DNA of 64,000 nucleotides. It comes from Actinomycetota bacterium (GTDB taxonomy: Bacteria > Actinomycetota > Acidimicrobiia > Acidimicrobiales > Poriferisodalaceae). Below, in pieces: positions 1-64,000 of this stretch. The translations under genes and the position numbers were made by a program. The notes under the pieces are model-generated. The model did not search any database. It worked only from the letters and a program-made list of their open reading frames with translations, and had not been told where the DNA came from. The stretch spans positions 1 through 64,000 of the forward strand of contig JABABU010000034.1 in NCBI GenBank assembly GCA_014238065.1, given 5' to 3'. The first letter of the stretch is position 1; the number at the start of each line of letters is the position of its first letter.

Positions 1-54
1 CTCCTTGGCTGCGGCCTTCTCCTTGGCTGCGGCCTTCTCCTTGGCTGCGGCCTT
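1..54 (-). repeat. Three tandem 18-bp repeats in the IF-2 linker
   Basis: The 18-base unit ctccttggctgcggcctt occurs three times without mismatch at 1-18, 19-36 and 37-54. It is in frame with infB and encodes AAAKEK. The array reaches the window edge, so the true copy number is unknown. Confidence 0.9.
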
Positions 55-264
55 CTTCTTTGCTACCGCGGGCTCTTCAGGCTGCTCGTCGCGAATCAGT
101 CCCTCGCGATCCGCCTTGCGTCGTACACGATCAGCTTGGGCGTCGACGATGCTCGATGAATGGCTCTTGACACCAATCCCGAGCGCGTCACAGAGGTCCA
201 GGGTCTCCTTGTTAGTCAGCCCCAGCTCTCGTGCCAGTTCGTATACGCGTAGGTTCTTCGGCAC
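1..264 (-). CDS. infB: Translation initiation factor IF-2, N-terminal part (cut by window edge)
   Basis: IF-2 is the GTPase that brings initiator tRNA to the 30S ribosome. Only the first 88 codons are inside the window. The protein opens VPKNLRVYELARELGLTNKE, the usual IF2_N helical domain, followed by the Lys/Ala/Glu-rich linker that joins it to the G domain. The GTG at 262-264 is the only start codon after an in-frame stop at 283-285; an AAGGAG lies at 269-274, four bases upstream. The linker contains three perfect 18-bp tandem copies at 1-54 encoding AAAKEK and probably continuing outside the window. It sits downstream of nusA, the standard nusA-infB order. The GTPase domain is not visible here. 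Confidence 0.9.
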   Translation of the reverse strand, partial: MPKNLRVYELARELGLTNKETLDLCDALGIGVKSHSSSIVDAQADRVRRKADREGLIRDEQPEEPAVAKKKAAAKEKAAAKEKAAAKE

Positions 265-294
265 ACAGCTCCTTGTCGCTGTTCAAATCGTGCA

Positions 295-333
295 GTTTCA
301 CAATGAAACGAGGACGCGTCTGGCGAGACGCGT
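295..333 (-). promoter_or_regulatory. Two adjacent stem-loops between nusA and infB
   Basis: Two perfect inverted repeats lie in the 194-bp nusA-infB spacer. One is gtttca/tgaaac (295-300 and 304-309, 3-nt loop). The other is acgcgtct/agacgcgt (314-321 and 326-333, 4-nt loop). On the minus strand the stronger stem comes first and is not followed by a T-tract, so a leader or processing structure upstream of infB is more likely than a strong terminator. No ylxR reading frame was found in this spacer. The function is inferred only. Confidence 0.4.
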
Positions 334-458
334 TGCGGGGGTCATCTGGTGTCGGAGTGTTCTGCGAGCCCAACGGGCGCGCAGGACCTGGTCCTCAACC
401 CAACGACCAAGCCTACGTTAACCGGTGAGACACCGAGTCGTCGCAGGTTCGTGAACCG

Positions 459-1721
459 CTATGCGTTCTCCGGTTCTTCCGCTTCGCCGGACTCAGCGGT
501 GGATTCTTCCTCTGAAGCGTCAGCATCGGGTGCTTCCGCGGCCGGATCGTCCTCCGACTGGGTCTCTTCGGAGGGCTCTTCCTCCTGGTCGGAAACCTCT
601 GCGTCTTTGTCGGTCGTCGAAGCTTCTGACGCATAGTCGGCCGCGCTCATCACGTCGCCACCCTCAGCAGGCTTCCATACGTACTCACCGGTTTCAGGAT
701 CGGTGATCCACTCACCTTCGGCCCACTCTTCGCCCTCGAAACCCGCCTCTTCATCCGCGAGCTGCGTCTCGCTCTTGATGTCGACACGCCAGCCGGTGAG
801 ACGAGCCGCAAGACGAGCGTTCTGACCTTCGCGACCGATCGCCAAAGACAACTGATGGTCAGGAACGATGACCTCTGCTGTGCCGTCCGCCTCGAGGAAG
901 CGAACTTCCTTGACCTTGGCCGGGGACAGGGCCTTAGCCACGAGCTCGTCGCTCATGTCCGAGAACGGAATGATGTCGATCTTCTCGCCACGTAGTTCGT
1001 TGACCACCTGCCGGACGCGGGCACCACGGGCACCGACGCACGCACCGACCGGATCGACGTTCGGGTCGTTCGACCAGACGGCGATCTTTGTGCGATGCCC
1101 TGGTTCGCGGGCACAGGCCTTGATCTCTACGGTGCCGTCGGCGATCTCGGGAACCTCGAGCTTGAACAGCTCGCGGATGAGGCCCGGGTGCGTCCTTGAA
1201 ACGACGATCTGAGGACCCTTGGCGGTCTTGCGAACCTCGACGATGTACGCCTTCAGCCGGCTGTTCGGCTCTGGGCGTTCGTATGGCACCTGCTCAGACT
1301 GCGGAAGCAGCGCCTCGACTCGGCCAAGGTCGAGCAGCGTATACCTGGCATCGGACTGTTGGATGATGCCGGTCACGATGTCGCCCTCGCGACCCGCATA
1401 CTCGTCATACTTCATGTCGCGCTCGACTTCGCGAATACGCTGGGTGAGCACCTGACGGGCGGTCTGGGCAGCAATCCGGCCGAAGTTCTCCGGGGTGTCG
1501 TCCCACTCGCGTTCGACGTTGCCATCTTCATCGAGTTCTTGTGCGATCACGCGGATATCGAAGGTCTCGTCGATGACGACGTAGGCATCCTCGGCGGCAC
1601 CTGACGTGCGCTTGTACGCAGACTCGAGACCATTCGCGAGCGCCTCGAGCAGGACATCGGTCGAGATTCCACGCTCAGCGGCAAGCGCCTGCAGCGCTTC
1701 CATCATGTCTGGCGTTGTCAT
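459..1721 (-). CDS. nusA: Transcription termination/antitermination protein NusA
   Basis: NusA binds RNA polymerase and nascent RNA and controls pausing, termination and antitermination. The 420-residue protein has the N-terminal polymerase-binding domain (about 1-130), an S1 domain (about 130-200) and two KH domains (about 205-345, with the typical VGARGARVR and IGREGQNARLA loops). It ends in a long Glu/Asp/Ser-rich acidic tail of about 60 residues. The start is the ATG at 1721, preceded by AGGAG seven bases upstream; this ATG overlaps the rimP stop in ATGA, so the two genes are translationally coupled. A longer open frame to 1784 lies inside rimP and is unlikely to be used. The acidic tail is longer than in many NusA proteins. 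Confidence 0.95.
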   Translation of the reverse strand: MTTPDMMEALQALAAERGISTDVLLEALANGLESAYKRTSGAAEDAYVVIDETFDIRVIAQELDEDGNVEREWDDTPENFGRIAAQTARQVLTQRIREVERDMKYDEYAGREGDIVTGIIQQSDARYTLLDLGRVEALLPQSEQVPYERPEPNSRLKAYIVEVRKTAKGPQIVVSRTHPGLIRELFKLEVPEIADGTVEIKACAREPGHRTKIAVWSNDPNVDPVGACVGARGARVRQVVNELRGEKIDIIPFSDMSDELVAKALSPAKVKEVRFLEADGTAEVIVPDHQLSLAIGREGQNARLAARLTGWRVDIKSETQLADEEAGFEGEEWAEGEWITDPETGEYVWKPAEGGDVMSAADYASEASTTDKDAEVSDQEEEPSEETQSEDDPAAEAPDADASEEESTAESGEAEEPENA

Positions 1722-2218
1722 GGCGTACTCCTGTGGGATGTGTTCGAGCTGGCGGCCTTGCCCCGTTTCGGCGCTGGACCCCACTCGAAGATGGTGCGAG
1801 CGGATTCGACGTCGTGCACCGGAACCCGCACTTCGCCACGCTCTTCGTCATCGATCGTGACGACGTCATCGTCGACGGCGACAAGGTCGCCTCGATATCG
1901 CTGCCTGCCCTCAGGGCCGGGCAAGGTCTTGATCGTGACGGTCTCACCGACCGCACCAGAGAAATGTTGGGTTGACCTGAGGTTTCGTTCGACACCTGGT
2001 GTCGAGACCTCGAGCAGATACGAACCACCTGAAGCGTCAGCTTCGTCGAGCGAGAGCGAGATCTCCCTCGACAGACGTTCCAGCGCTGCGAACGGCACAC
2101 CCTCTGGTCCGTCGATCGAGATGCGAAGCGTTGCACCCTTCTGCTCGACGTCGTAGAGCAACAAACCTGCCGCCTCTGCGAGCGGAAGGACGAGCGCGGC
2201 AACCTGGTCGGTGTTCAC
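1718..2218 (-). CDS. rimP: Ribosome maturation factor RimP
   Basis: RimP assists maturation of the 30S subunit. The 166-residue product shows the family's two-domain layout. The N-terminal half contains the motif YDVEQKGATLRISIDGPEGV, and the segment SYLLEVSTPGVERNLRS marks the domain junction. The C-terminal Sm-like domain contains GETVTIKTLPG. I chose the GTG at 2218 because AGGAGG lies just upstream; an in-frame GTG at 2233 is the alternative and would add five residues. The gene overlaps nusA by 4 nt (ATGA) and follows the terminator after ispG, so it is probably the first gene of the rimP-nusA-infB transcript. Confidence 0.93.
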   Translation of the reverse strand: MNTDQVAALVLPLAEAAGLLLYDVEQKGATLRISIDGPEGVPFAALERLSREISLSLDEADASGGSYLLEVSTPGVERNLRSTQHFSGAVGETVTIKTLPGPEGRQRYRGDLVAVDDDVVTIDDEERGEVRVPVHDVESARTIFEWGPAPKRGKAASSNTSHRSTP

Positions 2219-2256
2219 GAGTCCTCCTCTCACAACCTGATGCGATCTGAGCTCCG

Positions 2257-2288
2257 AAATACAAGAGAGCGTGGGCCTGAGCCCACGC
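2257..2288 (-). terminator. Intrinsic terminator after ispG
   Basis: A perfect 8-bp stem (gcgtgggc 2269-2276 and gcccacgc 2281-2288) with a 4-nt loop is followed, reading the minus strand, by the T-rich stretch tctcttgtattt (2257-2268). It lies 65 bp past the ispG stop and 39 bp before rimP. That placement would separate the dxr-rseP-ispG transcript from rimP-nusA-infB. Confidence 0.7.
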
Positions 2289-2353
2289 CCCTTCGAGGCA
2301 TTCCACGACCACGATACCAGCGTTCTACCGACTCGCCCCGCCGGACACCTCGA

Positions 2354-3562
2354 TCAGGTCTTCGAGGTTCGCGATCGGATCAGTTCGACAACCTGCTCGC
2401 TGTTGTTCGCATCTTCGCCCTGTATGTCGATGAGCTCAAGTCGATCCTTCTCGGCCTCTCCCTGAGCTGATGCGTCGGCATCGGCAAGCGCCCCCTCGAT
2501 ACCCTCGTGTGCGATCTTCTCTGCCCACTCGACGAGCGCGTCGACCATCTCGTCCTCCGGAACTACTTTCACGACCTGCCCTCTGACAAAGAGGTGACCG
2601 CGCTTGCGGCCGGCCGCAATGCCGAGATCTGCGCCCTTGGCCTCGCCGGGACCGTTCACGACACAACCCATCACAGCCACCTGAACCGCCAATTCCCTTT
2701 CACCGAGCGCAGCTTGCGCGTCGGCCGCGACTTGGATCACGTCGACCTCGGCCCGACCACAAGACGGACATGCAATGAGGTCGAGACCCTTACGCTCTCG
2801 AAGTCCGAGCACCTCCAGCAGCTTCCGGCCGACCTTCGCCTCCTCGACAGGATCGGCGGTCAGGCTGTAACGAATCGTGTCACCGATGCCTTCATTCAGC
2901 AGGGTCGCGATTCCAGCCGTGGCTTTCACAATCCCGTTCGGAGGTGGACCTGCCTCTGTCACGCCAAGGTGCAGCGGATAGTCGACCGTGTCGGAGAGCA
3001 GACGGTAGCTGTCGACCATCAGCCGAACGTCCGATGCCTTCACCGAGATCTTCACGTCGTCGAAGCCGACGTCTTCAAAATGGCCGAGCTCACGCTTCGC
3101 CGATTCGACGAGGGCCTCGGCCGTCATGCCGTATTTCTCTTCGATGTCGGGGTCGAGGCTCCCTCCGTTGACACCGATGCGAATTGGCACTCCCCTGTCC
3201 TTGGCTGCGCTGGCAACAGCCTTGATGTCGGCCGGCTTCCGGATGTTCCCCGGATTGAGTCGAAGACAGTCGACCCCGGCGTCAAGAGCAGCGAGAGCGA
3301 GTTTGTACTGGAAGTGGATGTCGGCAACCAGCGGCACAGGAGACCGGGGCACGATTCTCGCGAGACCCTCTACTGCGGCCTGGTCATTGCACGTGCACCT
3401 GACGATGTCGGCCCCAGCGCCGGCGAGCGCGTAGATCTGTTCGAGCGTGCCGTCGACATCACCGGTCTTGGAGGTCGTCATCGACTGAACCGTGATCGGC
3501 GCACGTCCGCCCACTTGGACGTCGCCAACCACCACTGCCCGCGTCTCGCGTCGATCAAACAC
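2354..3562 (-). CDS. ispG: 4-hydroxy-3-methylbut-2-en-1-yl diphosphate synthase IspG
   Basis: IspG is the iron-sulfur enzyme that converts MEcPP to HMBPP in the non-mevalonate isoprenoid pathway. The 402-residue protein has the N-terminal TIM-barrel (VQSMTTSKTGD near 25-35; DIHFQYKLAL at 81-90; LNPGNI at 102-107). The C-terminal domain carries the [4Fe-4S] cysteines Cys265, Cys268 (CPSCGR) and Cys300 (MGCVVNGPGE), with Glu307. A polar tail of about 60 residues follows the core. The GTG at 3562 fits the family N-terminus, though no clear ribosome-binding site precedes it. It lies downstream of dxr and rseP, the usual actinobacterial arrangement, although rseP is not an isoprenoid gene. Confidence 0.95.
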   Translation of the reverse strand: MFDRRETRAVVVGDVQVGGRAPITVQSMTTSKTGDVDGTLEQIYALAGAGADIVRCTCNDQAAVEGLARIVPRSPVPLVADIHFQYKLALAALDAGVDCLRLNPGNIRKPADIKAVASAAKDRGVPIRIGVNGGSLDPDIEEKYGMTAEALVESAKRELGHFEDVGFDDVKISVKASDVRLMVDSYRLLSDTVDYPLHLGVTEAGPPPNGIVKATAGIATLLNEGIGDTIRYSLTADPVEEAKVGRKLLEVLGLRERKGLDLIACPSCGRAEVDVIQVAADAQAALGERELAVQVAVMGCVVNGPGEAKGADLGIAAGRKRGHLFVRGQVVKVVPEDEMVDALVEWAEKIAHEGIEGALADADASAQGEAEKDRLELIDIQGEDANNSEQVVELIRSRTSKT

Positions 3563-3680
3563 AAGATGAACTGTATGGCGCGAGCCATCCCTTCGACGCG
3601 CTGGTACGCGGATGCGGAGCGAACGTCAGCACGTGGGGAGTCCGAGGAGCCTAGGGAACGAGCGGTCCGAGAGCGGAGCT

Positions 3681-4898
3681 CTACAGCGTGATCGGGTTTG
3701 CAATGTCGAGCCAGACGGCGCCGAGGCCGAACAGGACGAGGAATGCGAAGACGGCGTACGTGAGCGGGAGCAGCTTGGTGACGTCGAGGACATAGCGGTC
3801 ACCGTTTCGGCTCCGGATGCGTTCGTACGTGGCGATGGCGATGTGTCCGCCGTCGAGCGGAAGGAGCGGCAGGAGGTTGAACACGCCGATGAACACGTTG
3901 AACATGGCGAGGAGCCACACGACGCTGCCACCGAGCTGGCTCCCGATCTGTACGACACCGATGACCGACAAGGGTCGGCTTCCGTCTGCTTCTTGCACTT
4001 CGGCGCCAGGAGAGGTGAAGACCCGGTCCACGAAGCCACCGATGTTCTTGGCGAATTGGCCGATGCCGTTGAGCGAGTCCCATATTCGGTCGGGGTACTC
4101 GACAGCTGTTCGCCAGACCGCGGCAGGAGCCGAATCGCGTACCGGTTCATACACGGCGCCGACGCCGAGGAATCCGACGGTCTCACCAGCCGGGTCCTCG
4201 CGACTGCCGATGGTCGTGGTCAGTTCGAGTGAGGCATCGTCACGTTCGACGACGAGGACAACGGTCTCGCCTGCCAGTGGCACGACGACGGCAATGAGGT
4301 CATTGAACGTGGCCGTCGATTCCCCGTCGACGGACACAAGCCGGTCCCCTGCCTGAAGGCCGACGGCTTCAGCTGCTGAGTTCGCGGAGGGCTCGGTGAT
4401 GGTCCACTCGTCAGCGCGCTCGAGCCCGACGATGCCGAAGCTGATGAAGAAGAGAACGAACGCGATGATGAAGTGCATCGCCGATCCGGCAGAGGCCACG
4501 AGGACCCGTTTCGGATAACTCTGCTGACGGTAGGTCCTTGGCTCGTCAGCAAGCGGGACCTCTTCGAGGTTGCTCATCCCGATGATGCGCACGTATGCGC
4601 CGGCGAGAATCGGTTTGATGCCGAAGGTTGTCTCACCGCGCTTGAACGAAAACACGCGAGGACCAAATCCGATGAAGAACTCTGTGGCCTTCATCCCGGT
4701 CCATCGGGCAGTCATGAAGTGGCCGAGTTCGTGGAGGAACACGAACACCACGATGGCGAGCACGATCACCAGCGAAGCGGGAGAGGCAAAGCCGAGAATG
4801 ACGAGAAGACCTAGCACGAGCGCGAGACCAGTCCAGTTGCTCTGCTCGTCGGGGTTGTCGGTTTCCTGGTCCAGTTCAACTGGTCGATGATCGGTCAC
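3681..4898 (-). CDS. rseP: Site-2 intramembrane zinc metalloprotease, RseP/Rip1 family
   Basis: Family members cut membrane proteins such as anti-sigma factors inside the bilayer. The 405-residue protein has a short cytoplasmic start, a hydrophobic segment (about 23-55) ending in the zinc motif HELGH at 56-60, and a PDZ domain (about 185-260) containing GLQAGDRLVSVDGES. The third zinc ligand motif LDGGH is at 348-352 inside a late membrane segment, and a final membrane helix lies near the C-terminus. All catalytic motifs are present. The GTG at 4898 is the start. A 161-bp spacer separates it from dxr upstream; ispG follows 118 bp downstream. The substrate in this organism is unknown. Confidence 0.93.
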   Translation of the reverse strand: MTDHRPVELDQETDNPDEQSNWTGLALVLGLLVILGFASPASLVIVLAIVVFVFLHELGHFMTARWTGMKATEFFIGFGPRVFSFKRGETTFGIKPILAGAYVRIIGMSNLEEVPLADEPRTYRQQSYPKRVLVASAGSAMHFIIAFVLFFISFGIVGLERADEWTITEPSANSAAEAVGLQAGDRLVSVDGESTATFNDLIAVVVPLAGETVVLVVERDDASLELTTTIGSREDPAGETVGFLGVGAVYEPVRDSAPAAVWRTAVEYPDRIWDSLNGIGQFAKNIGGFVDRVFTSPGAEVQEADGSRPLSVIGVVQIGSQLGGSVVWLLAMFNVFIGVFNLLPLLPLDGGHIAIATYERIRSRNGDRYVLDVTKLLPLTYAVFAFLVLFGLGAVWLDIANPITL

Positions 4899-5059
4899 GT
4901 GAAGAATCCTCGGTCGAAGTGTGTCGTCGCAGCGACGTGACTCGGGTCGGCCGTTGTGGCGCTCAGATCAAGACCGTTGGAGAGAATCTGAGTTGTGAAA
5001 GCCGTCGAACACGCCAGGTGTTCCATAATCGTCGACACATCGCACGCGCACACGTCAGG

Positions 5060-6229
5060 TCAGCCAAGGTTGTCGAGCAGCTCGGCAGCGATGGCACGGG
5101 CCCGTTTGTCGACGTCCATGACCGCGCCGACAGAATCCGCTGGCGTGCCGTCGTGGAGTTCCAGGATGGTCTCGAGCGTCTCAGAAATTCCGGTCCACGC
5201 TATTGCTCCATGCAGGAACGCGTCGACCACGACCTCGTTGGCCGCGTTGAGCCACGCCGGAGCGGTACCCCCCATTCGACCCGCCTCGAACGCGAGACGA
5301 AGGCAGGAGAACGTGTCGATGTCGGGCGCTTCGAAGTCCAGTCGACCCAGCTCAGACCAATCGATGGACCCGAACGAAGTCGAGATGCGATGCGGGTACG
5401 CCAGCGCATACCCGATGGGCAGTCTCATGTCGGGAAGCGAGAGTTGGGCGATGGTCGCCCCGTCCGTGAACTCGACCATCGAATGGATGATCGACTGGGG
5501 ATGAACGACCACTTCGATGTGCTCATAGTCGATGCCGAACAGCTCGTGAGCCTCGATCACCTCGAGACCCTTGTTCATGAGCGTCGAAGAGTCGATGGTG
5601 ATCTTCGGACCCATCGACCACGTGGGATGCGCCAAAGCGTCGTCGACCGTCACCGATCGCAGCGAGTCGGTAGTTCGGCCGCGAAACGGCCCTCCGCTCG
5701 CCGTGAGAACGACCCGATTGACACCGATCGTCGAACCGTCTGGCTCACCGAGAGCGGACCTTAGACACTGGTGGATCGCGCAATGCTCCGAGTCGACCGG
5801 AATCAACTCAGCACCGGGGGTCGATCGGAGCGGCTGCACCACGGGACCGGCCGCGATGAGTGACTCCTTGTTCGCCAACGCCAGGCGGCGACCCGAGGCG
5901 AGGGTCGCGAGGGTCACGCCGAGGCCGGCGAACCCCACAACACCGTTCACGACAACGTCGGCTTCCGGGGCTACATCGGCAAGCGCTGACGGGCCCGCGA
6001 CCAGTTCCGTCCCGGCAGGTAGTCGCTTCGCCAACTCTGTGGCCTTGGAAGCATCGGCAAGGGCCACGACGTCTGGACGGAACTCCATTGCCTGGTCGGC
6101 GAGAACGTCGATCGACGAGCCGGCCCCTAGCACCGAGATCCGGTACACATCACCCTCGGCCCTGACGACATCGGCAGTCTGGATGCCGATTGATCCCGTC
6201 GAGCCGAGGACAGCGACTGACGTTGGCAT
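5060..6229 (-). CDS. dxr: 1-deoxy-D-xylulose-5-phosphate reductoisomerase
   Basis: Dxr carries out the second step of the non-mevalonate isoprenoid pathway, turning DXP into MEP with NADPH. The 389-residue protein has the NADPH loop GSTGSIG at 9-15, the NKES motif with its catalytic environment (LALANKESLIAAG near 115-127), the metal and substrate segment PVDSEHCAIHQCL (about 142-154), and the flexible loop HPTWSMGPKITIDSSTLMNK (about 200-220). The length matches the family. It starts 5 bp after the cdsA stop, so the two are probably co-transcribed. With ispG, two enzymes of the pathway are encoded within 4 kb. Confidence 0.96.
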   Translation of the reverse strand: MPTSVAVLGSTGSIGIQTADVVRAEGDVYRISVLGAGSSIDVLADQAMEFRPDVVALADASKATELAKRLPAGTELVAGPSALADVAPEADVVVNGVVGFAGLGVTLATLASGRRLALANKESLIAAGPVVQPLRSTPGAELIPVDSEHCAIHQCLRSALGEPDGSTIGVNRVVLTASGGPFRGRTTDSLRSVTVDDALAHPTWSMGPKITIDSSTLMNKGLEVIEAHELFGIDYEHIEVVVHPQSIIHSMVEFTDGATIAQLSLPDMRLPIGYALAYPHRISTSFGSIDWSELGRLDFEAPDIDTFSCLRLAFEAGRMGGTAPAWLNAANEVVVDAFLHGAIAWTGISETLETILELHDGTPADSVGAVMDVDKRARAIAAELLDNLG

Positions 6230-6234
6230 CTGAC

Positions 6235-7902
6235 TCAGAGAACGAGGAGATCGAGGTCTCGCGCCAATGCCAGGTAGTAGACGGCAGGGATCACGAGCAA
6301 TAGCGCATCGAACCGGTCGAACACGCCACCGTGCCCAGGCAGAGCCGTTCCCATGTCCTTTATCCCGAGATCACGTTTGATCAACGACTGAGCAAGATCA
6401 CCGAGCGGTGCAATCACCGCCACCACGATGCCAAGTAGCAATGCGTCGACCTGATTCAGGTCCCACGGCGCAATTCCTGGAGCGAGACCGAGCCCGAATG
6501 TCACGACGAGAATCGACATGATCATTCCGCCGATGAGACCTTCGTAGGTCTTGTTGGGGCTGATGCTCGGAGCAAGTCGACTTTGTCCGGTAGCGCGACC
6601 GATGAAGAGGCCAGCTATGTCGTAGGTGACGGTGCCGACAATGGCCCCGAGCAGGATGCCGGACCCGTGCGGCAACTCCAGCACCAGCGGGATGTGCGCG
6701 CCGAGCAGCCCGACCCACATCACGCCGAAAATGGTGACGCTGAGGTTCGCGGTCGGACGATCCGGCTCGATGCCGAACAGATACCACAGCAGCCCGAAGA
6801 TGGTCAGGATCGTGAGCACCAGCGGAATTGCCTCTGGGCCCTTCCAGTAAGCCGCCAGGGGAAGGCCGGCTGAGGCGGTAAGGCCAAGCAGCGTTGCCGG
6901 GCGGTATCCCACCATGCGAACGGCGAGCAAGAACTCGCTGGTTGCCAGAACCAGCAGCGGGACGACCATCATCATGGCGTAGCCGGGGCCCCTGTCGACA
7001 AGGGCAAGGAATGCGGCTGCCAGGACGGCTCCGACGAGGACAGCGATCGGCATGTTCCTGCCGCCACTCGGAGCGGCTGTCCCTGCTCCACCGGTCTCCG
7101 TCTCGCGGGTGTGCAACACCATTCGCTCTGCAGCGTCATCGGAAGGTCGATGCGACTCGTAGTCCTGAGCGCCCTCGCGCCACAGTGGAGACGGGTCATC
7201 GAGGGCCGACCAGGCGTCGATCTCATCACCGGGACCGGCAGCGCTTTCGGGTGCAGCAAACACGTCGCGGCTCCCAGGACTGGACCGTTCGGAATCGGCA
7301 ATCAGGTCGTCGAGGTCACTGAGGTCGCCAGCGACGAACTCGTCGCCGCGACGAGCAGGCCCTCCGCCTGGTCCTTCGAATCCGGAGTCTGTGGACTCGA
7401 AACCGGCGAGGACGTCCGGTCCGACCGAGCCGAAAAACCCTTCGACTGGCCGCTCCTCAGCAGTCTCAGAGGTCGATCCCGGAGTTGACGCACCCCAGCG
7501 CGGCGCTGGCAGATCGCCATCGCCGTCCATCCCGATGATGTCATCGAGGGGGCCTGTCGGCTCGGGTTCGATGGTGCCTCCGGCAAGGGATCCTGGCAGG
7601 TCGATACCTGTCGGCGAACCGGCCGGAAATGCAGCTGCAACATCATCGCCCGGATCGACCGAGCCCAAGACTCCCGTAGTCGGACCCTCGTCGGCCATGT
7701 TCGGATCGTCGGGGAGTTGCGGAAAAAGACGGGACCCGCCCGATCGAGGACCTGGCAAGGTCGTCGATATGTTGATGATCGGCATCTCTCCGGTCGCGGG
7801 CTCCGACCAATGCGGCATCGAGGAAGTGTCGTCGAACGAGAAGAGCGGACCATCGTCATGGCCCTCTTCATCGCGATGTTCGACGTCATCGTGATCGCTC
7901 AC
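6235..7902 (-). CDS. cdsA: Phosphatidate cytidylyltransferase (CDP-diacylglycerol synthase) with long N-terminal extension
   Basis: CdsA makes CDP-diacylglycerol, the precursor of membrane phospholipids. The C-terminal ~270 residues form the usual multi-helix membrane enzyme ending in the family signature (SLIKRDLGIKDMG, then LPGHGGVFDRFD). Residues 1 to about 285 are an extra soluble region rich in Asp, Glu, Gly, Pro and Ser with no recognisable fold; normal CdsA is about 265-300 residues in total, this one 555. The GTG at 7902 has AGAGAGGAAGG upstream. The extension has normal codon use and runs unbroken into the enzyme, so I regard it as real. An internal ATG just before the first membrane helix (MPIAVLVGAV) is the alternative start. 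Confidence 0.92.
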   Translation of the reverse strand: MSDHDDVEHRDEEGHDDGPLFSFDDTSSMPHWSEPATGEMPIINISTTLPGPRSGGSRLFPQLPDDPNMADEGPTTGVLGSVDPGDDVAAAFPAGSPTGIDLPGSLAGGTIEPEPTGPLDDIIGMDGDGDLPAPRWGASTPGSTSETAEERPVEGFFGSVGPDVLAGFESTDSGFEGPGGGPARRGDEFVAGDLSDLDDLIADSERSSPGSRDVFAAPESAAGPGDEIDAWSALDDPSPLWREGAQDYESHRPSDDAAERMVLHTRETETGGAGTAAPSGGRNMPIAVLVGAVLAAAFLALVDRGPGYAMMMVVPLLVLATSEFLLAVRMVGYRPATLLGLTASAGLPLAAYWKGPEAIPLVLTILTIFGLLWYLFGIEPDRPTANLSVTIFGVMWVGLLGAHIPLVLELPHGSGILLGAIVGTVTYDIAGLFIGRATGQSRLAPSISPNKTYEGLIGGMIMSILVVTFGLGLAPGIAPWDLNQVDALLLGIVVAVIAPLGDLAQSLIKRDLGIKDMGTALPGHGGVFDRFDALLLVIPAVYYLALARDLDLLVL

Positions 7903-7984
7903 GAAACCTTCCTCTCTTCATGCAGACCTGCAGTCCGTTCGAGTGTGCCACGATGCATCCCAGATCACGGGCATCTGTATGGTG

Positions 7985-8551
7985 TCAAACCTCGAGCAGC
8001 TCTGCTTCCTTGGCTTTCAGCGCTGCGTCGATGCTCTCGACGCGGGCCTGAGTGTGCCTGTCGAGCTCCTTTTCGAACCTGTCGAGTTCATCGGAGGAAA
8101 TCTCCTTGTCCTTTTCCATCGCCTCGAGATCCTGACGAGCACTTCGCCGAAGATTTCGTATCGCGATCTTGCCGTCCTCGGCCTGTTTACGGACAACCTT
8201 CACGAGATCCCTACGTCGCTCCTCGGTGAGTGGCGGAAAGACCAGACGGATCTTGTCACCGTCGTTACCGGGGTTGATGCCAAGGTCAGAGGCTTGAACT
8301 GCCTTCTCGATCGCGGGCAGCGAGGCCACGTCGTAGGGCTGGATCATCAGCACCCGCGCCTCGGGGACGTTGAAACCGGCGAGTTGCTGCAGTGGCACTT
8401 CAGCCCCGTAGTAGTCGACACGAAGCTTCTCGACGAGCGCAGGAGTTGCTCTGCCGGTGCGAACTGAACCGAAGAGGCCCTGGGCATGCTCGACAGCCCG
8501 GTCCATACGCTCGGCTGCATCGCTGACGATCTCTTCGGCGAACTCGCTCAC
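7985..8551 (-). CDS. frr: Ribosome recycling factor
   Basis: RRF splits post-termination ribosomes together with EF-G. The 188-residue product shows the three-helix bundle sequence: [20 protein letters not shown] near residue 30, [13 protein letters not shown] near 65, [20 protein letters not shown] near 95, then the long [21 protein letters not shown] helix. The GTG at 8551 overlaps the pyrH stop in GTGA, giving translational coupling. A longer open frame to 8650 lies within pyrH and is not the real start. The order pyrH-frr-cdsA is standard. Confidence 0.96.
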
Positions 8552-9282
8552 CTGACCAGCGTACCGATGGAAGCGCCCTCGACGACGGCACGGAAGTTGC
8601 CAGGGGTCATCACGTCGAACACGACGATCGGCGTATTGTTGTCCTTGCACACGGCGATGGCTGCGCTGTCCATGACGGCGAGCTCGTTGCTCAGAACGTC
8701 GAGGAACGTCACATCCTCAAGCAAAGTGGCGTCGGGAATGGTACGCGGGTCGGCGGTGTACACGCCGTCAATCCCAGAATGGGTGCCTTTCAAGACGACG
8801 TCGGCCTCGATCTCGACGGCACGAAGCGCCGCAGCCGTGTCGGTGGTGAAGAACGGATTCCCGGTTCCGGCAGCAAAGATCACGACCCGTCCCTTTTCGA
8901 GGTGTCGGACCGCCCTGCGGCGGATGTATGGCTCAGCCACCTGCGCCATGCCGATCGCCGTCATCACCCGGGTTGGCTGACCAAGACGCTCAAGAGCATC
9001 CTGGAACGCGAGTGCGTTGATAACGGTGCCGAGCATGCCCATGTAGTCGGATTGGGCCCGGTCCATACCACCGGACGCGCCCGTCATCCCGCGCCAGATG
9101 TTGCCGCCGCCGACCACGAGAGCGATGTCGATCTTGCACTCTCGACGGACCTCGACGATCTCGGCTGCGAGACGTTCGAGAACAACTGCGTCGAGACTCT
9201 CTTCTTTTGCTCCGAGTGCCTCGCCCGACAACTTCAGAACGACGCGCTTCCAATTCGAACGTGAGGAAGAAGAGTCAGACAA
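8548..9282 (-). CDS. pyrH: UMP kinase
   Basis: PyrH phosphorylates UMP to UDP and belongs to the amino acid kinase fold rather than the NMP kinase fold. The 244-residue protein has [11 protein letters not shown] near residue 14, the glycine-rich loop [10 protein letters not shown] near 56, and the nucleotide-binding segments [20 protein letters not shown] and [16 protein letters not shown]. The length is typical. It starts 3 bp after the tsf stop and overlaps frr by 4 bp, so tsf-pyrH-frr form one tightly packed unit. Confidence 0.96.
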
Positions 9283-9285
9283 AAT

Positions 9286-10080
9286 CTATGAGCCAATCTC
9301 GATCTGGGAGAAGTTGCGGATCTCATTGTTGCCCAGAAGTTGGCTGATCGTCTGCTTTTCGTCGCGGACCCACTTCTGCTCGAGCAACGTGTGCTCCTGG
9401 TACCAGGCGTTGAGGCGCCCGGCGACGATCTTCTCTATCGCCTGCTCTGGCTTGCCTTCGTTGCGGGTAATGGCCTCGAGGGCTTCACGTTCCGCTTCAA
9501 CGGCCTCGGTCGGCGCTTCGTCGCGGTGGAGGTAACTCGGACGTGAGAAGGCCGCGTGCATCGCGATGTCCCTCGCCAGTTCGCTGGAGTCACCGGAGAC
9601 ATGTACGAGCACGACGTTGACAGCTCGGCCGTTCTGGATGTGCACGTAACCGTTGAGAGCCTCGTCGTCGGCAGCCTCGAAGCGGGCGACTCGGCCGACC
9701 TCGATGTTCTCCTTGAGAGTGATCTTCATGTCGTCGACCTCGGTCGCGAGGGCAGCAACCGCTCCTTCACCATCAGCGGCAACAGCAGCAGCCATGGCAT
9801 CGGCAAGGGCGATGAATTGATCCGACTTGGCGACGAAGTCTGTCTCACACTTGAGTTCGACAGACGCGACCACGGAGTCGGAGATGTGTGATCCGACGAC
9901 ACCTTCGGTGTTGTCTCGGTCGGCACGCGCAGCGCTCTTGGCCAGGCCCTTCTCGCGAAGGAACTTCGCTGCCGCCTCGAAATCGCCGTCGTTGCCTTCA
10001 AGCGCCTTCTTCGCGTCCATCATTCCAGCGCCGGTCTGTTGCCGGAGGGTCTGAACGTCTTTCGCGGTGAAGCTTGCCAT
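9286..10080 (-). CDS. tsf: Elongation factor Ts
   Basis: EF-Ts is the nucleotide exchange factor for EF-Tu. The 264-residue protein begins with a UBA-like domain (VQTLRQQTGAGMMDAKKALE near 9-28) and contains the TDFVAKSDQF contact motif for EF-Tu near residue 80, followed by the two core subdomains. It lies 41 bp downstream of rpsB, as in most bacteria. No oddity seen. Confidence 0.97.
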   Translation of the reverse strand: MASFTAKDVQTLRQQTGAGMMDAKKALEGNDGDFEAAAKFLREKGLAKSAARADRDNTEGVVGSHISDSVVASVELKCETDFVAKSDQFIALADAMAAAVAADGEGAVAALATEVDDMKITLKENIEVGRVARFEAADDEALNGYVHIQNGRAVNVVLVHVSGDSSELARDIAMHAAFSRPSYLHRDEAPTEAVEAEREALEAITRNEGKPEQAIEKIVAGRLNAWYQEHTLLEQKWVRDEKQTISQLLGNNEIRNFSQIEIGS

Positions 10081-10121
10081 CTCGTTGTCCTTGTTACTGA
10101 GTCGTGGTGGGTGACTGAAGC

Positions 10122-11075
10122 TCAGCTGTCTGAGCTGGTCTCTTCCTCGGCAGGAGCTGCGGCCGTTTCCGCAGGAGCCTCTTCCGCAGGAGCTGCGGCC
10201 GTTTCCGCAGGAGCCTCGTCCGCAGGAGCTGCTTGCTCGGCAGCAGCAGCTGCCTCTGCGGCGATGCGGGCTTCACGTTCGGCAGCTGCTGAAGCGGCTT
10301 TGTTGGCCGCTTCAGACTGCTCGATCGCGAAGCGAGCCTCTTGCTCAGGTGAACGGGACGCCGCGGCTACGACGACGCCGCGCTTTTCTGCGATGAAACG
10401 GCCTTCACGGACCGCATCGGAGACGATGCGTGCCATGAGATGGGTCGAGCGGATCGCGTCGTCGTTGCCGGGGATCGGGAAGTCGATCACATCCGGGTCA
10501 CAGTTCGAGTCGACGACGGCAACGACAGGGATCTTGAGGCGGTTGGCCTCGGTCACCGCGATGTGCTCCTTGACGGTGTCGAGAATGAACACTGCGTCCG
10601 GCAGTTTCTCCATCTGGCGTATACCCCCGAGGTTACGCTGGAGCTTCTCCAGCTCACGTCCGAGGAGAAGTGCTTCCTTCTTGGGCATGTTGTCGAAGTC
10701 CCCGACCGCGAGCATGCGCTCGTATTCACGCATCTTCTCGACGCGCTTGGCGATCGTGCGGAAGTTCGTGAGCATGCCACCGAGCCAACGCTGGTTGATG
10801 TAAGGCATCCCGGACGTCTGGGCGAACTGCTGGATAGGGTCCTGGGCCTGGCGCTTGGTGCCGACGAACAGCACTGTGCCACCCTTGGCCACGAGGTCTC
10901 TCACGAACTCATAGGCAACACCGGTCCGCTGCATGGTCTGCTGCAGGTCGATGATGTAGATGCCGTTGCGCTCACCCCAGAGGAAACGATCCATTTTGGG
11001 ATTCCACCGACGGGTTTGATGCCCGAAATGGACTCCTGCTTCGAGAAGCTGGCGCATGGAAACGACGGCTGACAT
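10122..11075 (-). CDS. rpsB: 30S ribosomal protein S2 with Ala/Glu-rich tail
   Basis: S2 is a core protein of the small ribosomal subunit. The 317-residue product opens [20 protein letters not shown] and carries the family blocks [31 protein letters not shown] and GNDDAIRS. The start is the ATG at 11075, with GTAGGAG four bases upstream. The core ends near residue 245; a tail of about 70 residues rich in Ala, Glu and Pro follows and contains a 36-bp tandem repeat. Longer open frames to 11636 run through the upstream genes and are artefacts. A C-terminal extension of S2 is seen in other actinobacteria, but the repeat is a local feature. Confidence 0.96.
10150..10232 (-). repeat. 36-bp tandem repeat in the S2 tail
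   Basis: Two copies of a 36-base unit occupy 10150-10185 and 10186-10221 and differ at one base; the first 11 bases of a third copy follow to 10232. In the rpsB frame the unit encodes [12 protein letters not shown]. The repeat keeps the reading frame, so copy-number change would only alter tail length. Confidence 0.85.
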
Positions 11076-11082
11076 GTCACTC

Positions 11083-11289
11083 CTACCCAACGGTTGCACT
11101 GCACTGGCGCCGACGCTCTTCAGCGACCGTGGGTTGGTACCAGTGGAAGATGTATGTGTAATGCAGCGCCGAAATGGCGCCGAAGAGCGATTGTATCGGG
11201 TCGGCCTCGCCGAACGACGTGCGGCTCGAAGCGAGATACGCCTCGCTTCCGAGTTGCCACGACCAGTCGAGCTGGGACTGAATGGCCAC
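11083..11289 (-). CDS. Possible small protein or frameshifted C-terminal end of the M23 protein
   Basis: This 68-residue frame overlaps the last 170 bp of the M23 gene in a different frame and ends 7 bp before rpsB. Its codons have about 75% G/C at the third position, typical of this genome, while the M23 frame over the same bases has only about 48%. The peptide is normal-looking and aromatic-rich ([20 protein letters not shown], then [18 protein letters not shown]). No ribosome-binding site precedes the GTG at 11289. Either it is a separate gene whose start overlaps the M23 gene, or the M23 gene continues here after a frameshift. I do not recognise the family. Confidence 0.5.
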
Positions 11290-11722
11290 CGAAGAGCACG
11301 GCAGGGTCGACGTATGCGTTGCCGATGCGCGCGCTCACGTGCAGACGATCTCGCGCCGTCGCGACGTGCTGACCGGTTGCAACCTGCTGCCCGGCCGCGA
11401 CGCCGATCGACGCAACCGCACCGTAAGACGTTCTCACTCCGTCGACGTGCAAGACGGTGATGAACAGCCTTCCGGCAACGGGACCCGCGAACGTCACCAT
11501 CCCTGAACGTGCAGCCACGACCGTTTGGCCCGGCATCGTGTCGAACTCGACGCCTCGATTGCCCGGGGCGTACGGGCTCGCTGGCGCCCTGAAGTTGTCG
11601 ATGATCGGCGCGGTCACCGGCCAGACATACGGCCAAGGGTCGTCGGGCTCAGCCGTTGCGTGAACGGTCCCGACAGCGAGCGCGACAAGGACGCCGGCGA
11701 GTACCACAAGTGTTCTGGACAT
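11120..11722 (-). CDS. Secreted M23-family (LytM-like) protein with degenerate active site
   Basis: M23 proteins are usually zinc endopeptidases of peptidoglycan. The product starts with a signal peptide (about 1-24, cleavage near THATA-type VHATA/EPDD) and contains an M23 beta-sheet core at about 50-142. The first ligand motif, normally HxGxD, is here Asn55-Arg-Gly-Val-Glu59. The YxH motif reads SYGAV, and the HLHFE motif reads LHVSAR (His128). So at least two zinc ligands are changed and enzymatic activity is doubtful. An M23 gene near rpsB is common in actinobacteria. Residues after about 145 are Arg/His-rich with abnormal codon use, suggesting that the real reading frame changes near 11289. 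Confidence 0.75.
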
Positions 11723-11785
11723 GCACTTCTCCGCATCTCTCAGGATGAGGGGAAGTAACCGCCGAGGCTCGTGCCCGGCAGGGCG

Positions 11786-12592
11786 CTAGCGGCGTCCGGC
11801 TCCGAGGCTACCGGTGTCGCGATCGACAGCGGCCAGGCGTGACCTCATATGGGCCACGGCCTTGGTGTGAATCTGACAGATGCGTGACTCGGTCACGCCA
11901 AGCACCGAGCCGATGTCGGCAAGCGTCATGTTCTCGTAGTAGTACAGAGCGAGCACCAACTTCTCCCGCTCGGGGAGCAGGTTGATCTGATCCGCCATCG
12001 TATGGCGCTGCTCGTCGTGCTCGAAGGTGTCGACCGGGTTGTCATTTTCGCTGCTCAGCATGTCGCCGAGCGTCGCCGACTCACCATCTTCAGAGCCGAG
12101 CGGGTCCTCGAGGGCGAGCAGACCCGCGTTACCCACCTGGCGAAGCATCTTGCGGACTTGGTCCGGGCGGAGTCCGAGTTCTTCGCCGAGTTCGTCCTCG
12201 GTCGGAAGTCGGTAGAGCCGAGCGAGGTAGCTCTGGTTGACACGTTCGACCTGACGTGCCTTCGTTCTCACCGAGCGAGGCACCCAGTCATACGAACGCA
12301 GCTCATCGAGGATGGCGCCGCGGATGCGGGACATGGCGTAAGTCTCGAACTTGAAGCCTCGCTCTGGCTCGAACTTCGCGATGGCGTCGATGAGTCCGAA
12401 CATGCCGTTGCTCATGAGCTCTGGCTGTTCGACACTGCCGGGAAGCCCGGCTGCAACACGGCTGGCGACGAACTTCACCAGCGGCGCATAGTGGACAATC
12501 AGGCGATCACGATCGTCCTGTGACCTATCCGAGCGGTACCGTGACCACAGCCTTTCAATCGTGTTTGTGTCGTTGCTGGAGTGTTCGGTCAC
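11786..12592 (-). CDS. whiG: RNA polymerase sigma factor, WhiG/FliA family (sigma-28 type)
   Basis: Directs RNA polymerase to an alternative promoter class. The 268-residue protein has region 2 (LIVHYAPLVKFVASRVAAGL to FETYAMSRIRGAILDELRS), the diagnostic DWVPRSVR stretch near residue 102, region 3 (RLPTEDELGEELGLRPDQVR) and region 4 with the helix-turn-helix (MTLADIGSVLGVTESRICQI). In Streptomyces whiG is also beside rpsB and drives sporulation; in motile bacteria the same family drives flagellar genes. No flagellar or sporulation gene is in this window, so the regulon is unknown. The GTG start at 12592 lies 15 bp after the xerC stop. Confidence 0.9.
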   Translation of the reverse strand: MTEHSSNDTNTIERLWSRYRSDRSQDDRDRLIVHYAPLVKFVASRVAAGLPGSVEQPELMSNGMFGLIDAIAKFEPERGFKFETYAMSRIRGAILDELRSYDWVPRSVRTKARQVERVNQSYLARLYRLPTEDELGEELGLRPDQVRKMLRQVGNAGLLALEDPLGSEDGESATLGDMLSSENDNPVDTFEHDEQRHTMADQINLLPEREKLVLALYYYENMTLADIGSVLGVTESRICQIHTKAVAHMRSRLAAVDRDTGSLGAGRR

Positions 12593-12607
12593 TGATTCCC
12601 TGAATGT

Positions 12608-13504
12608 TCATGCTCGCGGATGGCTCGCTTCGAACACACGCCTAAGACGTTCCTTGCTGACGTGTGTATATAGCTGCGTAGTACCCAAGTCGGCATGTCC
12701 GAGGAGTTCTTGAACACTTCTAAGATCTGCTCCTCCATCAAGCAGGTGCGTTGCGAAGGTGTGACGGAGCGCGTGCGGGTGCGTCGGCACCACAGAACGG
12801 CGGTCGAGGATCCTGCGCGCATCGCGTGGCGTAAGCCGTTTTCCCCTTGTGTTGAGGAAGATTGCGTCAGGAGCTTCGTCACCGCCGGCGCAAACGGTCT
12901 CGACAAATTCGGACCTTCCGGTACGGACCCAAACCCACAGCGCTTCAGTCGCTGGCGCAGAAAGTGGTACCCGCCGCCACTTGCCTCCCTTACCCATCAC
13001 GTCAACAGTCGATGCAGACAGGTCAATGTCGGAATGTCCGAGCGAACACGCTTCTGCTATCCGGAGGCCCGAACCGTAGAGCAGCTCGAGGAGCGCAGCG
13101 TCACGCCGGCCTGTTGCCGAGCTTGCGTCTGCATCTGGACGATCGAGCAGATCCGCGACCTCTTCGTCTTTGAGGACGCGGGGCAATCGCGACTCGCCCC
13201 TGGGCGCTGTCAGGCCCACGGTGGGGTCGACGGAGATTCGTCCGCGACGGTGGAGCCAACCGAAGTATCGCCGCAGCGACGACGCTCGACGGGCGAGCGT
13301 GGTCGGCGCCAAGCCCGAGGTCACACCGAACGCCAGGTACCGCCGTAGATGGATTCGCTCGACCAAGACGGGAGTGTCGATCTCGGCACGTCGTAGCCAG
13401 TCGGCGAGCTGCTCGACGTCTCGCCGGTAGGCGCGACGGGTCGCCTCGGACACGCTGGTCAGAGAAACCAGAAAATCGTCGATACTCCACGCGGCCTGCG
13501 ACAC
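12608..13504 (-). CDS. xerC: Tyrosine recombinase XerC
   Basis: Resolves chromosome dimers at dif together with a partner Xer protein. The 298-residue product has the N-terminal SAM-like DNA-binding domain (1-105) and a catalytic domain with the complete set of active-site residues: Arg148 (SGLRIAE), Lys172, His244 and Arg247 (HALRHTFATHL), His270 (LLGHADLGTTQLYTH) and Tyr279. The location between dprA and the sigma gene is the chromosomal xerC position in actinobacteria, so this is not evidence for an integrated element. The start is GTG at 13504. Confidence 0.93.
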   Translation of the reverse strand: MSQAAWSIDDFLVSLTSVSEATRRAYRRDVEQLADWLRRAEIDTPVLVERIHLRRYLAFGVTSGLAPTTLARRASSLRRYFGWLHRRGRISVDPTVGLTAPRGESRLPRVLKDEEVADLLDRPDADASSATGRRDAALLELLYGSGLRIAEACSLGHSDIDLSASTVDVMGKGGKWRRVPLSAPATEALWVWVRTGRSEFVETVCAGGDEAPDAIFLNTRGKRLTPRDARRILDRRSVVPTHPHALRHTFATHLLDGGADLRSVQELLGHADLGTTQLYTHVSKERLRRVFEASHPRA

Positions 13505-13585
13505 GTGATCCGAAGATACCGATCGCGGCGCGCTGTTCGGAAGCAGGGTTCAGAAGCAAGAGATGAAGAACAGCTTCGGACGGCT

Positions 13586-14704
13586 TCATGAACGCTGCCA
13601 CCATCCGCCGATGTCTTTGACATGGTTGACCGACTCCAGCTCGCTCAGCCGCGACAGAACAGTCGACACCTCGAGGCCGGTGCGCGCCATGACAGTGTCG
13701 ATGGAAGTCCCGTCGTAGTCCACCGCTTCGAGCACGTCGACAAGATGCTCATCGACATGGCGCTCTGTCAGTTCGCGGACCTGCCCACCGCAGGACGAGT
13801 CGCTCAGACCGAGCGCCACGAGCACGTCGGACAGCTCACTCACCGGGGCGCACCCTTGAACAAGAAGGCGATTCGTTCCCAGTGACTGGGGGCTCGTGAC
13901 GGGGCCAGGAACAGCCATCACGACCCTGTCACGCTCGAGTGCAGCGTCAACTGTGTGGAGAGAACCCCCGGTCGCCACCGACTCGACCACGACAACCACA
14001 TCGGCAAGGGCTGCGATGATGCGGTTCCTCGCAGGAAACCGCCACTTGGCCGGCTCGACGCCGAGTGGTGCCTCCGACCACAGTCGACCTTTCGCTGCGA
14101 CTTCGGTCCACAGTCGGGCATTGTTTCGCGGGTAGATCACGTCGAGCCCAGAGCCCACGACACCCACCACTCGCCCTCCGGCGTCGAGCGCGGCCCGCTG
14201 TGCTGCCCCGTCGATGCCGACAGCAAGTCCGGACACCACGGCGACGTCATGAGCGGCCAAGCCTCTGCCGAGAGTCGCTGCAACGTTCCTGCCGTAGTGG
14301 GTCGAGCGGCGACTCCCGACAATGGCGACCGCTGGCGACTGTCGTCCGGTCAGTGGGCCAGTGCCGAACAGCACCGCTGGCGGAGCAGGATCGAATTCTT
14401 CGTCGATAGGCCAATCTGCGCTTGCGGCAGTGAGCACATCGATCCGACACTCTGTGTGTCGGCGCCACATTTCGTCGACGTCGAGGTCGCGCGCCTCGGA
14501 CCTCCACTGCGCCACGAGAGCTTCACTCACTCCGGCCACCCCGAGATGTCCGGGGTAGTCGGCGCCGGACGCCGAGCACAGCATGGACCACGTTGCACGC
14601 GGACCTCGGTCTCCGACGATCGCATCGATGCGTCTCGGACCCATACCGGGCAGTGCAGTGAGCGCCGCGAAGAAAGCAGCGTCGGGTATTGGCTTCGGGC
14701 TCAT
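13586..14704 (-). CDS. dprA: DNA-processing protein DprA
   Basis: DprA binds incoming single-stranded DNA during transformation and loads RecA. The 372-residue protein has an N-terminal helical region (GMGPRRIDAIVGD near 20), the Rossmann-like core (IVGSRRSTHYGRNVA near 130, VVSGLAVGIDGAAQRAAL near 155, GSGLDVIYPRNN, ARNRIIAALADVVVVVE) and a C-terminal winged-helix domain (about 305-372). The ATG at 14704 overlaps the comM stop in ATGA. With comM it suggests a capacity for DNA uptake or recombination; no pilus genes are seen here. Confidence 0.94.
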   Translation of the reverse strand: MSPKPIPDAAFFAALTALPGMGPRRIDAIVGDRGPRATWSMLCSASGADYPGHLGVAGVSEALVAQWRSEARDLDVDEMWRRHTECRIDVLTAASADWPIDEEFDPAPPAVLFGTGPLTGRQSPAVAIVGSRRSTHYGRNVAATLGRGLAAHDVAVVSGLAVGIDGAAQRAALDAGGRVVGVVGSGLDVIYPRNNARLWTEVAAKGRLWSEAPLGVEPAKWRFPARNRIIAALADVVVVVESVATGGSLHTVDAALERDRVVMAVPGPVTSPQSLGTNRLLVQGCAPVSELSDVLVALGLSDSSCGGQVRELTERHVDEHLVDVLEAVDYDGTSIDTVMARTGLEVSTVLSRLSELESVNHVKDIGGWWQRS

Positions 14705-16224
14705 CGACCGACTGCAGCGAGCAGCCTGCTCGGATCTGCCCTGAGGTTCATCGCGGCCCGGATCCCATCGGAATCAATGGGCACATCGTCTCCTGCGAGG
14801 TCCGACATCGTGAGAGCCACTCGTCGGATGCGCTGCACCCCACGAGCGGAAATGCAGCCACGAGACAACTCTTCGCGTAGCACGCCGAGCGCGCTGTCGG
14901 TCAACGGAGCAACCTCGTCCATCGCGTCGTCCGGTATCGCCGCGTTGAATTCGAAGCCACGCACCAACGAGCGATCCCGGCATGTCGCTACTCGGCCGGC
15001 CACATCGACGCTCGGCTCACCTGAGGGACCATCGACCACCGCTTCCGGCGCGGGACGCTGAACAAGGACCCGGAGATCGAACCGATCGAGAAACGGACCT
15101 GACAGTCGACGTCCGTACCGGTACCGCTCACGATCGCTGCATCGGCACCAGCCGGGACGGCCGGCCTCGCCGCACGGGCATGGGTTCATCGCCGCGACCA
15201 ACAGAAACTCGGCGGGAAAGGTGGTAGAGCCCTGACTTCGCGTCACCCGAATCGCGCCCTCCTCGAGTGGCTCACGAAGCATCTCGAGACAGCTGGGTGC
15301 GAATTCGCCCATCTCGTCGAGGAAGAGAATCCCTCGGTGCGCCATGCTGATCTCGCCGGGACGCAGAGTGGCACTCCCTCCCCCGACAAGCGCGACCGCC
15401 GACGAGCCGTGATGAGGTGCCCTGACCGGCGGTCGTCTGATGAGTCTGCCCCTTGGCAGGCTGACTCCGACCGCGTTGTGAATGAGCGACACTTCGAGTG
15501 CGGCGTAGTCGTCGAGATCAGGTAGCAGGCCGGCAACTCGGCGAGCCAACATCGTCTTGCCAGATCCTGGTGGTCCGAGCATCAGTAGATGGTGACCGCC
15601 AGCAGCAGCAACTTCGACTGCGAGACGACCAAGTGGCTGACCACGAACATCGGCGAGGTCTGCGCTGCAGAAGTCCTTCGGTTGGGTTCCGGTCGCATAC
15701 GTCGGGGGTTCCGGCCATGACGCGAGGCCGGTCAGCGCTTCGATCAGCCCGCGGAGCGTCCCTGCGCCCTTCACCGTGACATCTGGCGCGAGATCTGCGT
15801 CGCTCACCGAACTCTGAGCCACGACCACTTCGGTGTCGGCCAAGCTTGCAACAATCGGAAGGATGCCATTCACAGATCGAATGGCACCATCCAGACCGAG
15901 TTCACCGACAAACGACCGGCCGACAACAACGTCGGACGCCAACTGATCGGTCGCTACCAGGAGCCCGATCGCGATCGCGACATCGAGCGACGAACCGGTC
16001 TTGCGAACCCCGCTCGGAGCGAGGTTCACGGTGACACGTTTACCAGGCCACTCGTGGCCACTCGACATGAGCGCAGCACGGACGCGGTCGCGCGCCTCAC
16101 GGCATGCGGCGTCGGGAAGTCCGACGATGGTGAAACTCGGGATGCCGTTCGATGCATGCACTTCGACACGAACCGGGATGCCGGCAATTCCGGAGAGTGT
16201 GGCTGACGACACGACTGCCAACAT
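14701..16224 (-). CDS. comM: YifB/ComM family Mg-chelatase-like AAA+ ATPase
   Basis: ComM-type helicases promote branch migration during natural transformation. The ~507-residue protein has the N-terminal Lon-protease-like domain (GIPVRVEVHASNGIPSFTIV near 13), the Walker A loop GPPGSGKTM, Walker B GILFLDEM, the zinc-finger-like CPCGEAGRPGWCRCSD and the C-terminal Mg_chelatase_C region. I chose the ATG at 16224 (MLAVVSSATLSG) because it matches the family start; an in-frame ATG six codons upstream (16242) is possible. The neighbour yraN, common upstream in actinobacteria, is absent; the next gene upstream is on the other strand. Confidence 0.93.
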   Translation of the reverse strand: MLAVVSSATLSGIAGIPVRVEVHASNGIPSFTIVGLPDAACREARDRVRAALMSSGHEWPGKRVTVNLAPSGVRKTGSSLDVAIAIGLLVATDQLASDVVVGRSFVGELGLDGAIRSVNGILPIVASLADTEVVVAQSSVSDADLAPDVTVKGAGTLRGLIEALTGLASWPEPPTYATGTQPKDFCSADLADVRGQPLGRLAVEVAAAGGHHLLMLGPPGSGKTMLARRVAGLLPDLDDYAALEVSLIHNAVGVSLPRGRLIRRPPVRAPHHGSSAVALVGGGSATLRPGEISMAHRGILFLDEMGEFAPSCLEMLREPLEEGAIRVTRSQGSTTFPAEFLLVAAMNPCPCGEAGRPGWCRCSDRERYRYGRRLSGPFLDRFDLRVLVQRPAPEAVVDGPSGEPSVDVAGRVATCRDRSLVRGFEFNAAIPDDAMDEVAPLTDSALGVLREELSRGCISARGVQRIRRVALTMSDLAGDDVPIDSDGIRAAMNLRADPSRLLAAVGR

Positions 16225-16356
16225 GACGTCGCTTCCCTTCATTGGCCCGATGGGGCGGATGCAAGGGGAAGTCCGGAGCTGGCGGTGGGCTGAGGTGAAC
16301 CTAGCTGGGGACTGGGACACCCTCCACCCGGAGGCGACGAGGCCAACCTGTCCATC

Positions 16357-16623
16357 ATGAAGTCGCAGGCTGAATCACGAACTCCTTCGCTGATGGTCGT
16401 CGGCGACAGACCTCCTGCTCCGGGGTGCCATGTCGGGGCAACCATCGAGTCACAGGTCGACGAGAACAGCACGATCATCGTCGATGGCACCGGAACCCGG
16501 TTTGTCCACAACATCGAAGAGCAGCCTCCGGCAATCTCTCTCGAGGACGTAAACGTTGCGCTTCCGTTCGATGTCTCGTCCGGCTGCCTCCCAGAGTCGT
16601 ACGTCGGCTTCGCCCATGACTGA
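16357..16623 (+). CDS. Possible small hypothetical protein
   Basis: An 88-residue frame lies in the 451-bp gap between comM and the next SDR gene. Third-position G/C is about 69%, close to the genome norm, and the second half (IIVDGTGTRFVHNIEEQPPA) looks like real protein. There is no clear ribosome-binding site and the frame is open from 16294, so the start is uncertain. The overlapping minus-strand frame (16239-16673) looks less convincing. The family is not recognised. Nothing else is apparent in 16225-16675 apart from the short run before the SDR start. Confidence 0.35.
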   Translation: MKSQAESRTPSLMVVGDRPPAPGCHVGATIESQVDENSTIIVDGTGTRFVHNIEEQPPAISLEDVNVALPFDVSSGCLPESYVGFAHD

Positions 16624-16675
16624 CCGACGCCCTCCGTTGACTCCCCGCTCACACGCGTGGACCTACGATGCATCT

Positions 16676-17464
16676 ATGGGAACTCTTGACGAATACCGCG
16701 CACTGTTCGACCTGAGCGGTACTCGCGCCGCGGTCATCGGAGCGGGTTCCGGCATCGGCGAAGCTTGCGCATGGGCGCTGGCGGCCCACGGTGCCCACGT
16801 CATGTGCGGCGACCTGAACGAGACCACTGCAGCCGGTGTCGCGGCGGCGATCGTGTCGGATGGCGGAGCCGCGACGTCCGCCCCGGTCGACATCACCGAT
16901 GCCGCATCGGTCGCCTCGCTGTTCGAAGGCGACCCGATCGACTCGGCGGTGATCACACCATCGATCAATGTCCGTAAACCGCTGCTCGACATGTCGGAGG
17001 ACGAGTTCTCACGAGTGATCGACCTCAACTTGAAGGGCACCTTCAACGCCATGCGTGCTGCCGGCAGTCACATGGCTCGCAACGGCGCCGGTTCGATCAT
17101 CGTATTCAGCTCAGTTCGCTCACAAGTGGTCGAACCGGGCCAAGGTGTCTACGCTGCGACGAAGGCCGGAGCCATCGCACTCGTGAAAACAATGGCGGCA
17201 GAACTCGCAGACGACGGTGTGCGCGTCAATGCCGTTGCTCCTGGCGTCGTCGAGACACCCCTCACGCAGCAGATCAAGAACAGCCCGGACTGGTACCAGG
17301 CATACGCTGACATCAGCGCTCTCGGCCGCTGGTCGCAGCCGTCAGAACAGACCGGCGCCGTTGTATACCTCGCTTCGCAGGCATCGTCGTTCGTGACCGG
17401 CTCGACCCAGTTCGTCGATGGCGGCTGGCTGGCCGTGGATGGCCGTTTTACGCCACCTCTGTGA
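16676..17464 (+). CDS. Short-chain dehydrogenase/reductase (SDR)
   Basis: An NAD(P)-dependent oxidoreductase of the classical SDR family, 262 residues. The cofactor loop is GAGSGIGE at 22-29. The active site has Ser in IVFSSVRS and the YxxxK motif as YAATK. The C-terminal block ends SSFVTGSTQFVDGGW. The usual NNAG motif is replaced by TPSINVRKP, a variation that can occur in gluconate-dehydrogenase-like members. The ATG at 16676 is the start; an open frame to 16556 lacks coding support. Its 3' end overlaps the convergent M20 peptidase gene by 17 bp. The substrate is unknown. Confidence 0.88.
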   Translation: MGTLDEYRALFDLSGTRAAVIGAGSGIGEACAWALAAHGAHVMCGDLNETTAAGVAAAIVSDGGAATSAPVDITDAASVASLFEGDPIDSAVITPSINVRKPLLDMSEDEFSRVIDLNLKGTFNAMRAAGSHMARNGAGSIIVFSSVRSQVVEPGQGVYAATKAGAIALVKTMAAELADDGVRVNAVAPGVVETPLTQQIKNSPDWYQAYADISALGRWSQPSEQTGAVVYLASQASSFVTGSTQFVDGGWLAVDGRFTPPL

Positions 17465-18638
17465 GGAAGTTGAGGGCGGCGCGAGCGTAGACGCGTGTGT
17501 ACGTCACGATCTCTTCGACATCGACGTACTCATCGACCTGGTGAGCGATCCACTTGTCGCCGGGGCCATAGACGACGCTGTCGAGGCCGCCATCGCGCCA
17601 CAGGATCGTTCCGTCGGTCGACCCAGGAACCCCGCCGTACACCGGTGGCTCGCCGGTGACCGATACGTGGGCCGCGGCGAGCGCGCTGCACACCGGAGAC
17701 GACGTCGGCGTGTCGGTCGATGGTCGGTCATCGATGATGGTTGGCGTCAACTCGACGCCCGACTCGGTCCCGATGTCGCTCAGGACTACCGAGACTCTGT
17801 CGAGCAGATCGCCATGATCGACAGCTGGCGTGGTCCTGACGTCGACCGTCATGACAGCCTCGGCCGGAATGACGTTGAGTTGTTCGATCGACCCTCCGTG
17901 GATCATCGTCGGCGTCAACCACACATGCCCCAGATGTTGGTATTCCCCGAAATCTCGTTGCATCGCCGTTTGCAGATCGCCAAGCCGTACCGCGACGGCT
18001 GCGAGAGCAGCAACGGGATTCGCACCCTTGAACGGCATCGCACCATGGGCCATGCGTCCGACCGCGTCGATGCGAATTCGGATTGCACCCTTCGACACGG
18101 CGCAGATCTCGCCGCCCTCTGGTTCGGCCGAGATCACTGCGTCGATGCTTTCGCAATGACCCTGCTCGACGAAGTGCTTGACACCGATCATCATCTCTTC
18201 CTCGTCGCACAAGGCTCCTATGACGATGGCGCCGGAGAACGGCCCGGCAAGCTCGAGAGCTCGGGTTGCGTATATGACAGCGGCGAGACCCGACTTCATG
18301 TCGGCCGACCCACGGCCGAAGAGCCGGCCAAACTCGATGTCGCCGCTGAACGGGTCGCGCTCCCACGCAGAACGATCGCCGGCAGTGACGACATCTGTGT
18401 GTCCCTCGAACATCAACGTCCTGCCAGGCAGGCCGCCATCCACGCGGCAGATGACGTTCGGGCGACCAGGAACGACCTCCTCGACCACGGGTTCCCAACC
18501 AAACGAACGCATCTTCGTCGCAACAGCCGCTGCCGCTGGGGCCTCAGAAAGGCCGCTCGACGGATCGTTGACGCTCTCGATCCTCACGAGTTCCTGGGCG
18601 AATGCGACAACGCCCTCAGAATCGACGTCGATGCTCAT
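17448..18638 (-). CDS. M20-family metallopeptidase/deacylase (ArgE/DapE-like)
   Basis: M20 enzymes remove acyl groups from amino acids or cleave small peptides using two metal ions. The 396-residue protein has the first ligand motif His80-Thr-Asp82 (FEGHTDVV), Asp113 in GRGSADMKSG, the Glu pair in LCDEEE (about 146-148), and the dimerisation lid with GRMAHGAMPFKG. The ATG at 18638 matches the family N-terminus; the longer open frame to 19007 runs through the upstream gene. It is 16 bp downstream of the cytidylate-kinase-like gene on the same strand. The exact substrate is not predictable. Confidence 0.88.
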   Translation of the reverse strand: MSIDVDSEGVVAFAQELVRIESVNDPSSGLSEAPAAAAVATKMRSFGWEPVVEEVVPGRPNVICRVDGGLPGRTLMFEGHTDVVTAGDRSAWERDPFSGDIEFGRLFGRGSADMKSGLAAVIYATRALELAGPFSGAIVIGALCDEEEMMIGVKHFVEQGHCESIDAVISAEPEGGEICAVSKGAIRIRIDAVGRMAHGAMPFKGANPVAALAAVAVRLGDLQTAMQRDFGEYQHLGHVWLTPTMIHGGSIEQLNVIPAEAVMTVDVRTTPAVDHGDLLDRVSVVLSDIGTESGVELTPTIIDDRPSTDTPTSSPVCSALAAAHVSVTGEPPVYGGVPGSTDGTILWRDGGLDSVVYGPGDKWIAHQVDEYVDVEEIVTYTRVYARAALNFLTEVA

Positions 18639-18654
18639 CGAGCCGCCAACCAAC

Positions 18655-19284
18655 TCACCCGTGCTGCGACCAGAAAGCCTCGGCCGCTGTTGCGATGATG
18701 TCGACCGCGAACTCGGCGCTGATGGCCGTGGTGTCCAGGCACATGTGGAACGAGTTCTTGTCGAGCCAATCTCGGTTGTACAGACGTTTCCAGTACACGC
18801 GTCGAATCGCCCCACTCTTCTCGAGACGCGTGCGAGCAGTGGCGATGTCGACGCTCTCGATCGAAGCCGCTTGGCGTATACGAGCCTCGACGGGACCGTC
18901 GAGCAACACATGGAACGCTTCGGGCAAAACCATCGACGAAGCCCAGCCCCACACCAAGCCTCCAGCCGGCTCAGCCGCGAACGATCGAATCCGCTCCTCG
19001 ACCTCACTCTTCACACGCAACGACGTGTCGGCAGGCACCGACGTCGGGACCATTCCATGCTCTACGGGCATCGAGGCGAACGCGTCCAGGATCCGTTCCC
19101 AGAGATTCCTGGTGAGGTCCTCTCCAGCTATCGGCCCCTCGGAGATGACGTCGTCCATGCCCTCGTCATCTCGGTGCTCGATCGATATCCGGCGAAGCAG
19201 CGGGATGTCGAGTCGCTCAGCAAGTGCAGGAGCAATGATGCTGCCGCCCGTCCCGTAGCTGGACGACATCGCCAACACTCGCAT
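18655..19284 (-). CDS. Cytidylate-kinase-like family protein
   Basis: This 209-residue protein resembles the cytidylate-kinase-like family (P-loop NTPase fold). The N-terminal strand-loop reads MSSSYGTGGSIIAPALAERL in place of a canonical GxxGxGKS loop, and the LID-like segment DIATARTRLEKSGAIRRVYW follows the VLLDGPVEARIRQ strand. Members are not proven CMP kinases. The start is the ATG at 19284, with GAAGGGGGA upstream; a GTG codon directly before it is also possible. It probably forms a pair with the M20 gene 16 bp downstream. The role is unknown. Confidence 0.75.
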   Translation of the reverse strand: MRVLAMSSSYGTGGSIIAPALAERLDIPLLRRISIEHRDDEGMDDVISEGPIAGEDLTRNLWERILDAFASMPVEHGMVPTSVPADTSLRVKSEVEERIRSFAAEPAGGLVWGWASSMVLPEAFHVLLDGPVEARIRQAASIESVDIATARTRLEKSGAIRRVYWKRLYNRDWLDKNSFHMCLDTTAISAEFAVDIIATAAEAFWSQHG

Positions 19285-19477
19285 CACGTTCCCCCTTCAG
19301 CTCTGTACGTCATCATCCTGACACAGCACGTCGCTTGCGTGCGATAGCCACGAACTCGTCTCGAGGCAAGACGGCTTCTCCGTGTCACCACAATCCCCAT
19401 TGCCTCGGCGGGGCTTCATGGGGGGCGTTCAATCCAACGACCCTGCCACGAGACGAACAACGTGCAACCATCACTGG

Positions 19478-20224
19478 ATGGCAGAGTCGCTTGGGGTTGT
19501 CGTCATCACCGGTGGAAGTCGCGGAATTGGAGCGGCGACGGCGGTCAAGGCCGCTGCGAGGGGCTGGTCGGTATGTGTCAACTATCGCTCCAACAAGGAA
19601 GCCGCTGACGCGGTTGCGCGAGAGTGCAGGGCGCTTGGCGTGAATGCAATGGCACAGCGATGTGACGTCGTAGACGAAGCCCAGGTGGCGAACTTGTTCG
19701 AGACGGCCGAACGCGAGCTAGGTCCCGTCACGGGACTGGTCAACAACGCCGGTGTTCTCGGGACGCAGGGTCGCTTCTCTTCGTTCGAACTCGATCGGCT
19801 CCGCAAGATCCTGGACACGAACGTCCTCGGAACGATGCTGTGCGCGAGAGAAGCGGTGAGATTGATGGAATCGCGCCGAGCGGGTTCGATCGTGAACGTC
19901 TCGTCCCGAGCGTCTGTTCTCGGTTCTGCAGACGAATACGTCGACTATGCCGCCTCCAAAGGCGCCGTCGACAGCCTCACCGTTGGCCTCGCGAACGAGC
20001 TCGGACCACTTGGCATCAGGGTCAACGCTGTACGGCCAGGTCTCATCCTCACCGACATCCACGCATCAGGTGGTGACCCCGGTCGTGTCGATCGGCTCGC
20101 GCCGAAGGTACCCATGCGGCGCGGCGGCACTCCCGAAGAGGTCGCCGACACGATCGTGTGGTTGCTGTCCGAAGAGGCGAGCTACGTGAGCGGATCGTTC
20201 GTCGAAGTCAGCGGGGCCCGCTGA
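19478..20224 (+). CDS. SDR family oxidoreductase (FabG/glucose-1-dehydrogenase-like)
   Basis: A classical SDR of 248 residues with cofactor loop GGSRGIG (near 12), NNAG as VNNAGVLG, catalytic Ser in VNVSSRASVLG, and YxxxK as YAASK. The C-terminal segment EEASYVSGSFVEVSG is typical. The start is the ATG at 19478 in front of AESLGVVVITGG. It converges with the MOSC-domain gene 5 bp downstream. The substrate is unknown. Confidence 0.9.
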   Translation: MAESLGVVVITGGSRGIGAATAVKAAARGWSVCVNYRSNKEAADAVARECRALGVNAMAQRCDVVDEAQVANLFETAERELGPVTGLVNNAGVLGTQGRFSSFELDRLRKILDTNVLGTMLCAREAVRLMESRRAGSIVNVSSRASVLGSADEYVDYAASKGAVDSLTVGLANELGPLGIRVNAVRPGLILTDIHASGGDPGRVDRLAPKVPMRRGGTPEEVADTIVWLLSEEASYVSGSFVEVSGAR

Positions 20225-20229
20225 ACCGA

Positions 20230-20790
20230 TCAACCCACCTCGGGCGCCGGCTCAACTCCGTGAGCGACGTTGGCGGCGACCAGGTCCGGCGCGAGGTCGT
20301 CGACATCGACCGGCTCGATGGCATCCCCGACCCGAATCGTCCCGTCGACGATCACCCGTGCATTCAGCCCTGAACGATGAATGAGCGGGCGGAACACCCG
20401 TTTACCGAGGAGATCTTGGAGATAGTTGCAGGGCACGTTGAGCCGACCACCGAACAACACTGCCTCGCCCACGACGAAGTACTGGCCGACAAGATGATTC
20501 AGCGGCACACCAACGGTGGTGAGGTTGCGCCGATGCTCCTGCGGCAGCAGCTCGATCTTGGTGTCGCGAGCGAGTGCATCGAGTGTCTCTTGCTCGATGA
20601 GGGTGATCTGGCGATCGATGTGATGGCGCTCGGAGTAGGTCCCGGTTCGCTCGGCATACCGATCCCCGGGAATACCGATTCCAGCGACAAGATGGGCAGA
20701 TTCCGACGCCACCATGTCGCTGCGCCCTTTGCCCGTCGTGTGGATGTGGGTGAGTTGGCCGCTGTACGTCACGATGTCATTCTTGCGCAC
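20230..20790 (-). CDS. MOSC-domain protein
   Basis: MOSC domains bind molybdenum cofactor or transfer sulfur through a conserved cysteine. The 186-residue protein has IPGDRY (40-45), the conserved EHRRNLTT block (85-92) and the putative active cysteine Cys121 in RLNVPCNYLQ. It starts with GTG at 20790, 6 bp after the LDH2-family gene on the same strand, so the two are probably co-transcribed. Two molybdenum hydroxylases are encoded in the same window about 33 kb away; a link is possible but not shown. Confidence 0.85.
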   Translation of the reverse strand: MRKNDIVTYSGQLTHIHTTGKGRSDMVASESAHLVAGIGIPGDRYAERTGTYSERHHIDRQITLIEQETLDALARDTKIELLPQEHRRNLTTVGVPLNHLVGQYFVVGEAVLFGGRLNVPCNYLQDLLGKRVFRPLIHRSGLNARVIVDGTIRVGDAIEPVDVDDLAPDLVAANVAHGVEPAPEVG

Positions 20791-20796
20791 CGGCCT

Positions 20797-21876
20797 TCAC
20801 GGCGCTCGCATCGCTTCGAGGTCCTCCGAGGAGAGGCCCACCGACTCGCCGGCAGCCAGCATCGACGCCCATGTCCCCACCGCGAGGTCGATGCCGTCGC
20901 GTAGCTGACGATCGCGGTGGCGGCGTTCGAGTTCGCCTGGCACCAGCACGTCATCGTGACCGACAGCCACCCGCGATTGCTTGACCCAGTCGACGAAGTA
21001 TTCGACGTCGTCGGCAAACGCGTGCGAGGTCCCGAACGCACCGGGGTCGACATAGATCGACAACATGCCGTTCGCGAATCTTTGTCGTTCTGGTTTCGTT
21101 GTTCCCGAACCGGTCAGCGCACCCCCGAGCAACTCACACATGAACGCTAGGCCCGATCCTTTGTGGTCACCCATCGCACGTAACGCTCCTTTGCCCTGCG
21201 ACGATCTCGCAGGCCGGCCTGGTCCGTACAGCGCATCTGGGTCATCGGTCAGTTCGCCCTCGGCGGAGATGAAGCTGCCAGGAGGCACCGAAGGACCGCC
21301 TTCGGTGGCCACGTTCGCCTTGCCCTCTGCGATGATCGCGGTTGCGAAGTCATGGACGAGCGGTTCAAGGCCTGGCCGGGGTACACCGATGGCGATGGGG
21401 TCGGTTCCGAAGCGCCGGTCGATTGCTCCGAAGGGCGCGACGAGGGGAGTTCCCCTGGCGTTGACGATGTGGATGCTGACCAACCCGGCTCCAGCTGCCA
21501 TTTCGGCCCAATCGCCGGCGCGTCCGATGTGCCCGGCATGCCGCAGCGCAACAATCGCAGCCCCGCCTGCGCCTGCGATCTCGATGCCGATGTTCACTGC
21601 CTGCTCGCCGACGGTCTGCCCGAATCCAAAGTGGCCGTCGACGATCGCGAAGGTCTGGGACCGTGTCACCACTTCGGCGGTCCGGTCGGCGACCACATCA
21701 CCGTCGGCGAGGTTTGTGACGTATCGGGCCAGCCGGTTCACGCCGTGGCTGTCGTGGCCCATGAGGTTGGCGAGTACCAGGCGGCGGCTCACCCGTTCGG
21801 CTTCGGGTTGCGAACAGCCGGCGGCGTGCAGGACTGTGGCGGTTGTCTGCTCGAGTGCTTCAGCTGCGATCAGCAT
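20797..21876 (-). CDS. Malate/L-lactate dehydrogenase family (LDH2) oxidoreductase
   Basis: An NAD(P)-dependent dehydrogenase of the LDH2/YlbC/AllD fold, 359 residues. It shows the N-terminal GHDSHGVNRLARYV motif (about 50-63), GGAAIVALRHAGHIGRAGDW near 120 and the C-terminal DHKGSGLAFMCELLGGALTG. The ATG at 21876 has GGAGG six bases upstream; the frame extends to 21906 without support. The family includes malate, lactate, sulfolactate and ureidoglycolate dehydrogenases, and sequence alone does not decide between them. Confidence 0.87.
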   Translation of the reverse strand: MLIAAEALEQTTATVLHAAGCSQPEAERVSRRLVLANLMGHDSHGVNRLARYVTNLADGDVVADRTAEVVTRSQTFAIVDGHFGFGQTVGEQAVNIGIEIAGAGGAAIVALRHAGHIGRAGDWAEMAAGAGLVSIHIVNARGTPLVAPFGAIDRRFGTDPIAIGVPRPGLEPLVHDFATAIIAEGKANVATEGGPSVPPGSFISAEGELTDDPDALYGPGRPARSSQGKGALRAMGDHKGSGLAFMCELLGGALTGSGTTKPERQRFANGMLSIYVDPGAFGTSHAFADDVEYFVDWVKQSRVAVGHDDVLVPGELERRHRDRQLRDGIDLAVGTWASMLAAGESVGLSSEDLEAMRAP

Positions 21877-21948
21877 CTCGCTCCTCCCGTTGATGTTGTG
21901 ACGCACGGACCGATCGCCGCGGTGAGCTCAGAACGCTACGTTGGGCCG

Positions 21949-22344
21949 ATGGTGGATGACGAACTGTTCCGCAAGCTCGCGGCGACACGAGCGGCTTACG
22001 AGGACGCAACCGATCGTGATGAACGCGATCGGCTCGAAGCCGAGTTGACTGCGATTCGAGCCGAGGTTGCCGAGGTAACCCGCGGCGGTCTCGACACGAT
22101 GACCGACGAACAGCTCGCCAGGGAGATCCAGCGTCTCGAACGCGAACTCTCGGAGCTCCACAGGCGAAAGCTGAACCCGTCGATGGCGTTCGGCGGAACA
22201 GAGCAGGCCGGTGGAGGCTTCGACCCGCTTCTGCTTCAGCAACACAACCAGAGGGTCGATGCGCAGGGCAACAGGGCCGCCCTGGAGAAGTCCCTCATCG
22301 AGCTCCGCGCTGAGTCGACCCAGAGAGCGGCAGGCCCGAGCTGA
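21949..22344 (+). CDS. Hypothetical coiled-coil protein
   Basis: A 131-residue soluble protein of unknown family. Residues 1-85 are strongly charged and heptad-like (RDERDRLEAELTAIRAEVAE, later REIQRLERELSELHRRK), suggesting a coiled coil or helical hairpin. A short Gly-rich spacer and another helix follow. The ATG at 21949 is preceded by no clear ribosome-binding site. It is 33 bp upstream of the AttH-like gene, on the same strand. Confidence 0.7.
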   Translation: MVDDELFRKLAATRAAYEDATDRDERDRLEAELTAIRAEVAEVTRGGLDTMTDEQLAREIQRLERELSELHRRKLNPSMAFGGTEQAGGGFDPLLLQQHNQRVDAQGNRAALEKSLIELRAESTQRAAGPS

Positions 22345-22377
22345 TCAGTCAACCGCGTCGGCACTAGTGTCCCGGCC

Positions 22378-23496
22378 ATGTTGACCCCGATGGACGACTA
22401 CCCGATTCACCAGACCAGCGCGCCACTCGCGCAGAAGGTCTCCTCGGATCCGAATCACTACGACCGCTACTTCTTCAATGGCTACACCGAGGACTACTAC
22501 TTCGGTGTCGCCATGGCGCACTATCCGAATCGGGGCATCATCGATGCCGCCGTGTCCGTGGTTCACGGCGGAACGCAACGCTCGATCTTCGCATCAGGAA
22601 GGATCCCTGCCGATCCTTCTGAAACGCGAGTCGGTCCCATTGGCATCGAAATCGTCGAACCACTCCGCGTGTCGCGGATCACCGTCGACAGCCCGGACGA
22701 GGACGTCTCGATCGACATCACGTTCACGGCAAGAACGGCTGTGCTCGAAGAACCTCGCCAGGTTCTGATGACGTCGAACAGGATCAGTCTCGACAACACC
22801 CGCATGACGCAGTGGGGGCGATGGTCCGGATCGATTCACTTCGGCGAGATCAACATCGATCTAGAAGCCGACGTGCCCTTCGGTGTGAAAGATCGGTCCT
22901 GGGGAACGCGGCCCGTCGGCGACCAACCGACCGTCGCTCCAGGCTCTGGCGGGCGTCAGTTCTTCTTCCTGTGGGCTCCGATCAACTTCGACGATCGCTG
23001 TACCCACTTCATGACGTTCGACGGACCGGTGGGCGAACGTCACGTCGAGGGGGCTGCTGAACTGTCAATCATCGGCGCGGACGAGCCGACTTGGGGCAAC
23101 GGAGATGCAGTCGAGAGAACGCGCGGTGACTTCCACGTCGATTGGGAACCGGGCCTTAGACGCGCTCGCGACGCCCAGATCGTGTTGCATCACTTCACCG
23201 GCAAATCCGAAGCCATCGATCTCGAGCCCCTGTTCACGTTCAGGATGCGAGGCATCGGATACGGACATCCAGTACACAAGCACGGCACCTGGCTCGGCGA
23301 CGACGTTGTCCGGACCGAGATCCACTCGACGGACGAACTCGATTCTGTCGACCCCACATGCATTCACGTTCAGCAGATCGTGCGGGCAACGGACGCTTCT
23401 GGCAGTGTCGGAATCGGCGCGCTCGAGCTCTATGCCATCGGACCTCACGCTCCTACCGGACTGACCGGCACGCTCGACGGCTACGGGCCGAACTGA
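22378..23496 (+). CDS. AttH/CrtC-like (DUF7064/7065-type) protein
   Basis: A 372-residue soluble protein related to the hydroxyneurosporene-synthase/AttH lipocalin-like fold common in actinobacterial catabolic gene sets. Visible family marks are the N-terminal NHYDRYFFNGYTEDYYFGVA, the central block WGRWSGSIHFGEI with VKDRSWGTRPVG (about 138-183), and the late aromatic FFFLWAPINF. There is no signal peptide. The biochemical role of the family is not established, so I leave it without a function. Confidence 0.65.
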   Translation: MLTPMDDYPIHQTSAPLAQKVSSDPNHYDRYFFNGYTEDYYFGVAMAHYPNRGIIDAAVSVVHGGTQRSIFASGRIPADPSETRVGPIGIEIVEPLRVSRITVDSPDEDVSIDITFTARTAVLEEPRQVLMTSNRISLDNTRMTQWGRWSGSIHFGEINIDLEADVPFGVKDRSWGTRPVGDQPTVAPGSGGRQFFFLWAPINFDDRCTHFMTFDGPVGERHVEGAAELSIIGADEPTWGNGDAVERTRGDFHVDWEPGLRRARDAQIVLHHFTGKSEAIDLEPLFTFRMRGIGYGHPVHKHGTWLGDDVVRTEIHSTDELDSVDPTCIHVQQIVRATDASGSVGIGALELYAIGPHAPTGLTGTLDGYGPN

Positions 23497-23503
23497 TTCG
23501 GAC

Positions 23504-23803
23504 ATGTCCAATCTGGTCCGCAATCTGATCATGGCGGTGGTCGCTCTCTGCAGTCTGTCGCTACTGGCGCGCGTGCTGTTCGACACGCCGTGGTGGGGCA
23601 TCTTGGTCGGGTTCAGCCTGGCAGTGGTGTGGGTCACGATCTATTCCGTTGCCGTTGCGCGCGGGATACCGCTCGCCCCGGACGCGTTCCGAAGAGGCAA
23701 CAATGCCAACCCCGCGCTTGCGAGTTACGCACCACCGATCTGGGTCGCGCTGGTGCTGCTTTGGTTTTGCGCAGGCTGGTTCATCACGAATGGCGGTGGC
23801 TGA
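23504..23803 (+). CDS. Small hypothetical membrane protein
   Basis: A 99-residue protein with three likely membrane helices (about 8-27, 30-53 and 77-95) and a short cytoplasmic or external loop with RGNNANPALASYAPP. It begins 7 bp after the preceding stop on the same strand, suggesting co-transcription with the AttH-like gene. No family recognised. Confidence 0.65.
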   Translation: MSNLVRNLIMAVVALCSLSLLARVLFDTPWWGILVGFSLAVVWVTIYSVAVARGIPLAPDAFRRGNNANPALASYAPPIWVALVLLWFCAGWFITNGGG

Positions 23804-23853
23804 GACGAATCTCTCACACGGCTCGGCGAACGGCATCCGCCGGTTGCGAGAAG

Positions 23854-23879
23854 CACCTCCGAATCGCATCGAGGAGGTG
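23854..23879 (+). other. Perfect 7-bp stem-loop between two plus-strand genes
   Basis: cacctcc (23854-23860) pairs perfectly with ggaggtg (23873-23879) across a 12-nt loop, 50 bp past the small membrane protein. No T-tract follows, so it is not a typical intrinsic terminator. It could be a weak terminator or a chance structure. Confidence 0.35.
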
Positions 23880-24009
23880 TGACACCCACCGCAGCGTCCA
23901 ACGGAAGAGTCATCGCCTGCCGCGTCGGGTTCGCTTCCAGCAATGCCACCATCAAATCCTGAGCCTCACCATCGACGTGGCCTGAGGCGGTCGGTACCCT
24001 CGACCTACG

Positions 24010-24570
24010 ATGGTTGTTCCCGTCGATCGTGGCTACCCCGGACTCGGGCGACCGAAAACGCCAACCCCTCCACCGCGCTGGCCAAAGGCCATCATCTGGC
24101 TACTGCTCGCCTGCGGGGCGCTGGTCGGCGTAGGCTGGCTGATCCTCGTCGGCATGTACGACGTGCACCAAGTCGGCTCGGACAACATGTCGCCGACCCT
24201 CGAGATCGGCGACCGCATCTACTCGCGTCCAGCGGTGTCCGCGGGACGGGGCGACATCGTCATCTATTACAGCGTCGCCGTTGAAGGACCCGCCATCGGC
24301 AGGGTGGTGGCCATCGAAGGCGATGTCGTGAGCACGGTGAACGGGACGCTCACGCTCAACGGCATCCTCATCCGCGAGTCCTACCTGACCGATGGCATCG
24401 ATACGACAGGTGTCGTCGAGACCGTGGTTCCGACCCAGCACTACTTCATTTTCGGGGACAACCGATCGAACTCGTTCGACTCCAGGATTTTCGGTCCCGT
24501 GTCAGGCGATACGCTCCGCTCGCGTGTCAGGTTCATCGGTTGGCCTCTTGGTCGTTTGGGTGGGCTCTGA
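24010..24570 (+). CDS. Signal peptidase I homologue lacking the catalytic Ser and Lys
   Basis: Signal peptidase I removes signal peptides using a Ser/Lys dyad. This 186-residue protein has the family layout: one membrane helix (about 27-49), the box that normally reads SMxPTL, the GDIV box, the GD box and the late GDNRSNSFDSR box (149-159). The nucleophile box reads GSDNMSPTL, with Asn59 where Ser is required. The lysine box, normally YxKRVxGxPGD, reads AIGRVVAIEGD, with Gly97 instead of Lys. Box E and the fold are well kept, so it looks like a maintained pseudoenzyme rather than a decaying gene. No true signal peptidase is in the window. Confidence 0.82.
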   Translation: MVVPVDRGYPGLGRPKTPTPPPRWPKAIIWLLLACGALVGVGWLILVGMYDVHQVGSDNMSPTLEIGDRIYSRPAVSAGRGDIVIYYSVAVEGPAIGRVVAIEGDVVSTVNGTLTLNGILIRESYLTDGIDTTGVVETVVPTQHYFIFGDNRSNSFDSRIFGPVSGDTLRSRVRFIGWPLGRLGGL

Positions 24571-24572
24571 AA

Positions 24573-25805
24573 TCACGCCTCAACGACTCGCTGCATGTCG
24601 ATCACCTGGCGGTGAGACGAGGTCCACAGCATCAGTGCCACGAAGCCTGTGCATGTCATCGTTATGATCGCGGTTGTCACGCCGTGGCGTTCGGCGATCT
24701 CGCCGAGAATGGTCGACCCGACGGGCAGGGCTCCGATCGACATGCCGAGCAGTCCCATGGCACGTCCCCTCACCTCAGGGCTTGCGACGTTGAGCACGAG
24801 AACCGACTGGGTTGCCCCGAACATGCCACTTCCGACGCTCGCTACATACAACGCAGCCATGGCCAGCGGAAGCGAATTGGCCAGCGCAAACGGAATCAAC
24901 ATCAGCATCGCGAACGACATTCCAGCCACGTAGAGCCTGCCGTTACGCCTCGGACGCAACGTCGCGATGATGACCGCAGCGGTCATCATCCCGAAACCCG
25001 TGCACGAAGCGAGAAGACCGATCTGACTGGCCGAGATTTCCAAGCGATCGCCGACGCGCTGAATCGCCGGGAAATACGCGAAAAAGAACAGGTTCGCAAT
25101 GATCGTCACACCAAGGATGCTGCGGAGCCCGACGTTTGTCTTGGCCAGCGCGAAACCCTCTTTCAGTTCGCGCAGCGGCCTCGACGCTGAAATCTTCGGT
25201 GGAGTAGCGACCGACGGCGGGAGCCGCAGGAAGAACATCAGGCTGACGATGAACAGGCACGAAAGGACCAGAAAGCCCTCGCCTACCCCGAGCAGCGCAA
25301 CCATTGCCCCACCGAGAAGGTTCCCGACCACCATCCCCGAGGACTGCGATGTCGACTCGAGCGCGACCGCGTTGTCGAGACGTGCTGCCCCCACGATGTC
25401 GACGACAAGGGCGCGTCGACTCGTCATGTCACTGACCCAGGCGAAGCCTGACGTGACGAGCAGGGGAAACACCATCCATGTCTCGAGATTTCCTGCGCGT
25501 TCGAACAGGCCCAAGGCCAGGGTCACAGGAATCATCAGCAGGAATTGCCCTCTGACGATCTTGACCTTGTTGTAACGGTCAGCGATCACACCGCCGATGA
25601 CGCCGCCAAACAGCATTGGCGCCCAGATGGACGTTCCTGTCAGCTGTACGAGGCGCGGCGAGTCGGTCACCTCGTTGATGTGATACGCGGCGATGAAGGC
25701 CACACCCCAGCGTCCCCAGAACCAGCAGATTCCGCTCAGATAGAACCAACGGAAACCTGGTGCGTCGAACGCAGGGAACAGACGACGCCGCGCAGCTGAT
25801 GTCAT
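24573..25805 (-). CDS. MFS transporter
   Basis: A 12-helix major facilitator superfamily permease, 410 residues. It shows the loop 2-3 motif GGVIADRYNKVKIVRG (about 70-85) and the repeat motif near LYVASVGSGMFGATQSVLVL. The ATG at 25805 overlaps the stop of the upstream amidohydrolase in ATGA, so the transporter is translationally coupled to it and probably moves its substrate or product. The closest general type is the enterobactin/macrolide exporter-like MFS group, but direction and substrate are not determinable. Confidence 0.85.
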   Translation of the reverse strand: MTSAARRRLFPAFDAPGFRWFYLSGICWFWGRWGVAFIAAYHINEVTDSPRLVQLTGTSIWAPMLFGGVIGGVIADRYNKVKIVRGQFLLMIPVTLALGLFERAGNLETWMVFPLLVTSGFAWVSDMTSRRALVVDIVGAARLDNAVALESTSQSSGMVVGNLLGGAMVALLGVGEGFLVLSCLFIVSLMFFLRLPPSVATPPKISASRPLRELKEGFALAKTNVGLRSILGVTIIANLFFFAYFPAIQRVGDRLEISASQIGLLASCTGFGMMTAAVIIATLRPRRNGRLYVAGMSFAMLMLIPFALANSLPLAMAALYVASVGSGMFGATQSVLVLNVASPEVRGRAMGLLGMSIGALPVGSTILGEIAERHGVTTAIITMTCTGFVALMLWTSSHRQVIDMQRVVEA

Positions 25806-27475
25806 CCCATTGGGGCTTGCCGAGGAACCCCGCCGAGCACCGTTCCCCACACCCCGATGTCCTTCAGTGCCTTCGGATCGACGGCATATGGATCGTCGTC
25901 GAGTACGGCAAAGTCAGCCAGCTTGCCGGCTTCGATGCTGCCCATCTCGTGATCGAGGTTCAGTTGAAGAGCCGCGCCGATGGTGCATGCGTGCAGCGCG
26001 TCATCGACTGTGATGCGTTCGTTCTCACCAAGAACCTCCCCGGATGCCGTCAGCCGATTCACCGCGCACCATGCGACGTGCAGATGACCGAGCGGGGTGA
26101 CGGGAGCGTCACTGTGAATCGAAAACGGGACGCCCTCGCGCAATGCGGTGGCGCACGCATCCATTCCCTCGGCCCGTTCGGGACCCACAGTGAGGGCGCG
26201 GTGCTGGTCACCCCAATAGAACATGTGGTTGCTGAAGATGTTGGCGTACATGCCAAGGGCAGCCATTCGCCGGTACTGCGCCTTCGTCGTCAACTGACAA
26301 TGCTGGACGGTGTGGCGGTGATCGAACCTCGGATGTCGTTCGAGCACCCGCTCGACCGCGTCGATGAACACCTCGCTTGCCTCGTCACCATTGCAGTGAC
26401 AGTGCACCGTGAGGCCGCGGTGGTGATATTCGAACAGCGTGTCGGCCGCGGTCTCCGGTGGTAACAGCCAGAGTCCGTTTCCGGGATGCCCCGGGGGAGC
26501 GTCGTAGTAGTGCGGCCAGCCGAGTCGGGCAGTGAATCCCTGTATCGAGCCGTCGAGCACGAGTTTCACGATGCCGAACCGAAGTTTGTCTGTCTGCTCG
26601 TTCTCCTTCACCTCGACAGCCCGTTCGGCCAACTCTGCCGGCGACTTCGGCTGACCACGCCCAAAGCTGATCGACATCATCATCCTGACTGGGAACTCTG
26701 GGTCGTCGACCACTCGGTGAAGCTGCTCGACACGTTCGTCCTCGAGGTGGCCTCCCGCAAGGTCGGTCACCAGCGTGTGGCCGGCGTTGCGCGCCTCGTA
26801 GCCGTAGTTCCACAGCGAGTCGTCGCCTCCCATGAACATGCCGAACCCGACAGGTCCTGACGCAAGACCCATCGCCGCTGGCTCCTGGAGCTCGCCATTC
26901 GGCTGACCATCGGAATCCTTGTCGACACCAGGCGTCATTGTGTCTGCGGTGATGTCAGCGAGACGCATCGTTGCCGAGTTGACGGTGGCGAGATGGAAGC
27001 TGGCGTGGTTCACATACACGGGGCGGACTTCACTGACCTCGTCGAGGTGCTTGGCGTAAAGTCGCTCACCCTCGTAATAGATCGGATCGAGTCCCCATGC
27101 CAGCAGGGGTCGGTCGTCGTCTGCGCCGTCTGCGGCCATCTTGTCGCTGACCTCTTTGAGGCGGGCAACAATATCGGCGATGCTCTTGCAGCCGGCCCAG
27201 ACGACTCCGTCTGGGGCCCGCCGATCGAAGTATCCGACGTAGGTGTAGGCCCACATCGCGCCGGCGCCGGAGTGGCTGTGGGCTTCGATGAAGCCTGGCA
27301 TGATCACCTTGTCGGCAAACTGGTCATCAACGACACAGTCTCCCCATGCCGACAGCTCGTCGACCGACCCGACGCCGAGCACGCGACCATCCCGTACCGC
27401 CACGGCGGGCCCTTGTGGATTGGCCGGATTCATCGTGATCACGCGTCGCGCTGTATAGATCGTGGTACTGATCAT
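25802..27475 (-). CDS. Amidohydrolase family 3 (YtcJ-like) protein, paralogue 1
   Basis: A metal-dependent hydrolase of the amidohydrolase superfamily, 557 residues. The metal motif HxH is at His66-Ser-His68 (GFIEAHSHSG). A lysine that may be carboxylated lies in GIVKLVLDGSIQG, followed by VHCHCNGDEA, TVQHCQLTT and the Asp motif SIHSDAPVTP. The start is the ATG at 27475; the frame to 27523 lies in the upstream gene. It is 10 bp after ggt and overlaps the MFS gene by 4 bp. Two paralogues of identical length lie nearby (29119-30792 and 35837-37510). The likely substrates are N-acyl or formamide-type amides, but this is inference. Confidence 0.87.
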   Translation of the reverse strand: MISTTIYTARRVITMNPANPQGPAVAVRDGRVLGVGSVDELSAWGDCVVDDQFADKVIMPGFIEAHSHSGAGAMWAYTYVGYFDRRAPDGVVWAGCKSIADIVARLKEVSDKMAADGADDDRPLLAWGLDPIYYEGERLYAKHLDEVSEVRPVYVNHASFHLATVNSATMRLADITADTMTPGVDKDSDGQPNGELQEPAAMGLASGPVGFGMFMGGDDSLWNYGYEARNAGHTLVTDLAGGHLEDERVEQLHRVVDDPEFPVRMMMSISFGRGQPKSPAELAERAVEVKENEQTDKLRFGIVKLVLDGSIQGFTARLGWPHYYDAPPGHPGNGLWLLPPETAADTLFEYHHRGLTVHCHCNGDEASEVFIDAVERVLERHPRFDHRHTVQHCQLTTKAQYRRMAALGMYANIFSNHMFYWGDQHRALTVGPERAEGMDACATALREGVPFSIHSDAPVTPLGHLHVAWCAVNRLTASGEVLGENERITVDDALHACTIGAALQLNLDHEMGSIEAGKLADFAVLDDDPYAVDPKALKDIGVWGTVLGGVPRQAPMG

Positions 27476-27485
27476 CTCTCCCCAG

Positions 27486-29102
27486 TCAGACCCCGGCTGC
27501 GAGTCCCTTGCTGCCAGCTCCACGCACCGTAGCTCCGCGTTTGTCGAATTCGGCTATGTGCGCGCTTCCTCCGACATCGGCGACGGCATCCACCACGTGC
27601 CCAAGCGCCTCGAGTTCAGCGATGAGACCGGGATCGAGCGTGTCCGAGACCTCGACTCGCGAATGGGTGACGTGCATCCTCGGGGCCAGAACCGCTTCGG
27701 AAGCACTGGCGTCGAAGTCGACGAGTCGCTGGGCGATCTGCGCTCCGACACTGACGATTCTTCTTCCTCCGGGAAGACCGCTGGCGACATCTCGTCCTGG
27801 CAGCCGCGTGATCATCGGAGCAACGTTGTTCAGAGGTCGTTTGCCTCCGGCAATGCTGTTTGGTCGTCCAGACCGCGGATCGAGTCGGCTCATACCGTGA
27901 CCGAGGATCATTCCCGTTCCGGGGACACTGAGACACGAACCAAAGGCGGCGCCATGGGTCAGCGTCAGGGCAACAACATTGCCCACAGCGTCGGCAGTCG
28001 ACAGATGCAGAGTTCCGTGATTCGACGCCGTCGGTTCAAGTGGCGCAGAATCGTTGCCCAGCCTGTGGTCTCTCAGCTGGGAAGTCCTGGCCCTGGCATC
28101 AGAGCGCGACAGAATTCGCTCGATGTCGACATCGAAGAACTCCGGGTCAGCGAGGGTTGTCAAGCGGTCCCGCCACGCGATCTTCAGGACCTCCGCCATC
28201 ACGTGCCAATACTCGATCGAGTCATCGTCCATGACCTCGATGGTGTCGAGCAAGTTCAGGATCTGAAGGCTCGTGATGCACCCGTTCGGCAGCGGTGGTC
28301 CAGAGATGGTGGCATCGCGAAATGTCGTCGTGTACGGCTGCGAGATCGTCGGTTCGAACAACTCCATGTCGGTCATCGTGAGCAGTCCGCCGTCGGCCTG
28401 AACAGCGTCGACGATCCGCTGTCCGAGCTCGCCGGTGTAGGCCTCTCGCCACCCGTTCTCCGAAATGCGCATGAGCGTCGTGGACATTCCGGGCCGGTGC
28501 CAGACATCGCCAGGCGCGGGGAGTCGACCGTCGGGCATCAGAACAGCCGCTGTGTCGGGATAACCGGCCAAAACCGGTTGCATCTCGCGAAGACAGTGCG
28601 CCGTGAACTCCGAGTACGTCACCCCACGCTCGACGAGGTCGATCGAGGGCTGGACGATCGCCGACCAGGGCACACTCCCCCACTGCTCCCACAGCGCGCC
28701 GATGCCTCCGATGACACCTGGCGTTCCTATCGATTGTCCTCCGAAGAGATTCGCGTCGCCTTCCACCGTGCACAGGTACTCGTCTTCATTGATGCCGGCT
28801 CTGCCGGGCTCTGGGTCGCTGACATCGAACATCTCGGCATGAGCGGCCCGCGGAGCCGTCGAACTCGAGTCGAGCGCGAGCACCGTGTCCGTTCGAGCAT
28901 CGAGCACGACGGCCGACAGCACGTACCCGCCGATACCTGTCATCTCTGGCCGGGCCATGCAGCACCCGAGCGCTGCCGCTGCTGCTGCGTCCATCGCGTT
29001 GCCACCAGCCGCGATCACCTCTGCACCGATCTCGCTGGCCTCTGGGGGCCACGCCGCGACGACACCCGACGACGACTCGACTTCAGATGCCAGGGTGACC
29101 AC
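27486..29102 (-). CDS. ggt: Gamma-glutamyltransferase family protein
   Basis: GGT enzymes are N-terminal-nucleophile hydrolases that cut gamma-glutamyl amides such as glutathione. The 538-residue proenzyme has the large-subunit start (AAGGNAMDAAAAAALG near 31-46, TGIGGYV near 55) and the autocleavage and nucleophile site at Thr364 (NHGTLHLSTAD, equivalent to the usual TTHxS). A small-subunit core with GTGMILGHGMSRLDPR and PLNNVAPMI follows. There is no signal peptide, so it is probably cytoplasmic, unlike the secreted classical enzyme. The GTG start at 29102 follows GGAGGAGGAG. It lies between two paralogous amidohydrolases with 16- and 10-bp gaps. Confidence 0.87.
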   Translation of the reverse strand: MVTLASEVESSSGVVAAWPPEASEIGAEVIAAGGNAMDAAAAAALGCCMARPEMTGIGGYVLSAVVLDARTDTVLALDSSSTAPRAAHAEMFDVSDPEPGRAGINEDEYLCTVEGDANLFGGQSIGTPGVIGGIGALWEQWGSVPWSAIVQPSIDLVERGVTYSEFTAHCLREMQPVLAGYPDTAAVLMPDGRLPAPGDVWHRPGMSTTLMRISENGWREAYTGELGQRIVDAVQADGGLLTMTDMELFEPTISQPYTTTFRDATISGPPLPNGCITSLQILNLLDTIEVMDDDSIEYWHVMAEVLKIAWRDRLTTLADPEFFDVDIERILSRSDARARTSQLRDHRLGNDSAPLEPTASNHGTLHLSTADAVGNVVALTLTHGAAFGSCLSVPGTGMILGHGMSRLDPRSGRPNSIAGGKRPLNNVAPMITRLPGRDVASGLPGGRRIVSVGAQIAQRLVDFDASASEAVLAPRMHVTHSRVEVSDTLDPGLIAELEALGHVVDAVADVGGSAHIAEFDKRGATVRGAGSKGLAAGV

Positions 29103-29118
29103 CGTCTCCTCCTCCAGG

Positions 29119-30792
29119 TCAGTCCGCTGTGGACTGGTAGGCGACTCCGCCGACGACGGTTCCCCACACCTTGATGTTCTTCAACTCGACAGGATCGACC
29201 TCGTACGGATCGTCCTCGAGCACCGCAAAGTCGGCAAGCTTGCCAGCCTCGAGGCTGCCGATCAGGTGATCCATCTTGATCTGATGTGCGCCGCCGATCG
29301 TGCAGGCGTACATTGCGTCGTGCACCGAGATGCGCTCGTGCACGCCCAGAACGTCACCATCAGGGGTGATCCGGTTCACTGCGCACCAGGCGGTGTGGAG
29401 ATGGCCCATCGGAGTGACCGGCGAGTCCGAGTGAATCGAGAACGAAACGCCTTCCCGAAGCGCGGTAGCGCACGCATCCATGCCCCTGGCCCTCTCGGGG
29501 CCAACGGTGAACTCACGGTGTTGATCACCCCAATACCAGATGTGATTGCTGAAGATGTTGGCGCACATGCCCAGTGCCGCCATCTTGCGATATTGCGCCT
29601 TCGTGGTGAGCTGACAGTGCTGAACTGTATGACGGGTGTCGAACCGCGGGTGGTTCTCGAGCGCGGCCTCTACGGCATCGACGAACACCTCGGTGGCCTG
29701 GTCACCATTGCAGTGACAGTGGACGGTGAGCCCTCGTCGGTGGTACTCGGTGACGATCTCGGCCATCTGGTCAGGCGGCATGAGCCATATGCCATTCTCG
29801 GCAGCATCCTCCGGCGGGTTCATGTACTGCGGCCAGTTGAGGCGGGCCGTGAAGCCTTGGATCGAACCGTCGAGCACGAGCTTGATGATGCCGAAGTGCA
29901 GCTTGTCGGCCGAATCGGCGACCTTGTCAGCGACCTGATCGGCCAAATCGCCATGGTCGGTCGCTCCAGTGAACTCGGGCGAGACGGCAAGCATTGCCCG
30001 CAGAGGAAAAGCCGGGTCTGCCGTGACCTGTTCCCACCCTGAGAGGCGTTGCTCTGTGAGGGCCGCCCCACCAAGGTCAGTCACGGTGGTCACGCCGCAA
30101 TTCCTGGCTTCGAACGCGTAACGCCAGAGCGAGTCAGGAGAGCCCATCTCGGACATGAGCTTCGCGAACGCCGAGCCGGCCAGCTGCATCGCTGCCGGTT
30201 CCTGAAGCTCTCCGTTCGGCACACCATCCTCCCCGAGCGGGATGCCAGGAGTCGGCGTGTCGGCACCGATGCCTGCAGCATCGAGCATTGCCGTGTTCAC
30301 CGTCGCGAGGTGACCACTGGCGTGATGAAGAAAGATCGGTCGCGTGGTGGAAACCCTGTCGAGATGCTGCCGATACATGCGCTCACCGGCAAAATACAGC
30401 GGGTCGACGCCCCAAGCAATCAGCGGCTGATCCTCTGGGATGTCGTCAGCGTTCATCTGCTCATTGAGTTCAGCCACACGGTCGACGACCTCGTCGATCT
30501 TCCCGCAACCCCGCCACAGCTTGCCTTCAGGAGAACGCCTGTCGAAGAAGCCGACGTACGGATACGTCCACATGCCACCCGACATCGCGTGACAGTGACT
30601 CTCGACGAACCCCGGCATCAGCACCTTGTCGGCGAACTTGTCTTCGATGGTGTGTTCGCCCCAGGCTGCAAGCTCGTCAACAGTGCCAACGCCGAGGACC
30701 TTGCCGTCTCGGACCGCGATCGCACTACCTGTCGGATTTGCCGGATTCATCGTTCGGATCATCCGAGCGCGATAGATCACCGTGTTGCTCAT
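29119..30792 (-). CDS. Amidohydrolase family 3 (YtcJ-like) protein, paralogue 2
   Basis: The first gene of the amidohydrolase-ggt-amidohydrolase-MFS operon; 557 residues, co-linear with paralogues 1 and 3. Metal motif His66-Cys-His68 (GFVESHCHAM); lysine segment GIIKLVLDGSIQG; VHCHCNGDQA; TVQHCQLTT; SIHSDSPVTP. The ATG at 30792 is preceded by AAGGGGGA. The 188-bp spacer upstream separates it from the divergent fadB-like gene and should hold both promoters. Substrate not known; the operon with ggt suggests a chain of amide-bond cleavages. Confidence 0.87.
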   Translation of the reverse strand: MSNTVIYRARMIRTMNPANPTGSAIAVRDGKVLGVGTVDELAAWGEHTIEDKFADKVLMPGFVESHCHAMSGGMWTYPYVGFFDRRSPEGKLWRGCGKIDEVVDRVAELNEQMNADDIPEDQPLIAWGVDPLYFAGERMYRQHLDRVSTTRPIFLHHASGHLATVNTAMLDAAGIGADTPTPGIPLGEDGVPNGELQEPAAMQLAGSAFAKLMSEMGSPDSLWRYAFEARNCGVTTVTDLGGAALTEQRLSGWEQVTADPAFPLRAMLAVSPEFTGATDHGDLADQVADKVADSADKLHFGIIKLVLDGSIQGFTARLNWPQYMNPPEDAAENGIWLMPPDQMAEIVTEYHRRGLTVHCHCNGDQATEVFVDAVEAALENHPRFDTRHTVQHCQLTTKAQYRKMAALGMCANIFSNHIWYWGDQHREFTVGPERARGMDACATALREGVSFSIHSDSPVTPMGHLHTAWCAVNRITPDGDVLGVHERISVHDAMYACTIGGAHQIKMDHLIGSLEAGKLADFAVLEDDPYEVDPVELKNIKVWGTVVGGVAYQSTAD

Positions 30793-30980
30793 GCATCCCC
30801 CTTATTGCGATCGCAGCTTTCCACAAATGCACTGCCCAAGACAGCTGAGAAAGCACCACCCTGACTGGCGACGCGCCGAAGGGACCGAATGCCGAGCGAT
30901 GCGTTCTGCAACGCAGCAGGGCTGCGACGATCCGCAGCACGGGGTAGGTCGTCACCCGTGGTTGATGCTTGACTGACGGG

Positions 30981-33050
30981 ATGACTGAACTCACCGAATC
31001 GGTTCGACTCGAGATGCGCGACGACGTTGCTCTGGTGATCGTGAACAACCCGCCCGTCAACGCGCTCAGCCACCACGTCCGGCAGGGTCTGCTGGACGGT
31101 ATGCACCAGGCGGCACAGAACGAGGCCGTCGCAGTCGTGCTCATCTGCGACGGTCGCACCTTCATCGCAGGAGCTGACATCTCGGAGTTCGGCGGAGAGC
31201 GCCTCGGCCCAGACCTGCCAGAGGTGCAGGACGCCATGGAGAACTGCCCGAAGCCAGTTGTTGCGGCAATTCACGGCACGGCGCTCGGCGGTGGCCTCGA
31301 GGTAGCGCTGTGTGCGCACTACCGGGTCGCTGTCGAGTCGGCAAAGTTCGGGCTTCCAGAGGTCAAGCTCGGACTCCTCCCTGGTGCCGGCGGTACCCAA
31401 CGCCTCCCGCGTGTCACGGGTGTGCCGAAAGCACTCCAGATGATGACAAGCGGCGATCAGATCGGCGCAAGTGAAGCGCTGATGTGCGGCCTCGTCGATC
31501 AGGTTGTCGAGGACCTCGAAACTGGCGCGATAGCCCTGGCTCGCAAAGCTGCCCACGAAGGCTGGCCGCTGACGAAGATCAGAGATCGTAACGAGAAGCT
31601 CCAAGAGACAGAGAGCGATCCCGACTTGTTCTCGAACTTCAGGAAGTCGATTGCCCGCAAGACCCGAGGTTTCCTCGCTCCCGAGTACAACGTGCAGTGT
31701 GTCGAAGCCGCGATAAGCGGCACATTCGAGGAAGGACTTGCTGCAGAGCGACGCCTCTTCACCGATCTCATGACCGGATCGCAGTCCGGTGCCCAGCGGT
31801 ACTACTTCTTCGCCGAGCGGGCCGCGAACAAGATCCCCGACGTCCCACGCGACACGCCGGTCGTCGACGTCCAACATTGCGGGGTTCTTGGCGCGGGAAC
31901 CATGGGTGGCGGCATCGCGATGAACTTCGCGAACGTCGGCATTGCCGTGACGATTGTTGAGCGTGACCAAGAGTCGCTCGATCGCGGCCTCGCCGTCGTA
32001 CGAAAAAACTACGAACGCTCAGCTTCTCGCGGATCGATTGCACCCGAAGACGTCGACCGGCGGATGGCGCTCATCACAGGCTCGATCGACAAGAACGACT
32101 TCGCCGGGTGCGACATGGTCATCGAGGCTGTCTTCGAGGACATGGAGTTGAAGAAGACGATCTTCGCCGAGCTCGACGCGATCTGTCGCCAGGGCGCTGT
32201 CCTCGCCAGCAACACATCTGCTCTCGATGTGAACGAGATCGCTTCGGCCACGAGTCGGCCACAGAGTGTGATCGGGATGCACTTCTTCTCGCCTGCGAAC
32301 GTGATGAAGATGCTCGAGGTCGTCCGAGGAGACAAGACATCAGACACCGTCATTCAGACCGCGATGACAATCGCCAAGAAGATCGCAAAGGTTCCGGTTC
32401 TCGTTGGCGTCTGCCATGGGTTCGTCGGCAACAGGATGCTGTTCATGCGCCGGATCGAGGCCGACAAGATGGTCCTCGAAGGCGCGACGCCAGACCAAGT
32501 CGACAGAGTCCTGTTCGACTTCGGTTTCCCGATGGGCCCCTTCGCCATGAGCGATCTCGCCGGTCTCGACATCGGTTGGAAAGCGGAGAACTCGAAGAGC
32601 GATTCGGTACGTGACATCATGAACGAAAGTGGCCGCAAAGGCCAGAAGAACGGCCGCGGCTACTACACGTACGACCCTGACACGAGAGCGGCAACGCCAG
32701 ACCCGGACGTCGTTGCGATGATCCGGGAGTTCGCCGTCGGCAGGGGCATCGAGCAGCGAGAAGTCACCGACCAGGAAGTACTTGAACGCTGCCTGTACCC
32801 GATGGTGAATGAGGGCGCGAAGATCCTCGAGGAGGGCATCGCCATCCGCGGCAGCGACATCGACGTCGTCTGGGTCAACGGCTACGGCTGGCCGATGTAT
32901 CGCGGCGGACCGATGTACTGGGCTGACGAGGTCGGACTGACCGAGGTCGTCGCTTCGATCAAGGACTACGGCGAGCGTCTCGGCGGCGCCCATTGGAAGC
33001 TCTCGCCGCTCCTCGAGCGCCTTGCGACCGAGGGCGGCTCGTTGCATTGA
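30981..33050 (+). CDS. Fused enoyl-CoA hydratase / 3-hydroxyacyl-CoA dehydrogenase (FadJ/MFE-like)
   Basis: Carries out the hydration and oxidation steps of fatty acyl-CoA beta-oxidation. The 689-residue protein has an N-terminal crotonase domain (1 to about 185) with oxyanion loop GADISEFGG and both catalytic glutamates ([27 protein letters not shown]). The NAD-binding domain starts with [13 protein letters not shown] (about 300). The catalytic His-Glu region [15 protein letters not shown] and two C-terminal dehydrogenase domains follow. Its length is that of the peroxisomal-type multifunctional enzyme. I used the ATG at 30981; a TTG at 30969 is possible. Its stop overlaps the TTG start of the exporter gene downstream. 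Confidence 0.93.
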
Positions 33051-34516
33051 CGACACCGACGACGGCTGACACCGACGACGAAGGTGATGGCTACGACTAC
33101 TCGCTGAAGTGGAAGGGCTACACCGCTATCGCGATCTCGTTTGTCACGAGCGTCGCCAGCATGTCGATGGTCTTCGTCGCCCTGTCGGCCATCGCCGACG
33201 ATTTCGGCATCACTCTGCGCGAGGTCACATGGGTCGTCATCGTGCAAGCCCTCGTCATCAGTGCGCTGATGCTGCCGATGGGCCGACTCGGTGACGTCGT
33301 CGGCCGAAGGAAGATCCACCTCATCGGGCTCGTGGTCTTCTCAGCCGGCGCGCTCGCGGTTGCGTTCGCTCCGACGTTCGAGCTTCTGATCGCTGCCAGG
33401 GTCGTCATGGCGACTGGAAACTCGATGGGCCAATCGGTCGGCACCGCCATGGTCGTGTCGCTGTTCCCGCCAGAGGAACGCGGCAAGGCGATCGGGGCGC
33501 AGACAACGGCCGTGGCGATCGGCGGCGCTTCGGGACCGATCATCGCTGGGCTCTCCTTGCAGATACTGCCGTGGGAAGCCCTGTTCATCGGCATCACTAT
33601 TCCGATCGCCATCGCTTTCATGGCCGGGGTGATGTTCCTCGATGAGGACCTCGTAAGTCGAGGAATGGACACCACCAAGAACCCGTTCGACTGGGTGGGC
33701 GCGATCGTGAGTTCAGTCGCGATCGTCGTGCTGGTCATCACGATCAACAACCCTTTCGAACTCGTCTGGACGTCATTCGTGATGATCGCGTCGATCCTCG
33801 CGGTCGTGGCCTTGTTCACCGTCTATGCCCGATGGGAACTCCGCACTCCGTTTCCGATGCTCGATCTGAGGTTGTTCAGCATCAGCGACTTCCGCACGTC
33901 GGTCGGAGCCAGGATCATCGGATTCATGGGGAGCACGGCATCGATGCTGCTCATTCCCGTCTACCTCATCAGCCTCCGCGGCATCTCCGCAGCAGCTGCC
34001 GGCGGCATCATGTTTCTACGATCGGCGGGGATGGGACTCGCCGCTCCCCTGGCCGGAAACTCATCCGACAACGCAGGGACCCGGCCATTCAACATCTCGG
34101 GCTTCGCGCTTCTGTCGATCACCACTGCGGTGACACTGTTCTTCACGGCATCGACACCCATTGTCATCGTCATGGTCACGATGTTCTTCTCCGGGGTGTC
34201 CCACGGACTGTGGAATGTTCCGAACAACAGCAACATCATCGGCGCGGTCCCTGTCGCGAGTTACGGAGTCATCGGGGCGTTCACCAATCTGACCCGAAAC
34301 GTCGGCAACGTTTTCGGTCAGGCCATCGCATCGGCGATCGTCGCGTCGGTCATGCTCTCGAAGGGCTTCGACATTCCCCTCAGCGACATCGCGGATTCGG
34401 AGGGAGCCGGTGACGCGTTCACCGCAGGCTGGCGCGTCGCGTTCAGTGTTGCGCTCGGACTGTCGGTCATCGGACTCGGATTCGCGTTTCGGACCAGCCC
34501 CGCAGAGCCCAAATGA
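33047..34516 (+). CDS. MFS transporter, DHA2 (EmrB/QacA) type
   Basis: A 489-residue permease with about 14 membrane helices, belonging to the drug:H+ antiporter-2 type. It shows motif A (LPMGRLGDVVGRRKIHLIG, about 78-96), RVVMATGNSMGQSVGTAMVV, and the motif C-like AVAIGGASGPIIAGL. The start is TTG at 33047, overlapping the stop of the fadB-like gene in TTGA. No other in-frame start occurs before the first helix, so a rare TTG start is the best choice. The coupling suggests export of an acyl compound or a linked metabolite, which is inference. Confidence 0.87.
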   Translation: MTTPTTADTDDEGDGYDYSLKWKGYTAIAISFVTSVASMSMVFVALSAIADDFGITLREVTWVVIVQALVISALMLPMGRLGDVVGRRKIHLIGLVVFSAGALAVAFAPTFELLIAARVVMATGNSMGQSVGTAMVVSLFPPEERGKAIGAQTTAVAIGGASGPIIAGLSLQILPWEALFIGITIPIAIAFMAGVMFLDEDLVSRGMDTTKNPFDWVGAIVSSVAIVVLVITINNPFELVWTSFVMIASILAVVALFTVYARWELRTPFPMLDLRLFSISDFRTSVGARIIGFMGSTASMLLIPVYLISLRGISAAAAGGIMFLRSAGMGLAAPLAGNSSDNAGTRPFNISGFALLSITTAVTLFFTASTPIVIVMVTMFFSGVSHGLWNVPNNSNIIGAVPVASYGVIGAFTNLTRNVGNVFGQAIASAIVASVMLSKGFDIPLSDIADSEGAGDAFTAGWRVAFSVALGLSVIGLGFAFRTSPAEPK

Positions 34517-34858
34517 ATCAACGATCTGAGATGATTCACGCATAATCAGGCACCGATTCGATGGGGCAGGTGCCATACGCATCACGCAACACCGCCAGGA
34601 CACACGTGACAGCGCGGTGGTTGTGTCAGCACCTGGTTCTCTCCAACGAGAGCTGGGTGACCGCGAAAGACACCTTTCGTTCCTCCCGCTCACATCGCTC
34701 GATGTCATCATGTTCTTCGTCGCGTCCGCGGTTGCCGTGTTCACCACCGATCTCCTCCGCCGTATCACCGGCCACGACGGGGGCGGCCCCCTTCATCGAA
34801 CTGGCCCACGACGCGCGTGTGGCGTGCGCCAGCGCGCCGGTCGAGGTTGGGTATGGAG
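34517..34858. other. 342-bp gap without a confident gene
   Basis: This lies between the plus-strand exporter gene and the end of a minus-strand SDR gene. A plus-strand frame is open from about 34528 into the SDR gene and contains a hydrophobic run (DVIMFFVASAVAVFTTDLL), but it has no ribosome-binding site and no stop before entering the antisense of the SDR gene. I see no tRNA and no clear terminator; ggggg/ccccc at about 34771-34784 has too short a loop to be convincing. Confidence 0.4.
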
Positions 34859-35809
34859 TTACTCGGCTTGTTGGGCCGCGCGGCGGGCAGCACGTTCCTT
34901 CTGGCGGGCGACCATGACGTTCTCGGCCGCCTGTTCGACAAGACCGGGGATGACGTCAGTCAGCTCAGCAGGATCCCAGCGATCGTGCTTGGACACACCT
35001 GGGCCTGCCTCCCAACCCTCCATGCAGTTGATGTTGCCACCGTTCACCAGGAAGATTCGGCCGGTCACGGCGCGAGCAGCCGGTTCGTTCGAACCGAGCC
35101 ACACGACCGTTGGCGCGATGTTGTCGGCGTGGCCGGAATCGAACTCCGCGGCGTCTTCCGGTTTGCGGCTGAAGCCGAGACTCTCGGTCATCCGCGTTCT
35201 CGCACCAGGCGAAATAGCGTTCACTGTGACGCCGAACCTGGCCAGTTCCTGCGAGGCGATGATGGTGAACGAGCCGATTCCAGCCTTGGCCGCGCCGTAG
35301 TTCGTCTGGCCTTGATTGCCGAACAAACCCGAGGTGCTGCTGGTGTTGATGATCGCTGCACCCTCGACAGGGGTTCCCGCCTTGAACTGTTCCCGCCAAT
35401 AGGCCGATGCCCATCGCGCCGGAGCAAATGTGCCCTTCAAGTGCACTTTGATGACCGAGTCCCACTCGTGTTCGGTCATGTTGGTGAGCATTCGGTCGCG
35501 CAGAATCCCCGCGTTGTTCACAACGACGTGAAGCTCCCCGAAGGACTCGATTGCGGTGTTGACCAGCCGTTGCGAGCCCTCCCAGTCCGACACGTCGTCG
35601 CCGTTGCTGACGGCCTCGCCGCCCATGGCGCGGATCTCCTCCACAACGTGCTGGGCCGGCGTCCGATCGGCGCCGGTGCCGTCAGCTTCGCCGCCGAGAT
35701 CGTTCACCACGACCTTCGCACCCTGACGCGCAAACTCGATCGCGTGACCTCGGCCGACACCGCGGCCGGCTCCGGTGATGATGACGACCTTGCCGTCGCA
35801 GATTCCCAT
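34859..35809 (-). CDS. SDR family oxidoreductase (3-hydroxyacyl-CoA dehydrogenase/MFE-2-like)
   Basis: A 316-residue SDR resembling the dehydrogenase part of D-bifunctional protein. The cofactor loop is GAGRGVGRGHAIEFA, followed by the extended VVNDLGGEADGTG. NNAG is in VVVNNAGILRDRML, the catalytic Ser in INTSSTSGLFG, and YxxxK is YGAAK. A charged C-terminal tail (about 275-316) is extra to the SDR core. It is 27 bp downstream of paralogue 3 of the amidohydrolases on the same strand and probably co-transcribed. The substrate is probably an acyl-CoA, by family only. Confidence 0.88.
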   Translation of the reverse strand: MGICDGKVVIITGAGRGVGRGHAIEFARQGAKVVVNDLGGEADGTGADRTPAQHVVEEIRAMGGEAVSNGDDVSDWEGSQRLVNTAIESFGELHVVVNNAGILRDRMLTNMTEHEWDSVIKVHLKGTFAPARWASAYWREQFKAGTPVEGAAIINTSSTSGLFGNQGQTNYGAAKAGIGSFTIIASQELARFGVTVNAISPGARTRMTESLGFSRKPEDAAEFDSGHADNIAPTVVWLGSNEPAARAVTGRIFLVNGGNINCMEGWEAGPGVSKHDRWDPAELTDVIPGLVEQAAENVMVARQKERAARRAAQQAE

Positions 35810-35836
35810 GCTCTTTTTCCTTTTCAGGTTGTCAAC

Positions 35837-37510
35837 TCAGGTGGTTCCCGCCTCAATCGGAACACCTCCGAGCACTGTCCCCCACACCTCGATGTCTCTG
35901 AGTCGCATCGGGTCGATCTCCAGTGGATCTTCGGCCAGCACCGCGAAGTCGGCGAACTTTCCCGCCTCGATCGAGCCGACGAGGTGGTCCATCTTGATCT
36001 GGAACGCAGCCCCGAGAGTGATCGCGTACAGCGCGTCGACAACCGAGATCTTCTCGAACTCACCAAGGGTGTCACCCGATGGAGTGACACGGTTCACGGC
36101 GCACCACGCCACGTGCAACGACCCGAGGGGCGTGACACCGGCGTCACTGTGGATCGAGAACGAGACACCTTCGCGAAGCGCGGTCGCGCAAGCATCCATG
36201 CCACGCGCCCGTTCGTGGCCCATGGTGAAGTCGCGATGCTGATCACCCCAGTACCAAAGGTGATTGGTGAAGATGTTGGCGCACATGCCGAGGGCCTTCA
36301 TTCGCCTGTACTGCGCCGACTTCGTGAGCTGACAATGCTGCACCGTGTGGCGATGATCCCAGCGAGGATGCCGCTCGAGGACCTCCTCGACCGCGTCCAG
36401 GTATGCCTCTGTTGCTTCATCGCCGTTGCAGTGGCAGTGAACGGTGAGACCCTTTTCGTGGTAGGCCATCAGCACATCGGCGATCTGGTCGGGGGCGGTG
36501 AGCCAGATGCCGTTGCCTGGATGCCCTGCGGGCGGGTCGATGTAATAGGGCCAGCTGACCCGAGCGGTGAAGCCCTGGATCGAACCGTCGAGGAACAACT
36601 TCACCACGCCGTAATGCAGCTTGTCGGTTCCCTCCGACTTCATCTCGGCTGCTACTGCTGCGAGTTCCGTCGGAATCGATGGTCGATCGCGAGGAACAGA
36701 TGCGGCTCGGACCACCCTGGTCGGGAAACCCGGGTCTTCCACGATCGATGACCACAACTCGTTGTCAGCAGCATCGAGCGGGCCGCTGGCGAGGTCGATC
36801 ACGGTTGTGTGGCCGGTGTTGACGGCTTCTCTTCCGAAGTTCCAGATCGCGTCCGGGTGAGCGCGAGCCGCGAGCATCACCGCCTGAGCCTCGGTGGCGA
36901 GCTGCATCGCCGGAGGCTCCTGCAACTCCCCGTTGGGTTCACCGTCGACGTCCTTGTCGACGCCAGGCGTCGTTGAGTCTCTGGTGATGCCCTCGCGCTC
37001 CATGAGCGCGGAATTCACGGTGGCGAGATGGCCACTCGCGTGTTGGATGAAGATGGGCCGTGTCACCGATACCTCGTCGAGATGACGCCCGTACATCCGC
37101 TCACCTTCGAAGTACAGCGGATCGACTCCTCTCCCGACGAGCACTTCATCCTCAGCAGCACCATCGGCCCGCATTGCCTCATCGGCTTCCTTCAGGCGAC
37201 CGACGACCTCAGCGATGCTCTGACAACCCGGAATGATCTGCCCATTCGGCGCCATGCGGTCGAAGTAGCCGACGTAGGGCATGGCCCAGATCATCCCGGA
37301 CATCGCGTGGCAGTGAGCCTCCACCAGCCCCGGCATGAGCACCCTGTCCTCGAATCGGGTATCGACGGTGTGATCTCCCCAGGCGGCAAGTTCGTCGACG
37401 GTTCCGACGCCGAGAATCCGTCCGTCTCGCACCGCGACCGCCGATCCCTCAGGATTGGCCGGATTCATCGTGATGATCTTTTTCGCCGTATAGATGGTGG
37501 TCTTCGACAT
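35837..37510 (-). CDS. Amidohydrolase family 3 (YtcJ-like) protein, paralogue 3
   Basis: 557 residues, the same length and layout as the two paralogues upstream of the MFS gene. Metal motif His66-Cys-His68 (GLVEAHCHAM); lysine segment GVVKLFLDGSIQG; VHCHCNGDEA; TVQHCQLTK; SIHSDAGVTP. The start is ATG at 37510 after AGGGGGAAGCG; the open frame to 37732 lies in the ClC gene and is not used. It is 46 bp after the ClC gene and is followed by an SDR gene. The HSDAGVTP change (Pro to Gly) relative to paralogues 1 and 2 is near the last metal ligand and may mark a different specificity. Confidence 0.87.
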   Translation of the reverse strand: MSKTTIYTAKKIITMNPANPEGSAVAVRDGRILGVGTVDELAAWGDHTVDTRFEDRVLMPGLVEAHCHAMSGMIWAMPYVGYFDRMAPNGQIIPGCQSIAEVVGRLKEADEAMRADGAAEDEVLVGRGVDPLYFEGERMYGRHLDEVSVTRPIFIQHASGHLATVNSALMEREGITRDSTTPGVDKDVDGEPNGELQEPPAMQLATEAQAVMLAARAHPDAIWNFGREAVNTGHTTVIDLASGPLDAADNELWSSIVEDPGFPTRVVRAASVPRDRPSIPTELAAVAAEMKSEGTDKLHYGVVKLFLDGSIQGFTARVSWPYYIDPPAGHPGNGIWLTAPDQIADVLMAYHEKGLTVHCHCNGDEATEAYLDAVEEVLERHPRWDHRHTVQHCQLTKSAQYRRMKALGMCANIFTNHLWYWGDQHRDFTMGHERARGMDACATALREGVSFSIHSDAGVTPLGSLHVAWCAVNRVTPSGDTLGEFEKISVVDALYAITLGAAFQIKMDHLVGSIEAGKFADFAVLAEDPLEIDPMRLRDIEVWGTVLGGVPIEAGTT

Positions 37511-37556
37511 CGCTTCCCCCTCGGTCGACACAAACTGCGTACCGGACCGTCTCATG

Positions 37557-39308
37557 TCATGGGTTGTCGCGCAAATCTCCATCGGAGAGGGCCCGGGCGC
37601 TCTCCTGTTCATAGGCCCTGACGATGGCGAAACGGGTGGCAACACCGAGCAGTCGTTCGTTCCAGTCCACGACGGGAAGGAAGTCGATCGATGCATCTTC
37701 CAGCATCTCCATCCCCTGTTCGAGGGAGTCACTCGGATGAGCTATCGGCATCGACCGGTCAGCGAGCGCCCTGATCTCGGTGATCGATGAGTCGCCGTTT
37801 CGCGCCGCCTCGTAGATGGCATCACGCGAAACCACGCACAGCAACGAACGATCCCCCGCTACGCCGATCACGTATTCCTCGGAGCTCCAGTCGAGCTGAT
37901 CGGACACGACGGTGGGATGAGTGCTGGCGAGCACGGCCAGGTACTTGGCTTCGGCAGCACGAGTCAGACTGATCGTCTCCATCAGGTTCTGATCGCGTTC
38001 AGGATCGAAGTTCACGCGCTTGCGGATCAACTTCTCCATGTAGATCGACTCGCGCTTGAGCGCCGAGTAGGCCACTGTCGACACTGCACACGCGGTCATG
38101 AGCGGCATGATCAGGTCGAAGTCGTTGGTCATCTCGAACACCATGAAAATACTCGCCATCGGTGCCTGTGCTGCGGCGGCAAACACCGCAGCCATCCCGA
38201 CGACGGCATATGCGCCTTGCTGCTCGGCAACCCCGGGAAACAGCTCGTGAACGAGACTTCCGTATGCCGACCCGAGAAACGCACCGATGAACAGTGAAGG
38301 AGAGAAGACGCCACCGGATCCGCCGGATCCAAGCGTGAACGAGGTGGCGATCGCCTTGCCAACGAGAAGCAGCAACACCGTGACGATGGCGATGTTGCCT
38401 GCGAGGGCCTTGTCGATGCCACCGATACCCGACCCGAGGACGTCGACCGAGGCGACACCGATTCCGCCGACGACCAAGGCGCCGAGCGCCGGCTTCAGGT
38501 CGCCGAGAATTTCGAGCGCCTCGAATCGATCCTCGACGTAGTACAAGAGCCGGACGAAGCCGAGTGCAACGAGCGCTGCAAGCAGCCCAAGAGCCCCGTA
38601 CAAGACCAGTTCCATCGGATGTTCCAGCTTGAACGGCTCGACTGTCAGCACTGGGTCATCGCTGACGAGAACTCGCCACACGGCATTGGCGGTGACTGCC
38701 GAGATCACAACCGTCGAGAATCCGCGCGCCGTGAACGACCGTAAGATGACCTCGAGCGCGAAGAACACCCCAGCCAACGGGGCATTGAAGATGGCCGCCA
38801 CTCCAGCGGCGGCGCCGGCAGCGACATAGGTGCTTCGCCGCCGGTCAGACATCTTGAACGGCCGAGAGATGAGCGAGCCGAGCGTTGAACCAATCTGCAC
38901 GATCGGACCCTCTCGGCCCGCCGATCCTCCGGATCCGATCGTGATTGCCGACGCGAGTGCTTTCACAGAAGCGACGCGAGGTCGGATCCGCCCGCCTTTG
39001 GTCTGGACTGCTTCCATTACCTCGGGAACACCGTGGCCCTTGGCCTCGCTCGCGACCCGGAACACGAGGGGCCCCACGAGCAGTGCACCGACCACTACGG
39101 GGACCATCACCGCGGCGTCGCCGATGGTTCCCTCCAACGCGTGGGTGATCTCGTCGAAACCATCGGACACGACCTCGATGAGCTCGTGGAACCCAACCGC
39201 GGCCAGGCCGCCGAAGAGTCCGATGGCAATCGCCAAAAGGGCGAACAGTTGGTTCTCGGAAGGTCGGAGTTTGCGAAGAGATCGAATAAGCCGAGCGCGG
39301 CGCGTCAT
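37557..39308 (-). CDS. ClC-family chloride channel/antiporter with CBS domains
   Basis: A membrane protein of 583 residues that moves chloride, possibly in exchange for protons. The selectivity-filter segments are present: GHGVPEV (about 92), GREGPIVQIGS with the gating glutamate (about 130), and GSGGSGGVFSPSLFIGAFLG (about 330). The last ~130 residues form a CBS pair (ALADRSMPIAHPSD and ATRFAIV segments), a common cytoplasmic regulatory module. The start is ATG at 39308. It precedes amidohydrolase paralogue 3 by 46 bp on the same strand; a functional link is not evident. Confidence 0.9.
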   Translation of the reverse strand: MTRRARLIRSLRKLRPSENQLFALLAIAIGLFGGLAAVGFHELIEVVSDGFDEITHALEGTIGDAAVMVPVVVGALLVGPLVFRVASEAKGHGVPEVMEAVQTKGGRIRPRVASVKALASAITIGSGGSAGREGPIVQIGSTLGSLISRPFKMSDRRRSTYVAAGAAAGVAAIFNAPLAGVFFALEVILRSFTARGFSTVVISAVTANAVWRVLVSDDPVLTVEPFKLEHPMELVLYGALGLLAALVALGFVRLLYYVEDRFEALEILGDLKPALGALVVGGIGVASVDVLGSGIGGIDKALAGNIAIVTVLLLLVGKAIATSFTLGSGGSGGVFSPSLFIGAFLGSAYGSLVHELFPGVAEQQGAYAVVGMAAVFAAAAQAPMASIFMVFEMTNDFDLIMPLMTACAVSTVAYSALKRESIYMEKLIRKRVNFDPERDQNLMETISLTRAAEAKYLAVLASTHPTVVSDQLDWSSEEYVIGVAGDRSLLCVVSRDAIYEAARNGDSSITEIRALADRSMPIAHPSDSLEQGMEMLEDASIDFLPVVDWNERLLGVATRFAIVRAYEQESARALSDGDLRDNP

Positions 39309-39384
39309 GTCTCGATTTCCATGATCACTGCTCGCCGCTCCGTCCCTTGGACCGGACAGTAGTCGGTGACGTGGAGGTCGATGT

Positions 39385-41280
39385 TCAGACCAGGCTGTCG
39401 CGCCAACTCTGGTGCAGGGCGGCGTACTCGCCGTCGGCAGCGACGAGTCCAGCAGGAGATCCGTCTTCGATCACGCGCCCTGCATCGATGATGAGGACTC
39501 GATCGGCGATCTCGACCGTGCTGAGCCGGTGAGCGATGATCAACGCCGTTCTGTCGGCCAGCAATGTCTGCAGCGCCTGCTGGACAAGTCGCTCGGAGGG
39601 AACGTCGAGTGACGACGTTGCCTCGTCCAGAATGAGAATTGCAGGATCGGCGAGGAAAGCTCTCGCGAAAGCAACCAGCTGCCGCTGGCCCGCCGACAGA
39701 CGCGCACCCTTCTGGTGAACGTCAGAGTCGTAACCGTTCGGAAGCCGCTCGATGAAGGTGTCGGCACCGATGGCGGCGGCAGCGGCCTTGATGTCCTCAC
39801 GACTGGCGTCGGGTCGACCGAGTGCAATGTTGTCAGCCACCGTTCCGGTGAACAGAAAGTTCTCCTGGGTGACCGTGCTGACTGCCCGTCGTAGGTCGGC
39901 GTCGCTGAGATCGCGGACGTCGATGTCATCGATGGCGACCGTGCCGGTGGTGGGGTCCCAGAAACGAGCGAGCAGTCGCGCCAGTGTCGTCTTGCCAGCC
40001 CCGGTCGCGCCGACCACCGCGATCGTTTGTCCACTGGGTATCTCGAGATCGAGTTCGTGCAGCACGACGCGCTCGTCGTAGCCGAACTCGACGCTTTCGA
40101 ACGTCACCCTGCCAGCTGCATTCGCAAGCCCGACAGGCTCAGGCGACGGGGGAACGTCGGACGGTTCAGCGAGCACACCGGCGTGCTTCTCGAGCGACGC
40201 ACTTGCTGCCTGGAACAAGTTGTAGAACTCGCTGAGTTCCTGCATGGGCTCGAAGAAGCGGCGCAGGTACAGCAGGAACGCCGCAAGGACACCGACGGTG
40301 ATGTCACCATCGATCGCCCTATAGCCGCCGTACAACAACACGGAGGCTGTCGTGAGACGGCCGAGGATCTGCACGGTCGGGCCAAAGGTCGCTGCGAGAC
40401 GGTTCGACCACATCTGCGCTTCTTGGTACCGGTTGCTCAGACGCCCGAAGATCTCCTGGTTCCTATGCTCACGCCTGAACGTGTGCACGGCCTGGATGCC
40501 ACCGAGGCTCTCGACGAAATGCACGATGACGAGCGCGACCGCTTCCCTGGTGGCTCTATAGGCGTGCTCGCTGTGATTTCTGAACCACCGGGTGGCAAGC
40601 ATGAGCAACGGGAAGACCGCGAGCGCGACCAGTGCGAGTTGAAGGTCGATGATGACCAGCACGACACCGATGCCACCGATCAGGAGTCCGGAGCTGATGA
40701 GGCTGATGAGTCCGTGCCCGAGCAGTTCGCCGATGGCTTCGACGTCTGAGGTCTGACGGGAGATCACCCTCCCGCTGGTGTATCGCTCGTGGAAAGCCAT
40801 GCTCAGCGACTGAAAGTGAACGAAGAGCCTTCGTCGGATGTCGAGAACGATCTCCTGCCCGACCCGACCGGTGATCAGTAAGAACGCGTTGAAACAGACT
40901 GTGCCAAGAATCGTGATGGCAAAGAAAAGGATGACTGTTGTCAGCAGCGGCCGGAGTTCGCCGCTACCTCCGTCGAGCAACGGCGGAATTCCGTCGTCGA
41001 TGCCGCGCATGATGAGCCACGGACCGGCCAAGCGAGCTCCGATGTGAACCGCGATCAGCACCCCTGAGATGCCCAGCGCTGCTCTGTGCGGCTGCAGCAG
41101 CGACCCGAGCAGGGCACGGCTCCTGCTGCGAAGCAAGCCGGCGAGTCCACCACCGACCTCGTCCACATCCTCAGCCGCGACACCACGCCAGCCATCGACT
41201 TCCGCATCCCCGGTCAGGTCGAGGGGCCCTTCAGGATCGATCTCGGGGATCTGCTCGTCGTGTTGGTCGAACACGGTCAC
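39385..41280 (-). CDS. ABC exporter subunit, canonical ATPase site
   Basis: A fused permease-ATPase of 631 residues. A ~60-residue acidic N-terminus precedes six membrane helices (about 66-345). The ATPase domain has Walker A GATGAGKT at 424-431, the Q-loop in TVTQENFLF, signature LSAGQ at 528-532, Walker B with catalytic Glu553 (ILDEATSSLD), and the H-loop IIAHRLSTV. The GTG at 41280 overlaps the stop of the partner gene in GTGA. The pair forms a heterodimeric exporter in which this subunit supplies an intact catalytic glutamate. Confidence 0.92.
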   Translation of the reverse strand: MTVFDQHDEQIPEIDPEGPLDLTGDAEVDGWRGVAAEDVDEVGGGLAGLLRSRSRALLGSLLQPHRAALGISGVLIAVHIGARLAGPWLIMRGIDDGIPPLLDGGSGELRPLLTTVILFFAITILGTVCFNAFLLITGRVGQEIVLDIRRRLFVHFQSLSMAFHERYTSGRVISRQTSDVEAIGELLGHGLISLISSGLLIGGIGVVLVIIDLQLALVALAVFPLLMLATRWFRNHSEHAYRATREAVALVIVHFVESLGGIQAVHTFRREHRNQEIFGRLSNRYQEAQMWSNRLAATFGPTVQILGRLTTASVLLYGGYRAIDGDITVGVLAAFLLYLRRFFEPMQELSEFYNLFQAASASLEKHAGVLAEPSDVPPSPEPVGLANAAGRVTFESVEFGYDERVVLHELDLEIPSGQTIAVVGATGAGKTTLARLLARFWDPTTGTVAIDDIDVRDLSDADLRRAVSTVTQENFLFTGTVADNIALGRPDASREDIKAAAAAIGADTFIERLPNGYDSDVHQKGARLSAGQRQLVAFARAFLADPAILILDEATSSLDVPSERLVQQALQTLLADRTALIIAHRLSTVEIADRVLIIDAGRVIEDGSPAGLVAADGEYAALHQSWRDSLV

Positions 41281-43049
41281 GCCCCATCTCCGACCCGCGT
41301 CGCCTTGGAACCCTGAGCGCCGCTCTCGTCTGGTGTTTGGCTGAGGATGGCTTTGTAGGCCGCGTTGCGCTCGAGGAGATCGTGATGAGTGCCAGTGTCG
41401 ACGATCTTGCCCCCGTCGAGGAATGCGACCCTGTCAGCGAGTGCGACCGTCGAAGCTCGGTGGACAACGATGAGTGAGGTGCATTCGCGCAAGACCGGTC
41501 GGATGGCCTGCTCGACTTTGGCCTCGGTGTGAACATCGAGCGCCGACAGAGGATCGTCGAGGATCAGGAGTCGTGGCCGTGAGATTATGGCCCTCGCCAA
41601 AGCGAGCCGCTGGCGCTGGCCTCCGCTAAGCGAGAGCCCTTGCTCGCCTATCCGTGTGTCGAGACCCCATGGAAGTGATTCGACGAAGCTCGCTTGGGCT
41701 GCATCGAGCGCCCAGTCGACATCGGCATCAGTCGCTCCGGGATGCCCCATGAGGAGATTCTCTTTGACGCTGGCCGAAAAGAGCGTCGGTTCTTCGAAGG
41801 CGAACCCGATCTGGCGGCGAAGGCTCTCGACGCTGAGATCGCGCACGTCAGTGCCGTCGAGGGTGATTCTGCCCGCTGTCGGATCATAGAGACGGGCGAG
41901 CAGCGTAGCGATCGTGGTCTTTCCCGACCCGGTTGCTCCCACGAGGGCGAGCGTCTGCCCCGGCTCGATGACGAGGTCGACGCCGTCGAGAACCTCGCGA
42001 TCGCCAGTCGGATACCTGAACGAGACACCCTCGAGCCGCACGTGACCTTCTGCCACGTCGAGATGGAGCGAGTTCTCGTCGTCGGCGATGACAGGCTCGG
42101 TGTCGAACACCTCCCACACGCGGCCAGCCGACGTCTCCGCTTCCTCTGCCAAGGCCAGGATCCACGCCAGGGCCTCGATGGGCCACACGAGGATCAGCAC
42201 GTAGGTGACCATGGCGACGAGTCCACCGACACTGAGGCCACCAGACCCGACCACGAGCGCACCAAGAAGCAGAATCACGGCCAGCGTGATGTCGGGGATG
42301 GCTGTGAGAAGCCAGACGAAGCGTGTGTGCAGACGGATTCGACTGATGTGGGTGTTGAACAGCTCAGTGGCCTGCTCGTCGAATTGTTCGAAGGCACGAG
42401 GCCCCCGACCGAAGGCCTTGAGAACCCTGATGCCTCTCGCCCCCTCTTCGATGGTCGTCGTCAGGTCGCCCTGCAGATCCTGGATGCGACGCACGTATGT
42501 GAAGTACTGGCGCTCGAACCTTCGACTCAGGGTGAGGATCGGAACGGAGATAGAGACGACAAGAAGGCCAAGCCAGAAGTGGAGGGTGAGCAGCAGCCCG
42601 AAGATGACCAGAACCTCGGCGGTGAGGATGACCAGGAAAATCGCGCCGAAACCTGCGAAGCGGCGGATGATGCCCAGATCTGTGGTTGCCCTGCTCAGCA
42701 ACTGGCCGGACTGCCATTGATCGTGAAAGCCGATGTCGAGCTTCTGAAGATGCGCGTACAGGTCCGTTCTGATGTTGGCCTCGATGGTGGTCGAGAGGCG
42801 CGCCATCATGATCCGTCTGGTGAACGTCAGAGACGCCTCGAAGACCGCCAGGCCGACCGCGAGCAAGAACCACGGCACGACAGCGCCGTTGTCGCCATCG
42901 GTGATCGGACCGTCGATGACGGTCTTGGCGATGAGCGGGATCATCAGGGACGCGCTGATCGAGAGGATCGCCGACACCACGACGAAGACGATGTGTTTTC
43001 TGAACGGCCTGATGTACGGCCGTATACGCCAGAGCGCGCGATCCCGCAC
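41277..43049 (-). CDS. ABC exporter subunit, degenerate ATPase site
   Basis: The partner of the gene at 39385-41280; 590 residues with six membrane helices followed by an ATPase domain. Walker A GATGSGKT is at 371-378 and signature LSGGQ at 474-478. The position of the catalytic Glu after Walker B is Asp499 (LLILDDPLSALD), and the Q-loop glutamine is replaced (FAFEEPTLFS). The H-loop reads IVVHRASTV. Heterodimeric exporters of known type have one such weakened site, so the pair fits the asymmetric class. The GTG at 43049 is the start. The substrate is unknown. Confidence 0.92.
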   Translation of the reverse strand: MRDRALWRIRPYIRPFRKHIVFVVVSAILSISASLMIPLIAKTVIDGPITDGDNGAVVPWFLLAVGLAVFEASLTFTRRIMMARLSTTIEANIRTDLYAHLQKLDIGFHDQWQSGQLLSRATTDLGIIRRFAGFGAIFLVILTAEVLVIFGLLLTLHFWLGLLVVSISVPILTLSRRFERQYFTYVRRIQDLQGDLTTTIEEGARGIRVLKAFGRGPRAFEQFDEQATELFNTHISRIRLHTRFVWLLTAIPDITLAVILLLGALVVGSGGLSVGGLVAMVTYVLILVWPIEALAWILALAEEAETSAGRVWEVFDTEPVIADDENSLHLDVAEGHVRLEGVSFRYPTGDREVLDGVDLVIEPGQTLALVGATGSGKTTIATLLARLYDPTAGRITLDGTDVRDLSVESLRRQIGFAFEEPTLFSASVKENLLMGHPGATDADVDWALDAAQASFVESLPWGLDTRIGEQGLSLSGGQRQRLALARAIISRPRLLILDDPLSALDVHTEAKVEQAIRPVLRECTSLIVVHRASTVALADRVAFLDGGKIVDTGTHHDLLERNAAYKAILSQTPDESGAQGSKATRVGDGA

Positions 43050-43130
43050 AGGGGTCCCTCTGCTTCGATCGGGTACCCGACGAGCGTATCGACGGGATCA
43101 GGGCAGAGTTGACCAATTAGCCCCAAAGCC

Positions 43131-43874
43131 TCAGCTGTCCGGCGCGTCGTCTCCGGAAAACCTGTCGTCTCCGGTCAGCAATTCGAAGATCGACGTGCCA
43201 CAGATCGGATGGACCATCAGCTCCTGGGTGAGCTCCTCGGGAGGAATCTTGCTGATGTCGCCCCAGGCATCGTAGATGCACTGAGCGGTCTCTTGGGTCA
43301 GCTCAGGTGCCAACGCCTGGATGTTCAGCGGACCGAGAGCAGGATCGCTGCGATCGAAGCTGTATCCGCCCGGCGCCTGTCCGGCCGCGATCTCCGCATC
43401 AGTGCAGTTCCGGTCGATGAACTGCCCGATCAGTTCGACAGCGTCGACCATCGAGGCGTTGTCGAGACCTTCGGTGAGCGCATCGACGAACCCGGGGGCA
43501 GAGACATCGAACCCAAACTGTTCGTAGATCTGGGCGGTTGTCACAAAGCCAGCTCTGAGGTCTTCGATCGCTCCTGACAAATCACCAGGCGCGGCGGCGA
43601 GGAGTTCGGCGAAGTCGCTGTCGGCCTCGTCAAAGTATTGAGGGCTGAAATCGTTGAGCGACGCCGTGCCCTGAGCCTGCATGACTCGCGCCCCGACAAC
43701 GCAGAAGTCGCTGATGTCGTCTGTCGTCCGATCAACCGTCGTCGTTGGGGCCGTCGTTGGAGCGGCTGTTGTCGTGATGATCGTTGCCTCGTTGCCAGAA
43801 CTGCACGCTGCGGTCACAACGATGATGTACACGGCCGCAAGAATCCCGTTGCGATGTGGGCAGCGACGAATCAT
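43131..43874 (-). CDS. Putative lipoprotein of unknown function
   Basis: A 247-residue exported protein. The signal segment (about 10-23) ends in the lipobox VTAAC, giving lipid attachment at Cys24, followed by a Thr-rich linker (ITTTAAPTTAPTTTV). The mature part is acidic with four or five cysteines spread through it (FCVVGA, RNCTD, QCIYDAW, HPICGTS), possibly disulfide bonded. No family recognised. It is 81 bp upstream of the ABC exporter pair on the same strand, so a role linked to that exporter is possible. Confidence 0.75.
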   Translation of the reverse strand: MIRRCPHRNGILAAVYIIVVTAACSSGNEATIITTTAAPTTAPTTTVDRTTDDISDFCVVGARVMQAQGTASLNDFSPQYFDEADSDFAELLAAAPGDLSGAIEDLRAGFVTTAQIYEQFGFDVSAPGFVDALTEGLDNASMVDAVELIGQFIDRNCTDAEIAAGQAPGGYSFDRSDPALGPLNIQALAPELTQETAQCIYDAWGDISKIPPEELTQELMVHPICGTSIFELLTGDDRFSGDDAPDS

Positions 43875-43953
43875 CGCGTCAAACTACCTCTCCTTCGGCT
43901 ACTGGCTGGTGCACGGATTGCTATCGTCGCCACCACACCGAGGAGATTGCCCC

Positions 43954-44988
43954 ATGTCGATCGATTCATTCATTGCTGGCATGCCGAAGGCAGAGCTCCA
44001 CGTTCACCTCGAGGGAACCCTCGAACCAGCGATGCTTCTCCAGCTCGCAGCCAAAAACGGTGTCGAACTCGGCTTCGAGACCGAGGATGATGTCTGGGCC
44101 GCCCAGGACTACCCCGACCCTGCGCTCCCGCACTTCCTCGATTATCACCTGAAGTGCGTCCGAGTACTACAGGAGCCGGCTGACTTCGCAGCGGCAACGA
44201 AAGCATTCATCGAGACCTGTGCGGCGAACAACGTTCGTCACGTCGAAATCATGTTCGGGCCGATGGCCCACACGGTCCGCGGTGTCGAGTTCGGACCTAT
44301 GTTCGCGGCCATGGAACGAGCCCGATCTGACGCGTGCGCCGACACCGGTGTCAGCGCGCTGTGGATCATCTGCATCGATCGAGAGCACACGGCCGAAGAG
44401 GCCGAAGCGATGCTCGACGCGGCAGAGCCATATCGGCATCAGATCACGGGCCTTGGCCTCGCCTCCTACGAGGAGGGCAACCCACCGTCGAAGTTCGAGG
44501 ATGCTTACAGGAGGGCAAAGGACAGCGGTTACCGACTCACTGCACATTGTGACTGCGATCAGCGCGACTCGGTCGAGCACATTCGTCAATGTCTCGACGT
44601 ACTCGGCGTAGAGCGGATTGACCACGGCCTGCACGTGCTCGACGACAGCGGACTGTCCGAACGCGTCATCGCTGACAGGATCGCGCTCACGATGTGTACC
44701 ACTTGGCGACCGAGCGACCCCGAGCCGAGGCGTCTCAGAGCGGTGAAGACGATGCTGGACGCCGACATGCTGGTGAGCCTCAACACCGACGATCCTTCGG
44801 AGTTCGCGAGCCGACACATGACGCACATGGTCGCCGCTGTGCAACGAGTCGGCGGATACTCAGATGCCGACATGGTCGCGTTCGCAAGGAACGCGTTCGT
44901 CTCGTCGTGGGCGGACCGCGGCGACGTCGACGGTTGGTTGGCCGACCTCGATGCCTACGCCGACAGTGCGTCCTCGAGCCAGTCGTGA
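43954..44988 (+). CDS. Adenosine/adenine deaminase-family protein with unusual active site
   Basis: A 344-residue TIM-barrel hydrolase of the ADA family. The N-terminal zinc motif is His16-Val-His18-Leu-Glu-Gly, and the C-terminal Asp pair is Asp279-Asp280 in SLNTDDPSEF. The third metal His is His198. In adenosine deaminases it begins HAGE, with the proton-donating Glu three residues on; here the segment is His198-Cys-Asp-Cys-Asp-Gln, and the later GHG motif is RIDHG. The reaction may therefore differ from adenosine deamination. The ATG at 43954 follows GAGGAG. The upstream open frame to 43681 is antisense to the lipoprotein gene. It overlaps the convergent cobW gene by 34 bp. Confidence 0.8.
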   Translation: MSIDSFIAGMPKAELHVHLEGTLEPAMLLQLAAKNGVELGFETEDDVWAAQDYPDPALPHFLDYHLKCVRVLQEPADFAAATKAFIETCAANNVRHVEIMFGPMAHTVRGVEFGPMFAAMERARSDACADTGVSALWIICIDREHTAEEAEAMLDAAEPYRHQITGLGLASYEEGNPPSKFEDAYRRAKDSGYRLTAHCDCDQRDSVEHIRQCLDVLGVERIDHGLHVLDDSGLSERVIADRIALTMCTTWRPSDPEPRRLRAVKTMLDADMLVSLNTDDPSEFASRHMTHMVAAVQRVGGYSDADMVAFARNAFVSSWADRGDVDGWLADLDAYADSASSSQS

Positions 44989-45890
44989 TCGATCGAGCCC
45001 TTCAGAGCGATCACCACCATTCGGCTCTCACCGCCATCGTTCCAATCGCCGAGGCGTCGGAGGGACCAACGCGCTCCGACTCGCTGCAGGGCTGTGACCC
45101 GTCCCGGATCGTCGTCGAGCCGGATGATGCCCTTGGCCCTGACAACGGACTCGGGCAGTTCGTCCATCAATTGCTCGACGAGTGCTCTCGAGACGAGGCC
45201 GGTCGATGACCACGACCACGTCTCGAACAGCGACTCTGCATGGGCATGGTCGTCGGCATCGACTTGGTGAACGTGTGGTTCGACGTGACGCGAAACGAGC
45301 GGTCCGGTACCGAACAGGACCATCGCGTCCACCTGGGCGTTCTCGGCCTCGACGATCACGGATTCGGGACACCGTTCGTCGAGCCACGATCTCGTCGCAG
45401 TCTGATCGATGTCTTCGAGCAGGTCGATCTTGTTCATGACGAGAATATCGGCCGACCTCAGTTGGCCGATCACCGTGTCCCCGACGTACTTGTCCCGCGA
45501 CTTCCTGCGAATGGTCTCGGCATCGACGACAACGACCACAGCGTCCATCGCCAAACCAGGCGCGTGCCCATAGGCAGCGATCGACGCAGGATCTGCCACC
45601 CCAGACGCTTCGATCACCAATCGATCGGGTCTCGGCTCGAGTTCCTTGATGGTGTTCAAGGCAGAGGCGAAACCATCGACCAGCGAGCAGCAGATACAAC
45701 CATTCGACAGCGACATCGTGTCACCGTCGTTGCTCTCGATCAGGCTCTCATCGATGTTGATGTCACCGAAGTCGTTGACCAGAACGGCGATCCGCGAATC
45801 GGCGTTTCGAAGAATGTGGTTGACGAGTGTCGTCTTTCCGGCGCCCAGATAGCCGCCGATGACGGTGACAGAGATGAGGGAGTCACTCAC
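44955..45890 (-). CDS. CobW/Zng1-family GTPase (metallochaperone)
   Basis: CobW GTPases deliver metals such as Zn or Co to proteins. The 311-residue protein has the P-loop GGYLGAGKTT (12-21), the metal motif CxCC at 65-68 (GCICC), the ND and NKID nucleotide motifs, and a His/Asp-rich stretch (RHVEPHVHQVDADDHAHAES, near 200-220) that could bind metal. A compact CobW_C-like domain follows. It starts 6 bp after oppF-type ATPase gene and so is the last gene of the ABC importer operon. The metal cannot be told from sequence. Confidence 0.9.
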   Translation of the reverse strand: MSDSLISVTVIGGYLGAGKTTLVNHILRNADSRIAVLVNDFGDINIDESLIESNDGDTMSLSNGCICCSLVDGFASALNTIKELEPRPDRLVIEASGVADPASIAAYGHAPGLAMDAVVVVVDAETIRRKSRDKYVGDTVIGQLRSADILVMNKIDLLEDIDQTATRSWLDERCPESVIVEAENAQVDAMVLFGTGPLVSRHVEPHVHQVDADDHAHAESLFETWSWSSTGLVSRALVEQLMDELPESVVRAKGIIRLDDDPGRVTALQRVGARWSLRRLGDWNDGGESRMVVIALKGSIDHDWLEDALSA

Positions 45891-45896
45891 GACACG

Positions 45897-46793
45897 TCAC
45901 TCCTCGGCCACAAAGTGTCCCGGCTCGATCTCTTGCATGGTCACCAGCTTGGGTGACTCGCCGGGACCCCATCTCGGACTCGGGATCTCTCCGGTCAGCA
46001 GGGGACGTTCTCGGCGCTGGCGCGGGTCGGCGATCGGAACTGCATCGAGGAGTCGCTTCGTGTAGCTGTGCGTCGGATTCTCGAAGATCGCCGAGCGTGG
46101 ACCGAGTTCCACGAGCTGACCCAGGTACATCACCGCGACCCGGTGTGCGATGCGCTCGACGACGGCAAGGTCGTGACTGATGAACAAGAAGCTCAGACCC
46201 ATGTCGTTCTGCAGTTCCATCATCAGGTTGATGACTTGGGCTTGAACCGAAACATCGAGGGCAGACACCGACTCGTCGGCGATCACCAGCTTCGGCTCGA
46301 GAGCGAGCGCCCTCGCTATGCAGATGCGTTGACGCTGCCCACCGCTGAACTGATGTGGGTACTGGCGCAAGTGGCCGCGCTCGAGACCCACACGTTCGAA
46401 CAGGGCTCCGACTTGCTCTTCTTGTTCATCTGCGCTTGCAGTGCCGTGGACCTGCATCGGCTCCTTGACCGAGTAGCCGACACTTCGGCGGGGATCGAGG
46501 CTCGCAAACGGATCTTGGAAGATGATTTGCATCTTCCGGCGGTGTTCCTTCATGGCCCGACTCTTCAACCCCGTGATGTCGGTGCCGTCAAGAAGGATCT
46601 GGCCGCCGGTGGCCTTGAGCAGACGTATGATCAGGTACGCCAGTGTCGACTTGCCACAGCCGCTCTCACCGACAACGGCAAGCGTTTCACCGTGGCCGAC
46701 TTCGAGCGACACGTGCTCTACGGCGTGGATCTTGTACTTGTTGGCAACCGGGAAGACCTTGGAGAGGTCTCTGACTTCGACGAGCGGTGCCAT
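45897..46793 (-). CDS. Peptide/nickel-type ABC importer ATPase (OppF/DppF-like)
   Basis: The second ATPase subunit of the importer, 298 residues. Walker A GESGCGKST (about 43-51), signature FSGGQRQRI, Walker B LVIADESVSALD, and the C-terminal Opp/Dpp region with NPTHSYTKRLLDAVP. The start ATG overlaps the stop of the preceding ATPase by 1 base (TAATG). It lies in an operon of binding protein, two permeases and two ATPases with a cobW gene at the end. The OppF type normally carries the C-terminal oligopeptide extension seen here. Confidence 0.92.
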   Translation of the reverse strand: MAPLVEVRDLSKVFPVANKYKIHAVEHVSLEVGHGETLAVVGESGCGKSTLAYLIIRLLKATGGQILLDGTDITGLKSRAMKEHRRKMQIIFQDPFASLDPRRSVGYSVKEPMQVHGTASADEQEEQVGALFERVGLERGHLRQYPHQFSGGQRQRICIARALALEPKLVIADESVSALDVSVQAQVINLMMELQNDMGLSFLFISHDLAVVERIAHRVAVMYLGQLVELGPRSAIFENPTHSYTKRLLDAVPIADPRQRRERPLLTGEIPSPRWGPGESPKLVTMQEIEPGHFVAEE

Positions 46794-47659
46794 TATTCGC
46801 CTTCAACCACGAGATCGAAGAGTTCGGGTTCGCTCTTACCAGTCATGCTGCCGAGCCGAGGGATCGACGCAAGCAGCGCCTTCGTGTACTCGGCACGCGG
46901 ATTCTCGAATACGTCATAGACCGTGCCTGTCTCGACCAGCTTCGACTCCTTCATCACGACCATGTCATCGGCGACCTCCGCCACGACACCCATGTCGTGC
47001 GTGATCATGATGACTGCCGCTCCCGTCTCTCGTTGGAGTTCCTGCATCAGGCTCAGGATCTGGGCTTGAATCGTGACGTCGAGTGCTGTGGTCGGTTCGT
47101 CAGCGATCAGAATTCGCGGATCACATGCCAGCGCCATCGCGATCATCACTCGTTGGCGCATGCCTCCTGACATCTGGTGCGGGTACTCCGTCAGACGTTT
47201 CTCTGGTTCCGGGATACGAACGAGTCGGAACATCTCCAGAGCGCGTTCCATCGCCTCAGAATTGCTGAGACCGTGGTGCACCTTCACCGCCTCAGCGACC
47301 TGGTTCCCAGTCGTGTAGACGGGGTTGAGACTGGTCAGCGGCTCCTGGAAGATCATCGAGATGTTGTTGCCTCGCATAGCCCTGAGCTCGTGCTCTTCCA
47401 TCTGAACAAGATCGACGGTCTCGCCGTTCAACTGGCGGAAGATGATCTCGCCTTGCATGATCTTCGCCCTCGTGCCCAACTCGACGAGTCGCATGATCGA
47501 CAACGCAGTGACTGATTTGCCTGATCCCGACTCGCCGACGATTGCCAGCGTCTGACCCTCGTAGAGGTCGAAGGAGAGGTTGTCGACGGCGACGAATTGA
47601 TCGAACGCTACGGTCAGCCCACGTACCGAAAGGAGAGGTTCATCCTGATCCATGCTCAT
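46793..47659 (-). CDS. Peptide/nickel-type ABC importer ATPase (OppD/DppD-like)
   Basis: The first ATPase subunit, 288 residues. Walker [10 protein letters not shown] (about 40-48), Q-loop [19 protein letters not shown], signature [12 protein letters not shown], Walker [14 protein letters not shown]-loop [14 protein letters not shown], and the C-terminal [18 protein letters not shown]. It lies 21 bp after the OppC-like permease gene on the same strand. Together with the next gene it forms the ATPase pair of the importer. Confidence 0.93.
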
Positions 47660-47680
47660 CTCACCCGACCTCTCACCAGA

Positions 47681-48586
47681 TCACCGGCCACGCAGTTTCG
47701 GGTTGAACGCATCTTGTAGACCGTCGCCGATGAGGCTGAGGCTGAGGACTGTGAAGAAGATCATCAGCCCAGGGAACGTGACGGCCCACCAGTTCGACAG
47801 GAACGAAGCCCGATTCAGACCGAGGTAGAAGCCCCAGCTGAGATTGCTTGCGTCACCGAGACCCAAAAAGGCCAGGCCTGCCTCGAACAGGATCGCTGCA
47901 CCCATGATCAGCGAACTCTGCACGATGATCACCGGCATCGTGTTCGGGAGGATGGTCTTGATGATGATCCTCCTGTCCGAAGCCCCGATAGCTGTGGCCG
48001 CTTTGACGTATTCGAGGTTTTTCTGACGTAGGAATTCGCCGCGTGTCAAACGCGCGATACCAGGCCAAGAGATGAGTCCGATCGCGAGAACGATTGTCAA
48101 TGTCGTCGGCGAAAAGAGCGCGACGATGACGATGGCGAACAGCAGGCCAGGAAGAACTTGGAAGAACTCGGTGAACCGCATGAGCGCGCTGTCGACCCAG
48201 CCGCCGTAGTAACCGGCAGCGGCACCGATCGAGGCTCCGATGCCAACGATCAAGATTGCAGCGAAACCCGCAACCTTCAACGTCGTCGAGCCGCCGTTCA
48301 TGACAACGATCGCGACGTCGCGACCCAGGTAGTCAGTGCCGAGCAGCGGTGCTCCTTCGTCCCCTGGCGCAAGGTGTTTCTCTGCGATGATCTCGTTCTT
48401 GTTGTCCGTGATGAATATCGGAAGGATGTACGTCACGACCAGGATGCCGATCATCAGGACCGCTCCGAAAACGGCGGCCCTGTTGCGCATGAACATCTTG
48501 AAACCCTGGTATTTGGGCGGTGGCTGATGCCGGCGGGGGTCTGGAGCGTCGCTCTGATCGGACTCGGTTGTTTCGACGTCAGCCAC
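47681..48586 (-). CDS. ABC importer permease (OppC/DppC/NikC-like)
   Basis: An inner-membrane permease of 301 residues with an N-terminal soluble stretch, an OppC_N helix (NRAAVFGAVLMIGILVVTYI, about 35-54) and five further helices. The EAA-type loop contains RGEFLRQKNLEYVKAATAIG (about 186-205). The overlap of 8 bp with the OppB gene indicates translational coupling. Substrate class is set by the binding protein. Confidence 0.92.
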   Translation of the reverse strand: MADVETTESDQSDAPDPRRHQPPPKYQGFKMFMRNRAAVFGAVLMIGILVVTYILPIFITDNKNEIIAEKHLAPGDEGAPLLGTDYLGRDVAIVVMNGGSTTLKVAGFAAILIVGIGASIGAAAGYYGGWVDSALMRFTEFFQVLPGLLFAIVIVALFSPTTLTIVLAIGLISWPGIARLTRGEFLRQKNLEYVKAATAIGASDRRIIIKTILPNTMPVIIVQSSLIMGAAILFEAGLAFLGLGDASNLSWGFYLGLNRASFLSNWWAVTFPGLMIFFTVLSLSLIGDGLQDAFNPKLRGR

Positions 48587-49574
48587 GGTCTTCTCCCCCG
48601 ACTCTTATACGCGGATCGGCTACTCGGTACAGCAGATCCGTCAGGAGGTTGGCGATGATCACCGTGACAGACAGCATCAGCAAAATGCCGAGCAGCACGT
48701 TCGTGTCTCGCCGATTCACAGAGTCGAAGGCAAGACGCCCTATACCGGGCCATGCGAAGACCGTCTCCACGAGGATCGCTCCCGAAACAACAGCGCCAAA
48801 CTGCAGGCCCATCACGGTGATGATCGGAATGATGCCATTGCGCAGAGCGTGCTTGAACATCACGGAACGCTCACCGAGGCCCTTCGAGCGCGCGGTGCGA
48901 ACGTAATCGCTCTCGAGGATCTCGAGCATCGATGCCCTCGACAATCTCGCGTACGAAGCTAGGTAGATGATGCCCAAGGAGACCGCGGGCAGGAGCAGGT
49001 GTTCAGCCGTGTCGATCTGTCGTTCGAGCCAGCCCGCGTCCCGCGGTAGTCGAACATCATTCATTCCGCTCACGGGCAGCCAATCAAGCTGAACCGAGAA
49101 CAACAAAAGCAGCAGGATGCCAGTCCAGAAAGCCGGCATCGCGAACCCGATCAGGGCGAACACGGTGATACCGGCGCTGAACGGACTCTCCGGTTTTCGC
49201 GCCGCGACGGTGCCGATGAAGGTTCCCAGCAGAATTGCGAATGCGAGCGCTGTGAACGCCAAGAGGATCGTTGGCCAGATCCGAGCTCCGATCAACTCGG
49301 TCACCGGTCGGTTAAAGATGAACGACTCGCCGAGATCACCTCGTGCAACGTTGCCGATGTAGATGCCGAGTTGGACCAGCACCGGCTTGTCGAGGCCGTA
49401 CGTCTCTCGCAATCGCTCGTTCACCTCGGCGCTGGCCTCGCCTGCGCCATCGGGGCCGCCGGCAAGGGCATCGACGACGTCTCCAGGAGCGATCTGGATC
49501 AAGAAGAAGTTGAGGATGATCACGGCCAAGATCAGCATGATTGCTTGTGCGATCTTGGCCGCGACCTGCCTCAC
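48579..49574 (-). CDS. ABC importer permease (OppB/DppB/NikB-like)
   Basis: A 331-residue permease with six predicted membrane helices. The N-terminal segment has FFLIQIAPGDVVDALAGG. The loop YARLSRASMLEILESDYVRT, followed by ARSKGLGERSV, is the diagnostic EAA region, and a final helix follows near GILLMLSVTVIIANLLTD. The GTG start at 49574 has GGGAG six bases upstream. It lies 48 bp after the binding-protein gene. Confidence 0.92.
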   Translation of the reverse strand: MRQVAAKIAQAIMLILAVIILNFFLIQIAPGDVVDALAGGPDGAGEASAEVNERLRETYGLDKPVLVQLGIYIGNVARGDLGESFIFNRPVTELIGARIWPTILLAFTALAFAILLGTFIGTVAARKPESPFSAGITVFALIGFAMPAFWTGILLLLLFSVQLDWLPVSGMNDVRLPRDAGWLERQIDTAEHLLLPAVSLGIIYLASYARLSRASMLEILESDYVRTARSKGLGERSVMFKHALRNGIIPIITVMGLQFGAVVSGAILVETVFAWPGIGRLAFDSVNRRDTNVLLGILLMLSVTVIIANLLTDLLYRVADPRIRVGGEDRG

Positions 49575-49622
49575 TTAAATCTCCCGTATCCAGCTATTGA
49601 GATATGCAGCTTGCAAAGAGGA

Positions 49623-51371
49623 TCAGGAAGCGATCCACATTTCGGCCCACGAGTCCATGAAGCCCCAGATGCTCTCCGGAGGATTCTCGACGTGTGTTGC
49701 CATTCTCGTGTACCAGACCTGGTTCGACAGGTAGATGACAGGCACATCGGCATTGATGATGTCCGTGGCCTCGAAATACAGATCACGGCGCAGCTCAGGG
49801 TCGAACTCGAGACCAGCTGCGTTGAGGATCTCGTCAAGACCCTCGTTGCAGTACCAGCTCATGTTCGAGAACGCCACACCAGCAACGCGGTTGTTGCAGT
49901 TGTAGCTCCTGTTCACACCGATCACCGGGTCACCCCAGTTCCACAGCGACGTGTACGTCACCTGGTAGTCCGTGCCCTCGCCGACCGTCCTACCGATCCA
50001 TGCCGGGAAGTCGGGAACAACCTCGATGATAACTTCGACGCCGATCTTGGCCCACTGCGAAGCCATGATCTCCGCGGTGGTCACGCCCGCAGGAGTCACG
50101 TGGAAGTTGAGCTCGAATCCGTCACCGTAACCCGCGTCGTCCAACAACGCCTGGGCTGCTTCGAGGTCGAACTCGTAGCAATGAGCGTCCGGGTTGTAAT
50201 ACGGGCTCTGGCTCTGGATGCCTGTGCACTGGCGACGATGCTGACCGCTGTTCTGGATCTCGTTCCACTCGTCGAAGTCGAATGCATGCCAGAGCGCCTG
50301 GCGGACACGCACATCCGACAGGATTTCGTCACGAAGGTTCAGCTGCAGCCACGGGATCGACCCGATTGCCTCGAAACCCTTGCTGGAAACGGAGAGGTCC
50401 GGGTTGTTCTGGGCATCGACGATGTCCTGACCACCGTGACCGGTGCCGATGTCGAAGTCACCGGTCTCGAGACCGAGGGTGACGGTTGCGCCATCGGGAA
50501 CCATGTCGATGATGAGCTCATCGAGGTACGGCAGGTCCGGAAGGAAGAAGTCGTCGTTTGCTTCGTAACGAATGATCTCACCCGTCTCCCACTCGACGAT
50601 CTTGAACGGACCCGAACCGACGACGTCGGTGTTGTTCCTCGGGTGCGTCTTCATCTCCTGGCCATCGTTGAAGATGTGCTCGGGGATGATCGGCAGTAGG
50701 CCAGGCGAGAACGCAACGAGCAGAGCTGGGTGCGGCTGCTCGAGGTTCACGGTGCAGTTCTTCGTGTCGCCGCCGTCGACGCCGGTCACCGGCGCGAACA
50801 TCGGCTTGAACGGGTGGTTCGCCTGCGAGGTCTTGATGCTGAAGTCGACGTCGGTGCAGGTGATGTCCTCACCGTCGTGGAATCGGGCCTCTGGGTTCAG
50901 TGTCAGCGAGACCGAGAGGCCATCGGCTGCAATTGCCCATTCGCTGGCGATGTACGGCACCGGCTGATATTCATCGCTCCAGCGCAACAAGCTGGCGTTC
51001 ACCTGGGAACCAGCAGTGTTCACCGCATAGCCAGACGAGACTGCGCCGTTCGCGTGGTTGATGACGCCCGCATAGCCGAGCACGATCGTGCCGCCGCGTT
51101 GGGCTTCCGTCGGGACGTTGTTCGGTCGCAGCAGGTGCGCCGTCGACATCTCCTCTGGCTCAGGTTCGGCTTCTGTCGTTGTGGTGGCCTCAGATTCGGC
51201 GACGGTCGTCGACACAAACGACGTCGTTCCGGTCTGGCCCTCCTCGAGTGTGGTTGCTGGTGCATCCGTTGCTGCTGTTGTGTCACCGTCGTCACTGTCG
51301 CCGCAGGCTGCGGCGATCAACGAAACGGTGAAGAGCAGTACGAAGGCTTTGAGCCAACGTCGTGAACGCAT
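49623..51371 (-). CDS. ABC importer substrate-binding lipoprotein (SBP family 5)
   Basis: The extracytoplasmic binding protein of the importer, 582 residues. A signal sequence (about 6-21) ends in the lipobox IAAAC, with lipid attachment at Cys22. A Thr/Ala/Glu-rich linker leads into the family 5 fold; the segments YGDGFELNFHVT and VRQALWHAFDFDEW are typical. The ATG at 51371 follows AGGGGGGA; the frame to 51449 has no coding support. Family 5 proteins carry peptides, nickel chelates or opines. It is the first gene of the operon, and the cobW gene at the end suggests a metal connection, which is inference. Confidence 0.92.
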   Translation of the reverse strand: MRSRRWLKAFVLLFTVSLIAAACGDSDDGDTTAATDAPATTLEEGQTGTTSFVSTTVAESEATTTTEAEPEPEEMSTAHLLRPNNVPTEAQRGGTIVLGYAGVINHANGAVSSGYAVNTAGSQVNASLLRWSDEYQPVPYIASEWAIAADGLSVSLTLNPEARFHDGEDITCTDVDFSIKTSQANHPFKPMFAPVTGVDGGDTKNCTVNLEQPHPALLVAFSPGLLPIIPEHIFNDGQEMKTHPRNNTDVVGSGPFKIVEWETGEIIRYEANDDFFLPDLPYLDELIIDMVPDGATVTLGLETGDFDIGTGHGGQDIVDAQNNPDLSVSSKGFEAIGSIPWLQLNLRDEILSDVRVRQALWHAFDFDEWNEIQNSGQHRRQCTGIQSQSPYYNPDAHCYEFDLEAAQALLDDAGYGDGFELNFHVTPAGVTTAEIMASQWAKIGVEVIIEVVPDFPAWIGRTVGEGTDYQVTYTSLWNWGDPVIGVNRSYNCNNRVAGVAFSNMSWYCNEGLDEILNAAGLEFDPELRRDLYFEATDIINADVPVIYLSNQVWYTRMATHVENPPESIWGFMDSWAEMWIAS

Positions 51372-51453
51372 ATTCCCCCCTAAGGAAAGTTTGATTGACG
51401 CACCGGCAGGCCGAGCACGCATGTGACCGCCGGTACCGGCGCCCACCAACGAA

Positions 51454-51481
51454 GTTAGACACTCTCACATTCCCACGTCAA
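51454..51481 (-). promoter_or_regulatory. Candidate promoter of the ABC importer operon
   Basis: Reading the minus strand, TTGACG (51476-51481) is separated by 16 bases from TCTAAC (51454-51459), 5/6 and 4/6 matches to the -35 and -10 consensus. It lies about 83 bp before the binding-protein start, giving a leader of roughly 75 nt. A perfect 9-bp inverted repeat (tgattgacg at 51392-51400, cgtcaatca at 51476-51484) brackets the leader and overlaps the -35 element. Function is inferred. Confidence 0.3.
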
Positions 51482-51549
51482 TCATGAACGCGTCGTGTCA
51501 CAGGTCCGCAACATCGCGAGCATGGCCTGAGCTCTGCAATGCTCATGGG

Positions 51550-52554
51550 GTGCAACAAAATCGAGCAGCCGAACGGCTGAAAATTCTCTGGCATCAACCC
51601 GATCCGAGAACGATTCCAGAAGAGCTCCTCAGGCTGCTGTCCCCCTCGATCGACATCGAATCAAGTGCCAAGGTCGGGAAGAACCCGGTGTACGAAGTGC
51701 TCATCGGCGTTTCGCCCCCGCTCGACTTCTTCACCGCGAGCGACGAGCTCCGGTTCTTTGTTGCCGCCCAGGCCGGCTTCACTCCGACGGCAAGAGCAGG
51801 AGTGCTGAGCAGGGCCGGAATTTCGGTTCACAACCTCCACCACAATGCCGCAGCATGCGCTGAGAGTGCCGTCGCCCTCATGTTGGCGTGCGCCAAGAAT
51901 GTCGTCGTTGCCGATGCCGACCTCCGTGCGGGCCGGTGGGATACCCGATATTCACCTGAACCGCAGCGAGTGCTTCGAGGCTCCACCGCTGTGATCGTCG
52001 GATTCGGTTCGATCGGAAGAGCTGTCGCCCCGGTATGTGATGCACTCGGGATGCACGTCACAGGAGTCCGGCGCAGCGTCGTCGGCGACAGAGACGTCCC
52101 GCGGAAGCTTCAGGTCGTCGGCACGGAACGCCTCGACGACGTGCTTCACGGTGCTGATGTGATGATCATCACGCTCCCCTCTACGCCCGAGACCGACGGC
52201 ATGATCGGCGCCGAACAGCTCGATTTGTTGGCCGAGGCCGCGATCGTCGTGAACGTCGGCAGGGCCGGCCAGGTCGACGAGCAGGCGCTGTATGAACGAC
52301 TCGTGTCAGGGCGCATCGGTGGCGCAGGCCTCGACGTATGGCCGATCGAACCGACCATCGAGCAGGCGACCAGGGTGACCATGCCATCGAAGCTTCCTTT
52401 CCACGAGCTGCCGAATGTGGTCATGAGCCCACACAAGGCAGGGTGGCTGCCGCACGACGACACGTCGAAATTCCAGGCCCTCGCCGAGATCCTCAACTGC
52501 ATCGCGGCCGGGCTTGATCCGCCGAACAAAGTCAACCCCGTCATCGGCTATTAG
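51550..52554 (+). CDS. D-isomer-specific 2-hydroxyacid dehydrogenase
   Basis: An NAD(P)-linked oxidoreductase interconverting 2-oxo and 2-hydroxy acids, about 334 residues. It shows the cofactor loop GFGSIGRAV (about 160), the catalytic Arg in VVNVGRAGQVDEQAL, the Glu in LDVWPIEPT and the His in VMSPHKAGW. The start is uncertain: GTG at 51550 gives a normal N-terminus (QQNRAAERLKILWHQP), while ATG at 51484 would add 22 unusual residues. It is divergent from the importer operon and 188 bp upstream of the molybdenum hydroxylase genes. Confidence 0.85.
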   Translation: MQQNRAAERLKILWHQPDPRTIPEELLRLLSPSIDIESSAKVGKNPVYEVLIGVSPPLDFFTASDELRFFVAAQAGFTPTARAGVLSRAGISVHNLHHNAAACAESAVALMLACAKNVVVADADLRAGRWDTRYSPEPQRVLRGSTAVIVGFGSIGRAVAPVCDALGMHVTGVRRSVVGDRDVPRKLQVVGTERLDDVLHGADVMIITLPSTPETDGMIGAEQLDLLAEAAIVVNVGRAGQVDEQALYERLVSGRIGGAGLDVWPIEPTIEQATRVTMPSKLPFHELPNVVMSPHKAGWLPHDDTSKFQALAEILNCIAAGLDPPNKVNPVIGY

Positions 52555-52742
52555 GTGTGCTGTCCGATGTCCTGGCACTTGCTCGGAGAAGGTATACCCA
52601 CTCAAGTTGAGAAGGCGGGGCAGAGGCTCCGTGGTGCCCGAACGGCTCCACGAGTGACATCGGGCTGTGTCAATCCGACGCGAGTTACCCAGCCACTGCC
52701 AACAGAGGTATCGTCCCAAGTCATGAACAAGGGGAAGATGTC

Positions 52743-53609
52743 GTGAAATACGCAGCACCGACCTCGGTAGAGGAAGCTCAGTCGCTCCTCGCCGGGGATG
52801 CAGACGCGAAGGTTTTCGCAGGCGCAACCGACCTCGTGCCGCAGATGCGGGCTGGTCGGCCTGAGCCGAGCATTGCCATCGACCTCAAGAAGATCGATCG
52901 CTTGATGGCTCTTGGCGACAATGGCGGCAGCTGGACCATTGGCGCCGCTACGCCTACGTCGAGCCTGACAGGCAACGGCGCCTTCAGCGGCGATCTTCCG
53001 GGACTGTCGTATGCGGCAGGGCTGATCGGCTCCGACCAGATCCAGAACCGGTCCAGCCTCGGCGGCAACTTGTGCAACGCTTCGCCTGCTGCCGACTCGG
53101 TTCCGGCGATGGTGGTGAACGACGCAAGGGCGGTGATCGCCGGTGCCGACGGTACTCGGACCATTCCGGTCGCCGACGTGGTGACCGGACCAGGTAGTAC
53201 CTGTCTTGGCGATGGTGAGTTTCTCGTCGAGATCGAGGTGGACAAGCCCACAGCGAACACTTCCGACGCCTACCTTCGCATGATTCCGAGAACGGAAATG
53301 GACATCGCTGTCGTCGGCGCAGCGGCTCGCGTGACGCTCGACGATTCCGGCAACTGCACCGCGGCCACCATCGCTCTCGGAGCGGTTGCTCCGACCGTGG
53401 TCAGAGTCCCAGATGCAGAGACAGCTCTTGTCGGTGGCCCCATCAGTGATGAGTCGCTGGCCGCTGTTGCCGCCGCGGCGAGCGCTGCGTGCAACCCGAT
53501 CGACGACAAGAGGGGCACGATCGCCTACCGCCGGCAGGTGGCAGGCGTACTTGCCAAACGTGCGGTGCTCCAAGCAGCAGAACGAGTTCAAAACGGAGGT
53601 GCAGCGTGA
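52743..53609 (+). CDS. Molybdenum hydroxylase FAD subunit (CoxM/XdhB-like)
   Basis: The medium subunit of a xanthine-dehydrogenase/CO-dehydrogenase-type enzyme, 288 residues. It binds FAD via AGATDLVPQMRAG (about 27) and NRSSLGGNLCNASPAADS (about 104-121), and ends in the CO_deh_flav_C domain. The start is GTG at 52743 after AAGGGGA; its stop overlaps the iron-sulfur gene start in GTGA. The order FAD, iron-sulfur, molybdenum subunit is that of coxMSL. It passes electrons from the iron-sulfur subunit to an acceptor. Confidence 0.93.
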   Translation: MKYAAPTSVEEAQSLLAGDADAKVFAGATDLVPQMRAGRPEPSIAIDLKKIDRLMALGDNGGSWTIGAATPTSSLTGNGAFSGDLPGLSYAAGLIGSDQIQNRSSLGGNLCNASPAADSVPAMVVNDARAVIAGADGTRTIPVADVVTGPGSTCLGDGEFLVEIEVDKPTANTSDAYLRMIPRTEMDIAVVGAAARVTLDDSGNCTAATIALGAVAPTVVRVPDAETALVGGPISDESLAAVAAAASAACNPIDDKRGTIAYRRQVAGVLAKRAVLQAAERVQNGGAA

Positions 53610-54085
53610 GCCGCACACATGTGATTTGCAACATCAACGGTGACGACGTCGAGTTCCTCTGTGACGATGGCGAGTCACTGCTCGACGCTCTCCGCGACGA
53701 CGTCGGCCTCATGGGCGTGAAGGAAGGCTGCGGCACGGGCGACTGTGGTGCGTGCTCGGTGCTCATGGACGGCAAACTCAACTGCTCGTGCCTCATCTTG
53801 GCTCCCGAGGCCAACGGCACCGATCTGCTCACCGTCGAAGGCATGGCTGACGGAGATCATCTTCATCCTTTGCAGCAGTGCTTTCTCGAAGGCGCGGCCC
53901 TTCAGTGCGGCATCTGCACCCCTGGGTTCCTCATCGCAGCCAAGGCGCTGCTCGACCAGAACCCAGAACCGACAGAAACCGAGGTGCGTTACGCCCTCGC
54001 AGGCAACCTGTGCCGCTGCACCGGTTACGACAAGATCGTCCGTTCGGTCCTCGAGGCCGCTGTTCAGATCAGGGAGACGGTATGA
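53606..54085 (+). CDS. Molybdenum hydroxylase 2x[2Fe-2S] subunit (CoxS/XdhC-like)
   Basis: The small subunit, 159 residues. The plant-type cluster uses Cys42, Cys47, Cys50 and one of Cys60/Cys62 (EGCGTGDCGACSV). The second cluster uses Cys101, Cys104, Cys136 and Cys138 (LQCGICTPGF and GNLCRCTGY). The GTG at 53606 has GGAGGT six bases upstream and overlaps the FAD-subunit stop; its own stop overlaps the large-subunit start in ATGA. All cluster ligands are present. Confidence 0.95.
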   Translation: MSRTHVICNINGDDVEFLCDDGESLLDALRDDVGLMGVKEGCGTGDCGACSVLMDGKLNCSCLILAPEANGTDLLTVEGMADGDHLHPLQQCFLEGAALQCGICTPGFLIAAKALLDQNPEPTETEVRYALAGNLCRCTGYDKIVRSVLEAAVQIRETV

Positions 54086-56322
54086 CCGCCACCGAAGAAC
54101 GTCCGGATTACAAGTACGTCGGTACCCGTCCGATTCGTCATGACGGGCTCGACAAGGTCATCGGCAAGGCTCGCTACGCAGCCGACCTGGTGCTCCCGGG
54201 AATGCTGCACGGACACATTCTTCGTTCACCGCACGCTCACGCCAAGATCGTGTCAATCGACACGTCGGCCGCAGAGGCGATGCCAGGCGTGAAGTCCGTC
54301 GTCACTGGCGCCGACTTTCCCGACCTCGGCGCAGCACCGAACGGGGATCTGGCCAAGAACGTCATCGCCCGCGACAAGGTCCTCTACGAGGGTCATGCCG
54401 TTGCCGCTGTTGCGGCCGGAACTCGTCGCGAGGCAATGGATGCTGCCAACGCGATCGTCGTCAACTACGAGGTCCTCGGTCATTCGCTCACCATCGACCA
54501 GACCATGTCACCCGACGCAGAGATCCTCCACGACGGCCTCATCACCAGAGGCATCGAGCCGGCACCGACCGAGGCGTCGAACATCGTGGCGCGCACGTGC
54601 TTCGAACGTGGCGACATCGATCAGGCCTTTGCCGAGTCCGACGTCATCGTCGAACGCGAGTTCAGCACCACACCGATTCACCAGGGATACATCGAGCCAC
54701 ATGCCTGTGTTGCTGACACCGGCCAGGATGGCAAGACCGTCGTCTGGTGCTCGTCTCAAGGCCACTTCAGGGTGCGGTCCGCAACAGCTGACGTCCTCGG
54801 CTGGGACACGTCACGCGTGAAGGTGATCCCTGCCGAGATCGGCGGCGGCTTCGGCGGAAAGACCACCATCTACCTCGAACCGCTCGCGGTCGAGATGTCG
54901 GCTCGATCGGGCCGGCCGGTGAAGATCGTGATGACACGCGACGAGGTGTTCAGAGCCACCGGTCCCACGCCTGGCAGCAAGCTCAAGTTGAAGGTCGGCG
55001 CCAAGAACGACGGCACCATCACCGGCGTCAAGGCGTGGATGGCCTACGAGAATGGAGCGTTTCCCGGAAACGCAGCGATGCTCGGCTGCATGACGGTCGT
55101 ATCGCCGTACACGATGGAGCACATGTACCTCGAAGGCTTCGATGTCGTGCTCAACAAGCCGGTGAACGCGGCGTACAGGGCACCTTCGGCTCCGATGGCG
55201 GCATTTGCGATGGACACGCTTCTCGACGAGGTCGCCGAGAACATCGGTATGGACCCGATCGAAATACGGCTCCACAACTGTCCCAGCGAAGGCGACCCGG
55301 CTCCATACGGACCGAAGTGGCCGACCATCGGACTGAAGGAGTGCCTCGAGGCGATCCGCGACAGCGACCACTACAAGTCACCCGTGCCAGAGAACGCAGG
55401 CCGCGGTATCGCCAGCGGATTTTGGTTCAACATCGGCGAGGCATCGAGTGCCACCGTCAATCTGAACGAGAACGGCACAGCCACCGTCGTCACCGGCAGC
55501 CCCGACATCGGCGGCAGCCGAGCCTCGATGGCGCTGATGGCAGCCGAGGAACTGGGGCTCGATGTGTACTCGATCACGCCAGTGGTCGGCGACACCGAGG
55601 TCGTTGGCTTCACCGATGTCACCGAAGGCAGCCGAGCGACATTTGCAACAGGTATGGCCGTCGTTGAAGCGTGTCGCGACCTCAAGATGCAGCTCCGTCA
55701 GCGGGCATCAACCGCATGGGATTGCGATGTCGAAGAGGTCGAGTGGGTTGACGGACACGCCGTCCACAGCCCCGGCGACCACGAAGCCCTGTCGCTTGCG
55801 GCCATCACGGCAGCAGCGAAGCGCACTGGCGGCCCACTCGGTGCGACGGCATCGCTCAACGCACGAGGGGCAGGACCTGCGTTTTCCACCCACGTCGTTG
55901 ACATCGCCGTCGACAAGGAGACCGGCCAGACGCAGGTGCTTCGCTACACCACAGCGCAGGACGCGGGGACAGCCATCCACCCGAGCTATGTCGAGGGTCA
56001 AATGCAGGGCGGCGTCGTCCAGGGCATCGGCTGGGCGCTCAACGAGGAGTACATCCACGATGCAGACGGCCGAATGGAGAACTCGAGCTTTCTCGACTAC
56101 AGGATTCCGGTTGCTTCCGACTTGCCGATGATCGAAACGATCATCGTCGAGGTTCCCAACCCATCGCATCCATACGGTGTCCGCGGGGTCGGCGAAGTCG
56201 GCATCGTGCCGCCGCTCGCCGCCATCGCCAACGCTGTTCACGATGCAACGGGGCTCAGGATGAGCGACCTTCCCATGTCGCCTCCTCGCATCCTGGCTGC
56301 TCTTGGAGAAGCCGTCGAATAG
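54082..56322 (+). CDS. Molybdenum hydroxylase large subunit (CoxL/XdhA-like)
   Basis: The catalytic, molybdopterin-binding subunit, 746 residues. It has the N-terminal Ald_Xan_dh_C2-like hammerhead region (GTRPIRHDGLDKVIGKARYA), the Mo-cofactor loop CSSQGHF, the glycine stretch EIGGGFGGKT, and the active-site loop AYRAPSAPM. The last conserved block is GVRGVGEVGIVPPLAAIANA with the general-base glutamate. The active-site loop lacks the AYxCSFR motif of aerobic CO dehydrogenase, so it is not a form I CODH. It probably hydroxylates an N-heteroaromatic or aldehyde substrate. A paralogue begins at 62685. Confidence 0.93.
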   Translation: MTATEERPDYKYVGTRPIRHDGLDKVIGKARYAADLVLPGMLHGHILRSPHAHAKIVSIDTSAAEAMPGVKSVVTGADFPDLGAAPNGDLAKNVIARDKVLYEGHAVAAVAAGTRREAMDAANAIVVNYEVLGHSLTIDQTMSPDAEILHDGLITRGIEPAPTEASNIVARTCFERGDIDQAFAESDVIVEREFSTTPIHQGYIEPHACVADTGQDGKTVVWCSSQGHFRVRSATADVLGWDTSRVKVIPAEIGGGFGGKTTIYLEPLAVEMSARSGRPVKIVMTRDEVFRATGPTPGSKLKLKVGAKNDGTITGVKAWMAYENGAFPGNAAMLGCMTVVSPYTMEHMYLEGFDVVLNKPVNAAYRAPSAPMAAFAMDTLLDEVAENIGMDPIEIRLHNCPSEGDPAPYGPKWPTIGLKECLEAIRDSDHYKSPVPENAGRGIASGFWFNIGEASSATVNLNENGTATVVTGSPDIGGSRASMALMAAEELGLDVYSITPVVGDTEVVGFTDVTEGSRATFATGMAVVEACRDLKMQLRQRASTAWDCDVEEVEWVDGHAVHSPGDHEALSLAAITAAAKRTGGPLGATASLNARGAGPAFSTHVVDIAVDKETGQTQVLRYTTAQDAGTAIHPSYVEGQMQGGVVQGIGWALNEEYIHDADGRMENSSFLDYRIPVASDLPMIETIIVEVPNPSHPYGVRGVGEVGIVPPLAAIANAVHDATGLRMSDLPMSPPRILAALGEAVE

Positions 56323-56574
56323 ATGGCACACGTGCACTTCGCCTCCGGGCAACGCCGCCTCACGGGCGGCGTTGCCGAGGTCCAAGTCGAAGCCGGAACC
56401 GTCAGGGAACTCGTGCGGAAACTCGAGGAGATGTTCCCCGGCCTCGGCGCGCATCTCGACGAGACGTCGGCGACCGCTGTCGCCATCGACGGCTACATCA
56501 TTCCGGACGCGATGTACGAGCCTGTACCTGAGAACGCAGAAGTGCATTTCGTCGCGCCATTGGGTGGCGGCTGA
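56323..56574 (+). CDS. MoaD/ThiS-like ubiquitin-fold sulfur carrier
   Basis: An 83-residue protein with the MoaD/ThiS profile: two N-terminal strands (VHFASGQRR, VAEVQVEAGT), a helix (VRELVRKLEEMFPGL), a middle DGYII strand, and a C-terminus ending PLGGG. The exposed Gly-Gly end is where such carriers are adenylated and receive sulfur. Its ATG follows the large-subunit stop with no gap (TAGATG), so it is translated with the molybdenum hydroxylase. No E1-like MoeB or MoaE gene is nearby. It could supply sulfur for the Mo cofactor of this enzyme, or serve another pathway. Confidence 0.87.
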   Translation: MAHVHFASGQRRLTGGVAEVQVEAGTVRELVRKLEEMFPGLGAHLDETSATAVAIDGYIIPDAMYEPVPENAEVHFVAPLGGG

Positions 56575-56577
56575 GAC

Positions 56578-57549
56578 TCAGTCGATCAGGTCGTCTGGGG
56601 CCGGAGCCGACGTTTCGTTCAGTATTTCCGCGATGATCTCGGCGGCTTTCACGCCTTGGACCCACAGCTCGGGGCTCAGGACGAGCCGGTGCGACAACGT
56701 CGCCATCGCCACCCGCTTCACGTCATCGGGCAACACAGCGGCTCGGCCTTCGCGCATTGCCCCAGCCCGGGCCATGGCCACCGTGGCAAGACTGCCTCGC
56801 GGGCTCGCACCGAGCTCGACCCCTGGGAACTCGCGGGTGGCGCTGACCAGCCTGACCACGTAATCGACAACCGCCGGATGAACCCGAATCCCGTTGATAC
56901 TGTCGGAAAGCGCCCCGATCTGTGTCGGGTTCGATATCGCAGCGAGCTCCGGTTGGACGCTCGCCCTCGCGATCCGTCGATTGACGAGTTCAGCCTCGTC
57001 CGACGCCGAGGGATAGCCGATCGACAGTCTGATCATGAACCTGTCGAGCTGCGCCTCCGGCAACTCGTAGGTGCCCTCGTACTCCACAGGATTCTGGGTG
57101 GCGATGACCACGAATGGCGTCGGCAGCAATCGAGTGACACCGTCGACGGTCACCTGGCCTTCGGCCATGGCTTCCAGCAACGCAGCCTGCGTTTTCGCAG
57201 GCGCCCTGTTGATCTCGTCGGCCAGAACCACGTTTGCGTTGATCGGGCCTGGCTGAAAGATCATTTCATTCGTCGATCGATCCCAGAGCGACGAACCCAT
57301 GATGTCGCCTGGCATGAGATCGGGCGTGAACTGAATCCTCGAGAAACTCAGGCCGGACACCGCCGCGAACGATCGCGCCAGCAGGGTTTTGGCAACGCCA
57401 GGAACATCGTCGAGCAGCACGTGGCCGCCAGTGAGGGCTGCGTCGAGCACCAAGTTGGTCACATCGCGTTTGCCGACCACCGCCCGCTCGATCTCGGTGA
57501 CCAGTGCATCGATGGCAGCTGGTGCGTCGATCACTTGCAATTCGTTCAT
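56578..57549 (-). CDS. MoxR-family AAA+ ATPase
   Basis: MoxR ATPases act as chaperones in the maturation of enzyme complexes, including molybdenum hydroxylases (CoxD). The 323-residue protein has Walker A DDVPGVAKTL (about 48), Walker B VVLADEINRAPAKTQAALLEA, sensor 1 VIATQNPVEYEGTYELPEAQ and the C-terminal lid. It lacks the DUF58 or von Willebrand partner genes that usually accompany MoxR. It lies 3 bp from the convergent MoaD-like gene and is the last gene of the TPP-enzyme/PLP-enzyme/MoxR group on the minus strand. The placement beside a molybdenum hydroxylase suggests, but does not prove, a maturation role. Confidence 0.88.
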   Translation of the reverse strand: MNELQVIDAPAAIDALVTEIERAVVGKRDVTNLVLDAALTGGHVLLDDVPGVAKTLLARSFAAVSGLSFSRIQFTPDLMPGDIMGSSLWDRSTNEMIFQPGPINANVVLADEINRAPAKTQAALLEAMAEGQVTVDGVTRLLPTPFVVIATQNPVEYEGTYELPEAQLDRFMIRLSIGYPSASDEAELVNRRIARASVQPELAAISNPTQIGALSDSINGIRVHPAVVDYVVRLVSATREFPGVELGASPRGSLATVAMARAGAMREGRAAVLPDDVKRVAMATLSHRLVLSPELWVQGVKAAEIIAEILNETSAPAPDDLID

Positions 57550-57610
57550 GCGCCAGATCCTCGCGCATGCAACACCGATATCCGCGACTGACGTGTGTCG
57601 CAGGACGTGG

Positions 57611-58747
57611 TCACCATCCCGAGGACCGATCCCAGACCTCGACGATGTCGACTCCGCCGCGTTCCACGACGTGGAACTGCTGGTGTGCGGCCGCGGTCAT
57701 GCAGACGTGGTTCGGCAGCACACGCCACTTCGAGCCGATCGGCATGGCATCCAGAACCGGTGAACCATTCGCATCGGCAACGATGCCGTGTTCTTGGTGA
57801 ACGTCGGTGACGAACAAGCCATCGATCGGCGGCCCGCCCCCGATCTCCGACACCAGCCCGTATCCAGCGTTCGCCATGAACTCGGCCGCGCTGACGTCTT
57901 TCGAGAGGGCCAGACCACCTGCATCGACAATCGCCGTTCCCTCTGATGGATTGTGACCGATGACGGTACAGAGCACAGTCGCAGCAACATCGGCAAGCAC
58001 ACAGGAGCCAATACCAACCTGATCGAGGTCGAACAGCGTGTACACGCCTGGTCGGATCTCGGTCAGGCCCTCGAAGCTTGCTGCGTGGACGGCCGTCGGT
58101 GTCGATCCCGCGCTGACGGTTTCGCAAGGGAACGACTCGTGGCGGAGACGCTCCGAAGCAAGCACGACGCCAGCGCGCTCCTCCTCCGCGACGGCGACGA
58201 TCGCTGCGATGTCAGTGCAGTGATACGAGTGGCCGGCGTGCGTGAGCACGCCGCAGAGCTCGAGTACCGCCGATTGGTCGATCGCCCTCGCTATGGCGAG
58301 AAGCAGGGGCGACTCGGGGTCGACACCGCTGCGCTTGCCGCCGGTGTCGATCTCGATCAACACCCGATGTGAGCTGCTGAGGCGGACGGCCTCGGCCTCG
58401 ACTGCCTCGACTGCCTCGAGCGAGTCGGTGATCAGCGTGACCGTGGCTCCCCCTCGCTGCAACTCAGCGAGCCGGCAGAGCTTCTGCGCTGACATCGAAA
58501 CTGCGTAGGTGATGTCGGCGAAGCCTCGCTGGGCGAAGAACTCAGCCTCGGCCGCTGTCGAAACGGTGATCGCGCCGGAGTGCCCTTCGGTGGCGAGCTC
58601 AGCGATCTCCTTGGCCTTTCCTGTCTTCATGTGAGGGCGAAGCGAAACGCCCGCTCGTGTGGCGCGACGTGCCATGGCTTCGCAGTTCGCGGCGACGATC
58701 GTGCGGTCGACGACCAATGAAGGGGTTTGGATCGAGTGGAGGTCCAT
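57611..58747 (-). CDS. PLP-dependent D-threonine aldolase/D-serine dehydratase-like (fold III) protein
   Basis: A fold-type III PLP enzyme (alanine-racemase-like barrel) of 378 residues. The cofactor lysine is in SLRPHMKTGK (about 35-44). TYAVSMSAQKL and EIDTGGKRSGV are typical of the barrel. The C-terminal beta-domain has the metal-binding His and Cys in RVLPNHVCMTAAAHQ. Known relatives are D-threonine aldolase, D-serine dehydratase and 3-hydroxy-D-aspartate aldolase. It lies 13 bp after the TPP enzyme gene and 61 bp before moxR, on the same strand. Confidence 0.87.
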   Translation of the reverse strand: MDLHSIQTPSLVVDRTIVAANCEAMARRATRAGVSLRPHMKTGKAKEIAELATEGHSGAITVSTAAEAEFFAQRGFADITYAVSMSAQKLCRLAELQRGGATVTLITDSLEAVEAVEAEAVRLSSSHRVLIEIDTGGKRSGVDPESPLLLAIARAIDQSAVLELCGVLTHAGHSYHCTDIAAIVAVAEEERAGVVLASERLRHESFPCETVSAGSTPTAVHAASFEGLTEIRPGVYTLFDLDQVGIGSCVLADVAATVLCTVIGHNPSEGTAIVDAGGLALSKDVSAAEFMANAGYGLVSEIGGGPPIDGLFVTDVHQEHGIVADANGSPVLDAMPIGSKWRVLPNHVCMTAAAHQQFHVVERGGVDIVEVWDRSSGW

Positions 58748-58760
58748 GCGAAGAACACCG

Positions 58761-60401
58761 CTAGAAGCGGGAACGTTTGCCCTCCATGTCGCTGTGAGCG
58801 TCGATCAGGACCGTCTTGCCTTCCGAGTTGAGCTGCTGGGCTGACACCAAAGCATCGGCCAACTCGGCGGGCGTCGTCACCGTGATACCGGTGGCTCCCA
58901 TGCCCTCGGCGATCTTGGCGTAGTCACCGAGCATGTGCGACACGCCATATTGCTCACGTGCCGTGGGAAAGCCACCCGGTGGATATGTGGCCATTCCGCC
59001 GTTGTTCAACAGCACCGTCGTGATCGCAGCACCTGATCTCGCAGACGTCTCGACGTCGGTTCCCGACATGCCGAACGCACCGTCACCCATCAGGTTGAGG
59101 CAGAAGCGATCGGGGTAGGCCATTTTGGCCCCGATCATCAGTGGGATACCGGCACCGAGATGCGTTGTCTTACCCCACCCGAGGTAGCTGTGTGGCGTCG
59201 TCGCCGTGTAGAAGGGAACAATGGAGTCGCGAGGTGCCCCGGCATCGTGCGTGACGATGCTGTTGTCGTTGTCGAGGTTCTCGTCGATCTCCCTGATGAC
59301 GCGATACGTGTTCAGCGGCTGGGCATCGGAACTCAGCAGTGGCTCCCACTCGGTCATCCACGACGCCCTGGCGTCTGCGATCTCGGCCTCGGCCGGCCCA
59401 GAGTCCCTGACGTCACCATCGAGTTGACGGGTGACCTCCTCGACCAATGCCGCGAGCGTCAGCTTCGTGTCGCCAAGAAGAGCGACATCGATATCTTCCT
59501 CCTTGTTCAGTGCTGTCGGATCTTCGGTGTTCTGGATCAACGTTGCGTGCCGGGGCACTCGCTGGCCATACGGGGTACGTGTGAGCGACGAGCCGACGGC
59601 CAACAACGCGTCGCACGATGTCAGGAATTGGTGAGCTTGCCCAGTGGTGGTCATGCCACCTGCCCCCAATGACATCGGGTGCCGTTCGTTGAAAGCGGAC
59701 TTACCCTGCATCGTGGTAAAAACCGGCGCAGCGGCAAGCCGGGACAGTTCGGCCAACTCGGCTGTTGCTCCGGAGAACAGCACGCCCCCACCGGCCCAGA
59801 GCACGGGTCGCGATGCCGCGAGAAAGCGGCGCGCCGCTGCCGCGATCGAAGCAGCTTCGGGCTGCGAGCGGGCAGCGGGCGGCGAGTGATACCGATCTGG
59901 CGCTTCGTCGGGTACTTCGGCACCACAAACATCTGCGGTGAGTTCCACCACGACAGGGCCACCCGAACCATTTCGCAGCCCCGAGAACGCCCGGCGCATC
60001 ACGGCGTTGATGTCGGCGGGGCGATATATCGCCTCGAGTGATTTAGTGACACCGCCATAGTTCTTCACTGCCGAATAGTTCGGACTGACAGCAATCTGGT
60101 TCAGCAGCACCCCACCAGGGAGAACCAGGATCGGCGTGTTGTCGCCGAAGGCCTGCGCAACACCACCGAGCGCGTTCTCCGCACCAGCCTGCGACTGGAC
60201 CGCAACCACGCCGAACGCGCCGCGATCGTTGACTCGGCTGAACCCGTCCGCGGCCATCACTGCGCCTCGTTCGTGTCGGAAGGCTATTGGCCGAATGCCG
60301 ACCTTGGCGCACGACTCGATCAACGGATTCGACGGGAAACAGGCCAGCCACTCGACTCCCTCTGACTTCAGGATTCTTGCGATCTGATCATTGCCATCCA
60401 T
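58761..60401 (-). CDS. Thiamine pyrophosphate-dependent enzyme (acetolactate synthase-like)
   Basis: A 546-residue TPP enzyme of the acetolactate synthase/benzoylformate decarboxylase superfamily. The catalytic Glu is in FRHERGAVMAADG (about 44), a central FAD/NAD-like domain follows, and the TPP motif GDGAFGMSGTDVETSARSG is completed by VLLNNGGM (about 445-480). The typical large-subunit partner gene (ilvN-type) is absent, and the family pattern does not identify the substrate. The product is in a co-directional group with the PLP enzyme and moxR. It may make or split a 2-oxo acid linked to the PLP enzyme's hydroxyamino acid. Confidence 0.87.
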   Translation of the reverse strand: MDGNDQIARILKSEGVEWLACFPSNPLIESCAKVGIRPIAFRHERGAVMAADGFSRVNDRGAFGVVAVQSQAGAENALGGVAQAFGDNTPILVLPGGVLLNQIAVSPNYSAVKNYGGVTKSLEAIYRPADINAVMRRAFSGLRNGSGGPVVVELTADVCGAEVPDEAPDRYHSPPAARSQPEAASIAAAARRFLAASRPVLWAGGGVLFSGATAELAELSRLAAAPVFTTMQGKSAFNERHPMSLGAGGMTTTGQAHQFLTSCDALLAVGSSLTRTPYGQRVPRHATLIQNTEDPTALNKEEDIDVALLGDTKLTLAALVEEVTRQLDGDVRDSGPAEAEIADARASWMTEWEPLLSSDAQPLNTYRVIREIDENLDNDNSIVTHDAGAPRDSIVPFYTATTPHSYLGWGKTTHLGAGIPLMIGAKMAYPDRFCLNLMGDGAFGMSGTDVETSARSGAAITTVLLNNGGMATYPPGGFPTAREQYGVSHMLGDYAKIAEGMGATGITVTTPAELADALVSAQQLNSEGKTVLIDAHSDMEGKRSRF

Positions 60402-60493
60402 CTACTTCTGGTCCTCTCTCGCTCGTTGAAACGCTTCGGGATTGCCCGGAGCGCGTGGCGACTGGCCACGAAGTACTCACAGCAGGTTCTCGA

Positions 60494-60655
60494 CTACAAA
60501 CTCTCGCATGGTTCGATGGTTCCGCTCGCGATGTTCGGGAGACACTCGACATCGCCGGGTGATAAAGGCAGCGGTTCATCCTCAGGGGCTCGAACATCGA
60601 TCAGATCATCTCCGAGTCGTGGCCGAGAGACGACCGAGATCTCCGGTCGAGACAT
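60494..60655 (-). CDS. Possible 53-residue hypothetical protein upstream of the TPP enzyme
   Basis: In the 331-bp gap between the TPP enzyme and the S15 hydrolase, a short minus-strand frame starts at ATG 60655 with GAAGGAG nine bases upstream and encodes an acidic peptide (DDLIDVRAPEDEPLPLSPGD). It ends 92 bp before the TPP gene. The ribosome-binding site and codon use make it plausible, but no family is recognised. The open frame extends to 61177, but that part is antisense to the hydrolase gene. The remainder of the gap shows nothing clear. Confidence 0.4.
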   Translation of the reverse strand: MSRPEISVVSRPRLGDDLIDVRAPEDEPLPLSPGDVECLPNIASGTIEPCESL

Positions 60656-60732
60656 GCGTCGACGCTCCTTCGTTTCCGGGACGAAGCCGACCGTAGCCGC
60701 GCAAGCCGACGGCGGAGAACTACGGTCCTGAG

Positions 60733-62634
60733 GTGAGTTCAGATCCGAAATATGATGTGATGCTGGTGAGAGATGTCGGGATGACGGCCCGAGACGGCGT
60801 CCATCTCGCCACGGACGTGTGGCGACCGGCCCAGGGGACGGAACCGGCTTCTGGGCAGTTCCCTGCCCTGCTGCTCCGGACTCCCTACGAACGCACGCAT
60901 GGTCGATACGAAGTACAGGGCGAGTACTGGGCATCGCGAGGCTACGTGTTCGCGGTTCAGGACTGCCGCGGGCGCTTCGGATCCGGCGGCGACTTCGTCC
61001 TGCTCGCCAACGAAGGGCCCGACGGATTCGACGCCGTCGAGTGGCTTGCCGAACTTCCCTTCTGCGATGGCAACGTCGGGACCTACGGCACGTCGTACAG
61101 CGCGTGGGTGCAGAATGCTCTCGCCATCGAGCGTCCCCCACATCTGAGAGCGATGTGGATACACCAGGGAGGGGCAAACGGCGTTCACAGCTCGCTTCGC
61201 CACAACGGAGCGCTCGAGTTGCGCTGGCTGACGTGGGCCGTCACCCACGGTGCAGCCACTCTCGCCGACACCGACCCGCACCTCGCGGAGACATGGCGGG
61301 CCCGGAGCGAGAACATGTTCGACTGGCTCTGTGGGCTCCCGTGGGGCGATCAGTCTCCTGTCGCCGAGCTCGAGGTGTACGCCGACTGGACCAGGGAGCT
61401 GTACGAACATGGCGATGCAGTTTCCGATGACGGCTATTGGCTGCAGAAGGGTTTGAATTTCGAGGCGTACTACGACCAGACCCTCGATGTTCCAACCATG
61501 TACTCGGGCGGCTGGTACGACTCGTACACCAGGGCGACCACCGACATTTTCACTGCGCTCAACAAACGACTCGGGCACCAGCGACTGCTGATGGGCCCAT
61601 GGATCCATGGCGATGCAGCACTCGAGAGCTCGTCGGCGGGAAGTGTCGATCTCGGCGCCTCTGCATCGATGGCGACCAGTCCCGATGCATTTCCGGGAGG
61701 CAGCAGGCTCGGGGAGCTCGAGCGATGGTTCGCGCCATGGCTGACCGGCGAAGTGATGCCCTCTTCCGACGCCCCGGTGCGGCTCTTCGTGATGGGAGGC
61801 GGCGAGGGAACCAAGGACGACCTCGGACGGCTTCGTCACGGCGGATCGTGGCGAAGCGAGAGCGAGTGGCCACTGCGGCGAGCAGTCGAGACATCCTTCT
61901 ATCTGCTCGACGAAGGGGCACTTGGTCGCGAGCCAAGTATTTCCGAGGCCAGCAGCTCGACATTCACCTACGACCCGAAGTACCCCGTTCCCACTGTGGC
62001 GGCGAACACGTCATCGTTAAACGAGGTCGTCCCATCCCCGGCGCGAATCGGGCTGCCGTCACCGATAGCGCTGATGCGAAACATGGTTCTCCAGGGTGGA
62101 TCGGACCAGATCATCGCCGACACGACGCTGAGGATCGGTACTGAAACCGGCCCGCTGCACGAACACAACGGTGTGCTGAGTTTCGAGACCGCTCCGCTCG
62201 CAGAAGCCATCGAGATCACGGGGCCGGTTCGTGCAGATCTCGTCCTCACCAGCACAGCCATCGACACCGACCTGTTCGTGATGGTGCAAGACGTGTACCC
62301 GGCGTCAGGCGACTGGCCACACGGGTACAACCTGAATGTCACCGACGGCATCATGCGAGTTCGCTACCGGGAAGGACTCGACACCGGGAAGCTCATGGTG
62401 CCCGGCGAGACCGTCGCCGTGTCGTTCCAGCTCTATCCGACCAGCAACGTCTTCGCGGTTGGTCACCGGATTCGCGTGCTCGTCACCTCGTCGTCGTTCC
62501 CGCGTTTCGATCCGAACCCCAACACTGGCGAGGCGATCGGACGCCACACGCACACCGTCATCGCGCACAACACCATTCATCACGACATTGCCCACCGATC
62601 TCGGATCGTCGTCGACACAATCCCCGCCAGCTGA
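60733..62634 (+). CDS. CocE/NonD-family hydrolase (S15, X-Pro dipeptidyl-peptidase type)
   Basis: An alpha/beta-hydrolase of 633 residues. The S15 core carries the nucleophile Ser121 in GTYGTSYSAW, the Asp in SGGWYDSY and the His in MGPWIHG. After about residue 440, the jelly-roll X-Pro C-terminal domain follows (GPVRADLVLTSTAIDTDLFV and VGHRIRVLVTSSSFPRF). CocE relatives cleave esters or Xaa-Pro amides; the specific substrate is unknown. The GTG at 60733 is the start, without a strong ribosome-binding site. It lies 50 bp upstream of the second molybdenum large subunit, and the two are probably co-transcribed. Confidence 0.9.
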   Translation: MSSDPKYDVMLVRDVGMTARDGVHLATDVWRPAQGTEPASGQFPALLLRTPYERTHGRYEVQGEYWASRGYVFAVQDCRGRFGSGGDFVLLANEGPDGFDAVEWLAELPFCDGNVGTYGTSYSAWVQNALAIERPPHLRAMWIHQGGANGVHSSLRHNGALELRWLTWAVTHGAATLADTDPHLAETWRARSENMFDWLCGLPWGDQSPVAELEVYADWTRELYEHGDAVSDDGYWLQKGLNFEAYYDQTLDVPTMYSGGWYDSYTRATTDIFTALNKRLGHQRLLMGPWIHGDAALESSSAGSVDLGASASMATSPDAFPGGSRLGELERWFAPWLTGEVMPSSDAPVRLFVMGGGEGTKDDLGRLRHGGSWRSESEWPLRRAVETSFYLLDEGALGREPSISEASSSTFTYDPKYPVPTVAANTSSLNEVVPSPARIGLPSPIALMRNMVLQGGSDQIIADTTLRIGTETGPLHEHNGVLSFETAPLAEAIEITGPVRADLVLTSTAIDTDLFVMVQDVYPASGDWPHGYNLNVTDGIMRVRYREGLDTGKLMVPGETVAVSFQLYPTSNVFAVGHRIRVLVTSSSFPRFDPNPNTGEAIGRHTHTVIAHNTIHHDIAHRSRIVVDTIPAS

Positions 62635-62684
62635 CGACCGCACAGCTTCGCGGCAGACGCAGGTGTTCGCGTAGGCTCGCGGAC

Positions 62685-64000
62685 ATGACGGTCACAGACG
62701 AACGCACCATCGAGCCTCCATACAAGTGGGTTGGGACCAGGCCTGTTCGTCATGACGGGCTCGAGAAGGTCACCGGTCGGGCCAAGTTCTCCGCCGACCT
62801 GCTCCTACCCGGAATGCTGCACGGTTTCATCCTCCGGTCGCCGCACGCCCACGCGAACATCAGTTCCATCGACACCACCGCGGCGGCGCAGATGGAAGGC
62901 GTGAGGGCCATCGTCACCGCCGAAGATTTCCCCGACCTCACTGAGCCCGACGCACTCGGCAAGACGAATGCCGACCTCATCTTCCAGAGCCAGAAGATCA
63001 TGGCTCGCGGCAAAGTATTGTTCCGCGGTCACGCCCTCGCCGCGGTTGCCGCAACGTCGAAGGAACTCGCCAAGGCTGCCGCCGAGGCCATCGAGGTCAC
63101 CTACGAGGTACTTCCACACGTGCTCGATCTCGAATCGGCAATGGCCGATGAAGCGCCCATCCTGCACGAAGGTCTCGTCACCGCAGGCGCCGAAGAGCCG
63201 AGCGGTCCGACAAACATCGCCAAACGACAGGTGTTCGAACGGGGCGACCTCGACAAAGGATTTGCCGATGCCGACATCGTCGTCGAGCGCACGTTCACGA
63301 CGAAGCCGGTGCATCAGGGTTACATCGAGCCGCACGCCGTCGTCGCCGACACCAACCAAGACGGCAACTCATCCGTCTGGTGCTCGTCCCAGGGTCACTT
63401 CGCCATTCGTTCGCTGACAGCGCAGCTGCTCCGGTGGGATCCGTCGCGGCTGAAAGTCACGCCAGCCGAAATCGGAGGAGGTTTCGGGGGCAAGACCACG
63501 GTCTATCTCGAACCGGTCGCTGTGCGTCTGTCTCAGAAGTCGGGGCGGCCGGTGAAAATGGTGATGAGTCGGGCCGACGTCTTCCGAGCCACCGGTCCCA
63601 CGTCGGGGTCAACCATCACCGTCAAGATCGGCGCCACCAACGACGGCAAGTTCACAGCCGCGCAGGCGAACCTCGCCTACGAAGCGGGTGCGTTCCCCGG
63701 CTCTTCGGTCGGTGCAGGATGCATGACCGTGCTGGCGAGCTACGACCTCGAGAACTTCCACATCGAGGGCCTCGACGTCGTTCTGAACAAGCCGAAAACG
63801 GCCGCGTACCGCGCTCCAGGAGCACCAATGGCCTCGTTCGCGGCCGAAAGCATCGTCGACGAGATCGCGGCCGCGCTCGACATCGACCCGATCGCCATCC
63901 GCGAGATCAACGCAGTCGAAGAGGGCGTCCAGGCCACGTACGGGCCGAAGTACCCACGCGTTGGCATGCGAGAAACACTCGAAGCCATCAAAGACCACCC
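62685..64000 (+). CDS. Second molybdenum hydroxylase large subunit (cut by window edge)
   Basis: The first 438 residues of a molybdopterin-binding subunit paralogous to the product of 54082-56322. In the first 73 aligned residues 52 are identical by hand count. The hammerhead region (GTRPVRHDGLEKVTGRAKFS), CSSQGHF, EIGGGFGGKT and AYRAPGAPM are all present. No FAD or iron-sulfur subunit gene precedes it, so it may use the subunits of the first operon or have its own beyond the window. The C-terminal Glu block is not visible. The start is ATG at 62685. Confidence 0.92.
   Translation, partial: MTVTDERTIEPPYKWVGTRPVRHDGLEKVTGRAKFSADLLLPGMLHGFILRSPHAHANISSIDTTAAAQMEGVRAIVTAEDFPDLTEPDALGKTNADLIFQSQKIMARGKVLFRGHALAAVAATSKELAKAAAEAIEVTYEVLPHVLDLESAMADEAPILHEGLVTAGAEEPSGPTNIAKRQVFERGDLDKGFADADIVVERTFTTKPVHQGYIEPHAVVADTNQDGNSSVWCSSQGHFAIRSLTAQLLRWDPSRLKVTPAEIGGGFGGKTTVYLEPVAVRLSQKSGRPVKMVMSRADVFRATGPTSGSTITVKIGATNDGKFTAAQANLAYEAGAFPGSSVGAGCMTVLASYDLENFHIEGLDVVLNKPKTAAYRAPGAPMASFAAESIVDEIAAALDIDPIAIREINAVEEGVQATYGPKYPRVGMRETLEAIKDH

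What the first reader, a model, noticed from the sequence alone, without database searches (positions are those of the whole stretch)
24010..24570. Signal peptidase I homologue without its catalytic Ser and Lys
The fold-defining boxes are well preserved, including GDNRSNSFDSR, but the nucleophile is Asn (DNMSPTL) and the general-base Lys is Gly (AIGRVVAIEGD). Loss of both dyad residues with good preservation of the rest points to a selected pseudoenzyme, perhaps a binder of exported proteins or a regulator of the active peptidase. Bacillus and Staphylococcus have inactive SipA-type paralogues, so a precedent exists.
Basis: partly seen in the sequence, partly recalled or inferred. Interest (0 to 1): 0.55.

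Follow-up and report, generated by a model that had tools for sequence, protein, structure and literature searches.

The report
Dead signal peptidase with dead relatives
This gene encodes a membrane protein shaped like the enzyme that trims exported proteins, but without its cutting residues; a few related bacteria carry similar disarmed copies, so it probably works as a binder or helper rather than a protease.

Summary
Observation confirmed. Window 24010-24570 (+) encodes a 186-aa S26/signal peptidase I homologue with Asn59 in place of the Ser nucleophile and Gly97 in place of the Lys base. A shifted Ser-Lys dyad is excluded: there is no lysine after residue 26. The same genome has one canonical Ser/Lys signal peptidase, on another contig near Tat genes.

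Four other genomes (three of the same family, one of another family in the order) carry divergent S26 copies that also have Gly at the Lys position (5 of 5 including this one; 0 of 126 comparison rows). They share an Asp before box B and group as one clade (ultrafast bootstrap 82; 96 without the motif columns). Asn59 is not conserved (N/S/A/S/G). Three members have also lost boxes B and E. So the Lys loss looks ancient and the Ser loss later.

The AlphaFold model (pLDDT 72) matches Streptococcus SipA best (Z 14.0), ahead of active signal peptidases (up to 11.8). SipA is an inactive homologue needed for pilus assembly. No pilin or sortase family was found among the window genes scanned.

Best reading: a membrane-anchored pseudopeptidase that binds exported chains or partners. 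This function is inferred. New clade of a known kind.

The parts
24010..24570 (+). CDS of the signal peptidase I-like pseudopeptidase, 186 aa
   Evidence: ORF; Pfam S26 88.8 bits; TIGR02227 96.7 bits; GC at codon positions 62/48/78%, like its neighbours
24079..24156 (+). single N-terminal transmembrane helix, residues 24-49 of the model
   Evidence: hydrophobic run and helix H24-49 in the AlphaFold model; topology N-in/C-out is inferred from the family
24160..24162 (+). Asp51, shared by all five Lys-less relatives, Gln/Glu in 106 of 126 comparison rows
24184..24186 (+). Asn59 at the position of the catalytic Ser (box B)
24298..24300 (+). Gly97 at the position of the general-base Lys (box D)
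24454..24486 (+). box E, GDNRSNSFDSR, intact
   Evidence: sequence; alignment

Best explanation
It is a membrane-anchored pseudopeptidase of the signal peptidase I (S26) fold. One transmembrane helix places the S26 domain on the outer face of the membrane. The domain cannot cleave by the Ser-Lys mechanism. It most likely binds an exported polypeptide or a membrane partner through the remaining peptide cleft and membrane-facing sheet, holding it for folding, assembly or another enzyme, as proposed for Streptococcus SipA. Shown here: fold, loss of dyad, absence of any lysine for a shifted dyad, presence of a canonical paralogue, and a small clade with the same Lys-to-Gly change. Inferred: lack of activity in the test tube, outside location, peptide or partner binding, and any particular client.
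For: Ser and Lys replaced. No lysine after residue 26. Canonical SES...FIKR signal peptidase in the same genome, near TatC and TatA/B/E genes. Four further S26 copies with Gly at the Lys position. They form one clade with this protein: bootstrap/SH-aLRT 82/85 with all columns, 96/88 after removing the columns of boxes B, D and E. The copies of G002 and G010 have dN 0.45 and dS 1.56, ratio 0.29, with no stop inside. In three genomes of two genera the copy sits next to, and divergent from, an Rv2466c-like gene, so those three are probably orthologous and kept. Cleft-side residues of boxes B and D are kept here (V55, S57, M60, P62, T63, L64, I96; their role in the S1/S3 pockets is recalled). Best fold match is SipA 4n31, Z 14.0, 125 residues, rmsd 3.0; active SpsB 11.8 and LepB 11.7.
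Against: No partner gene is evident: neighbours are an Rv3169-family gene, a 99-aa membrane ORF without a Pfam family, and an MFS transporter on the other strand. The neighbourhood differs from that of the relatives. The three relatives in the same family have lost most of box B and box E, so a conserved peptide cleft is not a property of the whole clade. The model is of moderate confidence (pLDDT 71.6, six sequences). Few members are known: 4 of 39 genomes in the family, 2 of 397 in the order sample. The inactive copies change about 4.6 times faster at amino-acid sites than the canonical ones between the same two genomes (dN 0.454 against 0.098), so constraint is weak.
Confidence: 0.6

Rival explanations
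1. Regulator of the active signal peptidase or of the export machinery: it binds the canonical enzyme, SecYEG/Tat, or competes for signal peptides, rather than serving one client.
For: The canonical enzyme is encoded in the same genome; the cleft-side residues are kept in this protein; active signal peptidase LepB has a non-catalytic scaffold role in colicin D import, as told in the SipA paper (passages).
Against: Not linked to the canonical gene or to export genes in any of the five genomes as far as the fetched stretches show; absent from most relatives that have a canonical enzyme.
Confidence: 0.2
2. Decaying paralogue without function, on its way to loss.
For: Patchy distribution; progressive loss of boxes B and E in three members; fast change. 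Intact ORF alone is weak evidence: a substitution-only neutral simulation left 410 of 2000 copies free of stops.
Against: dN/dS 0.29 between G002 and G010 (dS near saturation, which biases the ratio upwards); full-length S26 domains in all five; conserved adjacency to the Rv2466c-like gene in two genera; shared Lys-to-Gly and Asp51; clade across two families.
Confidence: 0.15
3. Still a protease, with another catalytic arrangement (for example Ser57 as nucleophile or a His as base).
For: L050 keeps Ser at the nucleophile position while its Lys is Gly; His53 and His144 lie after the membrane helix.
Against: No lysine at all in P0002 and P0005; the box D position is Gly, not the His of the eukaryotic/archaeal type (family knowledge, recalled); the position of His144 is also His in the canonical paralogue (PGHVFVMGDNR).
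Confidence: 0.05

Closest known systems
Streptococcus pyogenes SipA (PDB 4n31, 4k8w)
   Same: S26 fold with a small cap domain; Ser and Lys both lost, Lys to Gly in both; best fold match of the model (Z 14.0)
   Different: Ser is Asp in SipA and Asn here; SipA lies in a sortase-pilus cluster (PMC4049620, passages); no pilin or sortase among the window genes scanned
Staphylococcus aureus SpsA
   Same: inactive signal peptidase I paralogue lacking two conserved catalytic residues, beside an active one in the genome (PMC12445088, passages)
   Different: no sequence or structure of SpsA was compared here; its own replacements were not seen
Canonical signal peptidase I of the same genome (G000:C12:149964-150440)
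   Same: same fold and boxes; 37% identity
   Different: has Ser and Lys; the inactive clade has Gly for Lys and Asp51; a tree that holds this protein with the own and G002 canonical copies was 24.8 log units worse but not rejected (p-AU 0.084)

Membership tests
Signal peptidase I / peptidase S26 (sequence and fold) | S26 domain after an N-terminal transmembrane helix | tested here: met
   PF10502 88.8 bits, TIGR02227 96.7 bits, model matches SPase I structures
Active signal peptidase I | Ser nucleophile in box B | tested here: not met
   Asn59; Ser in 126 of 126 comparison rows
Active signal peptidase I | Lys general base in box D | tested here: not met
   Gly97; Lys in 126 of 126 comparison rows; no lysine after residue 26
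Ser-His signal peptidases (ER and archaeal type; definition recalled) | His in place of the box D Lys, Ser kept | tested here: not met
   Gly97 and Asn59
SipA pilus-assembly pseudopeptidase | S26 fold with both dyad residues replaced | tested here: met
   replacement of Lys by Gly is the same, Ser replacement differs
SipA pilus-assembly pseudopeptidase | gene within a sortase-pilin cluster | tested here: not met
   33 window ORFs, this one included, scanned with Pfam: no sortase or pilin family among the hits; not every ORF of the window was scanned; the single sortase of the genome is on contig C54
SipA pilus-assembly pseudopeptidase | needed for pilus polymerisation | not testable with these tools
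   needs a deletion mutant
The clade proposed here (Lys-to-Gly S26 pseudopeptidases) | Gly at the box D Lys, Asp before the box B strand, one clade | tested here: met
   5 of 5 for both residues; clade support 82/85 and, without boxes, 96/88; a quick 135-row tree needed two changes
The clade proposed here (Lys-to-Gly S26 pseudopeptidases) | Asn at the Ser position | tested here: not met
   column reads N, S, A, S, G in the five

The most novel reading that the evidence does not exclude
This bacterial order holds its own ancient family of signal peptidase I pseudoenzymes, arisen separately from SipA and SpsA: a single Lys-to-Gly event was followed by independent loss of Ser and of the other boxes, and the fold was taken over as a non-pilus binder of exported proteins, in one branch kept next to a mycothiol-dependent reductase gene.
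Probability: 0.4. Interest if true: 0.6.

Novelty: new variant of a known kind. Interest (0 to 1): 0.42.

Why it matters
Inactive signal peptidases are known from a few Gram-positive genera, where one is needed to build pili. Finding a separate set, in a genome with no pilus cluster in sight around the gene, would show that this fold has been reused as a binding protein more than once. The five members also suggest an order of events: Lys lost in all, Ser still present in one or two, box E lost in three. That makes the question of what a signal peptidase fold can do without cutting open to test.

Tried and rejected
Shifted dyad: rejected, no lysine in residues 27-186. Sequencing error: unlikely, Lys to GGC needs more than one base change and four relatives share the Gly. 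Simple orthologue search with the protein alone found mostly canonical enzymes; the inactive relatives were found by reading the top list for odd boxes (L050) and by fetching weak second matches. The DNA pattern for GRVVAxEGD (K-to-G box D) hit 9 of 397 genomes at 10 places; only G000 and G346 are S26, the other eight places are other frames or genes, judged by eye. Recent duplication of the own canonical gene: disfavoured but not rejected (p-AU 0.084). Wider presence: a two-row profile in 396 phylum genomes and a five-row profile in 236 gave no match other than the window gene clearly above canonical enzymes; the five-row profile was built from the members, so their high scores are by construction. 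A first dN/dS run used a wrong strand for one canonical gene and was repeated. Sortase link: one sortase in the genome, on another contig, with no pilin recognised by me among the ORFs listed around it; of those only the sortase was checked by family search. Print searches: 'signal peptidase' with 'pseudoenzyme', with SpsA, with 'catalytically inactive' and 'Ser-Lys', with Actinobacteria terms, 'SipA' with pilus terms, and 'type I signal peptidase' with 'Acidimicrobi': none of the listings told of such a clade. The listings were not read beyond titles and abstract starts, except for passages of PMC12445088 and passages plus section 9 of PMC4049620.

Rows dropped before counts: one search kept 138 rows (137 frames after removing identical ones, plus the window protein); one search left out seven rows, two of them by an over-wide filter. 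The 54-row tree left out nine loci with long or odd branches, short rows, and rows over 62% identical to a kept one; in the 135-row quick tree the five needed two changes, not one.

Full report
Observation. The window encodes at 24010-24570 (+) a 186-aa protein. It is a clear member of the S26 signal peptidase fold family: PF10502 88.8 bits, TIGR02227 96.7 bits. Aligned to relatives, its Asn59 stands where the Ser nucleophile is and its Gly97 where the Lys base is. In 126 comparison rows both positions are invariant, Ser 126 of 126 and Lys 126 of 126 (dropped rows are named). Box E, GDNRSNSFDSR, is complete. Residues 27-186 contain no lysine, so no shifted Ser-Lys dyad can exist.

Active enzyme elsewhere. 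The genome has two PF10502 matches: this one and a canonical one on contig C12, with SES...FIKR and box E. The canonical gene lies a few kb from TatC and TatA/B/E genes and from a Pup-ligase gene. The genome is 94.65% complete in 56 contigs, so a third copy cannot be fully excluded.

Relatives. No other genome of the same genus appeared in the searches. Among 39 genomes of the family, four carry an S26 copy of the Lys-less sort: G000, G002, G008 and G010, from three of ten genera. In the 397-genome sample of the order there are two, G000 and G346. In the phylum samples only the window gene stood out (396 genomes, 236 genomes). The copies of G002, G010 and G008 (L121:2947-3456, L122:631-1143, L123:654-1178) and of G346 (L050:1462-2175) all have Gly at the Lys column (SIGRVV, WVGRVL, LIGRVV, VIGRVV). 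All five have Asp at position 51, which is Gln or Glu in 106 of 126 comparison rows and Asp in one. The Ser column reads Asn here, Ser in G346, Ala in G002, Ser in G010 by an ungapped reading of a broken box, and Gly in G008. Boxes B and E are broken in the last three; in G346 box E has GSR for DSR. All are S26 by Pfam, 62 to 93 bits.

One clade. A careful tree of 54 rows puts the five together, 82/85, with this protein and G346 as sisters (99/90) and the other three together (100/99). After taking out the columns of boxes B, D and E, so that shared losses cannot drive the result, the five still group, 96/88. A quick tree of 135 rows needed two changes for the group, and the members sit on long branches, so the clade is likely but not certain. 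A tree holding this protein with the own and G002 canonical enzymes was 24.8 log units worse, p-AU 0.084, not rejected.

Selection. Between G002 and G010 the Lys-less copies have dN 0.454 and dS 1.558 (ratio 0.29); the canonical copies of the same genomes have dN 0.098 and dS 0.998 (ratio 0.10). Between G002 and G008 the ratio is 0.53. Synonymous sites are near saturation. Thus there is constraint, but weak. In G002, G010 and G008 the copy lies divergently beside an Rv2466c-like gene (mycothiol-dependent nitroreductase family). In the window's genome the closest Rv2466c-like gene is on contig C12 with a PAP2 gene as in G002, but with an HpcH/HpaI gene in the divergent place. So the window gene is not at the same site as those three.

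Structure. An AlphaFold model from six sequences (pLDDT 71.6, pTM 0.61) shows one long helix (24-49) and an S26 domain. Its best match among 987 aligned PDB chains is SipA of Streptococcus pyogenes, 4n31, Z 14.0, ahead of SpsB 11.8 and LepB 11.7. By sequence, a profile of the five finds signal peptidases I and IB first and SipA after them. The low-confidence stretches include residues 153-158 in box E.

What it works like. [quoted passage not shown]). The window protein shares fold, Lys-to-Gly change and many cleft-side residues. It does not share the pilus setting: none of the 33 window ORFs scanned, itself included, is a sortase or pilin by Pfam, and the one sortase of the genome is on another contig. 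I therefore take it to work like SipA, as a non-cutting binder on the outer side of the membrane, without calling it a SipA. The client is unknown.

Limits. Activity was not measured. The binding role rests on analogy and on conservation in this one protein; the cleft is not kept in three of the five. The assignment of residues to S1/S3 pockets is recalled. The set is small, and most of the genomes are drafts.

Noticed in passing
L050 / G346:C218:20111-20824: S26 protein with Ser kept but Lys replaced by Gly, no lysine anywhere, GSR for DSR in box E, and a second hydrophobic stretch near the C-terminus: looks like an intermediate state.
   Followed up: partly
L121:2170-2736, L122:1-509, L123:1-417: Rv2466c-like gene divergent from the Lys-less S26 gene in three genomes of two genera.
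   Followed up: partly
L037:1-426 (DDLW01000169.1, titled Alphaproteobacteria): Truncated S26-like frame with LIGRVI at the Lys box, perhaps a separate Lys-to-Gly case; box B lies beyond the held stretch.
   Followed up: no
window 23504-23803 (+): 99-aa membrane ORF upstream of the gene with no Pfam family and only a borderline NCBIfam match (E 0.0099, antiporter subunit G); not found in the stretches fetched around the relatives.
   Followed up: partly
window 25802-27523, 29119-30792, 35837-37732 (-): Three Amidohydro_3 family genes within about 12 kb.
   Followed up: no
window 459-16320: Run of housekeeping genes (NusA, GcpE, M50 protease, DXP reductoisomerase, CTP transferase, EF-Ts, S2, sigma factor, DprA, Mg chelatase-like).
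   Followed up: no
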